Position numbers and translations under genes: made by a program. 64,000 bases of DNA, taken from Cryptosporangium minutisporangium. GTDB taxonomy: Bacteria > Actinomycetota > Actinomycetes > Mycobacteriales > Cryptosporangiaceae. The notes under the pieces were generated by a model. The model made no database searches, was not told where the DNA came from, and saw only the letters and a program-made list of their open reading frames with translations. Positions 1 through 64,000 of this stretch are shown in pieces; positions within the stretch are counted from its first letter, which is position 1; every line of letters begins with the position of its first letter. The stretch lies in contig NZ_BAAAYN010000018.1 of the NCBI RefSeq assembly GCF_039536245.1, forward strand, positions 124,001 to 188,000, written 5' to 3'.

Positions 1-1
1 G

Positions 2-580
2 CGCGTCGCCCTCGTCGCGCCGTTGAGCACCGCGCTCCGGGGCACCCACGAACCCGGAGACCTCACGGGCTACGGCCCCGTACCGCCCTCGATCGTCCGC
101 GAGCTGGCCGGCGATGGACGCTGGGAGAAGTGGCTCGCCGACCGGCGCGGCGTCGTCGCCGACCTCGGCCGCTCGGTCTACCGCCCGTCCACCTCGTTGG
201 CGGCGCTGGTGCGCGCCAACTACCCCACCTGCATGTTCCCCGGCTGCTCGCAGCCGTCCTACCGCTGCGACCTCGACCACAACGTCCGGCGCATCGACGG
301 CGGCACGACCGGCCGGGCCAACCTGGTGCCGCTCTGCCGCCGCCATCACCGCGCGAAGGACGAAGCGGGCTGGCAGATCGACCATGACGTCGAGCAGAGG
401 ACCTGCACCTGGATCAGCCCCGCCGGTCACAGCTACACGGTCCAGGCACCTGGCTACGACGTCGAGACGTCGCCGTTCGATTGCTCCGACCGGGACGATC
501 CGGTCAGCCCATCGCTGGCTTCAGTCGTCGCCGCACCCGTTGCCACCTCGGACGTGGACGACGACCCACCGCCCTTCTGA
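2..580 (+). CDS. HNH endonuclease, DUF222/REP13E12 type (C-terminal part)
   Basis: The frame is open to the left window edge, so this is the C-terminal part of a longer protein; the TTG at 23 is probably internal. The visible part has an HNH nuclease fold: a Cys pair near CMFPGC, the DLDHN motif with the first catalytic His, an Asn in RANLVPLC and the final CRRHH. Actinobacteria carry many such proteins, in which an N-terminal DUF222 domain (outside this window) precedes the HNH domain. They are often annotated as REP13E12-repeat proteins. A disordered acidic tail follows the HNH domain. Substrate and role are unknown. Confidence 0.85.
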   Translation, partial: RVALVAPLSTALRGTHEPGDLTGYGPVPPSIVRELAGDGRWEKWLADRRGVVADLGRSVYRPSTSLAALVRANYPTCMFPGCSQPSYRCDLDHNVRRIDGGTTGRANLVPLCRRHHRAKDEAGWQIDHDVEQRTCTWISPAGHSYTVQAPGYDVETSPFDCSDRDDPVSPSLASVVAAPVATSDVDDDPPPF

Positions 581-602
581 GCGGACCACCGCACGACGGT
601 CA

Positions 603-623
603 CCGGGCCCCACGGGAGCCCGG
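603..623. terminator. weak hairpin after the HNH gene
   Basis: CCGGGC (603-608) and GCCCGG (618-623) form a 6-bp GC stem with a 9-nt loop, just after the HNH stop and before the convergent pirin gene. There is no T tract, so the terminator role is inferred from position only. Confidence 0.3.
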
Positions 624-624
624 T

Positions 625-676
625 CACCGGCATGCCCGCCGCACGCGGCGCACCGGCATGCCCGCCGCACGGGGCG
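625..676. repeat. 26-bp tandem duplication
   Basis: Two adjacent 26-bp copies (625-650 and 651-676) begin CACCGGCATGCCCGCCGCAC and differ at one base. They fill the gap between the convergent HNH and pirin genes. This looks like simple slippage. Confidence 0.7.
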
Positions 677-689
677 CACCACCGTCCGC

Positions 690-1676
690 TCAAGGTTGAC
701 CGGTCTCGCCGGCCACATCCGCGTGCACCGCCGGGATGCTGCCGAGTCGACCGGCGCGGAAGTCCTCGAACGCCTGCACCACCTCGGCCCGCGTGTTCAT
801 GACGAACGGCCCGGCCATAGCCACCGGCTCCCGGATCGGCTGACCACCGAGCAGCACGACGTCGAGGTTCGGCGTCCGCGACTCCTGGGTGGGGTTCGCC
901 GCGACCGTGATCGTGTTGCCATCCTCCAGGACCGCCAGCTGCCCGGTCCGGATCGGGCGTCCCTTCGCGCCGACGGTGCCGGCTCCGCCGAGGACGTACA
1001 CGAGCGCGTTGAAGTCCCCCCGCCACGGCACGGTGACGCTCGCCCCCGGGCTCAGGGTCGCGTGCACGATCGTGATCGGCGTGTACGTACTGCCCGGCCC
1101 GGCGTGGCCGTCCAGCTCACCGGCGATCACGCGGAGCAGCGCCCCGCCGTCCGGTGAGCTGAGCAGCGCGACCTTGTTACCCCGGATGTCCTGGTACCGC
1201 GGCGACGCGAACTTCGACGCGCGCGGCAGATTGACCCAGAGCTGCAGCCCGTGGAAGAGACCCCCGCTGGCCACGAGGTGCTCGGGCGGCGTCTCGATGT
1301 GCAGGATGCCACCGCCCGCGGTCATCCACTGCGTGTCACCGTTGGTGATCAGCCCACCGCCGCCGTTCGAGTCCTGGTGGGCCATCTCGCCGTCGATCAT
1401 GTAGGTCACGGTCTCGAAGCCCCGATGGGGGTGCCACGGCGTTCCCTTCGGCTCCCCGGCGCCGTACTCGACTTCACCCATTTGGTCCAGGTGGATGAAC
1501 GGGTCGAGTGCGCGGAGATCCACCCCGGCGAACGCCCTCCGGACCGGGAACCCCTCGCCCTCGTACCCCTGCGGCGCGGTGGTGAGGCTGGTCACCACGC
1601 GCGGACGGTCGACGACGGGGTCGATCGGCGCGAGCCTCGGCAGGGCGAGCGGATTGTCGACGGTGATCGCAGGCAT
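690..1676 (-). CDS. pirin family protein
   Basis: A 328-residue bicupin of the pirin family, iron-binding proteins linked to redox sensing or quercetin-dioxygenase-like activity. The N-terminal cupin carries the HPHRGFETVTYMIDGE signature with metal-binding His residues and a later HIETPPEH segment. The C-terminal cupin is more degenerate, as usual. The ATG at 1676 is chosen because GGGAGG lies just upstream; a longer frame adds 11 residues without support. The gene is divergent from the VanZ gene, and the short gap between them contains a perfect palindrome at 1711-1723. Substrate unknown. Confidence 0.9.
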   Translation of the reverse strand: MPAITVDNPLALPRLAPIDPVVDRPRVVTSLTTAPQGYEGEGFPVRRAFAGVDLRALDPFIHLDQMGEVEYGAGEPKGTPWHPHRGFETVTYMIDGEMAHQDSNGGGGLITNGDTQWMTAGGGILHIETPPEHLVASGGLFHGLQLWVNLPRASKFASPRYQDIRGNKVALLSSPDGGALLRVIAGELDGHAGPGSTYTPITIVHATLSPGASVTVPWRGDFNALVYVLGGAGTVGAKGRPIRTGQLAVLEDGNTITVAANPTQESRTPNLDVVLLGGQPIREPVAMAGPFVMNTRAEVVQAFEDFRAGRLGSIPAVHADVAGETGQP

Positions 1677-1710
1677 CGGAACCTCCCAGGGTGTGGCGCA
1701 CTTGACCACT

Positions 1711-1723
1711 TCTACAATGTAGA
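1711..1723. promoter_or_regulatory. candidate operator, 13-bp perfect palindrome
   Basis: TCTACA-A-TGTAGA is a perfect 6-1-6 dyad in the gap between pirin and VanZ, 35 bp upstream of the pirin ATG. It is AT-rich in a very GC-rich setting and followed by a TGTCAA element. A MarR, HxlR or TetR-type repressor site is plausible, but no regulator gene is adjacent. Confidence 0.45.
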
Positions 1724-1771
1724 TGACGTGTCAACCATTCCCGAGGCGCCCGGGGATGGCACGATGCGCGC

Positions 1772-2305
1772 GTGGTCGGATCAACCTGGTACGGCGTCGT
1801 CGTGGTCGCAGCCGCAGCGCTCGTTCCCGCTGCGGGCGTCGCGATCGCGCTGGCACGACGGCGGGCCCGGCGCGGTGCTGCGCATCCGTGGCGGTGGTCG
1901 TTCGCCGAGGTCGGGCTCGTTGTCGGCACCGCGCCGTGGCTCTGGATGATCCTGACCCCGCGAGGATCGGGACGGTCGGTGGAGGCGGTCCCGCTGGTCG
2001 GGCTGTACGCGCAGCTCACCGGCGACCCGGCGGTCGCGGTCGAGCAGATCGGCGGCAACCTCTTGGTGTTCGCGGCGTTCGGGTTCTGCGCGCCGCTGCG
2101 CTGGGATCTCCGCCTACCGCTGGTGGCGGCGCTGGCGTGCGCCGGTTCGATCACCGTCGAGCTACTGCAGTACGGCCTTGCGATCGGCCGCGTGACCAGC
2201 GTCGACGACGTCCTCCTGAACACGCTCGGGGCCACCGCCGCCGCGCTCGGCGTCGCCCTGATGCAGTTGCTGTCAAAGCGCCGCCAGGCGCGCGCAGTTG
2301 CCTGA
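1772..2305 (+). CDS. VanZ family membrane protein
   Basis: A 177-residue integral membrane protein with about four to five hydrophobic segments and the VanZ pattern: a conserved NLLVFAAFGF segment followed by a VELLQ...VDDVLLNTLGA region. VanZ proteins are associated with teicoplanin resistance in enterococci, but most actinobacterial members have no known role. GTG start at 1772. It stands alone, divergent from pirin. The 170 bp after it hold nothing recognised. Confidence 0.8.
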   Translation: MVGSTWYGVVVVAAAALVPAAGVAIALARRRARRGAAHPWRWSFAEVGLVVGTAPWLWMILTPRGSGRSVEAVPLVGLYAQLTGDPAVAVEQIGGNLLVFAAFGFCAPLRWDLRLPLVAALACAGSITVELLQYGLAIGRVTSVDDVLLNTLGATAAALGVALMQLLSKRRQARAVA

Positions 2306-2474
2306 AACCTGGAGCCCGCCCAGGGCGGCGCTGGCAGTCGAGCGCGACGCAAATCCCAGTCGTGACCGGTCGCGAACAGGCGCGCGCACGCGGCTGCATC
2401 CGTTCGGGCCGCGACATCTGCCTTGCGTCTCTAGTCGTCGCGCTCGCCTGTCAGCGTCGTTCTGGGCGGGCCGC

Positions 2475-4757
2475 TCACAAAGGGGCGGGGTCGTCTATTA
2501 GGTCCTGATCCAACAGCGCAAGGAACGCATCCACGACGATCGGGTCGAACTGGGTGCCACGAGCACGTTCGATCTCGTCGCGGGCCGCGCGGGCGTCGAG
2601 TGCCGGCGCGTAGGGCCTGTCGACGCGCATCGCCGCCCAGCTGTCGCAGACCGCAATGATCCGCGCGCCGAGCGGGATGTCCTCACCCTTGATGCCCTCG
2701 GGGTACCCGAGGCCGTCCCACCGCTCGTGGTGCGCCGCCACCAACGGGGCGAGCGCCGCATGATCGCCGACGCCGCGGAGCAGTCGAGCCCCTTCCGCCG
2801 GGTGGCATCGCAATGCTCCCCACTCGGCCTCGGTGAGCGGATCGGTCTTACGGAGGATCGCCGCCCCCAGACCGAACTTTCCGATGTCGTGCAACCGTCC
2901 AGCGGCGACGACCTGCCGCAGCTCGATGTGGTCGAGCGCCAGGTAGCTACCGACGAGCAGGCACCACCGCGCCACCGCGGTGCTGTGCTCGTGGTCGCTG
3001 AGCACACGGTCGACCCGGTCGGCGAGCCACGCCAGCTCCGCCGGGACGTCCGTGTCGTCGGCGAGCGTCCGACGGTCGGCACGGCCGGCGACCACGACGC
3101 GGTCTCCGCCGCGCTCCTTCGCATCGCTGAGCGCCCGGTCGGCGTCCCGAACCAGGCGTTCCATGTCGACGACGAGTTCCGACGCGCCGTCGGCCGCCGG
3201 CTCGGTGAGGTGTCCGGCCGCGGTCGCGACGCCGAAGGACCCGGTCACCGCGACCGACGCACCACTTCCGACGACGATCGACGTCCGCCGAAGCGCCTGC
3301 CGGAACCGCTCGGCGACCTCCATCGCCGCCTCCTCGTCGGTCTGCGGCAGCAAGCAGGCGAACTCCACGCCGCCGTACCGGGCCAGCACGTCGCCGGGGC
3401 GCGCGGCGATGCGCAGGCGGTCGGCGACCTGCACCAGCACCGCGTCACCGGCCGCCCAGCCGTGGTGGTCGTTGATCTCGGCGAACGAGTCGAGATCAAC
3501 GAGGATCAGACCGGCGCGGCCGTTGCCGTGCAGAGCCCGCTGCGCCTCGACTCCTAACAGCGCCTGGAAGAACGGCCGGTTGTAGAGGCCGGTCAGGCCG
3601 TCGGTGACCGCGGTCCGTCGCTGCTCCTGCAGCGCACGGTCCAACTCTTGAGCGAGCCTGGTCCGTTCCCGGGTCGTGAGTACCTGGCGAGCGAGCAGTC
3701 CAGTAAGTACCAGGCCGGTCACCGCGAGCCAGACCGTTTCGACCTTCTGGTTGCGGATCTGGTCCACACAGACCAGGAGCGCCACCACGAGTCCGGAGAC
3801 CAGCACCGCACCGAACGCTCGGTCGTGGTCGAACCGTTCCACCGGAGGCTCGACGTCGGGGTGCCGGACGGCGGCCAGCCCGCCGAGCGTGAGCAGCACC
3901 GCCTGGGTTTGCCACCCGAGGTTCACCAGGCTGGTGTCGGAGTAGGTGTCGTTCGCGTCCGCGAACGCGTAACCGGCATCGGCGACGATGCCGAACAGGT
4001 ACCCGCCGATCGAGAGCAGGATCGAGCAGGGGATCCCCCGGTGCCCGGCGAGACCGGCTCCGACGAGGGCGACGACGAACACCAGGCCGACGGCGGGGTA
4101 GGCCAGATCCGCGGCGATGTCCGCCCGGACCGGATCCGAGCCACCGAGGAGACGCCAGGCCACGGATCCGACCGCGAGGACCACCAAAGCGGCGTCCAGC
4201 AGCGCGCGGGCCCGCCACAGCTTGCGCGTCTCGACGAACCCGAACCACGCGGCCGGGACCAGCAACGCGTAGGAGGCCGTATAGCCGACCTCGGCGAGCG
4301 GCACCGCCAGGTCGGTCTCGGCGACCGCCGCGGTCCGGTCGGGCGCCAGCCAGACGCCCCAGACGCTCCATGTCAGCTCCCCGGCCAGCCAGCAGGCGTG
4401 CGAGGCGGCGAGCCAGATCCAGACCACTCTGATGCGGCCGGTACTGCGACGTACCGCGAGAACTCCGAGGAACGTCGCGGCGGCGATCGGGAGGAGATAC
4501 AGCGCATCGGTGACCAGCGGCGCGGCCCAGGTACCGCCGGCCGCCCACGCGAACGACTGGTAGAGGACCAGCCAGACCAGACCGCACACCGCGGACAGCC
4601 GGCACAGCTCGTCGCGGCAGACCGCCTTCCGGTGCGCGACGAACGCGGCTGTGCGGCGCTGGTACTCGGTGTGTTCGGCCAATTCGACGACAGGCCCAGG
4701 GAGCGCGCCGTCGTGGTTGACCGCACGTCTGTCGCCGGAGCCTGGCGAGAACGTCAC
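2475..4757 (-). CDS. membrane GGDEF (GGVEF) plus HD-GYP protein
   Basis: About 760 residues. The N-terminal region (about 30-320) is a block of eight or more membrane helices. A GGDEF domain follows (about 385-550; DGLTGLYNRPFF at its start), but its signature reads RYGGVEF near residue 460, with Val at the acidic position needed for metal and catalysis in diguanylate cyclases. The C-terminal HD-GYP domain (about 570-750) is intact: LHDIGK, HHERWDGLGYP and a DSWAAMRVDRPY segment. The likely activity is c-di-GMP hydrolysis, with the GGDEF part as a GTP-sensing or structural domain. There is no ATG; a GTG at 4757 was chosen over a TTG at 4793. Start uncertain. Confidence 0.85.
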   Translation of the reverse strand: MTFSPGSGDRRAVNHDGALPGPVVELAEHTEYQRRTAAFVAHRKAVCRDELCRLSAVCGLVWLVLYQSFAWAAGGTWAAPLVTDALYLLPIAAATFLGVLAVRRSTGRIRVVWIWLAASHACWLAGELTWSVWGVWLAPDRTAAVAETDLAVPLAEVGYTASYALLVPAAWFGFVETRKLWRARALLDAALVVLAVGSVAWRLLGGSDPVRADIAADLAYPAVGLVFVVALVGAGLAGHRGIPCSILLSIGGYLFGIVADAGYAFADANDTYSDTSLVNLGWQTQAVLLTLGGLAAVRHPDVEPPVERFDHDRAFGAVLVSGLVVALLVCVDQIRNQKVETVWLAVTGLVLTGLLARQVLTTRERTRLAQELDRALQEQRRTAVTDGLTGLYNRPFFQALLGVEAQRALHGNGRAGLILVDLDSFAEINDHHGWAAGDAVLVQVADRLRIAARPGDVLARYGGVEFACLLPQTDEEAAMEVAERFRQALRRTSIVVGSGASVAVTGSFGVATAAGHLTEPAADGASELVVDMERLVRDADRALSDAKERGGDRVVVAGRADRRTLADDTDVPAELAWLADRVDRVLSDHEHSTAVARWCLLVGSYLALDHIELRQVVAAGRLHDIGKFGLGAAILRKTDPLTEAEWGALRCHPAEGARLLRGVGDHAALAPLVAAHHERWDGLGYPEGIKGEDIPLGARIIAVCDSWAAMRVDRPYAPALDARAARDEIERARGTQFDPIVVDAFLALLDQDLIDDPAPL

Positions 4758-5058
4758 GGCATCCCGAGTAGGGCGAGGGCCGCATCCGGACAACCGCCGT
4801 ACAGGTCACCGCGACCGTCGAGAACGGACTGACGTCCGCGAGGGCACCCGAACACGGCTACACCATGGCAGAAAGGGGGGCACCCCTACCGCCCCGAAAT
4901 GCCTCGGAACGCGGCTCCGCAACGAAGTGCCCCCGCCCTGAGGGCCGAATGGGGGACACGCGGCCCTCGTACGGTCGTACCCGAGAGGACCAGGAAGTCG
5001 GTCACCGGACCGGAACGAGACGGCTGCGGTGGGCGGCTCGGCTACCTCGGCGCGTGGC

Positions 5059-6039
5059 TCAGCGACGCGATCGGGCGAGGTCGGCGGCGCCGATCAGCCC
5101 GGCGTCGGTACCGAGCCGGGACGGTTCGATGGTGGCCTCACGCCGGTAGCCACGCCCTGGCAAGCTGCGCCGGAACTCGTCCCGGGCCGGCTCGAGCAGC
5201 AGGTCGACGCCGTCGCTGTCGGGGCCGGCCGCGACGCCGACCAGCGCCGCGAGCAGCCCACCGCCGATCACGACACAGCCGGGATCGAGCACGGACGCGA
5301 CGGTCGCGATGCCGGTCCCCAGCCAGCGACCCAAGTTCTCGACGAGCGCGAGAGCGGCCGGATCACCGTCCCGCGCCACCGCCGCCACCACCCGGTACCC
5401 GATCTCTTCGCCGTTCCCGCCGGCCCGCGCGAGCAGTGGCTTCGCATCCTCCGACCCGGAGGCGGCGAGTTGCTTGGCCTCACGGGCGAGCGCTGCGCCG
5501 GACGCGTACATCTGCCAGCACCCGCGGTTGCCGCAGCCGCAGAGCAGACCGCCCGGGACCACCGGAATGTGCCCGTACTCCGCGGCGATGCCGAACCGAC
5601 CGCGATACGGCTGCCCATCGATGACGAATCCACCGCCGAGGCCGGTGCCGATCACGCAACTGACCAGGCTGGTCTCGCCGATTCCCGCGCCGTAGCGCAC
5701 CTCTGCCCAGGCGGCGGCGCTGCCGGAGTTCTCCACGACGACCGGAAGGTCGAGGAGCTGCTCGAGTTCGGCGCCGATCGGCTGGTCGGCCCAGCCCGCG
5801 AGCGAGGAGAAGAGAACCGTCGACCGATCGCGGTCGACGAACCCGGCGATCCCCAGGCCGACCGCGGAGATCGCGTACCCGCCGCGGAACGCGTTCACCA
5901 GCGCGTGGACGCACGGCACCAGGTCAGTGGGGCGCGGCGGGGTCGGGACCGTCTGCCGGATCAGTACCCGGCCGTCGGTGTCGACCAGGCCGGCCGCGAT
6001 GCGCGCACCGCCGACGTCGACTCCTACGACCAGCCCCAT
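5059..6039 (-). CDS. ROK family sugar kinase (glucokinase-like)
   Basis: A 326-residue actin-fold kinase of the ROK family. The N-terminal ATP-binding phosphate loop VGVDVGGARIAAG is followed by a VIGTGLGGGFVIDG segment and the ROK zinc motif CGCGNRGCWQ near the middle. ATP-dependent phosphorylation of glucose or a related hexose is the usual activity; there is no DNA-binding N-terminus, so it is a kinase rather than a ROK repressor. The ATG at 6039 follows AAGGGAG. It stands alone between the HD-GYP gene and a serine hydrolase gene, so the sugar cannot be inferred. Confidence 0.88.
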   Translation of the reverse strand: MGLVVGVDVGGARIAAGLVDTDGRVLIRQTVPTPPRPTDLVPCVHALVNAFRGGYAISAVGLGIAGFVDRDRSTVLFSSLAGWADQPIGAELEQLLDLPVVVENSGSAAAWAEVRYGAGIGETSLVSCVIGTGLGGGFVIDGQPYRGRFGIAAEYGHIPVVPGGLLCGCGNRGCWQMYASGAALAREAKQLAASGSEDAKPLLARAGGNGEEIGYRVVAAVARDGDPAALALVENLGRWLGTGIATVASVLDPGCVVIGGGLLAALVGVAAGPDSDGVDLLLEPARDEFRRSLPGRGYRREATIEPSRLGTDAGLIGAADLARSRR

Positions 6040-6201
6040 GGCTCTCCCTTGCACGCCGTCCGCACGAACACCGCCACCATCACCCCGCACGGGCATCAGC
6101 GGCCACCCGGACACGCCGGGCGCGTTGTCAGCATGCCGGAACGTCCCGATCCCGCCGCGCCCCGGGGGCGCGCGGACGCGTTACGGGTGCGTGCGGGGGC
6201 G

Positions 6202-7440
6202 TTACGGCTGCTGCGGGCGCTCTTTGAGGACGTCGACGTAGAGCGCCTGCCGAAGCGCGTGCTCCCGCGGGTCGTCCCAGAGTCGGAAGCCGGTGCGGTT
6301 CATGGCGTACGCGAAGCCGATGCCGGTATCCGGATCCGCGAACCCGAACGAACCTCCGGTACCCATCGTGCCGAACGCCTGGTTCGCGGAGCTTCCGAAG
6401 ACGAACCGCGGAAACGGCTTCGCGTATCCGAGGGAGTAGCGGGTCTCCACTCGCAGCACCAGGTCGTCGGCGCCACCGGAGGGCGGCGGTGCGGTCTCGG
6501 TGAGCGCGGCGAGCGTGTCGTCGCTCAGGCCGAGTTCCCCGGAGATCGCCGCGGAGTAGGCACGCGCGACCGCGCGCACCTCGCCGGTCCCGTTCGCGGC
6601 GGGCAGTTCGACGCGCAACACGTCCCGCCGGTTGTAGTTGTCGATCACCCCGAGCAGCTTCGGGTTGCCGAACGACCGCGCGGAAAGGCTCCGCGGATTG
6701 AGGAACGCGAGCACGAACCGCCACGGCATCTCGTGGGTGTGCAGCGCCATCTCGGCCGGCTTGAAGCCGTGGACGGTGGCGAGGCGATCCGCGTCGACGT
6801 CGTCCGGTAGCCCGATGAAGAAGTCGAGGTCGAGTGGCGCGGCGATCTCCTCAGCGAAGTACCGGCCTAGTGACCGGTGCTGCGGATCGATCCGGCGCAG
6901 CAGCTCGCCCTCGTACCAGCCGAGGGAGATCCCGTGATAGCCGTGTCGGGTGCCGGGCGTCCATGCGGGGGCTTGGACGGCCAGCGCATCCGCGAGCGCG
7001 TCGAGGTCAGCGAGGTGCTCGAGGCCGAGCGGGCGGTCGATCGCCGCGAGGCCGGCTTGGTGGGAGAGCAACTGGCGGACGGTGACGTTCTGCTTGCCGG
7101 CCTCGGCGAACTCCGGCCAGTAGGTGGCGACCGGTTCGTCGTAGTCGAGCAGCCGCTTCGAGTGCGCGAGCGCCAACGCCAACGACGCCACGCCCTTGGT
7201 GGTGGAGAACATCGTCACCAACGTGTTCTCCTGCCAGGGCGACCGGCGGAGGCCGTCGGCGTAGCCACCCCACAGGTCGACGACTTTGCGGCCGTCGCGG
7301 TAGGCCGCGCAGGCCGCACCGATCTCCCCGCGCTCGGCGAAGTTGCGCCGGAACGCGTCCGCGACCGGACCGTAGCCCTCGTCGACGTCACCGCGGACGA
7401 GGTCGGGCGGGACGTCGACCTTCAGCACCACGCCGACCAC
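6202..7440 (-). CDS. serine hydrolase, class C beta-lactamase/EstB family
   Basis: About 410 residues of the beta-lactamase-fold serine hydrolases (family VIII esterase-like). The nucleophile motif is STTK in MFSTTKGVASLAL; the tyrosine lies in the GYHGISLGW segment typical of this family, and the C-terminal MGTGGSFGFADP region supplies the KTG-like strand. No signal peptide, so it is cytoplasmic; an esterase or amidase role is more likely than antibiotic resistance. GTG codons occur at positions 1, 3 and 4 of the frame. AAGAGG abuts the first, so a start at codon 3 or 4 is better spaced. Confidence 0.85.
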   Translation of the reverse strand: MVGVVLKVDVPPDLVRGDVDEGYGPVADAFRRNFAERGEIGAACAAYRDGRKVVDLWGGYADGLRRSPWQENTLVTMFSTTKGVASLALALAHSKRLLDYDEPVATYWPEFAEAGKQNVTVRQLLSHQAGLAAIDRPLGLEHLADLDALADALAVQAPAWTPGTRHGYHGISLGWYEGELLRRIDPQHRSLGRYFAEEIAAPLDLDFFIGLPDDVDADRLATVHGFKPAEMALHTHEMPWRFVLAFLNPRSLSARSFGNPKLLGVIDNYNRRDVLRVELPAANGTGEVRAVARAYSAAISGELGLSDDTLAALTETAPPPSGGADDLVLRVETRYSLGYAKPFPRFVFGSSANQAFGTMGTGGSFGFADPDTGIGFAYAMNRTGFRLWDDPREHALRQALYVDVLKERPQQP

Positions 7441-7563
7441 CCTCTTGTGTACGCATCCTGCTTCACGGGGCCGGATCGTCGCACGGTTGCGCGGTCACCC
7501 GGCCGGACGTGGCGCGCGCTTCGTGCACGTGCCCGACGTCGGCCGCGCATTCGGAGGATGGGT

Positions 7564-7962
7564 TCAGACGCGGCGCCTCGAACCCGCTGACTGGTCGGGG
7601 TCGATACCCCAGCTGAAGATCCAGCGCGGATGGATTCGGATGACCTCGCCACTGACGTAATCGTTGGTGCGCGGCTGGTCGGTGAGCGCTTCCGCCACGC
7701 CACGAATCTCGACGCCGCGCACCCGCCAAGGATCGACGGATGCGATGTCGTCGACGACCAACGCGACGCCGCTTCCGCGCTGGACGTTCCGGAACTTCCG
7801 GCTGGCGCCCATCTTCCAGCCGCTGATGTCGATCGTGCCGCTCTCCGGATCCACTCGGAATCCGACCGGGCTGTTCTGCGGCATCCCGTCGGCATCGACG
7901 GTCGCCAAACGGCCGAGTCGCTGACTGGACAGGTAGGTGCGTTCCGCATCGGTGAAGACCAT
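7564..7962 (-). CDS. PPOX-class F420-dependent enzyme
   Basis: About 132 residues with the split-barrel flavin/F420-binding fold: FTDAERTYLSSQRLGRLAT at the start, then PQNSPVGFRVD and SRKFRNVQRG. The family includes F420-dependent reductases of the PPOX group; substrate unknown. The ATG at 7962 matches the normal family N-terminus and is preceded by GGTGGGGGC. An ATG at 7977 and a TTG at 7983 would add residues. It lies directly after the tad-locus LysM gene and may be the last gene of that transcript. Confidence 0.8.
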   Translation of the reverse strand: MVFTDAERTYLSSQRLGRLATVDADGMPQNSPVGFRVDPESGTIDISGWKMGASRKFRNVQRGSGVALVVDDIASVDPWRVRGVEIRGVAEALTDQPRTNDYVSGEVIRIHPRWIFSWGIDPDQSAGSRRRV

Positions 7963-7979
7963 GCCCCCACCGTCCATGC

Positions 7980-10901
7980 TCAACCGCGGTTGAGGTCAAG
8001 AGCGGAGTCGACGAACAACTCGGCGAGGCTGCCCAGCCGCGGCGGCGAGAGCCGGGCCGCGAGCAGGTCCGGTTCGGTGATGCCGAGGAAAGCGGCCGAC
8101 ATCGCACCGTCCTCGGTGACGGGCAGAGGCCATCGTCCGAGGTCACCGCGGAGCGACGCGATCACGCCGACCCCACATCGACCCGTCGTCGTCAGGTCCG
8201 CGTCGAGTTCACCGAGCGCGATCGTCTCCTCCAGGTCGGGATCGGCCGCGAGCAAGATGGTCGGCGCCCACTCGTCGTCCTCCTCGTCGTCCTTGGCCGC
8301 GTGGCGTCCGGACGCGCTCGGCTCCTCGCCCAGCGCCTGCGAGACCCGCCGCCGCATCCGTCCGATGCCGTCCGCGATCGTCGGTACCGGCTCGATCCGG
8401 CCGTCGCCGATCATCGCGAGATGGTTGGTCTGCTCGGAGTCGAAGCCCGCGACGAGGATCTCGACGTCGTCGCTCCACGGATTGCCGGCGAGTTCGGCGC
8501 CGATGTGGCGGAGTAGGTCGTCGGCGCGCCAGGCGTCGCCGGTCAGCGTAAGCACGCCGAGACGCTCGACGTCGAGCAGCAGCGGGGCCGAGTGCCGGGT
8601 ACCGACGGTGACCAGCATCGGTAGGGGCGCAGGGATGCCCGTCGTCTCCGGCAGGACCGCGTCGACCGGGAGTTCCCAGAACAGTTCGGTGGCGGTCCAC
8701 GGAGCGGGCGGGTCGGGGCACGGACGGCCGAGGACCAGGCGGACGGCGTCTGGCTCCACCCAGGCGCCCAGGACGTCCGGCATCTCGTCCGGAGAGCGGT
8801 CGACGAGTGCGGTGGCCAGCGCACGGAGCGCCCGATCGAGGCGGGCGTTCGCGTCCGGCAGAGCGGCAGAGGTCGGTGGGAGATCCGTACGCGGCCCCGT
8901 GCCGGTGGCCGCCCTGCCCAGGTCGACGTCCGGACGGAGCCGCGGTGGAATCCCCGGCGTGGGACGCGGTGGTGCGGCGATGAACCCGTCGCGCGCGACC
9001 AGCGGGCGTGGGGTCTTCGGGGCGGGTTTGCGGTGGCCCCGGTGCCGACGGTGGCGGCCGACGAACGCGTCCTGGCGGCGGCCGCGGGCGAGCATCAGGG
9101 CGGCGAGCAGTCCGGCGCCGGCGAGCGGCACACCGACCGGGAGGAGTGGCATGCCCTCGCTGTGCGATGCGGGCCGGGTTTCCGGGGTGTCGGGTGGGAT
9201 CTCCGGAGTGCCGGGCGCGCCTTTCGGGCTGGGTGCGCCCTTTGGGGTGCTGGGTGTGCTCTGCGCGGTGTCGGGTGAGGGGTCGGAGCCGCCGCTGGCG
9301 CCGGGAGGTAGGCCGGACCCTGGCTCCTCGTCGGTCTGCGGGACGCCACCCGGCGCCGGCGGGAGGGGCTCGCGGTCCGGGGGGCGGGTGGCGTCCGGGC
9401 TCGGCACCGGCGCCGGCTTGCCTCCCGGCGCCGGCTTGCCTCCCGGCGTCGGCTCCGCGGGAGGCTTGCTGTCCGGGGCTTTGTCGCCGGGCGCCTTGGA
9501 ATCAGGCGCCTTGCCGTCCGGAGCCTTGCTGTCCGGGGCCTTGCTGTCCGGGGCCTTGCCATCGGGTGCCTTGCTGTCCGGAGCCTTGCTGTCCGGAGCC
9601 TTGCCGTCGGGGGTCTTGTCGGCCGGCACGCCGTCGTCTACCTGGCCGGAGGCGTGGGGGTCGGGTCCGCGGTCTCGCGCCTCCGGCGGCAGCGTGATCC
9701 GCTGTCCAGGACGGATCTCATCCGGATCGTCCACCCCGCTGCCGGTCGCCAGCTCCGGATACCGATCCGCGTCACCGAGGAAACGCTCGGCGACGTCGGA
9801 GAGCCGGTCCCCCGGCGCCACCACGTAACTCCCGGACGGCTCCTGAACGGGACCCGCCGCGTACTGCGACGCGCCGCGGTCGCGCGCCTCCGGCGGCAGC
9901 ACGATCCGCTGACCGGGCTCGATCTCGTCGGCATCGGACAGTCCGTTGGCGGCGGCCAGCTCCGGGTACCGATCCGGGTCGCCCAGGAACCGGGCCGTGA
10001 TGTCCGCGAGCCGGTCCCCCGGCGCAACCACGTACGTGTTGCCTCCGGCCACCGGCCGGATCGCGCTGCCCGGCAGGCCGGCGGTGTCCGCCGGTAGGTG
10101 CGACGCCGACCGCACCGGCAGCGGCGGCAACTGGTCCGCCCCCGGCGCCGGGTCCACTCGCGGCACCGGGTCCACTCGCGGCGACGGGTCCACTCGCGGC
10201 GACGGGTCCACTCGCGGCACCGGGTCCACTCGCGGCGAAGGGTCCACCGGTGTTAAGGAGTCCCGCGAAACGGCGGACGACCACGACGCGGTACCGGTGT
10301 ACCCCGTACCGGTGTACCCCGTACCGGTGTACCCCGTGCCGGGCGACCCCGTGCCGGGCGACCCCGCCTCGGTCACCGGAACCGACCCGAGGCCTGGCGA
10401 CTCCGCCGCCGACACCCCAACCATCGACGCCGACACCGGCGCGATCATGCCCGGCGGCGCCGTCGCCGCGCTCGCCATGCTGGACGAGCCCGCGATCAGC
10501 GCCACCGCCGCGATCAACGTCGCCGCCATCCGCTGCTGAGCACGCAGGCCGGGCAGCCGCGGCGCGGGCCGACGCAGCAGCGCAGCAGGCACCTCGACGA
10601 GTACGGACAGCGCGAACGTCGCCCACCCGAGCCACCCCACGACCGTCAGCACCCGCAGGAACAGCGTTCCGTCGTCCGGCGAGGTCAGCGCGTTCCCGAT
10701 CTCCGACGCCGACGGCACGTGGTCCGGTAGCGGATTGCCGCCCAGAACGGCCAGCAGTACCGGAACACCGGCGAACGCTCCGAGCAGCACCACGAGCGCG
10801 GCGAGCCCGGACAGGATCTGCCGCGGCCTGCTCCGACGGCCTCCCGAACCGGGCCGAGTACCCCTCCGAGCACCGCCCCGGCTCGTGGACGTGGAACTCA
10901 T
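7980..10901 (-). CDS. large LysM membrane protein of the tad locus
   Basis: 973 residues. Two N-terminal membrane segments and a third near residue 140 are followed by proline-rich repeats (VDPSPRVDPVPR type, about 215-265) and two LysM domains (about 288-340 and 357-410; YVVAPGDRLADI and YVVAPGDRLSDV), which bind peptidoglycan. A Lys/Asp/Pro repeat follows (DSKAPDGKAP units, about 430-490), then a further membrane segment near 590 and a C-terminal domain of about 290 residues without a recognised motif. Homologous actinobacterial proteins at tad loci often end in a BTAD transcriptional domain, which is not seen here. It probably anchors or spaces the pilus machine in the wall. The ATG at 10901 follows GGAGG. 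Confidence 0.8.
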   Translation of the reverse strand: MSSTSTSRGGARRGTRPGSGGRRSRPRQILSGLAALVVLLGAFAGVPVLLAVLGGNPLPDHVPSASEIGNALTSPDDGTLFLRVLTVVGWLGWATFALSVLVEVPAALLRRPAPRLPGLRAQQRMAATLIAAVALIAGSSSMASAATAPPGMIAPVSASMVGVSAAESPGLGSVPVTEAGSPGTGSPGTGYTGTGYTGTGYTGTASWSSAVSRDSLTPVDPSPRVDPVPRVDPSPRVDPSPRVDPVPRVDPAPGADQLPPLPVRSASHLPADTAGLPGSAIRPVAGGNTYVVAPGDRLADITARFLGDPDRYPELAAANGLSDADEIEPGQRIVLPPEARDRGASQYAAGPVQEPSGSYVVAPGDRLSDVAERFLGDADRYPELATGSGVDDPDEIRPGQRITLPPEARDRGPDPHASGQVDDGVPADKTPDGKAPDSKAPDSKAPDGKAPDSKAPDSKAPDGKAPDSKAPGDKAPDSKPPAEPTPGGKPAPGGKPAPVPSPDATRPPDREPLPPAPGGVPQTDEEPGSGLPPGASGGSDPSPDTAQSTPSTPKGAPSPKGAPGTPEIPPDTPETRPASHSEGMPLLPVGVPLAGAGLLAALMLARGRRQDAFVGRHRRHRGHRKPAPKTPRPLVARDGFIAAPPRPTPGIPPRLRPDVDLGRAATGTGPRTDLPPTSAALPDANARLDRALRALATALVDRSPDEMPDVLGAWVEPDAVRLVLGRPCPDPPAPWTATELFWELPVDAVLPETTGIPAPLPMLVTVGTRHSAPLLLDVERLGVLTLTGDAWRADDLLRHIGAELAGNPWSDDVEILVAGFDSEQTNHLAMIGDGRIEPVPTIADGIGRMRRRVSQALGEEPSASGRHAAKDDEEDDEWAPTILLAADPDLEETIALGELDADLTTTGRCGVGVIASLRGDLGRWPLPVTEDGAMSAAFLGITEPDLLAARLSPPRLGSLAELFVDSALDLNRG
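9478..9624. repeat. in-gene tandem repeats coding DSKAPDGKAP units
   Basis: Tandem 15-18 bp units (GGAGCCTTGCTGTCCGG and variants) inside the LysM gene encode a charged, proline-containing spacer. Such arrays change length easily by slippage, so linker length may differ between strains. Confidence 0.75.
10153..10345. repeat. in-gene tandem repeats, two families
   Basis: Inside the LysM gene, copies of GGGTCCACTCGCGGC (about 10153-10245) encode VDP(S/V)PR repeats. A second family, GTACCGGTGTACCCC (about 10290-10345), encodes GYTGT repeats. Both lie in the extracytoplasmic linker before the LysM domains. Confidence 0.75.
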
Positions 10902-10914
10902 CGCAGCCTCCGTC

Positions 10915-11331
10915 TCACTGATTCGGCTGGTTCTCATCGGTGACGAGCACCGCGGTGGCGCGACCGGTGACCTGGATCGTGTCGATCCCGATCAGGCCGA
11001 GCATCGCGGTCGGACGGGTGAGGCGAACCTCGACCACCACCTGCGTCAGGTCGTCGTTGACCGTCACCGTGCCGGGCACATCGGCTTCGGCGAGGTACCG
11101 CTGTGCGGCCTGGACCGCCAGCTCCGGATCGAGCCGCTTGTCGAGACCCGGAATCGCCGTCGTCCCGTCGATACCCTGCCCGGCGGCGCGGGCGGCCTCC
11201 GCTGCGACGTTGTCCGCGCGCTGCATCGCGCGCAGCCGCGCACCACCGTCGGCGACCATCCCGATCAGGATCAGCACACCCGCGAGTGCGATCGCCAGGA
11301 AGACGCTGACCCGGCCCCGGTCCTCGGTCAC
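10915..11331 (-). CDS. TadG/TadE-like pilus assembly membrane protein
   Basis: 138 residues. One N-terminal hydrophobic helix preceded by a short charged stretch (TEDRGRVSVFLAIALAGV) resembles prepilin-type TadE/TadG proteins. The remainder (AMQRADNVAAEAARAAGQ) is the helix typical of pseudopilin-like Tad minor proteins. GTG start at 11331, overlapping the upstream gene's stop as GTGA. Third of three TadE/G-like genes in a row; probably a minor pilin exported and assembled with the Tad machine. Confidence 0.8.
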   Translation of the reverse strand: MTEDRGRVSVFLAIALAGVLILIGMVADGGARLRAMQRADNVAAEAARAAGQGIDGTTAIPGLDKRLDPELAVQAAQRYLAEADVPGTVTVNDDLTQVVVEVRLTRPTAMLGLIGIDTIQVTGRATAVLVTDENQPNQ

Positions 11332-11753
11332 GACCGGCTCCGGTAGATGTCGAGCGGGCTGGTGAACGTTGCGGAGATGGTGCGGTTGCCCGGCATGCCG
11401 GGTACGGCGATGTCGGAGAACGCCACCGAGCACGACACCGTGGCGGTGACGGCGGCGGCCTGCCCGACCGGGCGGCCGAACTGGCTGGTGTCGACGGTGA
11501 TCGTGACCGGGTCGCAGTGCAGGCCCTGCTCGTCCAGGACGCTGCGGGCCGCGTCGGCGCCGCGGGCCTGTGCGGCGGCCGCCGTCCGGGAGATCGACGC
11601 CGCCCGCGCCGCGTCGTGCGCCGCCCCCTCGATGGCGGTCTGCGCCACCGTCTGCCGGCCGACCACCGCGGCCACCGCGATCAGCAGCACGAACGCCGGC
11701 ACCAGGATCGCGAACTCCACGGCGATCGAGCCCTGTTCGCCACGGTCGCTCAT
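11328..11753 (-). CDS. TadE-family pseudopilin
   Basis: 141 residues. The N-terminal EQGSIAVEFAILVPAF segment is a clear TadE motif: Gly, five-residue spacing to Glu, then one long hydrophobic helix. The motif resembles a prepilin-peptidase site, with the Gly as cleavage point. The rest is predicted to be extracytoplasmic. ATG at 11753 overlaps the preceding stop as ATGA. Coupled translation with its neighbours suggests fixed stoichiometry in the Tad pilus complex. Confidence 0.88.
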   Translation of the reverse strand: MSDRGEQGSIAVEFAILVPAFVLLIAVAAVVGRQTVAQTAIEGAAHDAARAASISRTAAAAQARGADAARSVLDEQGLHCDPVTITVDTSQFGRPVGQAAAVTATVSCSVAFSDIAVPGMPGNRTISATFTSPLDIYRSRS

Positions 11754-12148
11754 GGTCCACCGGCTTCCTCGTCGGTGGTGAAGCGCTCGACCTCACCGCG
11801 CGACGTCTGCGACACCGTGAACGTGAAGCCCGGGATCAGCGAGATCGCCTGGCCGGTCACGGTCGTCGTGACCTGCTGTCCGTCGCGCTCGACGGTCACC
11901 TCGCCGTCGGAGAGCCAGTCGCCGGCCCGGGCCAGGAACGACCGGCCACGGTCCTCACCCGCTCCGGGCGGCGCGGTGTACGCCCGCTCGGCCGTGGACG
12001 CTTCCTGCGCCGCGGAGAGCGCCACCGACCGCGCCATGAACACGGCAGCGACCTGGATCGACGCGAACAACGCGAGCAGCACCGCCGGAGCGAGGATCGC
12101 GAGTTCGACCGGGGAGGAACCCCGGTCCCGGAGGTGGTCGGCGCTCAC
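11750..12148 (-). CDS. TadE-family pseudopilin
   Basis: 132 residues with the same organisation as the next gene: DRGSSPVELAILAPAVL near residue 8 gives Gly, then Pro-Val-Glu at the pseudopilin position and a single hydrophobic helix, followed by an exported beta-rich domain. GTG start at 12148, three bases after the stop of the 57-residue upstream gene. It is likely a minor pilin of the same apparatus, not a duplicate, as the exported parts differ strongly. Confidence 0.86.
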   Translation of the reverse strand: MSADHLRDRGSSPVELAILAPAVLLALFASIQVAAVFMARSVALSAAQEASTAERAYTAPPGAGEDRGRSFLARAGDWLSDGEVTVERDGQQVTTTVTGQAISLIPGFTFTVSQTSRGEVERFTTDEEAGGP

Positions 12149-12151
12149 GGC

Positions 12152-12325
12152 TCAGGGCGCCGAGTTCATCGCGTTGTTGGCCTTGGTGGTGGCCCATGCC
12201 ACCACCGCCGCCGCCAGCACCGCGAGCCCGGCGATGATGATCGAGGTCGGCACCGGCCCGTCACCCCGGTCCCGCTCCCGGGTCAGTTCCTGCACCCGCA
12301 GGTACAGCGTGAGCCAGAGTTTCAT
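12152..12325 (-). CDS. 57-residue single-pass protein, candidate Flp-like pilin
   Basis: A very short gene between tadC and the first tadE: ATG at 12325, TGA ending at 12152. A charged N-terminus ends in RDRGDGPVPTSIIIAGLAV, followed by one hydrophobic helix and a short tail (KANNAMNSAP). Size, position and topology fit a Flp-type pilin subunit or the conserved small membrane protein of actinobacterial tad loci. It lacks the Glu at +5 found in classical Flp, so cleavage by a TadV peptidase is not certain. Its start lies 9 bp from the tadC stop. Confidence 0.75.
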   Translation of the reverse strand: MKLWLTLYLRVQELTRERDRGDGPVPTSIIIAGLAVLAAAVVAWATTKANNAMNSAP

Positions 12326-12334
12326 GAGACTCCC

Positions 12335-13195
12335 TCAGATACGCGTCATGAACGGGTAGAGCACGAAGAGGACGAGGACGAAGACCAGCGCCGCCCCGGG
12401 AATGTCGAGCCGCGACGTGATCGACTCGGCCCTGGCCAGGTCCGTGGTCCGGATCTGGTCCCGCAGCGAGTCGGCCTGCTCGCGTAACGTGTGCTGGACC
12501 TGGGCGCCCTCGGTGCCCGAGGACTGCATGATGGCGCCGACGTCGCCCAGCTCCGCCACGCCGATCTCCTGGCTCATCAGCCGCAGCTCCGCCCAGGGGA
12601 AGCGCATCTGCAGCTGCGCGCGGAGCAGGGCCTCCCGGATCCGCTGGAAGACCCAGCCGTCGCAGACCGCGGCCGCCTGCTCCAGCGCCTGCACCGGTCC
12701 GTGGGCGGCGGCGAGCTGGAGCGCCACCAGGTCCAGATAGGTACAGACCGCCCGCACGAACTCGGCCCGGGCGGCGGCCGCCTTCTCGATGACGTCCCGG
12801 TGCGCGACGACGACGAAGAGCACGGCGCAGACGAGCCCGGCACCGACCGGGATGGCGACCGGCAGACGGATGCCCGCCGCCGCGAAGATGAAGGCGGCCA
12901 CCGGGGGCGTCGCCAACCCGATCAGCGCGGAGAGCAGCAGTGAGATCAGGTACTGCTCGCGCGTCCGGCCGAGCAGCGTCAGATCGCGCTGCGGGACGCG
13001 GATCCGCCGCGCGACGCCGGAGAGCAGAGACGTCGACGGCGGCACCGCGTTCGTCGCCACGGGCTCGTGCAGCCGACGCAGGGCCGGCCCCAGCGCCGGC
13101 ACCGCGGGCAGGGCCTCGCGGACCAGGAGGAAACATCCGCCGCCCACCGCGGCGCCGCCGAGCACGGCGGCCGGTAACTGCCAGGACGCGATCAC
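12335..13195 (-). CDS. tadC: TadC-like type II/IV secretion F-family protein
   Basis: 286 residues, GspF/TadC family platform protein of the inner membrane. A membrane helix near the N-terminus, paired helices in the middle (YLISLLLSALIGLA, VAIPVGAGLVCAVLFVVV), a cytoplasmic helical domain (EFVRAVCTYLDLVALQLAAA, REALLRAQ) and a C-terminal membrane helix. GTG at 13195 overlaps the tadB stop as GTGA. A longer upstream frame would intrude into tadB and was not used. Works with TadB as the assembly platform driven by TadA. Confidence 0.85.
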   Translation of the reverse strand: MIASWQLPAAVLGGAAVGGGCFLLVREALPAVPALGPALRRLHEPVATNAVPPSTSLLSGVARRIRVPQRDLTLLGRTREQYLISLLLSALIGLATPPVAAFIFAAAGIRLPVAIPVGAGLVCAVLFVVVAHRDVIEKAAAARAEFVRAVCTYLDLVALQLAAAHGPVQALEQAAAVCDGWVFQRIREALLRAQLQMRFPWAELRLMSQEIGVAELGDVGAIMQSSGTEGAQVQHTLREQADSLRDQIRTTDLARAESITSRLDIPGAALVFVLVLFVLYPFMTRI

Positions 13196-14082
13196 GCTTC
13201 GACCTCCCCGGGAGCCGAGAGGAAGCGGGGCGCCTTGGGCGGCAGGCTCATCGCGCGCACCCACGCCAGTAACCCGATGAACACACCGCCGAGCCCCGCC
13301 ATCACCAGTTGCCCGGTCGAGGTTCCGTACGGCGCCATGTAGTCCGGACGGCTCGCGCCGTAGACCAGCACCAACAGCGTCAGCCCGGTGAGGAAGCGGA
13401 CCGCGAACCGGGGCTGGGTCCGCTTTGCCTCGACCTCGCGGCGCGTCGCGACCTCGGCCGCCGCCGCGGACGCGATCGAGTTGAGGACGTCACCCAAGTG
13501 CTCACCGCGATCGGACAGGTGCAGGATCAGCGCGGCCACCACCTGGTCGCAGACCGGGTCAGCGATCTCGTCGGCGAACTTGAGCAGCGCGATCCGGCCG
13601 TTCCACCCGGCTTGCAGCCGGGCGGCGAGCGTCCCGATCTCACCGGCGATCGCGGTCGGCGCGGTCGCGGTGGACGAGACGATCGCCTGCTGCAACCCCA
13701 CGCCGGTGCCGGAGATGTCCTTCAGCCGACGTGCCCACTCCCCTACCGCCTCGATCCGCAGGATCGCGCGCTTCTCGCTGTTCCCGACCGTGAACAACCA
13801 CGGCACGCCGGGGACGGCCAGGGCGGCCAGCAGACCGGCGATCGGCATCCGGGTGAACAGCCAGGCGAGCACACCGGCGGCCAGGGCGCCGAGCAGCAGC
13901 GCACGACGGATCCGCTGGTCGTGGGCGCTCAACCCGTCGCCGTTCCACACCCGCCGCCACCACAGCACGGCGGGCGACGTCGGACGCGCCGGACGCGCGG
14001 TGCCGATCAGCGCGAAGACGCCCAGTGCGACCCCCGCGACGACGAGCGCCCCGCCGAGGCCGGCGATCAGCCGCAGGTTCAC
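13192..14082 (-). CDS. tadB: TadB-like type II/IV secretion F-family protein
   Basis: 296 residues. Two N-terminal membrane segments, two more around residues 65-105, a cytoplasmic GspF-like helical domain with VGEWARRLKDISGTGVGLQQAI, and two C-terminal helices. This is the usual TadB arrangement. GTG at 14082 overlaps the tadA stop as GTGA. It forms the membrane platform with TadC. Confidence 0.87.
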   Translation of the reverse strand: MNLRLIAGLGGALVVAGVALGVFALIGTARPARPTSPAVLWWRRVWNGDGLSAHDQRIRRALLLGALAAGVLAWLFTRMPIAGLLAALAVPGVPWLFTVGNSEKRAILRIEAVGEWARRLKDISGTGVGLQQAIVSSTATAPTAIAGEIGTLAARLQAGWNGRIALLKFADEIADPVCDQVVAALILHLSDRGEHLGDVLNSIASAAAAEVATRREVEAKRTQPRFAVRFLTGLTLLVLVYGASRPDYMAPYGTSTGQLVMAGLGGVFIGLLAWVRAMSLPPKAPRFLSAPGEVEA

Positions 14083-16178
14083 ACCATCACCCCCGCCGTC
14101 GTCGTCGGTGTCCGGTTGAGCAGGCTCTGGAGCGGCTGACGCCAGGCGCCGTGCCCGGCCTCGATCCAGCCGGACAGCGCGCGGGCGTCGTACCCGACCC
14201 GCAGCAGTTGCTCCCGGGTCCGCCCCGGTAGGTGCCTGGGCACCCCACGACCGTCCGTTCCCGGACCGAACACGGTCGTGGTCGCGACCCGGTCGCCGGT
14301 GACCCCGTCGATCTCCTCGATGTGGGAGACGAATCGGTGCTTGCGCCCGCCGATCGCGGTCTCGTCCTGAACCGTGACGTAAACGACCAGGTCGAGGGCG
14401 TTACCGGCCATCCGCCGGGCCAGCTCGACGGTCATGTCCTTGCCGTGCGAGAGCGACAACTCGATGATCCGCTCGGTCACCGCCTGCGGCGTCCGCGCGT
14501 GGATCGTGCACATCGACCCGCGTGAGGTCGTCATCGCCTGCAGCATCGGCACGATCTCCCGCGACCGCACCTCACCGACGATCACCCGCAGCACACCCAG
14601 CCGCAGCGACAGCGGGATCAGGTCCGCGATCGTCACCTCACCCGCCGGACGCCCCGAGAAGTCCCGCTCGCCGTGCCCCTCCCGCGCCTCGAACGACATC
14701 GCCCACGGATGCCGCGGCGACGCGTGCAACCCGAGTTCCCGCGACTCCTCCAGCACGACGAACGCTTCCTGCCGCGGGATCTCGGCGGCCAGCGCCCGCA
14801 GCAGCGTCGTCTTCCCTGCCCCGGCCAGACCGGCGACCATGATGTTCAGCCCGGCCCGCATCGCCGCGGACAGGAACTCCCCCATCAGCGGATCGATCAT
14901 CTCCGCCAGATCCCCGCGCCCACCGGCCAGATCCGGCAACGTCACGTCCAACGTGGAGTGCCGCCGGATCACCGCGTACGGCCGGTGCGACACCTGGTAC
15001 ACCGCCGCCAGCCGCGACCCGTCCGGCAACTGCAGATCCAGCACCGGACGCGACGTCGAGAGCGACCGCTCCGTCGATCCCGCCCGCCGCGCCGCGGTCT
15101 GCAGGATCTCCACCATCTCGTCGTCGGACTCCGCGATCGGCGACCCGACCTCCACCGCCCCGGACCGGCGAGTGATCCGCACCCGGTCACACCCGAGGAT
15201 GTGCACTTCCTCGATCGTCGGATCCGCCAGCAACGCCTGCAAGCGACCCAGCCCGACCAGATCCGCGATCACCGCCTCCAGCAGCGCCCGCTCGTCCGCC
15301 GCACCCAACGGCACCCCGGCCCGCCGCTGCGCGTCCACCCACTCCGCGACCTGCGTACCGGCTACCCGGTCACGCTCCCGACGACGATCGTCCTCCGACG
15401 CGTCGGCATGATTACGCAGCCACAACGACAACCGCTCGCTGATCTGCCGCCCCAGCAACCGCACCGCCGCGTAATCCACCGCGGCCGGTGCCGCGTGCCG
15501 CGGCCCCGCGGCCGGACCCGACGCCCGCGGTGGACCAGGCGGAGGCCCCGGTAACGGCCGGGGGCCCGACGACGGATGGGACCCCGGTAACTGCTGGGAC
15601 CCTGCTGACCGGGGCATGGCGTCGACGACCGACGGCGGCAGGAACATGACCCGGTCCGCAGCGGAGGCGACCGGTCCGCCACCGGGGGCCGCCGCCTCGG
15701 GTGGCCGACGCGGCGCCGGCGGCACCGCCGAGTGGAGCGCGCTCGACGGCATCCCGGTCGCCGAGGACGGGTAGCCCGCGGCAACCGACCCGACCCGGGC
15801 GGCCCCGGCGTAACCGGTCGGCGTCGCCGGGAACACGGTCGTCCCCGACGAGACCTGCACCGGATCTCCGGCAGGCGGCGAGCTACCGGCAGGCAGCGGG
15901 CTACCGGACGGCACGGGCCCCCCGGACACGGGCTGGCCCCCGGACGACGGCGAGCCTCCGGACGACGGCGAGCCTCCGGACGACAGCGGGCCTCCCGACG
16001 TGGGTGCTGCTCCGGACACGGGCGACGCCTCGGGCGGCCGGGGGTAGCCGGTCGCGGCAGGCGGCGCGTCGTAATCGGCCACCGCCAGCGGATCGACCGG
16101 CGCACTGCCGGGCACCGGCTCCCGGTTCGCGTCGGTCGGCGGATCGGAAGGTCCCCAGTTCTCAGAACGGATGGGCAT
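14079..16178 (-). CDS. tadA: TadA/CpaF secretion ATPase with long disordered N-terminus
   Basis: 699 residues. The first 220 or so are Pro/Gly/Ser-rich and disordered, including near-exact SSGGSP repeats. The VirB11/GspE-family core follows (about 235-680): Walker A GLAGAGKTT near 446, an Asp-box region around VVLEESRELGLH, Walker B VLRVIVGEVRS, and the His-box area MCTIHARTPQ. It hydrolyses ATP in the cytoplasm to drive pilus extension through TadB/TadC. The start at 16178 overlaps the upstream gene by 17 bp. The long N-terminal extension, twice the usual length, is typical of actinomycete members. Confidence 0.92.
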   Translation of the reverse strand: MPIRSENWGPSDPPTDANREPVPGSAPVDPLAVADYDAPPAATGYPRPPEASPVSGAAPTSGGPLSSGGSPSSGGSPSSGGQPVSGGPVPSGSPLPAGSSPPAGDPVQVSSGTTVFPATPTGYAGAARVGSVAAGYPSSATGMPSSALHSAVPPAPRRPPEAAAPGGGPVASAADRVMFLPPSVVDAMPRSAGSQQLPGSHPSSGPRPLPGPPPGPPRASGPAAGPRHAAPAAVDYAAVRLLGRQISERLSLWLRNHADASEDDRRRERDRVAGTQVAEWVDAQRRAGVPLGAADERALLEAVIADLVGLGRLQALLADPTIEEVHILGCDRVRITRRSGAVEVGSPIAESDDEMVEILQTAARRAGSTERSLSTSRPVLDLQLPDGSRLAAVYQVSHRPYAVIRRHSTLDVTLPDLAGGRGDLAEMIDPLMGEFLSAAMRAGLNIMVAGLAGAGKTTLLRALAAEIPRQEAFVVLEESRELGLHASPRHPWAMSFEAREGHGERDFSGRPAGEVTIADLIPLSLRLGVLRVIVGEVRSREIVPMLQAMTTSRGSMCTIHARTPQAVTERIIELSLSHGKDMTVELARRMAGNALDLVVYVTVQDETAIGGRKHRFVSHIEEIDGVTGDRVATTTVFGPGTDGRGVPRHLPGRTREQLLRVGYDARALSGWIEAGHGAWRQPLQSLLNRTPTTTAGVMV

Positions 16179-16992
16179 GGCCTGCCGCCACCTCCCTCCG
16201 CACTGCGCGCCGCGGCACCTGCTGACGGTGATCGGCGATCAACGCGCGCACGCGCGACTCGGCGTTCGCGGCGGCCCGCAGCAGCGGACGCGCCAGCCGC
16301 ACGTCACCGCCGGTGCTGAGGACGTCAGCGGTCTTCCGGTCGTCCGGCAGCGACGCGACGACCGGCGCACCGAGCTGGCCCGAGACCTCGGAGGCGGAGT
16401 ACGGCCCCTCCCCCACCAGCAGCAACCCGAGCGACGAGAGGCTGGCCGTGCGCTCGGACAACTGCGCGCGGATCGCACCGAGGGTCGGCACCGCAGCCGA
16501 CACCGACGGCAGCGTCGGACGCACCACGAGCAGCACCGCGTCGGCCGCCCACAGCAGCGGCCACGGGGTGGCGGGAGCGGCCAGCCGTCCGCAGTCGACG
16601 AGAACGTCGTAACCGGGGTCGCTGAACTCCAACTGGGCGAAGAACCCCGCGAACCGGTTCCAGAGCGGCGCGAGCGTGCCGGACTGCGCCGGGTCAGTGA
16701 GCCCGGGCAGCAGCAACCGCTGGCGGTTCGGCGGCGCCAGGTCGACCAGCTGCGCCCAGAACTCGCTCTCCAGCCGGTCGTTCGCGCCGGAGTGCCGCAG
16801 GTCGGCGACGGCCAGCGGCATCAGCCCTCGACCGGCGTCGACCTGGCCCTGCAGGTAGCCGGCGAGCACCGAGCCTCCGGCCGGATCGCACTCGGCCAGC
16901 ACCGTGCGTGCCGCCCAGGCGAACGTGAACGCCAAGCCGGTCGTCGTGACGCCGGGCGACCCCTTCGCCGACGCCAGCGCGACGAGCGCCAT
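16162..16992 (-). CDS. CpaE/TadZ-like MinD/ParA-family ATPase
   Basis: 276 residues of the SIMIBI P-loop family. A deviant Walker A KGSPGVTTTGLAF near residue 10, a DPAGG segment after the second strand and VLVDCGRL around Walker B. Actinobacterial tad loci carry such a gene in place of classical CpaE/TadZ; it probably places the pilus machine at the pole or membrane. ATG at 16992 lies one base from the stop of the SAF-domain gene. Confidence 0.82.
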   Translation of the reverse strand: MALVALASAKGSPGVTTTGLAFTFAWAARTVLAECDPAGGSVLAGYLQGQVDAGRGLMPLAVADLRHSGANDRLESEFWAQLVDLAPPNRQRLLLPGLTDPAQSGTLAPLWNRFAGFFAQLEFSDPGYDVLVDCGRLAAPATPWPLLWAADAVLLVVRPTLPSVSAAVPTLGAIRAQLSERTASLSSLGLLLVGEGPYSASEVSGQLGAPVVASLPDDRKTADVLSTGGDVRLARPLLRAAANAESRVRALIADHRQQVPRRAVRREVAAGHAHPF

Positions 16993-16993
16993 C

Positions 16994-17668
16994 TCAGCGC
17001 GCCCCGGTCAGGACGACGCCGAGGCGCTCCCCAGCGGCCAGCTCGACCACGCGCGGGGCGTCGTTCGCCGACACCGCGACGTAGAGCACGGTGGTGGCGT
17101 CGTTGTCCGTGCGCGGCGAGGTGTCGACGACGGTCGCCGCGAACGTCTCCGCCGAGTCGGGGTCCTCTTCGGTCGAGTTCGGCGCGGCCGTGGCCACCAG
17201 CTGGACCTTGTCCCCGGGGCTCAGCCGCTTCGCCGGCATCCGTTCCGGCTTGAGGCCGATGCCCACCTGCTGCTGGCCGGGGCCCACCAGCTCGACGTCG
17301 GTGAGCTGGTCCTTCGTCAGCAGTGTTCCCGGGACCAGCGAGACCTTCGCCCGCTGGCCCACCACCGCGCCACGCTCGGAGGCGGGCAGCGGAGTGAGTC
17401 CGACGGTGCTGTTCACCTGGACGACCGTGAGGTCCTCCGCGGTGATCGTCGCGCCCGCGGCGACCGGGCGGGCCACCGCGAGGAAGTCGCCGGTCCGAGT
17501 CGCGGCGTAGAACGCGAACGCGGCGAGCAGCCCGCCGATCGCGACCAGCGCGACCGCGAGGCCGAGGTGTCCGGTCCGGACCCGGCGTTGGCCGACCACC
17601 CGGGGCGCCGGCACCGGCCCGGACGTGACCGGTGCCGGTGTCGGTGTTCCCGTCGCGCTGCGGCTCAC
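16994..17668 (-). CDS. SAF-domain protein, CpaB/RcpC-like
   Basis: 224 residues. A Pro-rich cytoplasmic tail, a single membrane helix (LGLAVALVAIGGLLAAFAFYA, about 40-60) and an exported SAF domain (VARPVAAGATITAEDLTVV), as in CpaB/RcpC proteins of Tad pili, which act in the periplasmic or wall space and are often glycan-binding. GTG start at 17668 overlaps the stop of the preceding gene. The longer frame runs into the upstream gene and is not supported. Confidence 0.82.
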   Translation of the reverse strand: MSRSATGTPTPAPVTSGPVPAPRVVGQRRVRTGHLGLAVALVAIGGLLAAFAFYAATRTGDFLAVARPVAAGATITAEDLTVVQVNSTVGLTPLPASERGAVVGQRAKVSLVPGTLLTKDQLTDVELVGPGQQQVGIGLKPERMPAKRLSPGDKVQLVATAAPNSTEEDPDSAETFAATVVDTSPRTDNDATTVLYVAVSANDAPRVVELAAGERLGVVLTGAR

Positions 17669-18459
17669 TGCGTCACCACCTGAAGCTCGTCGATCTTGAT
17701 CGTGGTTTGGGTCTGCCGGGTCTGCTGGATCGTGCCGCTCTGCCCGCCACCGGCCCAGTTGACGACCCAGTTGGTCGTGCCGGTGATCGTGTAGACACCC
17801 CGGGGCGCCGAGCGGCTCGAGCGCGCGTACCGGTATCCGCAAGTCGGTGACGCCGCGTTGCCGAACGACGCGGCGTACGGCGTGCCGGGGTCGTCACAGA
17901 CGACCTGCCTGCCGTCGCCCATGTTCCAGGTGATGCGGGTCGCGGTCGCGGTCGCGGTGACGGTCAGGCCGGGCACCGCGGCGGTGGCGGTGAACGGGCC
18001 CCAGGTCTCCGGTTTCACCGCGGTCCAGAGCCAGACCGGCAGCCCGACCAGGCCGGTGAAACCCTCGTCGGCGGGCCCCGGCGCGATCCCGATCTCGGGG
18101 CCCTTGATCGGGATCTTCGCGAACTCGCGCAGCGCGACCTGCTCGGCCGTCTCCCCCTCCGGCTCGGCCTCCACCTCGCCGGGTGGACAGAGCGCCGCGA
18201 TGTTGCATTGCCGCTCCGGCGGACCCGTCGGGCCGGGCCCCGGATCCGGGTTCCCGGGATCCGGGCGTGGTCGCGGCCCGGCCCCGGGACGCTCGGCGCG
18301 GACCTCGCAATCCTCACCCGGCGGGCAGGTCGCGCCGCCGGACGGAGGTGGCTCCGCTGCGGCCGGGCCGCCGAGCGTCGCGTACCCCAGGGCAGCGACG
18401 GCGAGCATCGCGGCCGTGCGGAGCCCTCGGCCTCTCGCACGTTTCGGCCCCGCAGGCAT
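17665..18459 (-). CDS. secreted proline-rich protein, first gene of the tad operon
   Basis: 264 residues. A signal peptide (AAMLAVAALGYATLGGPAAA, cleaved before EPPP) is followed by a Pro/Gly-rich stretch with two Cys pairs, a hydrophobic WLWTAVKPETWGPF segment and a C-terminal beta-rich domain. In that domain ITWNMGDGRQVVC and YTITGTTNWVVNW resemble a PKD-like fold. Genes of this type open many actinomycete tad operons; a role in pilus anchoring or secretion is inferred. ATG at 18459, preceded by GGGGAGAGGGG. The 17-bp iterons lie 30-80 bp upstream. Confidence 0.75.
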   Translation of the reverse strand: MPAGPKRARGRGLRTAAMLAVAALGYATLGGPAAAEPPPSGGATCPPGEDCEVRAERPGAGPRPRPDPGNPDPGPGPTGPPERQCNIAALCPPGEVEAEPEGETAEQVALREFAKIPIKGPEIGIAPGPADEGFTGLVGLPVWLWTAVKPETWGPFTATAAVPGLTVTATATATRITWNMGDGRQVVCDDPGTPYAASFGNAASPTCGYRYARSSRSAPRGVYTITGTTNWVVNWAGGGQSGTIQQTRQTQTTIKIDELQVVTQ

Positions 18460-18950
18460 CCGGTACGCCCCTCTCCCCGCTGCGTCTTCGGCAACGCTGC
18501 GTTTGCGGCAACGCTTGAGTTCCGGCAACGCTGCGTACTCGTCCCGGCGTGCCCTCCGCACCGGCGCGGAAGTACGCCGCGTGACCCATAGCGCATCGTC
18601 ACCACGGAAATACGCGGAGGATGGTTCACCCCCGCCACGACATTCTTGGCACCCCGAAGCCAGAATGCGCAGTAGTCGCTTTCCGACTCGAACTGGACAG
18701 TCGACGGGTAGCTACGCCCTTCGGGGGATCAGACCCCCCTCGTCGCCCGATCGTTGGCGGGAAGCGGATACTCACCCGCACTGCGGCAACCACGGTGACG
18801 GTGACCGAACCGCCGTGATGAGCGCTCCGGACGGCGCCCGCCACCGGACGGGCAACACCGAGTGACGGACGGTCCAGTCCTGTGTGGCCGACCGGTCGCC
18901 GGTGGCTCCCGTCTCATCACTGTGGAATCAGCCATCTCGTTCCGCGGGGT
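18460..18950. other. 491-bp divergent intergenic region
   Basis: Lies between the tad operon (leftward) and the beta-helix glycosidase (rightward). It holds three 17-bp iterons near the tad start, a small hairpin (CACGGTGACGG / CCGCCGTG region around 18793-18818) and presumably both promoters. No gene or known riboswitch recognised. Confidence 0.5.
18489..18539. promoter_or_regulatory. three 17-bp iterons upstream of the tad operon
   Basis: CGGCAACGCT occurs at 18489, 18506 and 18523, spaced exactly 17 bp. The flanking GCGT is shared by the first and third copies. Read on the minus strand these are AGCGTTGCCG repeats 30-80 bp before the first tad start codon, with a partial fourth ACGCAGCG closest to the gene. 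Spaced direct repeats suggest cooperative binding of an activator or repressor; the regulator is unknown. Confidence 0.55.
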
Positions 18951-20411
18951 ATGACCTTATTGCGTCGCTTCTGTTCTGCGCTCTTCGCCGGCGCGTTGCT
19001 CGCCGGCACCGTGACGTTGCTCGGCTGGGGTGCCGCACCGGCGTCCGCCGCTACCGTCGTCACCTACCCGGCTCCACCGGGCGCGCCGACGACCGGCCAG
19101 TACGCCGTCTCGATCGCCGGGCGCACCTCGTTCGTCCACCCCACCGGACTCGGCGCGTTCACGAACTTCTCGTTCGGCGGCGGCCCGGTCACCGTCACGG
19201 TGACGACCAGCAAGGACTCGTTCGCTCCGGTCCTGCGTCCGCGGGACGCGGCGGTCCGGGTGACCCGCCTGGCGCCCCGCACGTTCCGCTTCACGATCCC
19301 GGTGCCCGGGTCGTACAGCTTCGAGATCGACCCGGACACCGACGCCTACCCGCCGCTGTTCCTCTTCGCCAACCCGCTCGAGGCGAACGCCCCGACCGGC
19401 AGCACGTCGACCATCCGTTACGTCGGGCCCGGTTACTGGACCGTCGACGCCGCCGGTCAGATCGTGCCCGGAGCCTCCGGCCCCGGCGGCACCTACTCGC
19501 TGGCGCCCGGCACCCGGCTGCACCTGGCCGGAGGCGCGATCCTGCGCGGCAAGATCCGCATCGGCTCGGACAGCGAGGGCGGCCCCGGCGCGGACGGGAC
19601 CGCGGTCACCGGGCGTGGCATCGTCGACTCGACCGCGGTCGTCGACCACGGCCGCCCGCTGCGGATCAACAACTCGGCCGGGGTCACGATCGACGGCCCG
19701 ATCTTCCTCGGCCAGAAGCACTGGGGCGTGGTGAGCCGCCGGTCCGAGCAGGTCACGCTGCGGAACATCAAGGTGATCAACTGGCGCGACGACGACGGCA
19801 CCGGCACGCCGGACGGCATCGACGTGGTGGCGTCCCGCAACGTCGAGATCGACCGGGTGTTCGTCCGTAGTTACGACGACGGCATCGCGATCAAGAGCAG
19901 CATGTCCGACGACACGTGGCTCGGTCCCACCAGCCAGATCTACGTCCACGACTCGGTGGTCTTCAACGGGCGGGCCGGCAACGCGCTGGAGATCGGACGC
20001 GAGACCGGCGCCCCGATCAGCGGCGTCGCGTACGAGGACATCGACGTGATCCACAAGCTCGCCCGCAGCGACCCGTACGCCCGGGACGCGATCTCGATCT
20101 TCGTCCGTGACGACGGCGACGTGAGCGACATCAACTACACCGACATCCGGGTCGAGGAGTGCCAGGAGCGGTACCTCGGCTTCGAGGTGACCGGGCCCGG
20201 GACGCTGACCGACGTCAACGTCACCGACGTGACGTTCGCCGGTTCGCCGCGGGCACTGCCGACGGTGGTCGCCGGCAATCCGAACGGGCTGCTCCACCAC
20301 GTCGACTTCCGTGGGCTGCGGTTCAACGGCGGGTCGACGCTGATCACGAGCCGGAGCCAGCTGACGTTCGTCACGAACGCCTACGCGACCGGGATCACGT
20401 TCGGCCCCTGA
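18951..20411 (+). CDS. secreted right-handed beta-helix glycoside hydrolase (GH28/GH49-like)
   Basis: 486 residues. Signal peptide (LFAGALLAGTVTLLGWGAAPASA), an N-terminal beta-sandwich-like domain (about 35-190), then a parallel beta-helix (about 190-480). Acidic residues appear where polygalacturonase or dextranase catalytic Asp lie: TPDGIDV and SYDDGIAIKSS about 30 residues apart, then GNALEIGRETG. This pattern fits GH28, or the GH49 dextranase/isopullulanase group, whose N-terminal sandwich domain it also resembles. An extracellular polysaccharidase is likely. ATG at 18951 gives a clean signal peptide; a GTG upstream adds 23 residues without merit. Confidence 0.78.
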   Translation: MTLLRRFCSALFAGALLAGTVTLLGWGAAPASAATVVTYPAPPGAPTTGQYAVSIAGRTSFVHPTGLGAFTNFSFGGGPVTVTVTTSKDSFAPVLRPRDAAVRVTRLAPRTFRFTIPVPGSYSFEIDPDTDAYPPLFLFANPLEANAPTGSTSTIRYVGPGYWTVDAAGQIVPGASGPGGTYSLAPGTRLHLAGGAILRGKIRIGSDSEGGPGADGTAVTGRGIVDSTAVVDHGRPLRINNSAGVTIDGPIFLGQKHWGVVSRRSEQVTLRNIKVINWRDDDGTGTPDGIDVVASRNVEIDRVFVRSYDDGIAIKSSMSDDTWLGPTSQIYVHDSVVFNGRAGNALEIGRETGAPISGVAYEDIDVIHKLARSDPYARDAISIFVRDDGDVSDINYTDIRVEECQERYLGFEVTGPGTLTDVNVTDVTFAGSPRALPTVVAGNPNGLLHHVDFRGLRFNGGSTLITSRSQLTFVTNAYATGITFGP

Positions 20412-20490
20412 GTGTTCACCTGGCGGACAGTTACCCGTCCGATCGGCCCGGGTAGGGGCGGGGACAGACAGCCTGTGGAGGGAGACGGCC

Positions 20491-20823
20491 GTGACGACGC
20501 AGAACCCGTTCGAGGACGAGGACCGGGTACTCGACCGGATCACCGATCGATTCGACGACCGCTACGACGGCGCGGTCGACCGGGAGAAGATCGAGCACGA
20601 GGTACGCGAGACGTACGCCGAGCTCGCCGCCGACGCCAAGGTCGACACGATGCTGCCCGCGCTCACCGAGCACGAGGTCGGCGAACGCCTCGCCGAGGAG
20701 GTCGGCCGCCCGGCACCCCTCGTTGAGGAGCCGCCCGCCGCCACTCCCTCGGGCGGAGACCAACGGGCCGGAGGGGGCGGCGCGGAGGCCGACCCGAGCG
20801 GACTCGGCCGGCCGGTCCTCTGA
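20491..20823 (+). CDS. small three-helix-bundle dimerization-domain protein
   Basis: 110 residues, very acidic. The segment VDREKIEHEVRETYAELAAD through LPALTEHEVGERLAEEV matches the actinobacterial pattern of a short helical dimerization domain found alone or before other domains. The C-terminal 40 residues are disordered, rich in Pro and Gly. GTG start at 20491 with GGAGGGAG upstream. No function is known. Confidence 0.7.
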   Translation: MTTQNPFEDEDRVLDRITDRFDDRYDGAVDREKIEHEVRETYAELAADAKVDTMLPALTEHEVGERLAEEVGRPAPLVEEPPAATPSGGDQRAGGGGAEADPSGLGRPVL

Positions 20824-20857
20824 CCCGTCCGTGCCGTGCCGTGCACGTTCCGAGCGT

Positions 20858-26362
<5,505 letters not shown>

Positions 26363-26435
26363 CGGGCCCCACTCGTCGACACCGCTACCGCCGCACGGAC
26401 CCGACTCCGCAGCGATGCGGCGCGAGTAGCGGCGA

Positions 26436-26489
26436 GTTACGAGAGTACACGCCCCAACGAGTCCGGGCGGGCGTTACGACTCAGTACAC
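26436..26489. promoter_or_regulatory. direct repeat in the kinase/dehydrogenase promoter gap
   Basis: GTTACGAGAGTACAC (26436-26450) recurs as GTTACGACTCAGTACAC (26473-26489), with a 2-bp insertion, in the 194-bp divergent gap. It may be a regulator site. Weak evidence. Confidence 0.3.
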
Positions 26490-26556
26490 AGAGCCGCCGT
26501 CGGTAAGCCAGTTGCCACCAGCGTGATAGGTCTTGAGGCAACCGGAAGGAGCAAAT

Positions 26557-27420
26557 ATGAGCGGGATCGAGCGGGTGGGCGTCGTCGGCGCCGGGCTGAT
26601 GGGCTCGGGCATCGCCGAGGTGTGCGCACGAGCCGGCCTCGACGTCGTCGTCGCCGAGGTGGACGCCGGGGCACTCGAGGCCGGGCAGCGCCGGATCGAG
26701 CACTCGCTCGACCGGGGAGTGAAGGCGGGCAAGCTGACCGCCGCCGACCGGGAGGCCTCCGCCGGCCGGATCCGCTACACCACGTCGATCGACGATTTCG
26801 CCGATCGTGACCTGGTGGTCGAGGCGGTGGCCGAGGTCGAGCCGTTGAAGATCGACATCTTCGCGCAGCTGGACAAGATCGTGACGCGGCCGGACGCGAT
26901 CTTCGCGTCGAACACGTCCTCGATCCCGATCATGAAGCTCGCGATGGCGACCGCCCGGCCGACCCAGGTCATCGGCGTGCACTTCTTCAACCCGGCGCCG
27001 GTGCTCAAGCTGGTCGAGATCATCCCGTCGCTGCTCTCCTCGGACGAGACCCGGGAGCGGGTGGAGGAGCTGGCCACCGAGCGGCTGGGCAAGACCGTGG
27101 TCCGGTCCCAGGACCGGGCCGGTTTCGTCGTCAACGCGCTGCTGATCCCGTACCTGCTGTCGGCGATCCGGATGTTCGAGTCCGGCTTCGCGTCGGCCGA
27201 CGACATCGACAACGGCATGGTGCTCGGCGCGAACCACCCGATGGGCCCGTTGCGGCTGATCGACTTGATCGGCCTAGACACTACGAAGTCGGTCGCCGAG
27301 TCGATGTACGAGGAGTTCAAGGAGCCGCTGTACTCCCCGCCGCCGCTGCTGCTGCGCATGGTCGACGCCGGGTTGCTGGGGAAGAAGTCCGGCCGCGGCT
27401 TCTACGACTACAGCCGCTGA
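26557..27420 (+). CDS. fadB2: 3-hydroxybutyryl-CoA dehydrogenase
   Basis: 287 residues. N-terminal Rossmann fold with GAGLMGSGIAE, catalytic-region SNTSSIPIMKLA and the HFFNPAPVLKLVEI signature holding the active His, then the C-terminal dimerization domain with NHPMGPLRLIDLIGLD and KSGRGFYDY. NAD(P)-dependent oxidation of 3-hydroxybutyryl-CoA in fatty-acid or polyhydroxybutyrate metabolism. ATG at 26557 follows GGAAGGAG. The final 13 bp overlap the convergent flavoprotein gene tail to tail. Confidence 0.93.
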   Translation: MSGIERVGVVGAGLMGSGIAEVCARAGLDVVVAEVDAGALEAGQRRIEHSLDRGVKAGKLTAADREASAGRIRYTTSIDDFADRDLVVEAVAEVEPLKIDIFAQLDKIVTRPDAIFASNTSSIPIMKLAMATARPTQVIGVHFFNPAPVLKLVEIIPSLLSSDETRERVEELATERLGKTVVRSQDRAGFVVNALLIPYLLSAIRMFESGFASADDIDNGMVLGANHPMGPLRLIDLIGLDTTKSVAESMYEEFKEPLYSPPPLLLRMVDAGLLGKKSGRGFYDYSR

Positions 27421-29018
27421 GCGGCTGCGGCTAACACCGGCAGGCGGGTGGTGACGGTACGCAGGGGTTGCGCCGTGCCCGAGCGCGTCCAGATCTGGTC
27501 GAGTCCGCCGACGCTGATCCGGTGTGCCTGCGCCGGGTCCAGCGCCCGGAAGTCGGACCGCTGGTGCACGCCTCTGCTCTCGGTGCGGGCCAGCGCCGCG
27601 CCGTGCAGCCAACGGGCCGCGGCGAGCAGCGCGGCGGCCCGGCGCGCCCGGACGGCGTCGGCCCCGACCCCGTCGAGCGACGCGCGGACGCGCGCCCAGG
27701 TGGCGTCCAACTCGGCCAGGGAGGCGCTGAGCCGGTCGCCGTCCCGCAGGTGACCGACATCGTAGGGCAGGACCTCGGCTTGTACGGTCCGGATCACGTC
27801 GCGGTAGTCGTCGGCCGCCCCGGGGGTACCGGTCGGGCGCAGCCCGGCCGTCCCGGTCGGGCGGACCGTCCGGGAGGCGTGCAGGTCACCCTGCCGGGCC
27901 GCGAACGCAGCAGCTCCGGCTCCGGCCCAGCTGCCGGACGCGATCGCCCAGGCCGCGTTCTCCGCGCCGGTTCCCGGCGTCGCGCCGAACACGTGGTCCC
28001 GCGCTGCCACGTCGCCCGCCACGTACAGGCCGGGGACGCCGGTCGCGCAGTCGTCGCCGCGCACCAGCACTCCGCCGCTGCTCCGGACCGTGCCTTCGAG
28101 GATCACCGGGGCCTCGAACAGGTCCTCGAACGGGTTGAGGCCGTCGGCGTCGAAGGGAGCGAAGAACGCGGGCTGTGCCAGCCGCAGAGCCGTCCGCATC
28201 CGTGGGTCGGCGCGGTCGAGGCGGCAGTACACCGGTTCGGTCAGTGCGGCTTTGGCCAGCACCGACCGGCCGCGGACGCCGGTCGTACCCGGCACCGGCG
28301 AGCCGTCGGCCCGGTAGAACCGGGCCCATCGGGAGAACGCCGTGGCCAGCACCGGGTTGGGCTCGGACGTCACCGGGTGGACCGCGGTGAACTCCGTCCC
28401 GGACAGGTCCGCGCCGACCTCGACGGCGAACAAGGCCCCGTCGCCGGAGTTCACGTCGCACCCCACCGAGCGCGCCTCGAACCCGCAGCCGCCGGTGGCC
28501 AACACGACCGCTCCGGCGCGTACCTCGTAGCCGCCGCCGTTCCGACGGTGCACGCCGCGCGCGCCGGCTACCGCGCCGTCCGCGTCCACCAGCAGTTCGA
28601 GCACCGGGCTGTCGTCGAGGATGCGGACGCCACGGCGCTGCAGGCGCGACCGCTGCCACCGCAGGTGGGCCGATCCCGGGAGGGTGCGTTCTCCGGAGAC
28701 CTGTTCCCACTCGCCCAGGCGGGCGCGGACCTCCTCGACCACCCGCTCCAGCCAGACCCGGTCGGCCAGGCCGTCGCCGAGGCTCTCCCGGCGCCCGACC
28801 TCGGTCTCCTGCGCGTCCCAGTCCGCCGCCGCGTCCCACACGTCCGCGTTGCCGGCCGCTGCGGCACCGCTGGTGCCGGTGTAGGCCTTGTCCGCGAGCA
28901 CCACCGACCGGCCCGCCCGGGACGCCGCGAGTGCGGCCCAGGTTCCCGCCGCGCCGCCGCCGACCACCAGGACGTCTGCGGTCACGTGCTCGACCGGACG
29001 GTCGGTGGCGGCTGTCAT
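27408..29018 (-). CDS. FAD-dependent oxidoreductase, fumarate reductase flavoprotein family
   Basis: 536 residues. N-terminal FAD-binding ADVLVVGGGAAGTWAAL, the second FAD segment AGAVVLATGGCGFEARSVG, SGDGALFAVEVGADL, and GLYVAGDVAARDHVFGATPGTG near 330. A C-terminal helical domain is present. This is the fumarate reductase/succinate dehydrogenase/adenylylsulfate reductase flavoprotein fold. The usual iron-sulfur partner is not adjacent, so the electron acceptor and substrate are unknown. ATG at 29018. A perfect 11-bp inverted repeat lies 180 bp upstream. Confidence 0.85.
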   Translation of the reverse strand: MTAATDRPVEHVTADVLVVGGGAAGTWAALAASRAGRSVVLADKAYTGTSGAAAAGNADVWDAAADWDAQETEVGRRESLGDGLADRVWLERVVEEVRARLGEWEQVSGERTLPGSAHLRWQRSRLQRRGVRILDDSPVLELLVDADGAVAGARGVHRRNGGGYEVRAGAVVLATGGCGFEARSVGCDVNSGDGALFAVEVGADLSGTEFTAVHPVTSEPNPVLATAFSRWARFYRADGSPVPGTTGVRGRSVLAKAALTEPVYCRLDRADPRMRTALRLAQPAFFAPFDADGLNPFEDLFEAPVILEGTVRSSGGVLVRGDDCATGVPGLYVAGDVAARDHVFGATPGTGAENAAWAIASGSWAGAGAAAFAARQGDLHASRTVRPTGTAGLRPTGTPGAADDYRDVIRTVQAEVLPYDVGHLRDGDRLSASLAELDATWARVRASLDGVGADAVRARRAAALLAAARWLHGAALARTESRGVHQRSDFRALDPAQAHRISVGGLDQIWTRSGTAQPLRTVTTRLPVLAAAAQRL

Positions 29019-29197
29019 GACGGTTCCTCTCGCGGCCGGCTCGGGAGAGGGCTACCCGCGGAGCGGACAGCGCGAACTCGCCACGGGAGGTTCACGTGAC
29101 AGCGGACGCGCTGGTAAGGCCGCACATATTCAGCGAAACACCGCCCGGGCAGGCGGTCAATGATTGTCACGAGGTTGAGACACAAAACATAGCGGTT

Positions 29198-29226
29198 AAC
29201 TAGGGAAATCAGGGGTTTCCCTAGTT
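29198..29226. promoter_or_regulatory. perfect 11-bp inverted repeat upstream of the flavoprotein gene
   Basis: AACTAGGGAAA (29198-29208), a 7-nt spacer, then the exact reverse complement TTTCCCTAGTT (29216-29226). AT-rich against its surroundings. It lies just after the methyltransferase stop and 180 bp before the flavoprotein start, both leftward. It may be an operator, an RNA leader hairpin or a terminator; the lack of a T tract favours an operator or leader. Confidence 0.55.
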
Positions 29227-29246
29227 GCCATCAGCAGGTGACCTCG

Positions 29247-30032
29247 TCACCGCGTGACACGCGCGACCGCTCCGTGGATCGCGGACGGCTCGGCCTCGGC
29301 CTCGGCCCGCCACCGGGACACCGGCACCAACCCGGGCTCGACCAGGGGATGCCCGTGGAAGAACGCGGTGACCTGCGCCGAGTCGCGCAGCGTGACGGGG
29401 GTGGCGGTGCGGGCGTAGACGGCCAAGCCGTCCTCGGTCTCGGCCGGCGGCACGGCATCGACGACGACGTGCGAGAGCGCCAGGTAGCTCCCGTCGACCA
29501 GGGGCTTCAGGTAGGCGCCGAGGACGTCGGCCGGGGCGTCGCTCTCCGGAACGAAGTGCAGCACCGAGATCGCCAGCACGGCGATCGGCTCGGCCGGGTC
29601 GAGCAGCGTGGCGAGGTCCCGGACGGCGGCCGGGTTCCGCAGATCGGCGTGGACCACCTCGGCGCACGGGTTGCCGGCGAGCAGCCGGCGACTGGTCTCC
29701 ACCGCGATCGGCTCGACGTCGACGTAGACGACGCGCGCCTGCGGGTCCCTGGCGTGGGCGATCTCGTGGACGTTACCCGCGGTCGGGATGCCGGACCCGA
29801 GGTCGAGGAACTGCCGGACACCCTGGTCGAGCAGGTAGCCGACCACCCGGCGGAGGAACGCGCGGTTCTCCCTGGCGTTGGATCGCGCGTCCGGCGCGAC
29901 CGCCAGCAGCCCGTCCGCGGCGGCCCGGTCGGCGGCGAAATTGTGCGAGCCGCCGAGGAAGTAGTCGTACATCCGGGCTGCGTTCGGCTGATCGGCGCTA
30001 CCGAGCGCCCGCGCCGCGTTCGGTTCCGACAT
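29247..30032 (-). CDS. SAM-dependent methyltransferase (Methyltransf_19/DUF574)
   Basis: 261 residues. Family signature at the start: PNAARMYDYFLGGSHNFAADR, then the SAM-binding glycine loop FLDLGSGIPTAGNVHE, VVYVDVEPIAV after strand two and VLAISVLHFVPE. A large family almost confined to actinomycetes; substrates are unknown and members occur in many antibiotic clusters. ATG at 30032 matches the family N-terminus (SEPNAARALG); a GTG nine bases upstream is possible. Divergent from the DUF4132 operon. Confidence 0.9.
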   Translation of the reverse strand: MSEPNAARALGSADQPNAARMYDYFLGGSHNFAADRAAADGLLAVAPDARSNARENRAFLRRVVGYLLDQGVRQFLDLGSGIPTAGNVHEIAHARDPQARVVYVDVEPIAVETSRRLLAGNPCAEVVHADLRNPAAVRDLATLLDPAEPIAVLAISVLHFVPESDAPADVLGAYLKPLVDGSYLALSHVVVDAVPPAETEDGLAVYARTATPVTLRDSAQVTAFFHGHPLVEPGLVPVSRWRAEAEAEPSAIHGAVARVTR

Positions 30033-30149
30033 GCGCCTCACCGTAGCGGGGCGGGAGCCGTCGATTCTGGACGGCGCCGGATCCGGTCACCGAACTGTCG
30101 CACCGGCTCGCTAGCCTCCAGCCGTTCCGTCGTGGAGGGGAGTTGCTGG

Positions 30150-31001
30150 ATGGCTTGGTTAGCGGTGGCGGGCGGCTACGAGGTGACGCTGGACGGCGAC
30201 ACCCTCGTCTGCCGGAACGCGGCGGGGAAGACGCTGCGTTCGGTACCGAAGGCGGTCCGCGAAGATCCCGTTGTCCAGGGCCTGAAACAACTCACCGAGT
30301 GGCTGAGCCGGCACGAAACGCAGTGCCGGGCCGACGTCGAACGCTGGATGGTGCGTTCGCTCCTGGTGCCCGCCGCGCTGCTGGCCGAGGTCTGGGCCGA
30401 CGACGCGTGGGCGTCCGCCGCCCGCAACCTCGTGGTCACCACGCCCGACGGTGACCAGGTCGGTTTCCTCCGCGACGCGGGCGAGAAGGGCATCGGCATC
30501 GTCGACCTCGACGGGGAAACCGTCCGGCTCGACGCGGAGCAGCTCCTGATCCCGCACCCGGTCCTGCTCGACGACATCGACGACCTCCGTGAGTTCGCCG
30601 CCGAGCTGGAGTTCACCCAAGCCATCGACCAGCTGTTCCGCGACGTCTGGGCCCGCCCGGCCGACCTCGACCCGGCCACGACGCGGGTCTCCACCTACTC
30701 CGGCGGCCACTACGAGGAGCTGCGCCACCTCACCGCCCGGGCCGCCCAGGCCGGCTACCGCGTCCGTGGCGGGTACTCCGTGTGCCGCGTGTTCGAGAAC
30801 GGTGCGGTCGTCGAGGCACGTTCGTGGGTCGGTTCGGACGATCCGTACTACCCGACCGAGACCGGCGACCTCATCTTCACCCGGCCCGACGGGGTCGCGC
30901 TGCCGCTCGGTGAGGTGGGCCCGGTGGCCTGGTCGGAAGGCAATCGCATGGCCGCCGGCCTCTACGCCGGCCGCGTCGTGGAGAAGGAGGCCGCAGCATG
31001 A
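30150..31001 (+). CDS. stand-alone DUF4132 domain protein, first gene of the MoxR-VWA-SWIM operon
   Basis: 283 residues. The order of motifs follows the DUF4132 region of MolR/YehI: KTLRSVPKAVREDPVVQGLK, an RWMVRS helix, NLVVTTPDGDQVGF, a VRLDAEQLLIPHPVLLDD strand-helix step, then LEFTQAIDQLFRDVWAR. The C-terminal part (YRVRGGYSVCRVFENGAVVE) is beta-rich. DUF4132 in enterobacteria sits at the end of a protein four times larger, so this is a reduced stand-alone form. ATG at 30150 after GGAGGGGAG. Its stop overlaps the next start as ATGA, so translation is coupled. Molecular activity unknown. Confidence 0.8.
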   Translation: MAWLAVAGGYEVTLDGDTLVCRNAAGKTLRSVPKAVREDPVVQGLKQLTEWLSRHETQCRADVERWMVRSLLVPAALLAEVWADDAWASAARNLVVTTPDGDQVGFLRDAGEKGIGIVDLDGETVRLDAEQLLIPHPVLLDDIDDLREFAAELEFTQAIDQLFRDVWARPADLDPATTRVSTYSGGHYEELRHLTARAAQAGYRVRGGYSVCRVFENGAVVEARSWVGSDDPYYPTETGDLIFTRPDGVALPLGEVGPVAWSEGNRMAAGLYAGRVVEKEAAA

Positions 31002-34000
31002 GCGCGCCCGTCGACGCGCTGCTCGACGCGGGCGCGGTCCTACCGGCCGGCACTCCGGTCGCGCAGTCCGACACGGTGGACGCGCTGTTCACGCGCGCCT
31101 ACCGGCACCCGGTGCTGGACGACCGCAGGGTGGTCCGGCTCGTGCCGGGCACGCTGCACGCCGCCGAAGATCTCTCGATGGAGTTCCTCGGCTTCGCGAC
31201 GCCGGAGCGGTCGGTCGAGGTCGGCACGGTCCGCAGGCAGGCTCTCGGGTTCCCTGCGTGGGCGCTGGTCCACGACCCGGCCAACGGCCACCACGCGCTG
31301 GCGCTGGTCAAGGAGATCGAGCGGCTGGCCCGGATCGCGAAGTCCCGCGTCGGCCCGGCGAAAGAGGGCTTCGACGAGCTCGGCCGGCGGTTGGCCGCGG
31401 CCGTGCCACACTTCCTGCCGACCTACTACGAGGAGGCCGGGCGGGCCTTCATCGCCGCGGAGAGCCCCTCCTACGCCGCGATGATGTTCGGCAAGGCCCG
31501 CGAGGCCGAGCAGTCCTACGCCCTCGCGATCGACGAGGACCGGGAGCACGCGGTGTTCCTGGAGTTCGCACTCGCCGGCGCGCTCACCGCGAAGGCGCTC
31601 ACCGCGCACGCCCGCACCCTGGCGGCGCGCAGCGAACCCGCCGCGGCGTACGAGCGCTTCCGGCGTCTCTGCGTGGAGCGCACGCTCGGTGGGTTGGCCC
31701 CGTACGCGGGGATGGTCGCCGATCTGCGTCGGCTGGCGAAGGCGGCCGGCCTCAACCAGGCCGACGCCGACGGCGCGGTGCTCCGCGATCTGCTCGACGC
31801 GCCGACGCTGCCGAAGGCACCGGAGGCGTTCTGGAAGGCCTATCGACCGGCGCTGATCCGGCTGGCGGCCGACGACGCGGTGGTCCGCGGGCGGCTGCTC
31901 ACGTTCTTCCCCGAGCACCTCGACACCGACGCCTGGATCGACCTGCTGACCGCGGCCGGTGCGACCGAGGCGCTGGTGGCACCGGCGGGCAGCGGCGACC
32001 CGGCCGCCGAGCCCACCGACGGGGTCGCCGAGTGGTTCCACCGGTTCGCCAAGCACCGCAATTCGCGTCGCTGGCGGGCGACCAACCGGTCCACCGCGCT
32101 CTACGCGCTGCTCGAGCGGGCCGCCGACCGGATCCGGGCGGACGGTGTTCCGCTGCGGCTGGAGCAGGACTGGCAGTCCGATCTCGACCTCTACGACACC
32201 GCGCTCGCGCTCGGGCTGCCGGTGGCCGACCCGAGCGACGACTTCCAGGTGAACGTCCACCAGTGGCTCGCTGACGAGAGCGACGGGCGGCGAGACCTGG
32301 CCGCTTTCGCCGCCGACCCCCGCTTCCTCGGCGCGCTGGTGGCCGCGGCGGAGAACGGGCTGCCGCGGCGGCCCTCACCCGCGGTGGTGGAGCAGGTCCT
32401 CGGGTCCCCCGGGCTCCGGGTCGCACTCACCCACTTCCTCGACGACCTGGCCGACGCGATCGAGCGGCAAGGCCTGCCGACGCTGGAGGGACAGTTCCAG
32501 CGGCTCGACAAGGTCGTCGACGGGCGTCTGCTCGCGCTGAACCCGGCCGCCGCCGCGCGGATCCGGGCCCATGACCTGGCGCCGGTGCTCGGCCGGACGC
32601 TCCGGTCCGGGCTGGTCGACGAGTACGGCTGGCCCGCGCTCGAGCAGTACGTCACCGAGTCGGTGCCGCCGCCTCGGTCCGACGACGACGAGCAGATCAA
32701 CCAGTACGGCCAGTGGCCGCACTTCGTCCTGCGGCACGGCGCCCAGGTCGCGGTGCTCGACACCGACGGCGTGGTGCTGCGCCACACGCTCCGGATCCCG
32801 TCCGATCAGCGCGGCTATCTCTGGCTCACCGCGTTCCGCTACGTCGACGGCCAGCTCCTGGTGTCGTGGGACACCGGACCCGACCGGTCGGCGTACTGGA
32901 GCGGGACGCCCGGCGACGTGATCACCAAGCTCCCGTTCGCGGCGTGGCAGCCGGCCGACGGCTCGCTACCGCTGCCCGGCGGTGGCCGCACCGCGGGGGG
33001 CAGGCCGCTGCACGTGGGTGACCGGTCCCAGGACGTAGGTGGGCGGGTGTTCACCGACGGCCGGTCGTACTGGGTCCTCGGCGAGGACGACCAGGGCAAC
33101 AGCACTGTGTTCGAGTACGACCCGGCCACCGGCGAGCGCGGCCGGGCATCGCTGCCGGCGTTCTTCGAGGCGGATGCGGTCGACGGGGAGCGGCTCGATG
33201 CCTCCGCGAGCAGGCTGCGGATCGCGCCGCCCGGCGGCGGCGTCAGCCCGATGGGGCGCGCCGACGGTCTGGTGGGCTGGCGGGTACGCACCACGGACAA
33301 CGGCGAGTCCGTCGGCACCGGCATCGACGGACGATCGATCCGGCTCCGGACGCCGGAGGAGGGCTCGCTGACCGGCGCGGTGCGCTTCCCGGGCTCGGAC
33401 GCCGTGTTCGGTGTGGTCAGTAGGCAGGCGTGGCGCGACCACACGCTGACGATTCTGGACCGGGACGGCTTCGTGGTCTCGGTGGTAGGCGTCGGCGAGT
33501 TCCGCGACACGTTCGCGGCGGGCACGCCGCTCATGCCTGACCTGCACGGCTGGCATCATCTGCGCCCCCGGGACCTCTCCGGGTCGGCCGCGCTCCGCGC
33601 GCTCACCGACCAGCAGGCCGCGGTGCTGCTCGCCGCCGGTGCCCGCGACCACGAGGCTGCACAGCAGGCCCTGGCCGCGGAACGAGCGCTGGTGGCGAGG
33701 CCGGCCCTGATCGCCGGGCAAGCCCTGGCCGCCGGACAAGCCCAGCTCGCGGGACAAGCCGGGGTCGTCGAGGAGTGCCCCGGGGCGATCCGGGCGGCGA
33801 TCGCGGACGTGCTTCCGGCCCTCACCCATCCCGATCTGGTCAACGGCGTGGTCGGCGTGGTGGCGAAGGCCGCCGAGCGGGCCGCGCTGCTCGCCGGGCT
33901 CAGCGCCGGACTCGCGTCTGCGACGGACGGGGAGCCGCGGGCCTCGGCAGCGGCCGCCGAGGGCAAGCCCGCCGATGGACCGCTGATGGACGGCCTCGCG

Positions 34001-35923
34001 CTGCTGATCCCCCGTTGTTACAACCGCGGCAACGAGGCGGTCCGGCTGCTGACGACCGTCGGGCGCGCCCTGGTGGACGGGGTCCCTCCGCACGCGGGGG
34101 ACCTGGAGGGCGACCATGACTGGTTCAAGGCGCTCGACGTCTTCCCGGCCGCGCTCTACCGCGCGGTGTCCCCGCTGTACCGCTCGCTCGTGCTGCCGGT
34201 CGCGGTCTCGGAGCGTGAGGCGCTGCTCGAGTTCGCGGAACTGCTCGCCGATCTGGGGCTGCTGGCCCCGGGCGGTCGGCTGCGCCGCATCATCGGGACG
34301 ACCGAGACCGAGCCGGGCCCGGACCGTCTGCACGCGAACGGAAACGGCGGCCGGGTGCTGCGGCTGAGCGAGAACGAGCAGACCTTCCTCGGGCAGACCC
34401 AGTGGAGCGTCTGCCTGCTGGAGTACCAGCCGGACGGCGAGTTCGCGCCGGTGCCGGGCGTCCAGATCTCCTACGACCATTCGTTGCTCGCCGGGTTCGA
34501 CGCCGAGACGGTGCGGTCCTACGTGGCGGCGGCGCGGGAGCGCGGGCCGATCGAGTGGCGTCCGGAGCTGGTCGACGAGCTGTCCCGCGCCGCCGGGCTC
34601 AGCCGCGCCGAGGCGCTCCTGCTGCTGTTCGGCCTCGTTCAGCCCGGCGAGCCGGTGCGCGCCGCCGCCGAGGAGATCGGCATACCGGTCGCGGCTCTCG
34701 AGATCGTGAACGACGCCTGGGGCCACGGCAACAATCGGCGGGCCGCGCTGGTGGGCAGCCTGCTGCCCGCCGACCCGAGCCGGATCTGGGACGACGGCCC
34801 GGCTCTCGGCGGTGTGGCCGAGTGGTACCGGGCACGCGGTCGGCGCACGCCCGTCTCCGACGAGGTGCTCGTCGCCTTCAGCAAGGCGGGGCTGACCTGG
34901 CGACCACGCCCCCTCGACGTCGTGAACGGCCTCCGATCGCCGGAGGCGTGCGGATGGATCGCGCCGACCCGTCGGGACGCCGCCGGGCAGATCGAATCCG
35001 CAGAGGACTTCCGCAACCCCACCGCTGCCGACGTCGTCACGGTGCTGGCCAAGGCCCTGCCCTGGCTGGCCTACCACGTCCCGGTCGACGACGGGTTCCG
35101 GCAGGCGCTGCCCGAGGTGCTCCGGCTCTACCGCGCTCGGCTGTCCGAGCCGGAGTACGAGGTCTCGCTCCAGTACCTGGACGAGAAAGACTGGGCTGCG
35201 CTCGCCGACGACCTGGGAACTTCGCCGGTCGATCGGAGCGCTCCGAACGACGATCGGGTCGAACTCGGGCCCTTCGTCACGCCCGACCTGGCCGACGGCC
35301 GGCGAGTGCGCCTGCGGCCGGCGCTGATCACCGGCCCGGACGACCCGGCGCTCCGGGCGTACGAGGCCCGCGCCCAGCACTGCGACGAGATCGCTGCCCT
35401 CCGGGTGTTGCTCTCCGACTGGCTGCCCGTGCTGCTCGACGGAGCGGCCGCGATCGACCCGGCCGCCGGACCACCGCAGGACCCGAGCCGCTCGGTGCCC
35501 GACTTGGTCACCGAGGTCGCGACGGCGCTCGGCCTGAGCGCCGACGCGGCCACGCTCTACCTTCAGCTGCTCGCGTTGCCCGACCCCACCGACCGGAACG
35601 TCGCCCGCTGGACCGGGTGGAAGCCCGCTCGGCTCAAGAAGGCCCGGGCCGAGCTGGCCGCGACACCGCTGGTCACCGAGGCCAAGCGGGCACGGGCCGG
35701 GCGGACGCTGTTCCTGCCAGGTGGCTGGCTGGCGCTGAAGTCGCCGCTGCCGCCGATCGAGGCGTGGAAGAGCCCGCTGTTCGGCCTGCCGAACGGGGTG
35801 CCGACCCTCAGCCGAGTGGTCCCCCTCCACCCGGTTCCCGCCCTGTTCGCCGCCGCCTGGGCCCGGGTGCGTGGCGGCGACGAACCGCGCTTCGAAACGC
35901 TGCAGACCGGAAGGCGCCGATGA
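30998..35923 (+). CDS. 1641-residue protein of unknown function in the MoxR operon
   Basis: No catalytic motif recognised. The first 300 residues or so are helical and repeat-like (YYEEAGRAFIAAESPSYAAM, KAREAEQSYALAIDEDREHA), resembling helical solenoids. The middle (about 570-880) contains beta-propeller-like strands (YVDGQLLVSWDTGPDRSAYW, GRSYWVLGEDDQGNS, VGWRVRTTDNGESVG). An Ala/Gln-rich coiled segment follows (about 885-925; QALAAGQAQLAGQAG), then a long helical C-terminus ending in a WKPARLKKARAELAATPLV helix-turn-like piece. It is probably a scaffold or target-recognition subunit. It may correspond to the missing N-terminal bulk of MolR/YehI-type DUF4132 proteins. ATGA overlaps on both sides. 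Confidence 0.85.
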   Translation: MSAPVDALLDAGAVLPAGTPVAQSDTVDALFTRAYRHPVLDDRRVVRLVPGTLHAAEDLSMEFLGFATPERSVEVGTVRRQALGFPAWALVHDPANGHHALALVKEIERLARIAKSRVGPAKEGFDELGRRLAAAVPHFLPTYYEEAGRAFIAAESPSYAAMMFGKAREAEQSYALAIDEDREHAVFLEFALAGALTAKALTAHARTLAARSEPAAAYERFRRLCVERTLGGLAPYAGMVADLRRLAKAAGLNQADADGAVLRDLLDAPTLPKAPEAFWKAYRPALIRLAADDAVVRGRLLTFFPEHLDTDAWIDLLTAAGATEALVAPAGSGDPAAEPTDGVAEWFHRFAKHRNSRRWRATNRSTALYALLERAADRIRADGVPLRLEQDWQSDLDLYDTALALGLPVADPSDDFQVNVHQWLADESDGRRDLAAFAADPRFLGALVAAAENGLPRRPSPAVVEQVLGSPGLRVALTHFLDDLADAIERQGLPTLEGQFQRLDKVVDGRLLALNPAAAARIRAHDLAPVLGRTLRSGLVDEYGWPALEQYVTESVPPPRSDDDEQINQYGQWPHFVLRHGAQVAVLDTDGVVLRHTLRIPSDQRGYLWLTAFRYVDGQLLVSWDTGPDRSAYWSGTPGDVITKLPFAAWQPADGSLPLPGGGRTAGGRPLHVGDRSQDVGGRVFTDGRSYWVLGEDDQGNSTVFEYDPATGERGRASLPAFFEADAVDGERLDASASRLRIAPPGGGVSPMGRADGLVGWRVRTTDNGESVGTGIDGRSIRLRTPEEGSLTGAVRFPGSDAVFGVVSRQAWRDHTLTILDRDGFVVSVVGVGEFRDTFAAGTPLMPDLHGWHHLRPRDLSGSAALRALTDQQAAVLLAAGARDHEAAQQALAAERALVARPALIAGQALAAGQAQLAGQAGVVEECPGAIRAAIADVLPALTHPDLVNGVVGVVAKAAERAALLAGLSAGLASATDGEPRASAAAAEGKPADGPLMDGLALLIPRCYNRGNEAVRLLTTVGRALVDGVPPHAGDLEGDHDWFKALDVFPAALYRAVSPLYRSLVLPVAVSEREALLEFAELLADLGLLAPGGRLRRIIGTTETEPGPDRLHANGNGGRVLRLSENEQTFLGQTQWSVCLLEYQPDGEFAPVPGVQISYDHSLLAGFDAETVRSYVAAARERGPIEWRPELVDELSRAAGLSRAEALLLLFGLVQPGEPVRAAAEEIGIPVAALEIVNDAWGHGNNRRAALVGSLLPADPSRIWDDGPALGGVAEWYRARGRRTPVSDEVLVAFSKAGLTWRPRPLDVVNGLRSPEACGWIAPTRRDAAGQIESAEDFRNPTAADVVTVLAKALPWLAYHVPVDDGFRQALPEVLRLYRARLSEPEYEVSLQYLDEKDWAALADDLGTSPVDRSAPNDDRVELGPFVTPDLADGRRVRLRPALITGPDDPALRAYEARAQHCDEIAALRVLLSDWLPVLLDGAAAIDPAAGPPQDPSRSVPDLVTEVATALGLSADAATLYLQLLALPDPTDRNVARWTGWKPARLKKARAELAATPLVTEAKRARAGRTLFLPGGWLALKSPLPPIEAWKSPLFGLPNGVPTLSRVVPLHPVPALFAAAWARVRGGDEPRFETLQTGRRR

Positions 35924-37065
35924 GCACCGCGACCGACCCCGTATCCGGCGCCGCCCGGCAGGTCGACCCGGCGGAGTACACCTACGCCGAAGAGCTGGCG
36001 TTCCTCGCCCGCTACGACGGCGGCCCTCGGCCGCCGGGCTGGCGGCTGACGCCGCGCGCGGTGGTGACGTTCGTACTGGGCAGCGGCGGCGACGCCCTTC
36101 GCGTCGGCTCGGATCGCCTGGTCATCAGCGCGAAGTTCGTCGGTGACCGGGCGCTGGTGGAGCGCTGCGTGGTGACGCTCGCCGGAGAGCGCGGCCTGCT
36201 GCTCGTCGGCGAGCCCGGCACCGCGAAGTCGATGCTGTCCGAGCTGCTCGCCGCGGCGGTGAGCGGCACCAGCGAGCTCGTCGTCCAGGGCACCGCCGGA
36301 ACGACGGAGGACCACTTCCGCTACGGCTGGAACTACGCGTTGCTCCTGGCGAACGGGCCCAGCCCGGAAGCGCTGGTGCCGTCCCCGGTCCTGAGCGGAA
36401 TGCGCACCGGCGCGGTCGTGCGGATCGAGGAGCTGACCCGGTGTCTCCCCGAGGTCCAGGACGCGCTGGTCTCGATCCTCTCCGACCGGCGGATCGCGGT
36501 GCCGGAGCTGGCTGCGACCGCACACTCGAGCGTGGCCGCGGCGCCCGGCTTCACGGTCATCGCGACCGCGAACATCCGCGACCGTGGTGTCTCGGAGATG
36601 TCGGCGGCGCTCAAGCGGCGGTTCAACGTCGAGACGGTGGGTCCGATCCCGACACTCGCGGACGAGATCGCCCTGGTGAAGCGCCAGGCGACCACCACCG
36701 TCGCGCGGTCGGGAGCGTCGTTCGGCGTCGACGACGCGGTGCTGGAGGCTCTGGTGACCGCGTTCCGCGACCTGCGGTCCGGCGAGTCGGTGGAGGGCTG
36801 GCAGGTCCAGCGCCCGTCCACGGTGATGAGCACGGCCGAAGCGGTGGCGGTAGCGACCTCGCTCGCGCTGGCCGCGGCTTACTTCCCCGGCGACCGGGAC
36901 GTGCTGTCGCTCCTGCCGGGTCACCTCCGTGGGGTGGCGGCCAAGGACGACCCGGCGGACGCCGCCACGCTGCTCGGCTACTGGGACGGTGCCGTCCGAC
37001 GGCGTGCGGAGGAGGGGTCGCGGCTCTGGCGGCAGCTCTGGGAACTGCGGAATGCCGTCGGTTGA
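35920..37065 (+). CDS. MoxR-family AAA+ ATPase (YehL-like)
   Basis: 381 residues. Walker A GEPGTAKSML near residue 100, Walker B VVRIEELTRC near 170, sensor 1 TVIATANIRDRGVSEM, and arginine-rich ALKRRFNVE. The N-terminal 75 residues (YAEELAFLARYDGGPRPPGW, SAKFVGDRALVERCVVTLA) are as in the E. coli YehL branch. MoxR ATPases work with VWA-domain proteins as chaperone-like remodelling machines; here the VWA partner is the next gene. ATG at 35920 overlaps the preceding stop (ATGA). The gene overlaps the next by 14 bp. Confidence 0.93.
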   Translation: MSTATDPVSGAARQVDPAEYTYAEELAFLARYDGGPRPPGWRLTPRAVVTFVLGSGGDALRVGSDRLVISAKFVGDRALVERCVVTLAGERGLLLVGEPGTAKSMLSELLAAAVSGTSELVVQGTAGTTEDHFRYGWNYALLLANGPSPEALVPSPVLSGMRTGAVVRIEELTRCLPEVQDALVSILSDRRIAVPELAATAHSSVAAAPGFTVIATANIRDRGVSEMSAALKRRFNVETVGPIPTLADEIALVKRQATTTVARSGASFGVDDAVLEALVTAFRDLRSGESVEGWQVQRPSTVMSTAEAVAVATSLALAAAYFPGDRDVLSLLPGHLRGVAAKDDPADAATLLGYWDGAVRRRAEEGSRLWRQLWELRNAVG

Positions 37066-40000
37066 CCCAGCGGGGGCGGTCTCCGCTCTCGCGGCGCAGA
37101 CCGTGCCCTACCTGATCGGGGTACGGCACCACTCCCCCGCACTCGCCGCGGTGGTGCCCCACCTGCTCGACGAGGCGCGGCCGGACGTCGTGTTGGTCGA
37201 GCTTCCGGCGGAGTTCGCCGAGTGGTTGCCGTGGCTGGCCGATCCGGAGACCGTCGCGCCGGTGGCGCTGGCCGGTGCCGACGGCGGCGACGGGGCCCTG
37301 GCGTTCTACCCGTTCGCCGACTTCTCGCCGGAGCTCGCAGCGGTGCGGTGGGCGGCGCGGAACGGCGTCCGGGTCGTCGCCTGCGACCTCCCGCTGGTCG
37401 ATCGCGGCTGGCACCAGCGCGGGTTCGCGCCGGACTCCCCGAGCGAGGAGGCCGGGCCAGTCGAGGAGATCGGGCCGGTCGGCGGTCCGTTGCTGGCCGA
37501 CGCGCTGCGGGCAGGCAACAGCGGACGCTCCGACGACGATCTCTGGGACCGGGCCGTCGAGGCCAGGGCCCCCGGCTCGACACCGGAAGCGGTGCGGCGG
37601 GCCGCGCTGCTGGTGGGCTGGGCGTTCCGCACGGACGCGCGGCGCGGGGGCGGCGTCGACCCGATCGACCTACGCCGCGAAGAGTGGATGCGGCGCTGCG
37701 TGGCCGAGGCGCTGGCGTCCGGGCCGTGTCGGATCGCGGCCGTCGTCGGCGCGTTCCACGCCCCCGCCCTGCACCTGGATCCAGACGCACCTGCGTCTCC
37801 ACCGCCCACCACCGAGCCGGCGCCCGGCAGCGAGATCGTCACGTCGCTCGTGCCGTACACATTCGCGCTGCTCGACGAGCGGTCCGGCTATCCGGCCGGC
37901 ATCCGCGATCCGCAGTGGCAGCAGGAGGTTCTCGCCGCCGGGGGCGACGCCGCAGCCGTTCAGGACGCCGCGATCGCCGCTCTGGTCGGCATCACCGCCG
38001 AGGTCCGCGCCGCCGGCCACCCGGCCGGTCCGGGGGAAGCACGGGAGGCGGTCCAACTGGCGACAGGGCTGGCCCGGCTCCGCGACCTCCCGGCGCCCGG
38101 CCGCGGCGAGCTGGTCGAGGCGGTGCAGAGCGTCCTCGCGCAGGGTGAGGTCCTGGGGCGCGGACGGGTGGTGGCCCGGGCGATGGAGCGGGTACTGGTC
38201 GGAGAGCGTCGCGGCCGGGTGGCACCGGCGGCGCCGCGCTCGGGGCTGCGGTCCGCGGTCGAACGGGAACTGGCTGCTCTTCGGCTACCCGGGCCGGGCG
38301 AGCCCGCCCGCGACCTGCGGCTCGACCCGCTGCGCTCCGATCTCGACCGCCGCCGGGAGATCACGCTGCGGCGGCTCACCGTGTGCCGGGTGCCTTATGC
38401 GACCGAGGCGGAGGTCACCGGTGTCGGTGGTCTCGCCGGGCTGACCACGCGGTGGACCGCCGGGTGGACCCCGTCCACGGAGGCGTCCCTGGACGTCGCC
38501 GGTGTCCAGGGCGTCACGCCGGCACAGGCCGCCGAGGGCGCGCTGCGACTCCGGCTGCGCCGCCAGGTCGACGCCGGCGGGCCGACCGCGGCCGAGGTGG
38601 TCGAGGCGTTCGCCACCGCGGCCGGGTGCGCGCTGGTCGGTTTGGCAGCCGAGCGGTTGGCAACGCTGGCGCTGGTGGCACCGGCCACCGGCACGCTCCC
38701 GGAACTGCTCGACGCGCTGGCCACGATCGACCAGGTCCGTCTCGGCCACGTACCCGGGCTTGCGCCGTCGGCCCTTCCCCGGCCCGGCGACCTCGACGGG
38801 ACGGCCGAGGTGGTGCGAGCCGCCGCGGTACGTCAGCTCGACGGCCTCGCCGGCTCCACGGACGTCGCCGACGCCCGGGCCCTGGTCGCCCTCGCGCTGC
38901 GCAACGACGCCGGACTACGGCTGGCCGACGCCCTGGAGCGGTTGGCGGTCGACGGCAGTCCGCTGATCGCCGCCGCCGCGAGCGTCACGCAGGTGCTCCT
39001 CGGCAGCAAGGAGCCACCATGGCTCGGCGAGCGGATCGCGTCCTGGGTCGACAACGCGACCGACGCGGATCGGCGCCGAGTGCTGCAGGGACGGCTGACC
39101 GGCCTGCTGGCGGCGTCCAGCCCGCTGCTGGAGACCGGCGGCGCGGTGCTGGACACGCTGCTCGCGCGGATCGAGTCGCTCGCCGACGAGGAGTTCCTCG
39201 ACCGGCTGCCGGCGCTGCGGGGCGGCTTCTCGGTGCTGAGCCCGGCCGGCCGCGATCGGCTGCTCACGGTGGTGACCGACCGGCTCGGTGAGCCGTCGGC
39301 CGATATCGACGTCGTGCCCGACCCCGAGGCGTTGCTGCATCGCCTCCTCGCGGATCGCGCCGGTCGCGCGGCGGTGACGCGGTTTCACCTGCCGCTCGGC
39401 GGCGGTGCCCCAGCGGCCGAGTCCACGCCCTCGGGGCCCGCTTCGGCGGGGCTTTCGTCGGCGGGAGTCTCGTCGGGTGGATCCCCGTCGGCGGAGCCCT
39501 CGCCGGCGGGGCTTGGTTCGGCGGCCGCGCGAGGCGTCGAGGGTGACCTCGACCCGCTCGACCGGTGGCGGCTGGTGCTGGGCCGGCCCGGAGTCCGAGG
39601 CGCCCGGGCGGCACGGTATGCGAGTGCGCTCGACGAGCTGTACGGCGCGGGCCGCGGCGAAGGCGCCCAGGACGACGCCGACGCGCGCGCCGGCCGCCAG
39701 GCGTCCTACCCCACCGCCCGGGAGTGGTCCGAGGAACTCGCGGCGCTGTTCGGGCCGGGCGTCCGGGAGGAGGTGCTCGGGCGGGCGGTCGAGGCCGGCC
39801 GGACCGACGCGGCGCTGGAACTCGACCCGGGCTCAGTGCGGCCCTCCGTCGAGTTGTTGCAGACCGTGCTGTCGCTGGTCGGCGGTGTTCCGGAGGGGAC
39901 GCTCGCCCGGCTGCGGCCGCTCGTCGCCCGGCTGGTGGCCGAGCTGACGCAGCAGCTCGCGACCCGGATTCGGCCCGCGCTGACCGGCTTGGCGTCCCCG

Positions 40001-40639
40001 CGCCCGACGTACCGGCCGGGCGGGCCGCTCGACCTACCCCGGACGCTCCGGGCGAACCTGGCCACCACCCACCGCGCCGACGACGGCCGGGTGGTCGTCG
40101 TCCCGGAGCGGCCGGTGTTCCGGACCAGGGCCCGGCGCAGCGTCGACTGGCGTCTCGTGCTGGTCGTCGACGTGTCCGGCTCGATGGAGGCCTCGGTGGT
40201 CTGGTCGGCGCTGACCGCGTCCGTGCTCGCCGGCGTCCCGGCGTTGACCACGCATTTCGTCGCGTTCTCGACCGACGTCATCGACCTGTCCGACCGGGTG
40301 GACGACCCGCTCGGTCTGCTGCTCGAGGTGCGGGTCGGCGGCGGCACGCACATCGCCGCCGGACTGCGGTACGCCCGCTCGCTGGTCACCGTGCCGACCC
40401 GCACGTTGGTCGCGGTGATCAGTGACTTCGAGGAGGGGTTCGGCGTGGGTGGCCTGCTGTCGGAGGTGCGGGCCCTGGCGGAGTCGGGCTGCACGCTGCT
40501 GGGCTGCGCGAGCCTGGACGACGCCGGAAAGCCGCGGTACTCGGTACCGATCGCCGAGCGGCTGGTCGCCGCCGGTATGCCGGTCGCCGCGCTCAGCCCG
40601 CTGGAGCTGGCGCGGTGGGTCGGAGAGCACGTCCGATGA
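37052..40639 (+). CDS. DUF5682-VWA fusion (YehM-YehP-like)
   Basis: 1195 residues. The N-terminal two thirds is DUF5682: YLIGVRHHSPALAAVV, PDVVLVELPAEF, FYPFADFSPELAAVRWA and a VACDLPL strand, as in E. coli YehM. A Ser/Pro/Gly linker (about 788-828) leads to a YehP-like part ending in a von Willebrand A domain (about 1030-1195) with intact MIDAS: VVDVSGSMEAS, GGGTHIAAGL and AVISDFEEGF. In E. coli these are two genes; here they are one chain, and the low-complexity linker marks the join. The VWA part should bind metal and stimulate the MoxR ATPase. ATG at 37052 lies inside moxR. Confidence 0.88.
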   Translation: MPSVDPAGAVSALAAQTVPYLIGVRHHSPALAAVVPHLLDEARPDVVLVELPAEFAEWLPWLADPETVAPVALAGADGGDGALAFYPFADFSPELAAVRWAARNGVRVVACDLPLVDRGWHQRGFAPDSPSEEAGPVEEIGPVGGPLLADALRAGNSGRSDDDLWDRAVEARAPGSTPEAVRRAALLVGWAFRTDARRGGGVDPIDLRREEWMRRCVAEALASGPCRIAAVVGAFHAPALHLDPDAPASPPPTTEPAPGSEIVTSLVPYTFALLDERSGYPAGIRDPQWQQEVLAAGGDAAAVQDAAIAALVGITAEVRAAGHPAGPGEAREAVQLATGLARLRDLPAPGRGELVEAVQSVLAQGEVLGRGRVVARAMERVLVGERRGRVAPAAPRSGLRSAVERELAALRLPGPGEPARDLRLDPLRSDLDRRREITLRRLTVCRVPYATEAEVTGVGGLAGLTTRWTAGWTPSTEASLDVAGVQGVTPAQAAEGALRLRLRRQVDAGGPTAAEVVEAFATAAGCALVGLAAERLATLALVAPATGTLPELLDALATIDQVRLGHVPGLAPSALPRPGDLDGTAEVVRAAAVRQLDGLAGSTDVADARALVALALRNDAGLRLADALERLAVDGSPLIAAAASVTQVLLGSKEPPWLGERIASWVDNATDADRRRVLQGRLTGLLAASSPLLETGGAVLDTLLARIESLADEEFLDRLPALRGGFSVLSPAGRDRLLTVVTDRLGEPSADIDVVPDPEALLHRLLADRAGRAAVTRFHLPLGGGAPAAESTPSGPASAGLSSAGVSSGGSPSAEPSPAGLGSAAARGVEGDLDPLDRWRLVLGRPGVRGARAARYASALDELYGAGRGEGAQDDADARAGRQASYPTAREWSEELAALFGPGVREEVLGRAVEAGRTDAALELDPGSVRPSVELLQTVLSLVGGVPEGTLARLRPLVARLVAELTQQLATRIRPALTGLASPRPTYRPGGPLDLPRTLRANLATTHRADDGRVVVVPERPVFRTRARRSVDWRLVLVVDVSGSMEASVVWSALTASVLAGVPALTTHFVAFSTDVIDLSDRVDDPLGLLLEVRVGGGTHIAAGLRYARSLVTVPTRTLVAVISDFEEGFGVGGLLSEVRALAESGCTLLGCASLDDAGKPRYSVPIAERLVAAGMPVAALSPLELARWVGEHVR

Positions 40640-42657
40640 GCGGCTCACTACCCCCGGTCGACGCGCTGGTCCTGGTCGACGCCGTCGACGCGCTGCCCGG
40701 ACGGCTCCGGAAGCGGCTGGACGCGGCGGTGGCGAAGGTGTCCGGCTGGGCGGTGGACGCCGACGGGCCGGAGTGGACGGTGACCGTCGACGAGTCGACG
40801 GCCGTCACCCTGCACACGGTCGACGGTGTGGTGCGCGCGGCGACCGACGCGCGGTGCACGTGCCTGCTCGCCCCGGCCTGTCTGCACCGTGCCGCCGTGC
40901 TGTCGGCCGCCCCGGTGGCGGCCCCCGTCGACGAAGTCGGCCCGGCCGAGGAGGGCCCTACCGAGGTTGGGCTAGCCGAAACGACGCCGGCTGAAGCCGC
41001 GCCAGCCGAAGCAGGGCGGCCTTCAACCGGGCCTGCCGACGCCACGCCAGCGGAGACCGGGCGCGCTTCGACCGGGTCGGCCGCGGAGCCGACTCCGGGT
41101 CTGACCGCGGTCCAGCGCGCCGCGGCGGACGCCGTCTGGAAGGCGGCCGGCGCCGTCCTCACGGCAGGCGTCACCGGCAGCGGCGTCGTGCTCCGCGCCT
41201 CGCTCCTGCGGGCCGCCCACGATGCCCGCGCGCACGGCCTTCACCACCTGGCCGCCGGTGCGCGCCAAGTGGCCACCCATCTGCAGGACGCCCGGTCCGA
41301 CGCTCCCCACTACCGGCTGGGCACGGTGACCGACGACCTGCGCGCCCTGCTCCTGCTCGCCCATCGGCTCCGCGATCCCGCGCTCCCGAACGGCGACGTG
41401 GCACCTCTGCTCGGCACCGCCCGTCGCGAGTACACCGCACGGGGCAGTCTGCGGCTCGTCGGCCTCTGCGCCGTGCCGGTGCTGGCCGGCTCCGGTCACG
41501 CGGGCACCGCCACCTACGTGGCCGACCGGGACGGTGTTCTGTGGCTGGTCGCCGACATCTACCCCGGCGACGTCCGGCGCGCGGCGGCTACCGCCCAGGC
41601 CGGCATCCCGCTCGGCGGCGGACTGCTGAGCCACCGGGAACTGGCCCGCGCGGGGCTGCTGGTCACCGGAGCCACCGCGAGTGAATCCCGGCAGCTCGGG
41701 GCCGGCCGCAGCGTCCGTGCGGTGCGGGCCGGCGGAGCCGCCTGGCACGAGGCGCCGCTCGCCGAGCTCTGGGACGAGCCGATCGACGCCCAGCTCGACC
41801 GGGCGTTCGCCGCGCTGGAGCTTCCGGTTCAGGACCGGCCGGCCGGTGCCGACCTGCTGTTCCTCCGGGCAGAGATCGTCGGTTCGGCGGCCGACGGCGT
41901 GCTCGCGCTCACCTCCGACGGGCAGCTGGTCACGCTCGCGATCACGATCGACAGCCCGGAGTTGGCTTACCGCGACAACCTGCGGGTGCTCGCGGACGCA
42001 AGCGGCGTCCAGCTCGACGTGATCGGCCGGCCGGATCCGGCCCGGCCAGGGCTGCTGCACGCCCTCGCGGTGGCGCCGCACCGCGCCGCCGTGAGCGCCG
42101 CAGTCGCCGCGTCCGATCCGGCGGAGGCTGCCGACTTCGTACTCGACACACCGGAAATCCGGCTACCGGCCGCCTGGGGCGGCCACGTCGACCTGGGCTA
42201 CGACCGCCTGCACCGCAGCATGATCACCAGCGCGGGAACCGGGGCCGCCGGGCCGTACCCGGCCGACCCCGCGCCGACCTCGGACGCCCCGGCGACCGCG
42301 CCCGACAACCCGGCGCCCGCCTCGGGCGACCCCGCGCCGCTCACCGGCGACCCGGTTCTGCGCCTGCTCCGACGGCACCTCGATCGCACGGTCGAGGGGG
42401 GCCGGGCGGTTCAGGCGTTCGCCCGCTCCGACCAGCAGCTCCTGCGGACGACCCGCTGGGAGACCGGGGCCGACTTGCTCACCGCGCTCAACGCCGCCGC
42501 GCGACCGGGCCGCCGCGACACGTTCGGCCGACTCGCCGACGACGAGGGCCGACGCTTCGTCGTCGCCTGGTTGGCCGCGGCCGTGTACGAGCAGGCAGCG
42601 GCGTGGGCGCTCAGCCGCGCGGCCTGGTCACCCACGGGCGGCCTCGACGAGAGCTGA
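40636..42657 (+). CDS. SWIM zinc-finger protein (YehQ-like)
   Basis: 673 residues. A SWIM finger CTCLLAPACLH (Cys-x-Cys...Cys-x-His, residues about 75-85) lies near the N-terminus, as in YehQ. An Ala/Pro/Thr/Glu-rich linker (about 100-155) precedes a helical and beta domain of about 350 residues, a second low-complexity linker (about 540-575) and a C-terminal helical domain. SWIM fingers bind DNA or proteins. ATG at 40636 overlaps the preceding stop (ATGA); last gene of the five-gene operon. The two linkers are coded by repetitive GC-rich DNA. Confidence 0.85.
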   Translation: MSGSLPPVDALVLVDAVDALPGRLRKRLDAAVAKVSGWAVDADGPEWTVTVDESTAVTLHTVDGVVRAATDARCTCLLAPACLHRAAVLSAAPVAAPVDEVGPAEEGPTEVGLAETTPAEAAPAEAGRPSTGPADATPAETGRASTGSAAEPTPGLTAVQRAAADAVWKAAGAVLTAGVTGSGVVLRASLLRAAHDARAHGLHHLAAGARQVATHLQDARSDAPHYRLGTVTDDLRALLLLAHRLRDPALPNGDVAPLLGTARREYTARGSLRLVGLCAVPVLAGSGHAGTATYVADRDGVLWLVADIYPGDVRRAAATAQAGIPLGGGLLSHRELARAGLLVTGATASESRQLGAGRSVRAVRAGGAAWHEAPLAELWDEPIDAQLDRAFAALELPVQDRPAGADLLFLRAEIVGSAADGVLALTSDGQLVTLAITIDSPELAYRDNLRVLADASGVQLDVIGRPDPARPGLLHALAVAPHRAAVSAAVAASDPAEAADFVLDTPEIRLPAAWGGHVDLGYDRLHRSMITSAGTGAAGPYPADPAPTSDAPATAPDNPAPASGDPAPLTGDPVLRLLRRHLDRTVEGGRAVQAFARSDQQLLRTTRWETGADLLTALNAAARPGRRDTFGRLADDEGRRFVVAWLAAAVYEQAAAWALSRAAWSPTGGLDES

Positions 42658-42695
42658 GGGCGGGCACACGTCAGCCCGGGGCGAGCCTCAACCCC

Positions 42696-42750
42696 GAGCG
42701 AGCCCCGCCCCGAGCGAGCCCCGCCCCGAGCGAGCCCCGCCCCGAGCGGG
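42696..42750. repeat. 16-bp tandem repeat between convergent genes
   Basis: Three exact copies of GAGCGAGCCCCGCCCC (42696-42711, 42712-42727, 42728-42743) and a partial fourth lie between the SWIM gene and the convergent epimerase gene. Slippage-type array; no hairpin potential noticed. Confidence 0.8.
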
Positions 42751-42768
42751 CCGCACTTCGAACGAGCC

Positions 42769-44025
42769 TCAGCCCCGGGCGAGCGCGGCGGCCAGCGACG
42801 GTGCCAGCGGCAACTGCGGGATCAGCGTCGCCTGCACCGCGTGGTACGCGTCCGGCTTGCCACTCCACACCGACGCGGACGGTGCGTTCCGCTCGTCCAG
42901 CTCGTGGCGCCACGAGCCGCGCTCGCGGTCGATCAGGTACTGCTCGGCGTAGTCCCACCACTGGCGGTACGGCGCTTCATACCGGCGGTCGCCGGTAGCG
43001 ACCCAGAGCGCGGCCGCCGCGTTCGTGGCCTCGTTGACGACCCAGTGCAGCCGGTCCCGGACGACCGGCCGCCCGGACCAGTCCGTGGTGTAGACGAAGC
43101 CGACCGCACCGTCGGCCGCCCACCCGTCGGCCACCGCCCGGTCGTACAGCGCGACCGCGCCATCGCGCAGGGCGGTGACGTCCGCGGACGGGTCGGCCGC
43201 CGCCAACGCCTCCGCCAGGTGCAGGCAGAGTCGTGACCACTCCAGACCGTGACCGATCGTCGCTCCGTACGGCTGGAACTGGTGGCGTGGCTGGTCGTGG
43301 TGATGCTCCAGCAGCGGATTCCAGCCCTCGTCGAAGTGTTCCGGGATCCGCCAATCGTTCGCGCCGGCCCAGCCCAGCACTCGGCGGGTGATCCGGTCGG
43401 CCCGCGCTTGCCACACCAGGTCACCGGTCGCGTCGGCTGCCGCGAGGTAGGCCTCCACCGTGTGCATGTTCGCGTTGACGCCGCGGTACGGGTCGAGCGT
43501 CGACCATCGCCGGTCCCACGCGTCGACGACCATGCCGTCGTCCTCGCGCCAGAACCACTGCTCGTTCACGGCCAGCGCGTCGGTGAGCAGCGCTTCAGCC
43601 CCCGGACGCCCGGCCGCGACCGCCGACGAGGCCGCGAGCACGACGAACGCGTGCGGATAGGCGGCTTTCCCGTCGTCGACGGGGCCGTCCGCGGTGATCG
43701 ACGAGAACCACCCGTCGTGCTCCTGGTCGCGGAAGCGGTCGGTAAGCGCCGCCAGGCCGTGGTCGGTCAGCTCCGCGGACCCGGGGCGACCGAGCAGCGT
43801 CGCGAGCGCGAACACATAGGTCATCCGGCAGGTGAGCCACAGGTCGAGCGGACGCTCCGCGTCGAGCGTCCCGTCGTCGGTGAGCCAGCCGAACCCCGCC
43901 GGGTGGCGCGACCCGGCCGCGAAGTCGAACAACCGGTCGCGCTCGACGTCCAGCCAGGCCCGGTGCTCGGCGGAGTCGATCCAACTGTCGCCAGCGGGCC
44001 GCGCCGCCCGAATCTGCTCGGCCAC
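42769..44025 (-). CDS. AGE-family sugar epimerase/isomerase
   Basis: 418 residues forming an (alpha/alpha)6 barrel of the N-acylglucosamine 2-epimerase family, near YihS and mannose isomerases. Visible: SRHPAGFGWLTDDG, LTCRMTYVFALATLLG, MHTVEAYLAAADATGD, EHFDEGWNPLLEHHH and WVVNEATNAAAALW, with the catalytic-type His residues in the last three. Likely isomerises mannose, fructose or sulfoquinovose-type sugars in the cytoplasm. The GTG at 44025 gives a normal N-terminus; a frame extended to 44265 would overlap the NUDIX gene and is rejected. Confidence 0.87.
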   Translation of the reverse strand: MAEQIRAARPAGDSWIDSAEHRAWLDVERDRLFDFAAGSRHPAGFGWLTDDGTLDAERPLDLWLTCRMTYVFALATLLGRPGSAELTDHGLAALTDRFRDQEHDGWFSSITADGPVDDGKAAYPHAFVVLAASSAVAAGRPGAEALLTDALAVNEQWFWREDDGMVVDAWDRRWSTLDPYRGVNANMHTVEAYLAAADATGDLVWQARADRITRRVLGWAGANDWRIPEHFDEGWNPLLEHHHDQPRHQFQPYGATIGHGLEWSRLCLHLAEALAAADPSADVTALRDGAVALYDRAVADGWAADGAVGFVYTTDWSGRPVVRDRLHWVVNEATNAAAALWVATGDRRYEAPYRQWWDYAEQYLIDRERGSWRHELDERNAPSASVWSGKPDAYHAVQATLIPQLPLAPSLAAALARG

Positions 44026-44107
44026 TCCCGGCCACCCTTCGTCGAGGTCAGCGTTTCGGGTTGAAGCCTCGCACCCCGGTGGCCCCGACGTCTGCCGAGG
44101 GTGGGCG

Positions 44108-44578
44108 TCACCCGAGGTAGGGCAGCGGTCGGTTGGACAGCGCGTGCCCGATGCGCACCAGCATGTCCGGATGGATGTCCAGTTCGCGGAGCGTCCCCGG
44201 GTCGACCCACCGGACGTCGAGGAACTCCGCGCTGGGAGACGGTGAGCCGCCGAGTGGATGGGCACGGAAGCAGAGCGAGAACTGCTGGCGGACTGTGCCG
44301 TCGCTGAACGCGAGCACGTGCCGAGGATTGCTGTAGATGCCGATCAGGCCGGTGATCAGGATGTCGATGCCGGTCTCCTCCCTGGTCTCGCGGACGGCGG
44401 TGTCGGTCACGCGTTCGCCGAGTCCCAGCACCCCGCCGGGGAGTGCCCACCGGCCGGTATCGGCTCGCTGGATCAGCAGGATCCGGCCGTCGGTCTCGGC
44501 GACGAAGGCGGTCGCGGCCACCACGATGGAGTTGGGCGCCGGAGCTGCGGGGTCGTTGAGGTATTCGGTGCGGGCCAT
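44108..44578 (-). CDS. NUDIX hydrolase
   Basis: 156 residues. The Nudix box is complete: GGVLGLGERVTDTAVRETRE followed by ETGI. N-terminal SIVVAATAFVAETDGRILLIQ and GRWALPGG are typical. Hydrolyses a nucleoside diphosphate linked to another moiety, metal dependent; substrate unknown. ATG at 44578. Upstream of it lies the repeat array at 44671-45120. Confidence 0.92.
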   Translation of the reverse strand: MARTEYLNDPAAPAPNSIVVAATAFVAETDGRILLIQRADTGRWALPGGVLGLGERVTDTAVRETREETGIDILITGLIGIYSNPRHVLAFSDGTVRQQFSLCFRAHPLGGSPSPSAEFLDVRWVDPGTLRELDIHPDMLVRIGHALSNRPLPYLG

Positions 44579-44664
44579 GCACCAACACTACCCAACTCGT
44601 TGGAATGAGTGGGCTTTCCCGTGTCGCGTGTGGATTCTTCGACGAACGCGCCGTCAGGTGGCGC

Positions 44665-45150
44665 GATTTTCGGAAGGCCACCCCACGGGAGCCTCGCGAG
44701 GCCGCTTTTCGGGAAGACCACCCCCACCGGGGCTTCTGGCGCGCCTTTTCGACAAGAACCCCACCGGGGCGCCTGGCGCGCGCTTTCGGGAAAACCGCCC
44801 CGCCCGGGGTGCGAGGCACACCCATTTGGGAGGACGACGCCGACAGCAGCTCGATAACGCTCTTGGGAACACCCCACCGGGTACGTCGCGCATGGCCCTC
44901 TCGGAAACCGCGCCGTCCGACACCGCGACACAAGCCTCCCGAAGCCACCGCAAGGGCATGCACGCCATTCCCGAGAATCCCCCGGCACGTTACGGATGCC
45001 TTCCGGAAGTGATCCCACTACGGCACGCTGCGGGCGCCATCTCGGGAAACCACCCATGCCCCGCACACCCGTCCGGGAAGCAACCCGGCCCGTCACACCG
45101 CATCGCGCCCCTCCGGGAAGACATCCCGCGCGAGTTCTGTCGGTGGGCGT
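44665..45150. repeat. degenerate intergenic repeat array, about 13 units of 31-40 bp
   Basis: A TTTCGGGAA-like core (variants CGGAAG, CGGGAAG, CCGGAAG, TTGGGA) recurs at 44671, 44710, 44750, 44787, 44827, 44864, 44902, 44940, 44972, 45004, 45043, 45074 and 45114. Each is usually followed by an A/C-rich ACCACCCC block and a GGGGCGC...GCGCC block. Spacing is 31-40 bp, about 38 on average in the left half. Units on the left are best conserved. It fills nearly the whole NUDIX/PEP-mutase gap. Not CRISPR: the core is short, degenerate, and the spacing varies. Confidence 0.65.
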
Positions 45151-45165
45151 CGCTACGGTGCCGTC

Positions 45166-45993
45166 ATGAGCGAGTCGCCGACCACCAACCCCGCTGCCAA
45201 GGCGCAGCACTTCCTCGACCTTCACCACAGCGAGCGTCCGCTCCTCCTGCCGAATCCCTGGGATGTCGGTTCCGCCGCCCTGCTCGCCGCGCTGGGGTTC
45301 TCCGCACTGGCGACGACCAGCAGCGGGTTCGCGGCCACGCTCGGCCGGCACGACGGCCACGTGACCCGGGACGAGGCGCTCGCACACGCCGCCGCGATCG
45401 CTGCCGCGACCGACGTGCCGGTCTCCGCGGACTTCGAGAACGGCTTCGCCGACGCCCCTGACGCGGTGGCCGAGTTGGTGACAGCGGCGGCCGGCAGCGG
45501 CTTGGCCGGCTGCTCGATCGAGGACTCCACCGGACGCGACGACGACCCGATCTACGACCTCGCCGCGGCTACCGACCGGATCGCCGCCGCCGCGGAGGCC
45601 GCCCACGCCGGACCGACGCGCGTGGTGCTGACCGCGCGCGCCGAGAACTACCTGTACGGGCGCACCGATCTCGCCGACACGATCGCCCGGCTGCAGGCGT
45701 ACCAGGAGGCCGGGGCCGACGTGCTCTACGCGCCGGGGCTGACCAGCGCCGAGGACATCCGCGCGGTCGTCTCGTCGGTCGATCGGCCGGTCAACGTCCT
45801 CGCGTACCGCGGCGCGCCGCCGGTAGCGGAGCTCGCCGAACTCGGCGTCAGCCGGGTCTCGATCGGGGGCAGCTTCGCGTTCGCAGCGATCGGCGCGGTG
45901 GTCGAGGCAGCTGCCGAGTTCCGCGAGAAAGGCACCTACGGCTTCATCGAACTCGCCCGCCGCGGATCCGCCGCCACCGGCAAGGCGTTCTGA
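45166..45993 (+). CDS. isocitrate lyase/PEP mutase superfamily protein
   Basis: 275 residues. TIM-barrel features of the family: LLLPNPWDVGSAALLAALGF, LATTSSGFAATLG, VPVSADFENGFAD with metal-binding acidic residues, GCSIEDSTG and ARAENYLYG. The family includes 2-methylisocitrate lyase, PEP mutase and oxaloacetate hydrolases; the lack of the KKCGH motif argues against true isocitrate lyase. ATG at 45166. It stands alone on the plus strand after the repeat array. Confidence 0.85.
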   Translation: MSESPTTNPAAKAQHFLDLHHSERPLLLPNPWDVGSAALLAALGFSALATTSSGFAATLGRHDGHVTRDEALAHAAAIAAATDVPVSADFENGFADAPDAVAELVTAAAGSGLAGCSIEDSTGRDDDPIYDLAAATDRIAAAAEAAHAGPTRVVLTARAENYLYGRTDLADTIARLQAYQEAGADVLYAPGLTSAEDIRAVVSSVDRPVNVLAYRGAPPVAELAELGVSRVSIGGSFAFAAIGAVVEAAAEFREKGTYGFIELARRGSAATGKAF

Positions 45994-46051
45994 CCCACTC
46001 CCACTGGCTGCGGCGCCGCTACCCCGCCCGACCCGGCGCTGCTCTCCCGCT

Positions 46052-46084
46052 CCGGCAGGGCCCGCTTCGGTCGGGCCCTGCCGG
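46052..46084. terminator. 13-bp perfect hairpin between convergent genes
   Basis: CCGGCAGGGCCCG (46052-46064), loop CTTCGGT, and the exact complement (46072-46084). It lies between the PEP mutase-family gene and the leftward ABC permease gene. Probably a bidirectional terminator; no T tract. Confidence 0.7.
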
Positions 46085-46136
46085 CTGGGCCCGATCCGGC
46101 TGGGGCCGGTCCAGTCAGGCCCTGTCCAGCGGGCGG

Positions 46137-46850
46137 TCAGATGGTCGGACCGGACGGGCCGCTCGGACTTGCCGTCAGGGGCACCTGGCGCCGGAGCCGC
46201 ACGGCCGCCGCGCATCCGCCCAGCGCGAGCACGACCGCAAGGACGACCGACGTGTGCACCAAGCCACGAGCAACGTGATCCGCCCCGGCGTTGCTCTGAA
46301 TCGCGTACTCGCCGATCTCCCGGGTGAACCAGAAAGGCAGCGCGTGCGCGACCGCCTCGTCCGGGTCGAGCATCATCTGCATCGCGACGATCGTCAGCAG
46401 CACGAGCATCCCCTCGAGCTCCCGGGGCAGGACCGCGCTCACCGCCAGCCCTAGCGGCGGAGCGACCACCACGGTCAGCAGCAGGATCAGCGCGATGCCG
46501 TCGTAGCGGACGTCGTCCAGATCGAAGCGGATCAACAGGAAGTAGGGCGTCGCCAGCGCGAAGCCCACCGCCCAGAGCGCGGCGAGGCGGCCCAGGTACA
46601 GCTGGTAGGTGGCGTAGCCGCAGAGCCGCAGGCGAGGCTCGATGCCGCGGGCCGCGTTACCGGCGAACAAGGCTGCCGTGCTCAGCGTCCACCCGATGCC
46701 CAGGCTGACGAACCGCACCGACTGCCAGTACTCCGTACCGCGACGGCTGAAGTAGAACGCCAGCGGGAGCAGCGCCAACAGGAGCAGCACACCGCGGCGC
46801 CGGGCGATCTCCCGCAGAGCCGCTTCGGCAACCGTCAGAGTCTTCGTCAC
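46137..46850 (-). CDS. ABC transporter permease (ABC-2 type)
   Basis: 237 residues with six predicted membrane helices (VLLLLALLPLAFYF, LGIGWTLSTAALFAGNAA, LAALWAVGFALATPYFLL, ILLLTVVVAPPLGLAVSAVL and others). It has the layout of ABC-2 exporters. GTG at 46850 overlaps the ATPase stop (GTGA). With the ATPase and PadR genes it forms a three-gene operon. A drug or lipid exporter is likely; cargo unknown. Confidence 0.82.
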   Translation of the reverse strand: MTKTLTVAEAALREIARRRGVLLLLALLPLAFYFSRRGTEYWQSVRFVSLGIGWTLSTAALFAGNAARGIEPRLRLCGYATYQLYLGRLAALWAVGFALATPYFLLIRFDLDDVRYDGIALILLLTVVVAPPLGLAVSAVLPRELEGMLVLLTIVAMQMMLDPDEAVAHALPFWFTREIGEYAIQSNAGADHVARGLVHTSVVLAVVLALGGCAAAVRLRRQVPLTASPSGPSGPTI

Positions 46851-47662
46851 CGTTCGCCCCTCGGAGTCAGATCGAGCACCGTGTCCACCCGGTCGAGCTC
46901 GCCGAGCAGGTGGGTGACGACGACGATCGCACTGCCGGCGTCGCGCCAGCGCCACACCTGTTGCCAGAAGTCCAGGTAGGTGCCGTTGTCGAAGCCCTGA
47001 TACGGCTCGTCGAGCAGCAGCACGTCCGGGTCGCCGAGACCACCGAGGACGAGATTGAGCTTCTGCCGGGTACCGCCGGACAGGTGCCGAGCCTGACCGT
47101 CGCGCGCGACGTGCGGCCAGTCGAGAGCTGCCGCCCGGGCACGACCTTCCGCCCTCGCCGCGGTGCGCGGAACGCCGCGTCCGGCCCCGACGAGGACGAA
47201 GTGCTCGTCGGCGGTGAGGTAGTCGGAGGTACCGCCGGCCTGCGGGCAGTAGCCCACCCTGCCGTGGATGCGGACCTCGCCGGAGCTCGGCCTGGTCAGC
47301 CCTGCGCAGATGCGCAGCATCGTGCTCTTGCCGCAGCCGTTGGCACCGATCATCGCGACCACTTCGCCGGCGTGCACGCTGAGATCGACGCCGTTGAGCA
47401 CGGTTCTGCGGCCGTACTTCTTGGTGATACCGCGGGCCTCGAGCCGCACGTCGCTGCGCGGTCGGCGCCGGGCCGCGGCGGTCGTGCCGCGCAGGCTCTC
47501 CACGACGGCCAGGGCGTACGCGGCGGGTGGGCCGAAGACGGACAACGGCGCCTGTCCACTGTCCCGCAGATGGACCGCGGCCTCGCCGACCGGGCCCGAC
47601 GGGTCGACCTGGCGGCGACGCAGCTCGGCCGAGAGCGCGGCGAGCCACTCATCCACGGTCAC
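46847..47662 (-). CDS. ABC transporter ATP-binding protein with N-terminal HAAS-like domain
   Basis: 271 residues. The first 60 or so (TVDEWLAALSAELRRRQV, GPPAAYALAVVESL) resemble the HAAS domain usually found in separate proteins paired with PadR regulators. The ABC ATPase follows: Walker A GANGCGKST, signature LSGGTRQK, Walker B VLLLDEP, H-loop VVVTHL. GTG at 47662 overlaps the padR stop (GTGA). The fusion of a HAAS-like domain to an exporter ATPase under PadR control is unusual. Confidence 0.85.
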   Translation of the reverse strand: MTVDEWLAALSAELRRRQVDPSGPVGEAAVHLRDSGQAPLSVFGPPAAYALAVVESLRGTTAAARRRPRSDVRLEARGITKKYGRRTVLNGVDLSVHAGEVVAMIGANGCGKSTMLRICAGLTRPSSGEVRIHGRVGYCPQAGGTSDYLTADEHFVLVGAGRGVPRTAARAEGRARAAALDWPHVARDGQARHLSGGTRQKLNLVLGGLGDPDVLLLDEPYQGFDNGTYLDFWQQVWRWRDAGSAIVVVTHLLGELDRVDTVLDLTPRGER

Positions 47663-47982
47663 GGGACCTCCATGATGGCGTTGACGTTGCGAACGAACGC
47701 CGTCCATTCCTCGCCGGCGCTCAGAAGAGTCGCTCGGCCTTCGTCGCTGAGGCGGTAGTACTTGCGAGCGGGTCCGCTCGCACCGGCACGCCAATCAGCG
47801 AGGACGAGGCCGAGTCGCTCCAGACGGAGCAGGGCGGGATAGAGCGTGCCGCCGGCGATCGTGCCGAGGCCGCCCGCATCGAGTCGCTGAGCGATTTCGT
47901 AGCCGTAGGACTCGCCGCGGGCCAACGCACCCAGCACGCAGAGGTCCAGCACCCCGCGCAGCCACTGCGTCCGCCGATCCAC
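47659..47982 (-). CDS. PadR-family transcriptional regulator
   Basis: 107 residues. Winged helix typical of PadR: LRGVLDLCVLGALARGESYGYEI is the start region, then GTLYPALLRLERLGLV and a short C-terminal helix. No ribosome-binding site is visible before the GTG at 47982 (another GTG at 48000), and a double operator overlaps the start, so a leaderless, self-repressed transcript is likely. It probably controls the ABC exporter encoded by the next two genes. Confidence 0.9.
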   Translation of the reverse strand: MDRRTQWLRGVLDLCVLGALARGESYGYEIAQRLDAGGLGTIAGGTLYPALLRLERLGLVLADWRAGASGPARKYYRLSDEGRATLLSAGEEWTAFVRNVNAIMEVP

Positions 47983-47992
47983 GGGACATGAC

Positions 47993-48024
47993 AGTAGCAC
48001 CGCTACTTAGATAGCAGCGCTACT
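47993..48024. promoter_or_regulatory. double PadR operator
   Basis: AGTAGC-ACC-GCTACT (47993-48007) is a perfect 15-bp dyad; a second, slightly imperfect copy GATAGCAGCGCTACT follows at 48010-48024, 17 bp away. GCTACTTAG is repeated exactly in both. The pair abuts the padR start, as expected for autorepression by a PadR dimer on adjacent sites. Confidence 0.75.
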
Positions 48025-48133
48025 TAGTGGCGTGGACGCTCGCGCATGCAGCCGAGTCCTCCGACGATGGCCGCCGGCCGGGGCCACCCCGTTGACTGGA
48101 GTCCGGATCGGACCAGCACCTACGGAGGCTTCC

Positions 48134-48616
48134 ATGCTGTTCAGGAACATCACGCTGATCGCCGCGATGACGGCGACCGGCCTCGCGGCCGGACTGTTCT
48201 ACACGTTCTCGATCGCGGTCATGCCCGGTCTGCGTCAGGTCGACGACCGCACTTTTGTCGACGCCATGCAGCGGATCAACGTGGCGATCCTGAACGGTTG
48301 GTTCGCGTTCAGCTTCGCCGGCGCACTGCTGCTGACCGCTCTCGCCGCCATCCTCGAGTGGCGCGCGGGCGAGCACTCGGCAGCGCTCTGGATCGTGGCC
48401 GCAGTCGGGCTCTACGCCGCGGTACTCGTCATCACGTTCGCGCTCAACGTGCCGCTGAACAACCAGCTGGACGCCGCGGGCGACCCGGCCCGGATCACCG
48501 ACTTCGCGGCGGTCCGGGACCGGTTCGAGACGTCCTGGGTGCGCTGGAACGTCGTCCGCGCGGTTCTCTCCACCGCGAGCCTGGCCACGCTGGCCTACGC
48601 CCTACTCCGCCGCTGA
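48134..48616 (+). CDS. DUF1772 (anthrone oxygenase family) membrane protein
   Basis: 160 residues, four membrane helices. The family pattern includes GLFYTFSIAVMPGL, the MQRINVAILNGWF segment, NVPLNNQLD and SWVRWNVVRAVLSTAS. Related to fungal anthrone oxygenases, but most bacterial members have no assigned reaction. ATG at 48134 with ACGGAGGC upstream. Divergent from padR. Confidence 0.87.
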   Translation: MLFRNITLIAAMTATGLAAGLFYTFSIAVMPGLRQVDDRTFVDAMQRINVAILNGWFAFSFAGALLLTALAAILEWRAGEHSAALWIVAAVGLYAAVLVITFALNVPLNNQLDAAGDPARITDFAAVRDRFETSWVRWNVVRAVLSTASLATLAYALLRR

Positions 48617-48692
48617 GCGCGGCCCGTCCAGAACGACAAATGCATGCGGCGGCTCATGCGTGCTCTCAGGCCCGCCCTGGACGGGCCGTGCA

Positions 48693-49043
48693 CTACTCCG
48701 GTCGGTCGAGGATGCGGAGCCAGGTCCCGTCGGCCTGACGGCGGGCCACCTGGGCGCGGCCACCGGTACCGTCGGCGGGGCGAGTGGCGGTGAGCGCCAG
48801 ATCCCCGTGGAACAGCGTCGGCAGCGGCTCCTCGACACGCTGCGGCGGCATCATCGTCACCACCTTCTCGAACAGCGCCTGGATCGCCTCCCGTCCGACG
48901 GTCACTTCTCCGACGGGGTAGCCGAGCACGGCGTCCGGTTCGTAGAGCGCGGCGATTCCCTCCGCGTCGTCGGCGTTGGCGCGTTCGACGAACAGCCGGG
49001 CCAGGTCCTCGGGGGTCGCGGCACGTTCGCGGTCGGCAGTCAT
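48693..49043 (-). CDS. SnoaL-like (NTF2-fold) protein
   Basis: 116 residues of the NTF2/SnoaL superfamily: TPEDLARLFVERANADDAEG at the N-terminus, IAALYEPDAVLGYP and GREAIQALFEKVV. The family includes small cyclases and isomerases, and proteins of unknown role. ATG at 49043, divergent from the LysR gene, whose product may regulate it. Confidence 0.85.
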   Translation of the reverse strand: MTADRERAATPEDLARLFVERANADDAEGIAALYEPDAVLGYPVGEVTVGREAIQALFEKVVTMMPPQRVEEPLPTLFHGDLALTATRPADGTGGRAQVARRQADGTWLRILDRPE

Positions 49044-49142
49044 CTCAACTCCTGGACAGATGCGGTTCGGACATCTCCACCGTGCCCGGTGTCGATCCAG
49101 ACGTCAAAGAGCGGTTTCTTCTCCCTTCTAGAATCAGCAGTT

Positions 49143-50111
49143 ATGGAACTCCGCCAGCTCGCGTACTTCCTTGCGGTCGTGGAGACCGGCAGCTTCACCA
49201 AGGCCGCCGCCCAGGTGCGGGTCGCTCAGCCGGGGGTCAGCGCCCAGATCCGGCAGCTCGAGCGCGAGCTGGGCCAGCCGCTGCTCGACCGCTCCGGCCG
49301 TGTGGTGCGCCTCACCGAGGTCGGAGCCGCCGTGCTCCCCTACGCCCGGGCCGCACTGGCCGCGGTGGACGCCGCCCGGCACGCCGTCGACGAGCTCACC
49401 GGCCTGCTCCGTGGGCGCGTCGCGGTCGGGATGATCACGTCGTGCGGCCCGCTCGGACTCCCCGAGATCCTCGCCGAGTTCCACCGCGCCCATCCCGCGG
49501 TGGAGGTGACGCTCATCGAGGACGGCTCGGACGAGCTCGTCGACGCCCTACACGCGGGCACGCTCGACGCCGCGATCATCGGTTTGCCCACCACCCCTCC
49601 GGCCAGCCTCGCCACCCAGATCGTCACCGACGAACCGCTCGTGGGCGTCGTCGCCGCAGGCCACCCGCTCGCGAACCGGGACCGGGTGCCGCTCTTCGAG
49701 CTCCACGAGCAGCCGCTGATCAGCCTGCCCAAGGGGACCGGCATCCGAGCCCGCCTGGAGGACGCCTGCGCCGCGGCCGGATTCGCACCGCGCATCGCGT
49801 TCGAGGCGAGCGACCCGTTCCTCCTCGCCGAGCTGGCCGCGCGCGACCTCGGACTCGCGATCCTGCCCGCCTCGGTCGTCGCCTCGCCGCCGGACGGTGT
49901 CCGGTCGATCGAGATCGTCGATCCGCGACTGCGCGGCCAACTCGCGTTCGCCTGGCGCGCCGCCGGACCCACCAACCCCGCCGCGCGGACGTTCCTCACC
50001 CACGCCCGCGCTGCCCTGCCGAACGCCACCCCGACGGACACCACCCCACCGGACGCCACCCCGCCGGACACGACCCCACCAGACCGTCGCCGAGCACGCC
50101 CGGCAGCGTGA
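49143..50111 (+). CDS. LysR-family transcriptional regulator
   Basis: 322 residues. N-terminal winged HTH (MELRQLAYFLAVVETGSFTK, QPGVSAQIRQLERELGQPLL), then the substrate-binding domain with VAVGMITSCGPLG and DAAIIGLP. The last 35 residues are a Thr/Pro/Asp repeat tail (TPTDTTPPDATPPD). LysR proteins bind upstream of divergent genes, which here means the SnoaL-like gene 100 bp away. ATG at 49143; the ligand is unknown. Confidence 0.92.
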   Translation: MELRQLAYFLAVVETGSFTKAAAQVRVAQPGVSAQIRQLERELGQPLLDRSGRVVRLTEVGAAVLPYARAALAAVDAARHAVDELTGLLRGRVAVGMITSCGPLGLPEILAEFHRAHPAVEVTLIEDGSDELVDALHAGTLDAAIIGLPTTPPASLATQIVTDEPLVGVVAAGHPLANRDRVPLFELHEQPLISLPKGTGIRARLEDACAAAGFAPRIAFEASDPFLLAELAARDLGLAILPASVVASPPDGVRSIEIVDPRLRGQLAFAWRAAGPTNPAARTFLTHARAALPNATPTDTTPPDATPPDTTPPDRRRARPAA

Positions 50112-50175
50112 CCTGCTCCCGGACGCGCGGCGGTCGGCCGCCCTGTTCGCGTCCGACCGCCGCGCTCGTCCGCGC

Positions 50176-50757
50176 CTACCGCGCGCTCCGAACGGACGCG
50201 TCCCCGCCGGACGCCGCCCCGCCGGACGCCGCCCCGACGGACGCCGCCGTGCCGGACGCCGACCGTCCGGATGCCCGCCGCGCGAGCGCGAAGTAGCGGT
50301 TCGACTCGGGGCGGAACATCAGCACGCACGCCACCACCACCGCCGCGATGTGCACGGCCCGGACCGCGATCACGAGAGCCAACGCCAGGTCGGCCGACCC
50401 GAGCGCGTCGCCGAGCGAGTTCCCGTCGGCCAACCAGCTGAGCGGCTCGATGACCAGCGAGAGCATGCCGACGATGCCCAGCCCGAGCGCCAGCGCGATC
50501 CGTGCCGAGCGGTACCCCCGCCAGAACGCCGCCACCACCAGCAGCACGGCACCGTAGATGGTCACCCGCACCCCGATACCGACCATCAGCGAACTGAGGG
50601 CCTCGCCGTCCGCAGCGCTCACGGCCACCCGGCCGACGGCCTCGACCGCCCCGGCGGCGACCGCCGTCACCCACCACACCGTCGCGGCGCGCACCGACGA
50701 CGGCGGCTTGATCCGGGACGACGCCGACGACGGGGCCACTACGACTTGTTCCGACAT
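50176..50757 (-). CDS. four-to-five-helix membrane protein of unknown function
   Basis: 193 residues. Hydrophobic helices at about 25-45, 55-75, 85-105 and 130-155 (VWWVTAVAAGAVEAVG, VTIYGAVLLVVAAFW, IALALGLGIVGMLSLV, VIAVRAVHIAAVVVACVLMF). The C-terminal tail is a Gly/Ala/Ser repeat coded by GCCGGACGCCGCCCC-type units. No family recognised. ATG at 50757 with GAGG upstream. Convergent with lysR. Confidence 0.7.
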   Translation of the reverse strand: MSEQVVVAPSSASSRIKPPSSVRAATVWWVTAVAAGAVEAVGRVAVSAADGEALSSLMVGIGVRVTIYGAVLLVVAAFWRGYRSARIALALGLGIVGMLSLVIEPLSWLADGNSLGDALGSADLALALVIAVRAVHIAAVVVACVLMFRPESNRYFALARRASGRSASGTAASVGAASGGAASGGDASVRSAR

Positions 50758-50964
50758 CTCGCACCTCGTTGTTGGTGGAACCGGCGGTGATCCCGCCACG
50801 CACCGAGCGTGCTCCGAAACCCCAGAAAGGGCGTCCCGCCGAGGTATCGATCGGTTCTAGTCCTCAGGAGGCACCGACGACTGTCCACTCTCACTCCGCC
50901 GACTGCGTCGAAATGAGAATCCGGGATAGTAGAGGCATGCGCCCGGACACTTATGAGGAATTAG

Positions 50965-51639
50965 ATGGTTGATCCCCAGGGATCGCCGTCGAGACCGGAA
51001 TCGCTCTCCCGGCAGATCTACGCAACCCTGCGCGAAGGCATTATTCGCGGCCAGTACGCGCAGGGCTCCCGACTGGCCGAACAACGGCTCGCGCAGGAGC
51101 TCGCGGTGTCCAGGGTTCCGCTGCGCGAGGCGGTGCCGCTGCTGGAGATGGACGGGTTCGTCCGAACGCTGCCGCGCCGCGGGACGGTCGTCACCACCTG
51201 GTCGCTCACCGCCGTTGAAGACCTCTTCGACCTGCGGCTCTGTCTCGAGGTCGGCGCGGCGACCTACGCAGCGCGCCAGGTGGCCGCCGGCGCTCCGACC
51301 GAGCCGCTCGCCGCCGCACTGGAGCGGTCGGCGGCCAGCGTGACCAGCGGCGATCGGTACCGGATCGCACAGGCCCGGTCCGGATTCCACGACGCGGTCG
51401 TCGAGCTCACCGGGAACGCCTTGATGGCGACGCTGATGCGTCCGGTCTCCGGGCGGATGACGTGGTTGTTCTACCTGACCGCGGAGCCGGGATCGTCCGA
51501 TCCCGCGGTCGGCAACGGCCAGCTCTTTTCCGCGATCACGTCCGGCAAAGAGCGGGTGGCCGAGGCCGTCGCCTATGCGCGTATCGAGTGTGATCGGAGG
51601 GAATCGCTCGACGCTCTGCGACGAATCGGCATCGAATAG
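50965..51639 (+). CDS. GntR-family regulator, FadR/FCD subgroup
   Basis: 224 residues. Winged HTH (about 12-78: LSRQIYATLREGIIRGQY, RLAEQRLAQELAVSRVPLRE) and an all-helical FCD ligand domain (about 85-215) with the Arg-Leu-...-Glu start (LFDLRLCLEV) and metal-site-type histidine in SGFHDAVVELTGN. Controls an unknown carbon-acid or amino-acid pathway; none is adjacent. ATG at 50965 after GAGGAA. The upstream 200 bp is less GC-rich than its surroundings, and presumably holds divergent promoters. Confidence 0.92.
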   Translation: MVDPQGSPSRPESLSRQIYATLREGIIRGQYAQGSRLAEQRLAQELAVSRVPLREAVPLLEMDGFVRTLPRRGTVVTTWSLTAVEDLFDLRLCLEVGAATYAARQVAAGAPTEPLAAALERSAASVTSGDRYRIAQARSGFHDAVVELTGNALMATLMRPVSGRMTWLFYLTAEPGSSDPAVGNGQLFSAITSGKERVAEAVAYARIECDRRESLDALRRIGIE

Positions 51640-51743
51640 CGCGCCTCGCCGGTCATCTCCCGCGATTTCACGACGCATTTCACCGCTCGAATTCGCTTGC
51701 CTCCGGGATTCCCACTGTGGGATTCCCGGACCGCGGACCCGAA

Positions 51744-52193
51744 CTATCCCGGCGGCGTCCCGGTACCCGGCCGATCGGTGGGCAACAAGGCGCGCCCGGT
51801 CTCCAGGTACGCCGTCAAGCTCGCGAGCACGAACGGCCACCCCGCATCCACGACCGCAACCTGGTCGTCCGGTAGACCGGCGTGGGTCAGCGTCACCCGT
51901 ACCCGCTCCCCTACCGGCTCGAGGTCGAACGTCACCCGCGACACCCGCGCCGGATCACCTTCCTCGCCGGCGACCACCCAGCTGTGCGACAGCCGTCGCG
52001 GAGGGTCGACCTCCAGCACCGTGCCCACCAGGTCGACGCCGTCGTCGGTGACCCGCCGGTGTTCCCACCGCCCGCCGGGCGTCCACGTCGACACGTTGCG
52101 GTGACCCCAGTAGCGCGCGGTGTGCGCGGGGTCGATCAACGCGTTCCAGACGCGCCCTGGTCGGGCCGCGATCGAGGTGGCATAGATGAGCAT
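51744..52193 (-). CDS. SRPBCC (AHSA1-like) protein
   Basis: 149 residues. Begins MLIYATSIAARPGRVWNALI, followed by YWGHRNVSTWTPGGRWEHRR and LSHSWVV, the pattern of AHSA1/START-like ligand-binding proteins. Similar in type to the C-terminal half of the ArsR fusion 1.2 kb away, but not a close copy. Binds hydrophobic ligands in the cytoplasm; role unknown. Confidence 0.87.
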   Translation of the reverse strand: MLIYATSIAARPGRVWNALIDPAHTARYWGHRNVSTWTPGGRWEHRRVTDDGVDLVGTVLEVDPPRRLSHSWVVAGEEGDPARVSRVTFDLEPVGERVRVTLTHAGLPDDQVAVVDAGWPFVLASLTAYLETGRALLPTDRPGTGTPPG

Positions 52194-52375
52194 GGCAGGA
52201 GTGAGCTCTCGTCGACCGGCGACCGACGAGGTCGCTTGACCTCGTTGATGCCGGAGGGTGGAAGGGGCTCATTGTCCCGCCGACCGGCTGAGCGCTCCGG
52301 CACTCCGCGCACTCGGGGTACGGACGGCCGGGAAGCACTCATCCGAACCGGGTAGGAGGTCGTACAGTCCGGTCC

Positions 52376-53011
52376 ATGGATCCCGTCACCGGCGACGACG
52401 TGACCGCGAGCGTCAGCCTGCTGCGGCGATCGTTCTCCGACGTCCCGGACAGCGCCTGGCGAGTGGCGGCCGGCGATCTGCGCTGGAGCTGCTGGGAGAC
52501 GCTCGAGCACCTCGTCGACGACTTGTTCACGTATGCGATCCAGGTAGCGGCGTCCGACCCGCCGCGGGACGACGTCGTCCCGTTCGATTACCGGACCACC
52601 CGCGACGGCGGGCCGGCGAACAGCCTGTTCCTGCAGCCCTCGGCCGGAACCGCCGGCCTGCTCCAGGCCCTGGAGGTCTGCGGCGTGTTCCTCGCGACCG
52701 CGGTCCGGGACGCTCCGCCGGACCGGCGCGCCCACCACGGCTACGGACTGTCCGATCCGGAGGGATTCGCCGCGATGGGCGTCGTCGAGACGCTCGTGCA
52801 CGGCGACGATCTCGCCCGTGGCCTGCAGCGACCCTGGGCACCACCGGCCGACCTGTGCGCCCGCTCCCTGCACCGGCTGTTCCCGCACGCACCGCTGGAG
52901 ACCGAGCCGTGGCCGACGCTGCTCTGGGCGACCGGACGCGGCTCGCTGCCCGGCCACCCCGATCAGGGTGACGGCTGGCGCTGGGACGCCCGCCCCGCCG
53001 TCGAGCGCTGA
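52376..53011 (+). CDS. DinB-superfamily, mycothiol-dependent maleylpyruvate isomerase N-domain type
   Basis: 211 residues. Four-helix DinB-like fold with metal-binding His residues in ETLEHLVDDLFTYA and VVETLVHGDDLARGL. Actinobacterial members use mycothiol as thiol cofactor; the substrate of this one is unknown. Methionine start at 52376. The 183 bp before it hold nothing clear. Confidence 0.82.
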   Translation: MDPVTGDDVTASVSLLRRSFSDVPDSAWRVAAGDLRWSCWETLEHLVDDLFTYAIQVAASDPPRDDVVPFDYRTTRDGGPANSLFLQPSAGTAGLLQALEVCGVFLATAVRDAPPDRRAHHGYGLSDPEGFAAMGVVETLVHGDDLARGLQRPWAPPADLCARSLHRLFPHAPLETEPWPTLLWATGRGSLPGHPDQGDGWRWDARPAVER

Positions 53012-53045
53012 GAATCGCCCGCTTGCCCGGCGTCGCCCGAAAGCA

Positions 53046-53098
53046 TTGACATGCAGCCAGACGGCTGCCTAAAGTCATAGGCAGCCTCAAGGCTGCCT
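53046..53098 (+). promoter_or_regulatory. promoter with two dyad operators (ArsR autoregulation)
   Basis: TTGACA (53046-53051) and TAAAGT (53070-53075), 18 bp apart, form a sigma70-like promoter. GCAGCC-AGAC-GGCTGC (53053-53068) lies in its spacer, and AGGCAGCCT-CA-AGGCTGCCT (53079-53098), a perfect 9-bp dyad, lies just downstream. GGCTGCCTAA is common to both, 28 bp apart. Suits repression by the adjacent ArsR-type protein. Confidence 0.7.
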
Positions 53099-53113
53099 AA
53101 CGGAGGTGGAGCC

Positions 53114-53887
53114 GTGGACGAGGTCTTCAAGGCGCTGGCCGATCCCCACCGACGTGAACTGCTCGACCGCCTCTACCGGCGGAACGGGCAGACGCTGCAG
53201 GAACTCTGCGCCGGGCTGGACATGGCTCGGCAGTCGGTCACCAAGCACCTCGCGGTCCTGGAGGCCGCCGGAGTGATCACGACTACCCGGCGTGGCCGGG
53301 AGAAGTTGCACTTCCTCGACGCGGCTCCGATCAACGACATCGCCGACCGGTGGATCGGCCGGTACCGGCAGCAGGCCCGTGCGCTCGCCGACCTGAAACG
53401 AACCCTGGAGGACAGACCCATGGCCGAGTTCGTCTACACCACCTACATCAAGACGACGCCCGAGCAGCTGTGGAACGCGCTGATCGACCCGGCGTTCACC
53501 AAGCAGTACTGGGGATCCGAGCTCAAGTCCGAGTGGACTCCCGGCGCGCCGATCTACTGGGACGACGAGGACCTCGACCAGGTCGTTCTCACCTCCGAAC
53601 CGCCCCGGCTCCTCTCCTACACCTGGCACAACTACCAGCCCGCGCACGCGACGTTCTTCGGCTGGGACGACGACTACCTCGCCCGGCTGACCACCGAGGA
53701 CCGGTCGAAGGTGACGTTCACCCTGGAGCCGGGCGACGACGCGGTGAAGCTCACGATCGTGCACGACGGGTTCGCCGGTGACACCGAGATGCTGCGGGCG
53801 ATCAGCGGACGCAACCCGAAGTCCGGCGGCTGGCCGCAGATCCTCGCGAACCTGAAGACACTGCTGGAGACCGGCTCCACGTTCTGA
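53114..53887 (+). CDS. ArsR-family HTH fused to SRPBCC domain
   Basis: 257 residues. Winged HTH (about 1-95): FKALADPHRRELLDRLY, then RQSVTKHLAVLEAAGVI, without the Cys metal sites of ArsR/SmtB. A SRPBCC domain follows (about 102-255; TTYIKTTPEQLWNALIDP, QYWGSELKSEWTPGAPIYW). The fused domain probably acts as ligand sensor, or the two halves are a former regulator/partner pair joined in frame. GTG at 53114 after GGAGGTGGAGCC. Operators lie directly upstream. Confidence 0.9.
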   Translation: MDEVFKALADPHRRELLDRLYRRNGQTLQELCAGLDMARQSVTKHLAVLEAAGVITTTRRGREKLHFLDAAPINDIADRWIGRYRQQARALADLKRTLEDRPMAEFVYTTYIKTTPEQLWNALIDPAFTKQYWGSELKSEWTPGAPIYWDDEDLDQVVLTSEPPRLLSYTWHNYQPAHATFFGWDDDYLARLTTEDRSKVTFTLEPGDDAVKLTIVHDGFAGDTEMLRAISGRNPKSGGWPQILANLKTLLETGSTF

Positions 53888-53896
53888 TCGACCAAA

Positions 53897-53939
53897 GTCG
53901 GTGCGGCCGTCGCCCTCCGGCCGCGGTCCGCGCACCGAC
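53897..53939 (+). terminator. hairpin after the ArsR fusion gene
   Basis: GTCGGTGCG (53897-53905) pairs exactly with CGCACCGAC (53931-53939), with extra pairing between inner CGGCCG-type segments. It lies between the ArsR fusion stop and the histidine kinase gene. Probably separates the two transcripts. Confidence 0.5.
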
Positions 53940-53958
53940 GGCGCCTTACGGTGATCCC

Positions 53959-55056
53959 ATGCGATGGTGGGTGGACGTCGGCCTGGTGGCCCTGGCAGCG
54001 GCGATGGGAGCGTTCTTCCTGGCCGACACCCCGATGGAGTACCCGATCATCGACGTGACCACCGGAGTTTTCTCCCTCGTTCTGCTGGTGGTCGCGCGCC
54101 GTGGGTGGACGGTTCGGATCGCGCTGGGGTTGATCCCGCTGATGGTGGTCTCCACGCTGTCGATGGGATCCGCGATGGTGGCACTCGCCGTTGTCGCCCG
54201 TTATCGGCCGTGGCCGACGACGCTAGCCGTGGTGGGAACGCACCTCACGTTCGTCCTCGCAGCGTTCACCGCGGTCGCCTCCGAGGATCCCCAGTTCGTG
54301 GTCGCCGTGGTCGCGGTTCTCGCGCTGGATGCCGCGATGGTGGCCTCCGGCAAGCTGGTGCGGTCCCAGCGCCTGCTCGTCGAGTCGTGGCAAGAGCGGG
54401 CACGAGAAGCTGAAGAGGGGCAGCGCTTGCGCGTCGAGGAGGCCCGGCACGCGGAGCGGGAGCGGATCGCCCGGGAGATGCACGACGTGCTCGCCCATCG
54501 CCTCTCGCTGCTGGCCGTGCACGCCGGAGCACTGGAAATACGCCGGGCGGCACCGGACGACGAGCGCCGGGCCGCCGGCGTGATCCGCGAATCCGCCTAC
54601 GCGGCGCTCGAGGACCTGCGCGAAGTGATCGGCATGTTGCGCTCCGACGAGGCCGACTCCGACCGGCCGCAGCCCACGCTGGCCGACGTGCCGGCGCTGG
54701 TCGAGCAGTCCCGGTCGACCGGAGCGCAGATCGTCTTCGAGAACTGCGGCACCGCATCGGCCGCCGACGGCATCGGCCGTCACGTCTACCGTGTCGTGCA
54801 GGAAGGGCTGACCAACGCCCGGAAACACGCGCCGGACGCTCCGGTCCGGGTCGTGCTCACCGATCGCGACGGAGGGCTGGCCGTGGAGATCAGCAACCCC
54901 GTACCGGCGTCCGGCACCGCGTGGTTGCCCGGCGCGGGGAGCGGGCTGGTCGGACTGCGGGAGCGGATGCAGCTGGTCGGCGGCAGGCTGGAGCACGGAC
55001 GGACGCCCGCCGGCGAGTTCCGGCTGTCCGCCTGGGTGCCGGAGCGGACGCCGTGA
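53959..55056 (+). CDS. sensor histidine kinase (NarL/LiaS type, HisKA_3)
   Basis: 365 residues. Four to five membrane helices in the first 130 residues, a coiled segment, then HisKA_3 with REMHDVLAHRLSLL (phosphoacceptor His near 175), and a HATPase domain with VYRVVQEGLTNARKHAP and GSGLVGLRERM. Senses an unknown envelope signal. Its last codon overlaps the response regulator start (GTGA). Confidence 0.93.
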   Translation: MRWWVDVGLVALAAAMGAFFLADTPMEYPIIDVTTGVFSLVLLVVARRGWTVRIALGLIPLMVVSTLSMGSAMVALAVVARYRPWPTTLAVVGTHLTFVLAAFTAVASEDPQFVVAVVAVLALDAAMVASGKLVRSQRLLVESWQERAREAEEGQRLRVEEARHAERERIAREMHDVLAHRLSLLAVHAGALEIRRAAPDDERRAAGVIRESAYAALEDLREVIGMLRSDEADSDRPQPTLADVPALVEQSRSTGAQIVFENCGTASAADGIGRHVYRVVQEGLTNARKHAPDAPVRVVLTDRDGGLAVEISNPVPASGTAWLPGAGSGLVGLRERMQLVGGRLEHGRTPAGEFRLSAWVPERTP

Positions 55057-55709
55057 CGATCCGGGTGCTGATCGTGGACGACGACGCGCTGGTCCGCTCG
55101 GGTCTGGAGATGATGCTCGGCGGGTTCGACGATCTCACGGTCGTCGGCGCGGTGAGTGACGGCGCCGACGTCATGCCCGCCGTCAACGAGCTCCATCCGG
55201 ACGTCGTCCTGATGGACATCCGGATGCCGCTGATCGACGGGCTGACGGCGACGGAGCAGCTCCGTGCGCGGCAGCATCCGCCCGAGGTGATCGTGTTGAC
55301 GACGTTCGACACCGACCGGCACATCCGCCGGGCGATGCGGGCCGGCGCCAGCGGTTTCCTGCTCAAACACACGCCGCCGGCGCGGATCGCCCAGTCGATC
55401 CGGCTGGTCGCCGCCGGGGAGCCGATGCTGTCGCCCGACGTCACCCGGCGGGTGATGGCGTTCGCCGCGGAACCCGACCGGGATCCCCGCCGGGACGAGG
55501 CTCAGCGGCTGCTCGGCCGCCTGTCCGACGGGGAGCGAGCGGTCGCGGCGCTGGTCGGGCAGGGCCGGACGAACAGCGAGATCGGCCGGGAGCTACTGAT
55601 GAGCACGGCCACGGTCAAGGCGTACATGTCCCGGATCCTCACCAAGCTCGACCTGACCAACCGCGTCCAGGTCGCGCTCCTCGTCCACGACGCATCGGTC
55701 GACCGATGA
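55053..55709 (+). CDS. NarL/LuxR-type response regulator
   Basis: 218 residues. Receiver domain VLIVDDDALVRSGLEMML with phospho-Asp in VVLMDIRMP, TTFDTDRHI and LLKHTPP, then a LuxR HTH (about 150-212; GERAVAALVGQGRTNSEIGR and STATVKAYMSRILTKLDL). Partner of the upstream kinase. GTG at 55053. Target genes unknown. Confidence 0.93.
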   Translation: MTIRVLIVDDDALVRSGLEMMLGGFDDLTVVGAVSDGADVMPAVNELHPDVVLMDIRMPLIDGLTATEQLRARQHPPEVIVLTTFDTDRHIRRAMRAGASGFLLKHTPPARIAQSIRLVAAGEPMLSPDVTRRVMAFAAEPDRDPRRDEAQRLLGRLSDGERAVAALVGQGRTNSEIGRELLMSTATVKAYMSRILTKLDLTNRVQVALLVHDASVDR

Positions 55710-55734
55710 GTTTTCCGGACGGCCGACGTTGTAC

Positions 55735-55754
55735 GTGGTGAGACCGTTCACCAC
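55735..55754. promoter_or_regulatory. 7-bp perfect inverted repeat before the VOC gene
   Basis: GTGGTGA-GACCGT-TCACCAC lies in the 60-bp gap between the response regulator and the VOC gene, 15 bp before the VOC start. Either an operator of the VOC-sigma pair or a weak terminator of the two-component operon. Confidence 0.45.
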
Positions 55755-55769
55755 TGGAGAGGAAAGACC

Positions 55770-56186
55770 GTGGACTTCACCCTGGAACTCGTGATCGTGC
55801 CGGTGTCCGACGTCGACCGGGCCAAGGCGTTCTACACCGAGAAGATGGGCTTTCGGGTGGACGTCGACCACAGCGCCGGCGAGGACTTCCGGGTCGTCCA
55901 ACTGACGCCGCCGGGGTCGGCCTGTTCGATCTCGCTGATGCGCAACCAGATGGCGCCGGGCTCGCTGAAGGGTCTGCACCTCTGCGTCGAGGACCTGGAG
56001 GCGGCCCACAAGGAGCTGATCGCGAGGGGTCTGGAGGCCGGTGAGCCGTTCCACTTCGGTCCCACCGGTCAGACGCCGGGGCTGCATCCCGAGCGGGAGA
56101 GCTACGGGTCCTTCCTGCAGATCGACGACCCGGACGGCAACGTCTGGCTGGTGCAGGAGGTCACGAAGCGGACGCCGCGGGCGTGA
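55770..56186 (+). CDS. VOC-family (glyoxalase-like) protein
   Basis: 138 residues with two beta-alpha-beta-beta-beta repeats: DFTLELVIVPVSDVDRAKAF, GLHLCVEDLEAAHKELIARG and FLQIDDPDGNVWLVQE. Metal ligands fit a VOC dioxygenase, isomerase or resistance fold. GTG at 55770 with GGAGAGGAAAG upstream. The stop overlaps the sigma gene start (GTGA), so the two are co-translated. Confidence 0.87.
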   Translation: MDFTLELVIVPVSDVDRAKAFYTEKMGFRVDVDHSAGEDFRVVQLTPPGSACSISLMRNQMAPGSLKGLHLCVEDLEAAHKELIARGLEAGEPFHFGPTGQTPGLHPERESYGSFLQIDDPDGNVWLVQEVTKRTPRA

Positions 56187-57187
56187 GCGCCCGTTCCGGC
56201 GGAGCCGCGGAGCCCGCCGTGGCTCCGCGGCCCGACGGAGCCGGGGCGGGAACGTCGCCGGACTTCGGCCGCCTCACCGAACCGCACCGCCGCGAGCTGC
56301 ACGTGCACTGCTACCGGATGCTCGCGTCGTTCCACGAGGCGGAGGACGCCGTGCAGGAGACGTTCCTGCGGGCGTGGCGGGGCCGGGAGAGCCTGGTGGA
56401 CAGCGCCGGGGTCCGGCCCTGGCTGTACCGGATCGCGACCAACGTCTGCGTGGACGCGATCCGCCGCACGTCGCGTCGGCTGCCCACCACCGACGCCACG
56501 GCAGAAGCGTCCTGGCTGCAGCCCTACCCGGACCACCTGCTCGACGAGATCGCCCCGGCCGACGAGCAGCCGGACGCCGTCGCGGTGGCCCGGGAGACGA
56601 TCGAGCTGGCGTTCATCGTCGCGCTGCAGGTGCTGCCGCCCCGGCAACGGGCGGTGTTCATCGCCCGCGACGTTCTCGGATGGCCGGCCGGCGAGGCAGC
56701 CGCGCTGCTGGGCACCAGCGTCGCGGCGGCGAACAGCGCGCTGCAGCGGGCCCGGACGACGCTCTCCGGCCACGTGCCGGCACGACGTACCGACTGGGCC
56801 GCCCCGGAGCTGACGGCCGACGAGCGACGGTTGCTCGCCGAGTTCATCGAGGCGAACGAGCGGTGCGACGCCGCAGCCGCGATCCGGATCGCGGCGCAGG
56901 ACATCCGCATCACGATGCCGCCGGACCGGCTGGAGTTCCGTGGGTTGGAGGCGATCGCGCCGCTGATCGAGCGGGCAGTGGGACCGGATCGGGAGGGCGA
57001 CTGGCGACTGGTGCCGACCGCGGTGAACCGGATGCCGGCCGCGGCGAGTTACCTGCGACGGCCCGGCGACTCAGTGTTCCGGGCGTTCAAGATCGACGTA
57101 CTGCGGGTGGCGGACGGCAGGATCGCCGAGATCACGACGTTCGGCACGCTGCTCTTCCCCGCTCTGGGTCTGCCCCCGACCCGCTGA
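56183..57187 (+). CDS. ECF sigma factor with C-terminal SnoaL-like domain
   Basis: 334 residues. Sigma region 2 (HRRELHVHCYRMLASFHEAE, EDAVQETFLRAWRG, WLYRIATNVCVDAIRR) and region 4 (LQVLPPRQRAVFIARDVLGW, EAAALLGTSVAAANSALQRA). The last 130 residues form an NTF2/SnoaL domain, as in SigG/SigJ-like ECF groups where it controls activity in place of an anti-sigma factor. No anti-sigma gene is adjacent; the coupled VOC protein may be its signal partner. GTG at 56183. Confidence 0.92.
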   Translation: MSARSGGAAEPAVAPRPDGAGAGTSPDFGRLTEPHRRELHVHCYRMLASFHEAEDAVQETFLRAWRGRESLVDSAGVRPWLYRIATNVCVDAIRRTSRRLPTTDATAEASWLQPYPDHLLDEIAPADEQPDAVAVARETIELAFIVALQVLPPRQRAVFIARDVLGWPAGEAAALLGTSVAAANSALQRARTTLSGHVPARRTDWAAPELTADERRLLAEFIEANERCDAAAAIRIAAQDIRITMPPDRLEFRGLEAIAPLIERAVGPDREGDWRLVPTAVNRMPAAASYLRRPGDSVFRAFKIDVLRVADGRIAEITTFGTLLFPALGLPPTR

Positions 57188-57506
57188 GACGCGCCGCGGC
57201 CGCCGCGGGGGCCGCGGGGGCCGTGGGCGCGGCGGGCGCGCTCGGACCGGCGTTTCTCCGGAGGGCGCCGGGGTAGGTCGGGAGGCATGTCCTCCGCGAT
57301 CCTCCGAGGCGCGGCGGCCGGAGCCGCCCTCGACCGGTCGTAGCCGTCCCGACCGCGCGGATTGACGCCAAATCGGGCTCCACGGGCTCCGTGGAGCCCG
57401 ATTCGGCGTCAATCCACGTGAGGCCGGGATGCGCCAAGCCGGGAGCGCGCCACGCGGGAGCGCACCACGCGCGGGAACGTCCGCCTCGCCCAGGGGACGG
57501 GACCCC
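57188..57506. other. 319-bp gap between convergent sigma and hemerythrin genes
   Basis: The first 80 bp are a low-complexity GC-only run (GGGGGCCGCGGG type). The centre holds the long palindrome at 57359-57415. No gene is convincing. Confidence 0.5.
57359..57415. repeat. 27-bp near-perfect palindrome
   Basis: GGATTGACGCC...CCACGG (57359-57385) and its reverse complement (57389-57415) enclose a 3-nt loop GCT. One of 27 positions mismatches (a G-T pair in RNA). The stem is far longer than a usual terminator. It lies between two convergent genes, so may end both, but could also be a mobile palindromic repeat. Confidence 0.75.
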
Positions 57507-58049
57507 TCAGCGGGAGGTGAAGACGTCGCGGAGCGCCTTGCGGACGTGGTCGACGATCGCCCCGACCGCACCCTGGGCCGCCGGCTGCGGATGACGCGGC
57601 GCCGCCGCCTCCGCCACCCGCAGTGCCCGCCCCATCCGGAGCCGCTCGTCGGCGTCGAGCCGCTCCCGCACCAGCGGGAACTCCTCCAGCTCCTCGTGGT
57701 CGGCGTGCGCGATGATCTCCACCGCCAGCCGGGTGAACCGGGCGTCGAACTCGTCCGACGCCGGATCCAGCCGGTCCAGCTCCGCGAGCAACTCGGTGCC
57801 GTGCCGCTCCTGCACGAGCAGCGTGTCCACCTGCAGTTCGTCGGCGTCCTCGAAGTCCCGCATCCGGGGATGCAGCACCAGCTGCTCCGCGGTCTCGTGC
57901 ACGGTGATCAGCCGGCGCAGGTCAGCGAAGGCCGCGGCCTTCGCCGGACCGTGCGCACTCGCCACCTCGCGAAGACCGGCCCGGATCTGCGCGTGTTGGT
58001 TCACCAGGAAGTCGACCGCCTCGAGGTCGACGTCGTCAGCAGGCATCAT
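57507..58049 (-). CDS. hemerythrin HHE-domain protein
   Basis: 180 residues. Four-helix bundle with iron ligands in FLVNQHAQIRAGL, VHETAEQLVLHPRM and IIAHADHEELEEFPLV. Binds a di-iron centre; oxygen, NO or peroxide sensing or storage is likely. Two adjacent ATG codons (58049 and 58046). The basic C-terminal tail (PRHPQPAAQGAVGAIVDHV) is a helix of unknown role. Confidence 0.9.
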   Translation of the reverse strand: MMPADDVDLEAVDFLVNQHAQIRAGLREVASAHGPAKAAAFADLRRLITVHETAEQLVLHPRMRDFEDADELQVDTLLVQERHGTELLAELDRLDPASDEFDARFTRLAVEIIAHADHEELEEFPLVRERLDADERLRMGRALRVAEAAAPRHPQPAAQGAVGAIVDHVRKALRDVFTSR

Positions 58050-58141
58050 TCCCCCTCGGTCGCCCCCCGGATTCCCCTCCGAAAAGCCGCAAAACGCCCA
58101 TCGCCGGTGTGAACCGTTCTCGCACGGTCAAGCCAACCGAC

Positions 58142-59186
58142 ATGGCCCCCGACACCACGAGCCCTGGCACCACGCATCCGGCCGGGATCGACCCACTCAT
58201 GCCCGACCTCGTCGCCGACCTGGCGCGCCTGGCGTGGACGGCCGCCGGTCGGCGTCACGATCCTGGTGGAGGGCCAGGAGGAGTACGGCGCCGGGCTGGC
58301 GGCCGCGCTCGACGCCGTGCCGTCCGACCTGCTCGCGGCCGACGTCGCGGTGATCGCGGACACCGGCAACGTCCGCCCCGGCATCCCGACGCTCGGCCTC
58401 ACCCTGCGCGGGCTCGCGGAGGTCGACGTCGAGGTACGGACGATGGACCACCCGGTGCACAGCGGCGGCTTCGGCGGCCTCGCCCCGGACGCGCTGCTCA
58501 CGCTCGTCCGCGTGCTGGACAGCCTGCTCGACGAGCACGGCACGGTGGCCGTTCCGGGGCTCGTGCACGAGCCGTGGCCGAGCACGGACGAGATCGAGGT
58601 GCCCGGGAAGGCTCCCGGCGTCCCCCCGCTCGGCGCCGGCTCCGGCCGGACGAGCGGCGAGCGGCTCTATGCCGCTCCGGCGCTCACCGTGATCGGACTG
58701 GACGCCACCCCCCTCGTCGCCGCGATGAACGTCGTCCCGCCGGTCGCGCGGGCGCGGATCAGCGTCCGGCTGGCCCCGACGCAGGACCCGATCGCCGCAC
58801 AAAACGCGCTCGTAGCCCATCTCGAGCAGCAGCGACCGTTCGGGGTGCCGGTCGCGGTCACCCGCCGCGCCGTGAGCGGCGGGGTCCGGACCGCCGCGGA
58901 CGGCCCGGCCGCGCGCGCAGCTCGCGCGGCACTGGCGACGGCCTGGGGCCGGGCCTCGATCCTGCAGGCCGACGGGGGTTCGGTGCCGTTCGCCGGCGCC
59001 CTGCAGCGCGGGCCGCGCCCGCCGGAGGTCCTGCTGTTCGGGGTGCAGGACGCGCTCAGCGGATTGCACGGCCCGGACGAACGGGTGCTGCTCGACGAGC
59101 TGGCGCGCGGCGTCCGTGCCGAGGCGGAACTGCTGGGGCGTTTGAGCCCCACCCGAGCGGCACCCGCAACAGGACGAAAGGAATAG
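58142..59186 (+). pseudogene. M20-family dipeptidase, core deleted and frameshifted
   Basis: The N-terminus (LMPDLVADLARLAW, reading from ATG 58142) is the normal start of an M20 dipeptidase. At about 58236-58245 the frame changes, and the rest (to 59186) reads on from PVGVTILVEGQEEYG with DHPVHSGGFGGLAPD and the whole C-terminal half. About 105-110 residues are missing between, including the first metal-binding His-x-Asp and bridging Asp. The product cannot be an active peptidase. A start at 58266 would give only the C-terminal part. It lies just before an equally broken decarboxylase. Confidence 0.85.
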
Positions 59187-59189
59187 CAG

Positions 59190-59628
59190 GTGGCTGATCA
59201 GACACGGGTTCCCGTCTTGGAGGCGCTGGACCAGTTCTGGGAGCGCGGCGACGTCATCTCCTGCCCTCCCGGTCACCGGCAGGGGCGTGGCGTCGATCCG
59301 CGGGTGCTGGGCATCCTCGGGCACGACCTGTTCACCGCCGACGTCCTGGTGATGAGCGGTCTGGACGACCGACGCATGTCGCAGGGCGTCATCATCCAGG
59401 CGCAGGACCTGATGGCCGAGGCGGTCCCACGCGGACCAGGCGTTCTTCCCCACCCGCGGCAGCTCGCTCTCGGTGAAGACCGCGATGCTCTCGATCGCCG
59501 GCCCCGGCGAGAAGCTGCTGGTGTCCCGGAACGCGCACAAGTCGGTGGTTGCGGGTCTGATCCCGGCCGGCATGCTGCTCCCGGACGCCTCCGATCCGTC
59601 TTTCCAGACCGTCCGGGTGGTGGCTTAG
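59190..59628 (+). pseudogene. Orn/Lys/Arg decarboxylase, frameshifted and core deleted
   Basis: From GTG 59190 the frame reads PVLEALDQFWERGDVISC, PPGHRQGRGVDPRVL and SGLDDRRMSQGVIIQAQDLM, the normal N-terminus of the family. Near 59425 a one-base shift moves it to a frame reading FFPTRGSSLSVKTAMLSIAG and LVSRNAHKSVVAGLI. It then jumps to the family's C-terminal end, LPDASDPSFQTVRVVA, and stops at 59628. The PLP-lysine region and most of the enzyme (300 or more residues) are absent. Its stop overlaps the end of the polymerase gene on the other strand. Confidence 0.85.
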
Positions 59629-60581
59629 GCCTTCTTCTCCGCTGCGCGCTTGCGGCGCTTGCCCTCGTGCATCGCCTGTACCCGGGCGACCGGGATCGTG
59701 CGACCCTCGGCGATCAGCCCCTCGTCGAGGGGCTGCGGCGCGGGCATCGCGTCTGCCCACGGATCCCGCTCCCCCAGCAACGCGGACGCCGTCCGCAGCG
59801 TGAAGTCACGCGGCGACACCGACTCCAGGTCGTCCCAGGACACCGGGAACGACACCGGGGTCCCCGGCCGGATCCGCGGGCTGTACACGGCGACCACGGT
59901 CGCGCCACCGGCTCGGGTGGAGTCGAGGAACACCTTGTCGCCGCGGTCCTCCCGGATGAACGCGGTGGTCGCCAGCTCGGGGTCGAGCCGCTCGGCCCGG
60001 ACCGCCAGCGCCCGGGTCGCAGCCGCCACTTCCTCGGCGGACGCCCCGTCCACCGGCACGAAGATGTGCAGACCCTTGGCCCCGCTGGTCTTCACCGCAC
60101 CGGCCATCCCGACGTCGTCCAGCGCGCGGCGGACCAGGTGGGCGGCGCGGGCGGCGAGCCCGAACGACTGTCCTTGGCCTTCGGGGGGATCAATGTCCAT
60201 GATCAGGTGCGTCGGACGGTCCCAGTGCTCGACCCGGACGAGGGCCGGGTGGTACTCGATCGCGCGCTGGTTGGCGAACCAGAGCAGCGTCCGCCGGTCG
60301 TTGCCGAGCGCGTACGCGATCTCCCGGTGCGACGACTCCGCCCAGTGCCGGACCGTCGGCACCCAGTCCGGCGTGTACTTCGGCACGTTCTTCTGCATGA
60401 ACGGCTGCTGACCTGGCCGCACCCGGATCACCGAGAGCGGCCGGTCACGCAGGTGCGGAATCATCCGCACCGAGAGCGCGTCGACGTAGTCGACGAGGTC
60501 TCGCTTGGTCGCGTCGGCCCCGTCGAACAGTGGTTGGTCGAGGTTGGTGAGCGAAACCCCGTCGCGTTCCTCGCTACCCAT
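59625..60581 (-). CDS. LigD-type DNA polymerase/primase domain protein
   Basis: 318 residues of the archaeo-eukaryotic primase fold, as in the polymerase domain of LigD. Signatures: the RPLSVIRVRPGQQPFMQKN region, LIMDIDPPEGQG with catalytic Asp-x-Asp, KTSGAKGLHIFVP with Ser/His, and VVAVYSPRIRPGTPVSFPV. It may add nucleotides at double-strand break ends in non-homologous end joining. The ligase domain and Ku are not in the window, so it acts with distant partners. ATG at 60581, four bases after the gluconokinase stop. Confidence 0.92.
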   Translation of the reverse strand: MGSEERDGVSLTNLDQPLFDGADATKRDLVDYVDALSVRMIPHLRDRPLSVIRVRPGQQPFMQKNVPKYTPDWVPTVRHWAESSHREIAYALGNDRRTLLWFANQRAIEYHPALVRVEHWDRPTHLIMDIDPPEGQGQSFGLAARAAHLVRRALDDVGMAGAVKTSGAKGLHIFVPVDGASAEEVAAATRALAVRAERLDPELATTAFIREDRGDKVFLDSTRAGGATVVAVYSPRIRPGTPVSFPVSWDDLESVSPRDFTLRTASALLGERDPWADAMPAPQPLDEGLIAEGRTIPVARVQAMHEGKRRKRAAEKKA

Positions 60582-60585
60582 GGGC

Positions 60586-61149
60586 TCATTCAAGCGTGCG
60601 GAGGGCACGCTCGACGATCTCCTCGGGCGACTGCGTGCCGTCGATCGGTGCGCCTGACTCGTCCGCGCCCAGCCGTTCGAGCGTCGCGAACTGCGAGTCG
60701 ACGAGCGTCACCGGCATGAAGTGCCCCTCCCGCTCGGCCACCCGCCGCAGGATCGTCTCGCGGTCCACGTCCACGTGCAGGAACCAGACGGTCGGAGCAC
60801 CCTGCCGCAACCGGTCCCGGTAGGCGCGCTTGAGCGCCGAACACGGGATCACGCCGCCCGTGGCGGCGTGATCCGCGAGCCAGTCCGCGATCTTTCCGAG
60901 CCAGGGCCAGCGGTCCTCATCGGTCAGCGGCTGACCAGCGGTCATCTTGGCGATGTTCGCCGGCGGGTGGAGGTCGTCGCCTTCGGCGAACGCGATGCTG
61001 AGCTTCTCGGCGAGCAGCTTGCCGACCGTGCTCTTGCCGCAGCCGGTCACTCCCATGACGACGACCAGCGGCGCGGGCCGCTCGTTGCCGTCCGGGCGTG
61101 CCGCTCGTTCAGTCGCTCGGGTGTCCGCGTTTTCCGCGCCGGGTGCCAT
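60586..61149 (-). CDS. gntK: gluconokinase
   Basis: 187 residues. P-loop GVTGCGKSTVGKLLAE, FAEGDDLHPPANIAKM (gluconate binding), PLTDEDRWPWL and CSALKRAYRDRLR. Phosphorylates gluconate to 6-phosphogluconate. The N-terminus carries 25 extra charged residues before the P-loop; a later start is possible. It is followed closely by the polymerase gene and is likely transcribed with it. Confidence 0.93.
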   Translation of the reverse strand: MAPGAENADTRATERAARPDGNERPAPLVVVMGVTGCGKSTVGKLLAEKLSIAFAEGDDLHPPANIAKMTAGQPLTDEDRWPWLGKIADWLADHAATGGVIPCSALKRAYRDRLRQGAPTVWFLHVDVDRETILRRVAEREGHFMPVTLVDSQFATLERLGADESGAPIDGTQSPEEIVERALRTLE

Positions 61150-61203
61150 ATCGTCCGATCGTAATGTGACCGCCCGGCCCAGCGGGCCGCCAGTGACGTG
61201 GTG

Positions 61204-61635
61204 TCAGTCGAAATCGGCCCCGGAGAACGCGCGCGGTTCGATCAGCACCATCCAGTTGCCCGAATTGTCCCTGGCGACCGCCTCGACACCGTACGGACGC
61301 TCCTCCGGCTCCTGGAGGAACTCCACCCCTTTGGCGCGGAGGTCGTCGTAGGTCTTGCGGCAGTCGTCGACGTTGAGGCCGAGGCCGTGCATGCCACCTT
61401 CGTCGAGTGCACGGTTGATCGCGGCGACCATCTCCGGCGAGTGCGGCGGGCCCGGCACGGTCAGGTGGACCTGGAGCTCGGGCTGGCTCGGGTGCGTGAC
61501 CGTGCACCAGCGGTACGAGCCGTCGGCGAGCGTGATGTCGGTGTGCTCGACGAACCCGAGTACGTCGAGGTAGAAGGCCTTGGACGCGTCGACGTCCTTC
61601 ACGAACACGCTGGTGATCGAGATGTTGGTGATCAT
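61204..61635 (-). CDS. VOC-family protein
   Basis: 143 residues: ISITSVFVKDVDASKAFYLD, GMHGLGLNVDDCRKTYDDLR, NSGNWMVLIEP. Close in type to glyoxalase/bleomycin-resistance-like proteins commonly encoded next to AraC regulators. ATG at 61635, nine bases after the AraC stop, so the pair forms an operon. Confidence 0.9.
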   Translation of the reverse strand: MITNISITSVFVKDVDASKAFYLDVLGFVEHTDITLADGSYRWCTVTHPSQPELQVHLTVPGPPHSPEMVAAINRALDEGGMHGLGLNVDDCRKTYDDLRAKGVEFLQEPEERPYGVEAVARDNSGNWMVLIEPRAFSGADFD

Positions 61636-61644
61636 GCGGTCAGG

Positions 61645-62106
61645 CTAGGAGCCCGGAGCCTCCGCGCGCTTCTCCGCGCTTGCGCAATCGGCACGGCGCT
61701 CGGCCAGGCCCCACATGAACACGAAGCATCCCGGGATGTGGGGCGCGCCGGTCGCCGCCCAGCGGCGCTGGAACTCGCTCGGCGTCTCCCCCACGACCTC
61801 GCGGAACCGGCTGCTGAACGAACCGAGGCTGGTGAAGCCGACCGCCGCGCAGACCTCCGTGACCGTCAGGTTCGTGGACCGCAGCAGGTCCTGGGCCCGC
61901 TCCACCCGACGTCGGGAGAGGTACGCGGCCGGCGACACCCCGTAGGTCGTGGTGAACATCCGCTGGAAGTAGTACTTGCTCAGCCCGGCGACCGCCGCCA
62001 GGGCGTCCAGGTCCAGCGGCTCCCGGTAGTGCCGGTCGGCGTGGTCCCTGGCCCGGCGGAGGTGCACGAGCAGATCGCCCGGGACGCGGCGCGGCGCTGA
62101 GCTCAC
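61645..62106 (-). CDS. AraC-family transcriptional regulator
   Basis: 153 residues. The double HTH lies at the N-terminal side: YREPLDLDALAAVAGLSKYY, then VTEVCAAVGFTSLGSFSSRF with the AraC signature. About 40 residues follow; there is no sensor domain, so it probably responds through a partner, possibly the VOC protein encoded next. GTG at 62106. Confidence 0.9.
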   Translation of the reverse strand: MSSAPRRVPGDLLVHLRRARDHADRHYREPLDLDALAAVAGLSKYYFQRMFTTTYGVSPAAYLSRRRVERAQDLLRSTNLTVTEVCAAVGFTSLGSFSSRFREVVGETPSEFQRRWAATGAPHIPGCFVFMWGLAERRADCASAEKRAEAPGS

Positions 62107-62145
62107 GAACCAAACCTACGTGCCCCGGCGGTCCTGCTGACTACC

Positions 62146-62438
62146 TCACATCCCGAGCGCGGCCCAGGTCGGCGCCGCCGGGGTGATCCGCAGCGGCATC
62201 CGGGCCTCGCTGGGCGTCCGATCGCCCTTGCGGGAGCTGCACGGGCCGCGGCTGTACCGCCAGCGGGTCACCACGTACGTGACCAGCCGCACCACGCGCG
62301 GCGCCGGGTAGGTGCCGACCAGCCGACCGGGTGCGCCTCGTGCACCTCGGCGACTCTGCGCACGAGCATCCGGACGGCGTGCCGGAAGCTCACCCGGTGC
62401 AGCGGGCCGAGGTCGGCGTTGAGTACGAGGACGTCCAC
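62146..62438 (-). pseudogene. McrA-like HNH endonuclease, frameshifted and core deleted
   Basis: From GTG 62438 (GAAGGGAG upstream) the frame reads VDVLVLNADLGPLHRVSFRH and MLVRRVAEVHEAHP. A one-base shift near 62330 moves it to GRLVGTYPAPRVVRL and TYVVTRWRYSRGP. The next residues are CSSRKGDRTPSEARMPLRI, the C-terminal end of the family. The 40-45 residues between (CxxC, the DHV...PRSRGG active site) are absent. A frame from 62537 adds 33 residues but no support. Third gene in 4.4 kb to show this pattern. Confidence 0.82.
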
Positions 62439-62639
62439 CGGGTCTCCCTTCGTTGTCGGTGTCGCCGGTGTGTCGGTGTCGTCGGTCGCCAAAGGTGCCG
62501 GGGTGGACGATGCGTGCCTCGTTGTGCGGGTAGCCACTCCCGCCGGCGAGCCGCGACGACGCGTCAGGTCGCAGCCGGCCCGAGGCCGTCACCGTCCGTT
62601 CCCGGCACCTGTGAACCCTTCAGCCTCCGAAGAGTTCAG

Positions 62640-62711
62640 TCCGAAGCCCCCGAGTCGAACGGGGTGTCTCGCGCTACCGAGGCGCGTGGGTTGCCGTCTC
62701 CCTCGCTCCGG
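62640..62711 (-). tRNA. tRNA-like cloverleaf, anticodon CGG (Pro-type), non-canonical
   Basis: Read on the minus strand, 72 nt fold as a cloverleaf: acceptor CCGGAGC/GCTTCGG (7 bp, one G-U), D-loop AGACGGCAA on a 3-bp GGG/CCC stem, anticodon arm CGCGC-CTCGGTA-GCGCG, variable AGACA, T-arm CCCCG-TTCGACT-CGGGG, discriminator A. C1-G72, A73 and G35-G36 are proline identity elements. Oddities: G at position 8 instead of U, only 3 D-stem pairs, U at 37, CCA not encoded. It differs from ordinary actinobacterial tRNA-Pro. It may be a divergent tRNA, a decayed one or a tRNA-like regulatory RNA. Confidence 0.5.
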
Positions 62712-62729
62712 TCCGTTCTCGATTCCATC

Positions 62730-62756
62730 AAAAAAGCCGCCCGGGAATCGGGCGGC
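62730..62756 (-). terminator. strong intrinsic terminator on the minus strand
   Basis: GCCGCCCG-GGAAT-CGGGCGGC (62736-62756) is a perfect 8-bp stem; six A on the plus strand (62730-62735) give the T tract on the minus strand. It lies 20 nt after the leader ORF and before the tRNA-like element and HNH pseudogene, as in an attenuator. Confidence 0.88.
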
Positions 62757-62776
62757 AGAGACAGCGCGAATTACCG

Positions 62777-62848
62777 CTATCCCCGCCGACAGTCCAAGCC
62801 GAGGCCGGTGGCCTCGCTCGGCAGGAGCCGCGTCGAGTGGAGGTACAT
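62777..62848 (-). CDS. 23-residue leader peptide ORF
   Basis: ATG at 62848 with GGCGGGAAG about 5 bases upstream; the product is 23 residues with five Leu and ends in Asp-Cys-Arg-Arg-Gly. It starts about 30 nt after a predicted promoter and ends 20 nt before an intrinsic terminator. GGCGG in its final codons can pair with CCGCC of the terminator's first arm, so ribosome position could control termination. Too short for homology; translation unproven. Confidence 0.5.
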   Translation of the reverse strand: MYLHSTRLLPSEATGLGLDCRRG

Positions 62849-62885
62849 GACTGCTTCCCGCCTTTCTTCCTCGGTGTCGGGGACC

Positions 62886-62914
62886 ACGGTAGAGACCACC
62901 GAATGTCCCGACAA
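62886..62914 (-). promoter_or_regulatory. sigma70-like promoter of the leader RNA
   Basis: Read on the minus strand: TTGTCG (62909-62914) and TACCGT (62886-62891), 17 bp apart. Predicted start near 62879, giving an RNA of about 150 nt to the terminator. Confidence 0.5.
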
Positions 62915-62961
62915 TTGAATTAGCGTCCGGAAGAATCCCCGGAACGAGGAACGGAGGCCCG

Positions 62962-63420
62962 ATGACGGACAGCGCCCTGAGCATCCAGGAGCGGCTCTAC
63001 CCCGACCTACCCTGCTTCGGCTGTGGACACGGCAACCCGAAAGGGCTGAAGCTGCGGAGTTACCCCGCCGACGGCTTCGTCGCCGCGAGCTTCACCCCGT
63101 GGCCGGAGCACGACAACGGCCTGGGTTACCTCAACGGCGGGATCATCTCCACGGTGCTCGACTGCCACAGCGCCGCTGCGGTGACCCTCGAGGCCGAGCA
63201 GCGCGGCTGGCCGGCGCTGCCGGGTGCGGCGCTGCCCTACGTCACCGCCGGGCTCGACGTCCGGTACCTGCGGCCCAGCCCGCTCACCGAGACGGTCGAG
63301 TTGCGCGCCGTCGTCACCACGGCCGCCGAGGCGGAGATGACCGCCCAGGTGGAGCTCGTCTGGGACGGCAAGACCCGGGCGACCGCCACCGCGGTCTGGA
63401 AGCGCTGGCGTCCGCGGTAG
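62962..63420 (+). CDS. PaaI-family hotdog thioesterase
   Basis: 152 residues. Hotdog fold with GLGYLNGGIISTVLDCHSAA (active-site Asp region) and YLRPSPLTETVELRA. N-terminal CFGCGHGNPKGL is the usual start of the subgroup. Hydrolyses an acyl-CoA thioester. ATG at 62962 after GGAGGCCCG. Divergent from the leader RNA. Confidence 0.9.
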   Translation: MTDSALSIQERLYPDLPCFGCGHGNPKGLKLRSYPADGFVAASFTPWPEHDNGLGYLNGGIISTVLDCHSAAAVTLEAEQRGWPALPGAALPYVTAGLDVRYLRPSPLTETVELRAVVTTAAEAEMTAQVELVWDGKTRATATAVWKRWRPR

Positions 63421-63562
63421 CCGCGCGATCCGGCCGTTCCTCCGTCCGGCCCCGGTGCAGGTGCCCCATCCGGTTGGGCAACGGCCAAAAGCCGCACGCC
63501 GGACGGCCCGGCGGGGCCAAGATGTGCGTGCCATGGTGGTGGTCCGGGGATTCGGGGGTCCG

Positions 63563-64000
63563 ATGACGCGGTCCAGAGCAGTCGTAGCCGGTCTGGTCGT
63601 GGTGGTCGCCGCCACCGCGTGCCAGACGTCGGCGGACGAACGTGGATCCGCACCGCAGGAGACCGTGGTGCGGCTCGCGGTGGCCGACGGCACCAGCGTC
63701 CGGGTCCGTGGGACGACCGGCTCGTTCTCTCCGGTCGCGCGGGTGCCGGCCGGCTGGCGGGTGGAGAGGCTGGTCTGGTCCGACGACGCCGACCGGCTGG
63801 CCTGGCTGGCGGTGCAGGTGTCGACCGGAGCAACGCGGGTCGTCGAGGCTCCTGCGGCCGGAGACGGCCCGGTTCGGCAGTGGACGTGCGCTGCCCGCTG
63901 CGGCACGGTCGCGTTCCGCGGCGACGGCCTGGTCGCCGACGCGATGGGGTCCGACGCCACGGCGCCGGACGACGGCAGCACCGCACCGAGCCCCGCGAAG
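63563..64000 (+). CDS. lipoprotein with beta-propeller-like repeats (partial)
   Basis: Runs off the right edge; 146 residues visible. ATG 63563 follows GGGGGTCCG; an ATG 30 bp upstream is in frame. Begins TRSRAVVAGLVVVVAATACQ, a lipoprotein signal with Cys near residue 20 (the residue at -3 is Ala rather than Leu). The rest has a strand pattern with LVWSDDADRLAWLAVQV and CAARCGTVAFRGDGLV, like WD40/propeller repeats. Exported, membrane-anchored; role unknown. Confidence 0.75.
   Translation, partial: MTRSRAVVAGLVVVVAATACQTSADERGSAPQETVVRLAVADGTSVRVRGTTGSFSPVARVPAGWRVERLVWSDDADRLAWLAVQVSTGATRVVEAPAAGDGPVRQWTCAARCGTVAFRGDGLVADAMGSDATAPDDGSTAPSPAK

Follow-up and report, generated by a model that had tools for sequence, protein, structure and literature searches.

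The locus described here raises the question of whether five overlapping genes resembling the E. coli yeh genes, which to our knowledge have no assigned function so far, form one unit, how this unit is related to the E. coli genes and what it could do. The window analyzed is a stretch of 64,000 nucleotides from Cryptosporangium minutisporangium. Genes A to E occupy positions 30150–42657 on its plus strand, as do all of their features given below, and overlap by 4 nt (A/B, ATGA), 4 nt (B/C), 14 nt (C/D), and 4 nt (D/E), in line with a preliminary description made from this sequence, which had reported five genes with ATGA or longer overlaps. Long antisense reading frames within B (e.g. 32966–35830, 954 aa) were dropped as the usual high-GC artefact, and a promoter and terminator scan, which is uninformative in an actinomycete of 74% GC, gave no match at the locus. 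We located 80 named actinomycete loci with close homologues of B, using an alignment as query, as a scan of genome contigs with B alone returned no relatives; B loci overall number about 550. The order A-B-C-D-E with a fused D is kept in 68 of the 69 named loci that are not broken by a contig end, and this recurrence cannot be attributed to chance. Our survey of flanks in a reduced set of loci found no gene common to different genera, one weak case aside, and the cassette thus ends at its five genes. A member of the same genus (G309) provides an exact empty site: the entire cassette (30042–42768, no strand assigned) is missing, and the flanking epimerase and methyltransferase genes directly adjoin. 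We conclude that the five genes form a genuine cassette with sharp boundaries.

Gene C (35920–37065, 381 aa) encodes a MoxR AAA+ ATPase (AAA_5, 118 bits) with an intact Walker A motif (GEPGTAKS, residues 97–104, 36208–36231) and sensor-1 Asn. In a tree of MoxR proteins sampled entirely from DUF5682 loci, it joins clade II, which includes E. coli YehL, with support of 98/90, and we assign it to the YehL subfamily. Gene D (37052–40639, 1195 aa) matches DUF5682 (PF18934) with 662 bits over profile positions 1–727 of 727 and, above cut-off, VWA_CoxE (PF05762) with 204 bits. The VWA domain (residues 969–1190, 39956–40621) has an intact MIDAS (DxSxS..T..D) and is preceded by a linker rich in Ser, Pro, Gly, and Ala at about residues 786–835 (39407–39556). 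Profiles, motifs, linker, and comparison across loci bear out the earlier proposal that D represents YehM and YehP fused through a Ser/Pro/Gly linker; the fusion spans the N-terminal region of YehP as well as its VWA domain.

The N-terminal head of DUF5682 in D (residues 22–240, 37115–37771) is probably a TIKI/TraB/ChaN-like hydrolase domain, as suggested by alignments and motifs. Across four DUF5682 clades, 18 columns are invariant, among them HH, E, RE..M, and G..H (His-26, His-27, Glu-50, Arg-209, Glu-210, Met-213, Gly-233, and His-236 in D). These residues follow the order H..E..RxxxM..GxxH, as do the H..E..R(E/N)xxM/W..GxxH motifs of the TIKI/TraB/ChaN/EreA superfamily. When 30 DUF5682 members were analyzed with hmmscan, two of the five non-self families belonged to the TIKI superfamily (ChaN in four members, best E 0.0054; TraB in one, E 0.014), all of them below threshold. 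Aligning DUF5682 with TraB in hhalign gave an E value of 0.0016 (probability 16%) with the motifs in register, compared with 0.17 or worse for unrelated controls. A comparison with EreA-type esterases did not reach significance, although its two top local matches fall on motifs 1 and 3. DUF5682 differs from the superfamily in that no family profile passes its cut-off and in its long additional C-terminal part and its tie to MoxR-VWA proteins. Among 198 genomes of this class, 45 encode YehM or relatives of it, and our literature search returned no mention of DUF5682, or of MoxR and DUF4132 together. If DUF5682 is indeed a TIKI-like hydrolase under a MoxR-VWA motor, this would provide a concrete enzymatic hypothesis for YehM and its relatives.

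Gene A (30150–31001, 283 aa) encodes a stand-alone DUF4132 protein (PF13569, 101 bits, cut-off 27; residues 26–203, 30225–30758). The preliminary description had staked its reading on the DUF4132 and DUF5682 profiles, and both match above cut-off. An AlphaFold2 model of A (pLDDT 93) contains a C-terminal domain (residues 177–277, 30678–30980) that superimposes on the YugN-like structure 2pww (Z 8.7, 94 residues, r.m.s.d. 2.5), a resemblance of fold only; Foldseek with the same model returned chance-level matches only, and the YugN-like match came from a second look. Gene E (40636–42657, 673 aa) scores just below the SWIM cut-off (16.7 versus 19.6 bits), and its zinc-finger motif CxCx5CxH (residues 74–84, 40855–40887) is preserved in all 10 members of the clade that were compared. 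E can be tied to YehQ via an intermediate (L095), making it a distant homologue; the previously suggested counterparts of C and E, YehL and YehQ, are retained.

Is the cassette then a rearranged yeh operon? It had been proposed to be the actinomycete form, with YehI split into A and a separate N-terminal bulk, B. The proposal holds for A, whose homology to the DUF4132 domain of YehI is seen with hhalign (probability 85%, E 6e-6), and C, D, and E do have yeh counterparts, but it finds no support for B. In YehI, DUF4132 is located at the C terminus (residues 954–1138 of 1210), whereas in the cassette it is a separate protein upstream of B, reversing the domain order, and comparison of the B and YehI profiles, which are shallow, detected no similarity. 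Moreover, actinomycetes also possess the full set of yehI-L-M-P-Q, arranged as in E. coli (L091–L094), with true YehI orthologues encoded inside these separate operons. E. coli YehL, YehM, and YehP group with them in clade II, and the cassette forms its own clade III (support 100/100). Clade II (L091–L096) shares with the cassette a YehL-type MoxR protein, DUF5682, a CoxE-type VWA domain, SWIM, and DUF4132 in one operon, but its YehI is a single protein with a C-terminal DUF4132, YehM and YehP are separate, and B has no counterpart. We consider a split YehI very improbable; in trees of MoxR, DUF5682, and VWA sequences, the cassette and the E. coli-type operon fall into different clades, which are probably sisters.

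This leaves B (30998–35923, 1641 aa), for which we built a family in this analysis, as it belongs to no described one. B has no Pfam, NCBIfam, or PADLOC match, and when A, B, the B C terminus, and the DUF5682 head were searched against PDB sequences, nothing significant was returned. A model of residues 442–1641 predicts a β-propeller at about residues 567–836 (32696–33505), for which Foldseek/VIA returned almost exclusively propellers (with a Foldseek probability of up to 1.00 and a Z of 8.0 at best), and a winged helix near the C terminus at about residues 1501–1572 (35498–35713). The latter is basic (pI 10.1) and forms the most conserved stretch of B; HTH_36 is matched in 9 of 31 B homologues (best E 0.0058), under the curated cut-off. 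B is the fastest evolving of the five proteins, with a mean pairwise identity of 49%; the corresponding values for C and the VWA part are 82% and 76%. Natural fusions of A and B (L055, L057, and in part L056; DUF4132 is N-terminal in L055 and L057) suggest that the two proteins associate. B and E are both large, and divergence in such proteins could also stem from relaxed constraint rather than from recognition.

Our preferred reading, to which we give an about even chance, is that the products of the five genes form a single accessory complex in the cytosol, an ATP-driven MoxR-VWA machine for protein remodelling with a TIKI-like hydrolase, in which B would be the specificity and nucleic acid-contacting subunit and which would be used in stress or conflict. 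C would form a hexameric ring, as MoxR proteins typically do, with the VWA domain of D docking onto it; precedents for MoxR-VWA machines are given in PMC7159879 and PMC3893208. Should the D head be a metal-dependent hydrolase of the TIKI/TraB/ChaN type (a peptidase or an esterase), ATP-driven movement of the VWA domain could position or release its activity. B may serve as a recognition module and scaffold, with a conserved N terminus, a variable helical and propeller middle, and the basic winged helix, which would probably touch nucleic acid, at its end; A would clamp to B, and E could act as a zinc-binding adaptor. We infer a stress or conflict role, the most likely use being an inducible response in filamentous actinomycetes, with B deciding what is recognized. 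A bolder version, that this is a conflict or stress machine not described before, in which the motor controls the hydrolase, fast-evolving B is an interchangeable sensor, and the same motor-hydrolase core operates in each of the four DUF5682 clades, that of E. coli YehM among them, is put forward only tentatively, and we regard it as rather unlikely.

A different role is suggested by MoxR-VWA pairs studied so far, which mostly mature specific complexes (reviewed in PMC7159879, section 8, and PMC3893208). Like RavA-ViaA, CoxD-CoxE, and NorQ-NorD, C and the VWA domain of D could be a dedicated chaperone maturing one housekeeping enzyme or metalloprotein, with B as client or scaffold and no role in conflict. 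As could be expected of a client, B-like proteins do occur without C, D, and E: one locus (L141) retains A and B only, and distant relatives are found at L051–L058. The preliminary description had regarded the occurrence of the 1641-residue protein in genomes without the other four as evidence against its reading; such proteins exist, but close orthologues almost never occur in this way. Older genetic reports, as cited in PMC4245954 and PMC8533742, connect the use of molybdate with molR, which lies at the E. coli locus, but a Deinococcus radiodurans study, one of these two papers, saw no change in those molybdate genes that it examined. RavA-ViaA resembles C and D in that a MoxR ATPase and a VWA cofactor are encoded together, but its MoxR protein is of another subfamily, and it comprises two proteins, with known clients and with no DUF5682, DUF4132, or SWIM. 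We found no metabolic gene consistently linked to the cassette. Its presence is patchy (many soil actinomycetes have it, some do not), and this distribution, the exact gain or loss at one site, and the lack of a shared genomic context ill suit a housekeeping maturation factor. We judge this explanation rather unlikely.

The accessory complex favored above could also be, strictly speaking, a system for conflict or against phages, comparable to the ternary MoxR-vWA systems described by Kaur et al. 2020 (PMC7159879), with B recognizing an invader and the complex unleashing the D hydrolase as effector. We regard this as possible, if doubtful. B diverges fast and has been triplicated in Actinosynnema pretiosum, where three tandem full-length copies (46–53% identical) accompany a single A, C, D, and E; the cassette is gained and lost as a unit, occurs in multicellular actinomycetes, and is also carried by large plasmids of Streptomyces, where an IS110 transposase lies next to it. 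However, PADLOC 2.0.0 defence profiles gave one insignificant match only (E 0.032), no B homologue was found in a phage collection, and the neighbours in the window are ordinary genes. The ternary systems share with the cassette a MoxR protein, a VWA protein, and a large extra component, a β-propeller, and enrichment in multicellular bacteria, but their VMAP, iSTAND, FtsH, and β-propeller signatures are absent. bpMoxR (PF20030) remains under its cut-off (22.6 versus 27 bits, 49 residues), and their β-propeller subsystem has propeller and VWA domain in one fused protein, whereas here the propeller resides in the separate giant B, not in D. DUF4132, DUF5682, SWIM, and Yeh go unmentioned in that paper. 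The cassette offers a natural experiment, combining one core, a fast-diverging and triplicable B, and a site at which members of a single genus differ cleanly in its presence or absence.

The same three core domains recur in actinomycetes as a triad of MoxR, DUF5682, and VWA (clade I: L059, L060, and L103–L107), which differs from the cassette in having no DUF4132 match at the locus, no B homologue, and DUF5682 and VWA mostly as separate genes. One genome can hold both the cassette and a clade I triad (e.g. G018).

The five genes A-E overlap successively by 4, 4, 14 and 4 nt and sit at the position given in the preliminary description, whose list of components is correct. A (30150-31001) carries DUF4132, C (35920-37065) AAA_5, D (37052-40639) a full-length DUF5682 together with VWA_CoxE, and E (40636-42657) a SWIM domain slightly below the Pfam threshold. 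For B (30998-35923), Pfam, NCBIfam and PADLOC gave no matching family. C has intact Walker A and sensor-1 residues, D an intact MIDAS and E an intact SWIM motif. The A-E set is probably cytosolic, as none of the proteins has a strongly hydrophobic segment (the highest 19-residue Kyte-Doolittle mean is 1.64). AlphaFold models A confidently (pLDDT 93), with a C-terminal domain similar to YugN-like proteins (2pww, Z 8.7, 94 residues); residues 91-137 weakly match a small SH3/KOW-like barrel; Foldseek by itself returned no significant match for A, and no catalytic signature was seen in it.

B homologues (E ≤ 0.001) are found in 16 of 198 genomes sampled evenly across the class, and the operon is present in 11 of these 16, counting the window's own and one locus (L050) whose contig stops short of the expected E position. 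A search of 84,980 species genomes with a B alignment yielded 550 relatives, the best 80 of which come from Micromonosporaceae, Pseudonocardiaceae, Streptomycetaceae, Catenulispora and one MAG. A, B, C, D and E lie on one strand in 68 of these 80 loci, with DUF5682 and VWA together in-frame; L150 was set apart in this tally solely through the sorting of overlapping frames, and the remaining loci are all interrupted by contig ends except L141. This locus, from Actinokineospora diospyrosa (9114-14713), has A and B, with C, D and E absent despite 10 kb of downstream sequence. Across seven genera the flanks have no gene in common between genera, barring one weak Saccharothrix-Umezawaea case, and the conserved unit is thus the five genes A-E; eight Streptomyces loci likewise have no flanking gene in common. 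A Streptomyces atratus plasmid is annotated in the same order (DUF4132, 'DNA-binding protein', AAA ATPase, DUF5682, hypothetical), and this copy adjoins an IS110 transposase. A-E are a real, conserved five-component system.

Within the window's genus, B is present in three of four genomes. Two of them (G307 and G308) carry the operon with the window's neighbours on either side, and in the fourth (G309) the epimerase and methyltransferase genes that flank the window operon directly abut, with no remnant of the five genes between them. The operon is gained or lost as a cassette. On its left the empty site is bordered by an S-adenosyl methyltransferase gene (PF04672, 29247-30041 in the window, minus strand), and left of the operon there is also a gene for an FAD-dependent oxidoreductase (27408-29018, minus strand). 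The B gene of G307 (L223, 8024-12981) is split into two open frames around residues 900-925, which is either a genuine break or a sequencing error.

The operon had been described as the actinomycete form of E. coli yeh (K-12 order yehI, L, M, P, Q), with YehM and YehP fused and YehI split. The fusion holds, as DUF5682, the YehP N-terminal region and VWA are all found in D. The operon is not the actinomycete form, since the E. coli type also occurs in actinomycetes: four loci (L091-L094) encode collinear YehI orthologues (34-36% identity, 530-620 residues) followed by MoxR, DUF5682, VWA and a YehQ orthologue. The window belongs to a separate clade III in the MoxR, DUF5682 and VWA trees (support 100/100 in all three), and E. 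coli groups with L091-L096 in clade II. The two clades are neighbours in the MoxR tree (98/90) and weakly in the VWA tree (93/79), with a program warning of long branches between clades; for MoxR, no single branch strictly sets clade II apart. A split of YehI into A and B is disfavoured by a reversed domain order: DUF4132 is C-terminal in YehI (residues 954-1138 of 1210), whereas in the window it forms a separate protein encoded upstream of B, and in three proteins that join it to B-like sequence (L055, L057 and partly L056) it is N-terminal. Profile comparison relates A to the YehI C-terminal domain (probability 85%, E 6e-6), and B has no match in YehI; as these profiles are shallow, a remote B-YehI relation is disfavoured rather than excluded. 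Among MoxR-VWA operons of the YehL type, A-E are a new form that differs both from E. coli yeh and from the MoxR-VWA ternary systems in the literature. The L055-L057 fusions have no MoxR, DUF5682 or SWIM neighbours of the operon type, and the central propeller part of B is missing from the profile match in L055 and L056. Distant or partial B homologues also lie outside the operon in L051-L054, L056 and L058, with no YehL-type MoxR in the 20 kb examined.

An AlphaFold model of B residues 442-1641 (mean pLDDT 85, 62 sequences) comprises helices, a β-propeller (∼567-836), further helices and a C-terminal winged helix (∼1501-1572). Nearly all Foldseek matches of the predicted propeller are themselves propellers (probability up to 1.00; top Z 8.0 in VIA). 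With a pI of 10.1 the predicted winged helix is basic; in 9 of 31 homologues it matches HTH_36 below threshold, and together with residues 51-200 it is the most conserved part of B. Mean pairwise identity over 67 loci is 66% for A, 49% for B, 82% for C, 63% for DUF5682, 76% for the VWA part and 51% for E. Actinosynnema pretiosum (L133, 4213-21530) has three tandem full-length B copies (46-53% mutual identity) between a single A and a single C, D and E. B would be a recognition or client subunit, and C with the VWA part a constant motor.

Alignment of DUF5682 heads from all four clades revealed 18 invariant columns, including H26 and H27, E50, R209-E210-M213 and G233..H236 of D. The motif order matches that of the TraB-family protein YbaP from E. 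coli (G..H / E / R(N)xxW / G..H), with sequence spacings of 24 versus 26 residues from H to E and 27 versus 24 from R to the last H (DUF5682 versus YbaP). TIKI, TraB, ChaN and EreA form one superfamily of metal-dependent hydrolases. When 30 heads were compared with Pfam (E ≤ 10), two of the five non-self families matched belong to the TIKI superfamily: ChaN (4 of 30 heads, best E 0.0054) and TraB (one head, E 0.014). Hhalign of DUF5682 with the TraB alignment brings the motifs into register (E 0.0016, probability 16%), with unrelated control alignments at E 0.17 or worse; comparison with EreA was not significant. DUF5682 is probably an enzyme, and a TIKI-like head appears likely. The MoxR proteins of all four clades have Glu-Glu where Asp-Glu is usual in Walker B (R-[IVFL]-E-E-x-T-R in 34/34 sequences). 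The fourth clade (L097-L101) has a VWA gene upstream of MoxR and DUF5682, and may include L102, a partial, low-scoring DUF5682 match at a contig end (C32) of the window's genome.

MoxR ATPases work with VWA cofactors, in which the VWA domain captures a client peptide and the ATPase ring passes on a conformational change (PMC7159879, section 8; PMC3893208). In D the VWA domain is covalently joined to a putative hydrolase head, so that ATP-driven movement should gate head activity. A and B, which are fused in nature, would act as the recognition arm, and the B winged helix and E SWIM finger suggest nucleic-acid contact. Domain content, motif integrity, gene linkage, A-B fusion and gain and loss are read from sequence; ring assembly, VWA docking, hydrolase activity, nucleic-acid contact and physiological role are the steps we infer.

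Several features favour a role in conflict or stress: cassette behaviour, patchy distribution, a B that diverges quickly and can be triplicated, and the example set by MoxR-VWA ternary conflict systems in multicellular bacteria (PMC7159879). Against this role, however, A-E have no PADLOC match, B has no homologue in the phage collection, and the operon neighbours in the window are ordinary genes. An early connection between molR and molybdate (cited in PMC4245954 and PMC8533742) is no more than a lead. Elsewhere in the window (20858-26362, minus strand), an 1834-residue protein combines a Ser/Thr kinase, an AAA_16 ATPase, TPR-like and GAF domains and a C-terminal GGDEF domain in an unusual kinase-to-cyclic-di-GMP architecture.

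Follow-up and report, generated by a model that had tools for sequence, protein, structure and literature searches.

A probable ribosome-mediated attenuator at the head of tRNA arrays in Mycobacteriales, and a reduced tRNA-Pro and HNH locus in Cryptosporangium minutisporangium

Parts of the element

The window, which is the whole 64,000-nucleotide stretch of Cryptosporangium minutisporangium DNA that we analysed, carries on its minus strand a putative promoter, a 23-codon leader open reading frame (ORF), an intrinsic terminator, a tRNA-like cloverleaf and a broken HNH nuclease gene (Table 1). A first-pass annotation of the sequence had named each of these parts, and every one of them is present on that strand. 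The leader is translatable and is followed by the terminator at ribosome distance, as is expected of a ribosome-mediated attenuator. It has a single proline codon, CCG, which the tRNA-Pro(CGG) encoded behind the terminator would be predicted to read.

Table 1. Features of the window element, in their order on the minus strand
Feature	Coordinates	Strand	Basis
AT-rich box TAATTC at a WhiB7/WblC-like position	62917..62922	minus	upstream of the -35 element; read from the sequence
-35 element TTGTCG	62909..62914	minus	read from the sequence; backed by related leader promoters
-10 element TACCGT, 17-nt spacer	62886..62891	minus	as for the -35 element
GGGA, ribosome-site-like	62856..62859	minus	read from the sequence, upstream of the leader ORF
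Leader ORF, 23 codons, ATG to TAG, MYLHSTRLLPSEATGLGLDCRRG	62777..62848	minus	sequence reading and head scan
Leader tail GTCGGCGGGGA, candidate antiterminator pairing with the terminator 5' arm	62780..62790	minus	duplex -11.8 kcal/mol
Intrinsic terminator, 8-bp all-GC hairpin (62756-62736) and six T	62730..62756	minus	terminator and head scans
tRNA-Pro(CGG), array-type family, G8-A9, unusual U37	62639..62711	minus	ARAGORN and family comparison
98-nt block between tRNA and HNH	62515..62612	minus	93% identity in G002
HNH pseudogene, frameshift and loss of HNH core	62146..62438	minus	comparison with the intact G002 copy

A terminator scan found two sites, one of which is the hairpin at 62756-62736, and shuffled sequences gave 0.5. 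Because a generic sigma-70 scan that required 9 of 12 matches found no promoter for the window element, the promoter call rests on comparison with relatives. By eye, the AT box, the -35/-10 pair, the leader and the terminator of the window follow the full plan of the tRNA array heads described below.

The 98-nt block at 62515-62612 is better conserved than the leader in the comparison with G002, a genome of the same genus. The fold of 62510-62615 is hardly above that of shuffled sequences (z -1.0), and Rfam has nothing for it at gathering score. The AS1726 and Hrs13 RNAs were rejected as identities because the Rfam hits to them are weak and far under the gathering score. A T-box riboswitch was likewise rejected: neither the window nor five array loci nor 20 HNH loci gave an Rfam hit at gathering score.

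The cloverleaf belongs to an array tRNA-Pro family

ARAGORN calls the cloverleaf as tRNA-Pro(CGG), with complete stems and as the only tRNA in the 64 kb, which agrees with the first-pass description. The window copy is under the gathering score of Rfam RF00005 and is absent from the listing up to E=5; array relatives elsewhere in the same genome, in arrays C8 (39.2 bits) and C6 (43.2 bits), do reach that score. A DNA search of 41 related genomes returned copies with 80-83% identity, two of them in the same genome and others in G002, G003 and G030, all of which are tRNA-Pro genes near the head of tRNA runs.

This family has a signature of G8-A9 and the D-arm GAGGGAGACGG. Across the 21 members compared, the acceptor, T and anticodon stems are fully paired, with many two-sided changes (the anticodon stem is out of register for the g16 rows L363, L364, L365 and L368, and L378 and L386 have no row). 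Positions 8-9 are GA in 20 members and GG in one, so that G8 is found in 21 of 21. In tRNAs generally, U8 is near-universal and a purine is usual at position 37. The window tRNA has neither, carrying G8, as the whole family does, and U37, which is seen in the window only among the rows with the anticodon loop in register; most relatives have A37 or G37. The occurrence of G in place of U8 throughout an array tRNA-Pro family whose stems are intact is an observation in its own right.

The cloverleaf had been proposed to be either a tRNA mimic or a decayed tRNA, in part owing to the missing U8. We reject the mimic, because array members of this G8 tRNA-Pro family have stems that pair fully and covary. 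Nor does the lack of U8 point to decay, G8 being the rule in this family. What survives of the proposal is U37, which suggests, from comparison with relatives, that the window tRNA is decaying.

Among 397 genomes of the order, 12 have the exact D-arm pattern, and among 394 genomes of the class, 15 have a looser one; at the 13 loci with the looser pattern outside known arrays, no tRNA was found at any. A motif like TTGAGAACTNCACAGTGGATGGCA recurs in L007, L009, L003, L014 and L025, either upstream of tRNA-Pro or in the gap that separates it from tRNA-Trp. We take it to resemble the boxA region of actinobacterial rRNA operons.

HNH relatives within and outside tRNA arrays

At the same locus, G002 has an intact HNH gene; relative to it, the window copy is frameshifted and has lost its HNH core through a large internal deletion. 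Intact relatives match PF14279 (HNH_5) at 4e-14 and 9.7e-14, and the window copy is without this core. A scan of named genomes gave 80 relatives, and in the family of G030 an HNH match occurs in 198 of 200 genomes, although many of these matches are distant (near 1e-27). We examined 151 HNH loci, made up of 38 of the 80 named relatives, 110 loci from the G030 family and three from the genus of the window, and 70 of them have a tRNA nearby on the same strand.

HNH genes lie within tRNA arrays in, for example, Catenuloplanes, Asanoa, Plantactinospora and an Amycolatopsis metagenome-assembled genome. Array C8 of the window's own genome holds an intact one between tRNA-Gly(GCC) and tRNA-Gln(CTG). 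In mycobacteria, HNH genes in tRNA arrays are already known from what is available of two reports (PMC5966550; PMC12803027). Relatives on Tsukamurella and Paenarthrobacter plasmids and in Gordonia phage Sixama sit among protein genes in the annotation tables, which carry no RNA genes for the plasmids. The relative in Sixama (L302, 6980-7847), which is distant, adjoins a gene whose annotated product is a WhiB family transcription factor. Broken or partial tRNA look-alikes lie just upstream of HNH at L016, L042 and L044, where ARAGORN makes no call.

A leader and terminator recur ahead of arrays and solo HNH genes

For each tRNA run we scanned the 420 nt that precede its first tRNA, and for HNH genes with no tRNA the 420 nt that precede the gene. 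A hit required a hairpin of -9 kcal/mol or lower with a T run, together with a leader ORF that has 10-60 codons and a ribosome-binding site and ends no more than 60 nt from the hairpin. Exact duplicate heads, L017 and L235 (near edge) were left out, and the single-tRNA heads L045, L136 and L001 (the window) were kept apart from the 71 array heads and 76 solo HNH heads. The terminator finder was based on RNAfold; an earlier one without internal loops had found terminators at 17 and terminators with a leader at 16 of the 71 array heads.

Of the 71 array heads, 66 have a leader with a terminator (17 of 355 dinucleotide shuffles); of the 76 solo HNH heads, 33 do (9 of 380 shuffles). Neighbouring windows at these loci gave 1 hit in 290. 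The scan found no such pair at the other 43 solo heads. Among the five missing array heads, L386, L387 and L388 show a leader when longer flanks are used, L389 has a terminator alone and the last is L012. The first-pass annotation had made its reading depend on conservation of the element ahead of HNH homologues, and at the level of sequence the leader and terminator do occur there, at 33 of 76 solo heads, as well as ahead of tRNA arrays.

Array leaders have a median of 42 codons (mean 41, n=66), and in all 66 heads the stop codon stands 14-25 nt from the hairpin. The plan of most array heads thus runs from an AT-only box and a -35/-10 pair through the leader ORF and the 14-25-nt gap to an intrinsic terminator and the tRNAs. 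The window, with one tRNA, lacks the many tRNAs of an array unit; arrays with the same head elsewhere hold up to 36. No leader-terminator head was found at three mycobacterial plasmid arrays. In one of them (L297), the sequence before the first tRNA still contains a WblC-like GAAATC-CG-TTGCAC. Searches in the genera around G842, G833 and G848 added no genome to those surveyed.

Promoters with a WhiB7/WblC-like box

Array leaders have the pattern TTG-(16-19)-TANNNT upstream in 57 of 66 cases and solo leaders in 32 of 33; shuffles show it in 18 of 1,980. In these 57 array and 32 solo promoters, a block made almost only of A and T occupies -8 to -5, upstream of the -35 element. WhiB7/WblC promoters are described, in the portion available of PMC7157823, as having a GAAAWY box 3 bp upstream of the -35 element, a TANNNT -10 element and a 16-19 spacer. 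The best score against the WblC motif is 4 of 6 bases in 39 of the 57 array promoters and 5 of 6 in 24 of the 32 solo promoters; TAATTC in the window matches 4 of 6 by eye.

The AT block of the array heads is positioned like the WhiB7/WblC box, and WblC may be regarded as a candidate regulator. Six Whib-domain genes are encoded in the window genome. The WblC regulon includes six tRNA genes (PMC7157823), and cleavage of a tRNA by VapC5 induces whiB7, which is itself under attenuation by an upstream ORF (uORF; PMC10287673). The regulon resembles array heads in having an A-rich box a few nucleotides upstream of a TTG-type -35 element and in including tRNA genes, but no array, leader ORF or terminator is described before its tRNAs in the same portion of PMC7157823.

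The end of the leader can pair with the terminator

In array leaders (n=66), the 5' arm of the terminator pairs at a mean of -18.1 kcal/mol with the 15-nt leader stretch whose end lies 6 nt upstream of the end of the stop codon; in solo leaders (n=33) the mean for this stretch is -17.2 kcal/mol. Pairing elsewhere over most of the leader is about -5 to -9 kcal/mol, with the peak at the last codons, and in 48 of 66 cases the leader pairs better with its own terminator arm than it does on average with swapped arms. That the window leader could pair with the terminator arm had been suggested at first pass, and the computed duplex of -11.8 kcal/mol bears this out. Attenuators characteristically have an antiterminator that lies partly in the leader and is mutually exclusive with the terminator; in the window and in arrays, one is present as pairing potential.

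The layout of the array heads fits ribosome-mediated attenuation that would open the array when translation of the leader is not smooth. Transcription would start at the promoter with the WhiB7/WblC-like box (step 1) and a ribosome would follow on the leader ORF (step 2). On reaching the stop codon, this ribosome would cover the last codons, allowing the terminator 14-25 nt downstream to fold and transcription to end (step 3). If the ribosome stalled earlier because a charged tRNA was missing, or if there were no translation, the last codons could instead pair with the 5' arm of the terminator, and RNA polymerase would read through into the tRNAs and HNH (step 4). We infer these four steps, as well as the inducing signal and any role of the nuclease, from an anatomy, its recurrence, a pairing potential and a statistical match (below) that are all evident in the sequences. 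Because array leaders tend to hold codons for the tRNAs that are supplied, such a switch would respond when the tRNAs it controls run short.

The first proposal for the window, that a ribosome controls termination before a tRNA and an HNH gene, gains support as the likely reading from the recurrence of heads with a leader and terminator. The same proposal described an unfamiliar arrangement built around a lone tRNA; this holds for the instance seen here, but the general system is a tRNA array and not a lone tRNA.

Leader content follows array content

The 66 array leaders contain 16.9 different amino acids on average, and 16 of them contain 19 or 20. Means for comparison are 15.3 for background composition, 15.6 for the leaders' own pooled composition (0 of 400 simulated sets reach 16.9) and 13.6 when the DNA of the leaders is read in shifted frames. 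In large arrays, some leaders contain all 20 amino acids; for a 43-residue peptide, the probability of this is 0.0013 under background composition and 0.054 under uniform composition.

We compared leader and array content for 60 of the 66 leaders, excluding methionine as well as L212, L099 and L100 (no full locus) and incomplete arrays. When a leader is without an amino acid, the array is also without its tRNA in 158 of 177 cases, compared with a mean of 105 and a maximum of 128 in 20,000 permutations. The excess persists for 31 leaders under 50% identity (75 of 89, maximum 64 permuted) and under size-binned permutation (158, maximum 147). Expressed by array, the amino acid is missing from the leader in 19 of 627 cells in which the tRNA is present and in 158 of 513 in which it is absent. 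For isoleucine, 18 arrays have both, 1 has the tRNA only, 10 the amino acid only and 31 neither. At the level of codons, 786 of 872 array anticodons have a readable codon in their own leader (permuted mean 700, maximum 730), and synonymous codon choice follows the anticodons weakly (P=0.028). The two arrays in the window genome illustrate the match: C8 has no tRNA for Phe, Ile or Arg, and its leader is without Phe and Ile, whereas C6 supplies all three and its leader has all three.

Tests that bear on independence were borderline. Changes between sister pairs were concordant in 15 and discordant in 7 cases (P=0.067), and other identity limits gave 17/8 (P=0.054), 13/5 (P=0.048) and 13/6 (P=0.084). 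A replication set of 30 loci, from which L390 (no tRNA) and three duplicates of earlier leaders were removed and in which L361, L372, L380 (edge), L383 (single tRNA) and L389 were without a leader, left 21 further arrays, mostly from one genus and with closely related leaders, that gave 19 of 31 where 13.6 were expected (P=0.063). The original and replication sets combined give 177 of 208 (maximum 141). Shared ancestry accounts for part of the match, as leaders and arrays travel together.

Codon changes in the leaders are almost neutral, with 38 synonymous and 95 non-synonymous changes and an expected synonymous share of 0.25, which fits a peptide of unimportant sequence but also indicates that its content is not tightly held. 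The 33 solo HNH leaders, which are not independent because many look like one leader family, have hardly any Ile, Lys, Asn or Gln (0.2-0.5% each). It is as though the sensor codons had been lost along with the tRNAs.

Discussion

We read the window locus as a reduced and probably decaying example of an operon type found in Mycobacteriales, in which a reserve tRNA array, often with an embedded HNH gene, would stand behind a ribosome-mediated attenuator; on the sequence comparisons above, we give this reading a probability of about 0.7. Counting against it are the borderline sister-pair and replication tests, the weak link between synonymous codons and anticodons, the near-neutral leader codons, the three plasmid arrays and 43 solo HNH heads at which no such head was found, and a WblC motif score of just 4 of 6 bases in most array promoters. 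The attenuator is its likely component. Whether the leader also serves as an inventory, with codons matching the tRNAs behind it, is about an even call: a shortage or cleavage of any one tRNA would then stall the ribosome and switch on the reserve tRNAs and HNH, as an on-demand answer to tRNA-cleaving toxins, phage (in the sense of phage defence) or translation drugs.

We give slightly less than even odds to a general translation-stress attenuator like that of whiB7, which would sense any stalling or lack of translation, the varied amino acids being a by-product and the content match a result of shared ancestry. In its favour are the solo HNH genes that have the same kind of head and no tRNA (33 of 76), the borderline sister-pair and replication tests and the near-neutral leader codons, as well as whiB7 itself, which is attenuated through a uORF and responds to a toxin that cleaves tRNA (PMC10287673). 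It accounts less readily for a content match that persists among the 31 divergent leaders and under size-binned permutation, or for two arrays in one genome that are complementary in Phe and Ile and whose leaders are too.

For the window itself, a stray array tRNA may have inserted by chance into an HNH locus without any relation to the attenuator. In favour of this, the same locus in G002 has the leader, the terminator, the 98-nt block and an intact HNH gene and no tRNA; yet the order of attenuator, tRNA-Pro and HNH is that of the arrays, and in P. deccanensis (L012) an intact HNH gene is preceded by a single tRNA-Pro from the family of the window tRNA. We consider chance insertion rather unlikely. 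It is very improbable that the terminator ends an unrelated short transcript, with a chance ORF or unrelated small protein upstream and a separate promoter for the tRNAs and HNH, for although leader codons evolve almost neutrally and a lone intrinsic terminator before a gene is ordinary, neither the frequency of leaders with a ribosome-binding site and terminator at array heads relative to shuffles nor the sharp pairing peak at the last codons and the tight spacing would be expected. Within the operon type, the window copy retains the leader, terminator and tRNA, but its nuclease is dead, its leader is short and a single tRNA-Pro with U37 is left. It is probably a remnant in decay, although its promoter, switch and tRNA may still be working.

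Known actinobacterial attenuators, namely ilvB1 (PMC13236596) and the whiB7/wblC uORF (PMC7157823; PMC10287673), share with array heads, as far as the available text of these sources goes, a promoter and a short ORF, an antiterminator over the end of the ORF and an intrinsic terminator right behind it, with termination favoured when the ribosome is at the stop codon (PMC13236596). In ilvB1 of M. tuberculosis, the antiterminator is masked by a ribosome positioned at that codon (PMC13236596). The proposed array-head attenuator differs from ilvB1 and whiB7 in controlling tRNAs and an HNH nuclease, and its leader differs from those of known attenuators in that it is not rich in one amino acid and instead tends toward the tRNA set of the array. 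The tRNA array units of mycobacteria, plasmids and phages (PMC6515697, with parts of PMC5966550 and PMC12803027) share the dense, redundant tRNAs and the embedded HNH; the mycobacterial units differ in the three plasmid arrays without the head. The array tRNAs of mycobacteria duplicate the chromosome's own set (PMC6515697; PMC12803027 in part).

PMC5966550 contains none of the words promoter, terminator, leader or attenuat*, and PMC12803027 none of promoter, leader or attenuat*. Our literature search found no paper that joins tRNA arrays with leader peptides or WhiB7, and the wider literature could hold more. The matches listed for tRNA gene clusters or arrays with transcription attenuation were off-topic by title, and those on attenuation by leader peptides with all 20 amino acids concerned other subjects, judged by both title and abstract.

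The purpose of bacterial tRNA arrays is debated. If array heads do carry an attenuator, the arrays would be a reserve that is opened upon ribosome stalling, and a leader could sense tRNA supply in general and not that of one amino acid alone. The content of a leader relative to that of its array would then be a sequence rule that predicts what each array answers to.
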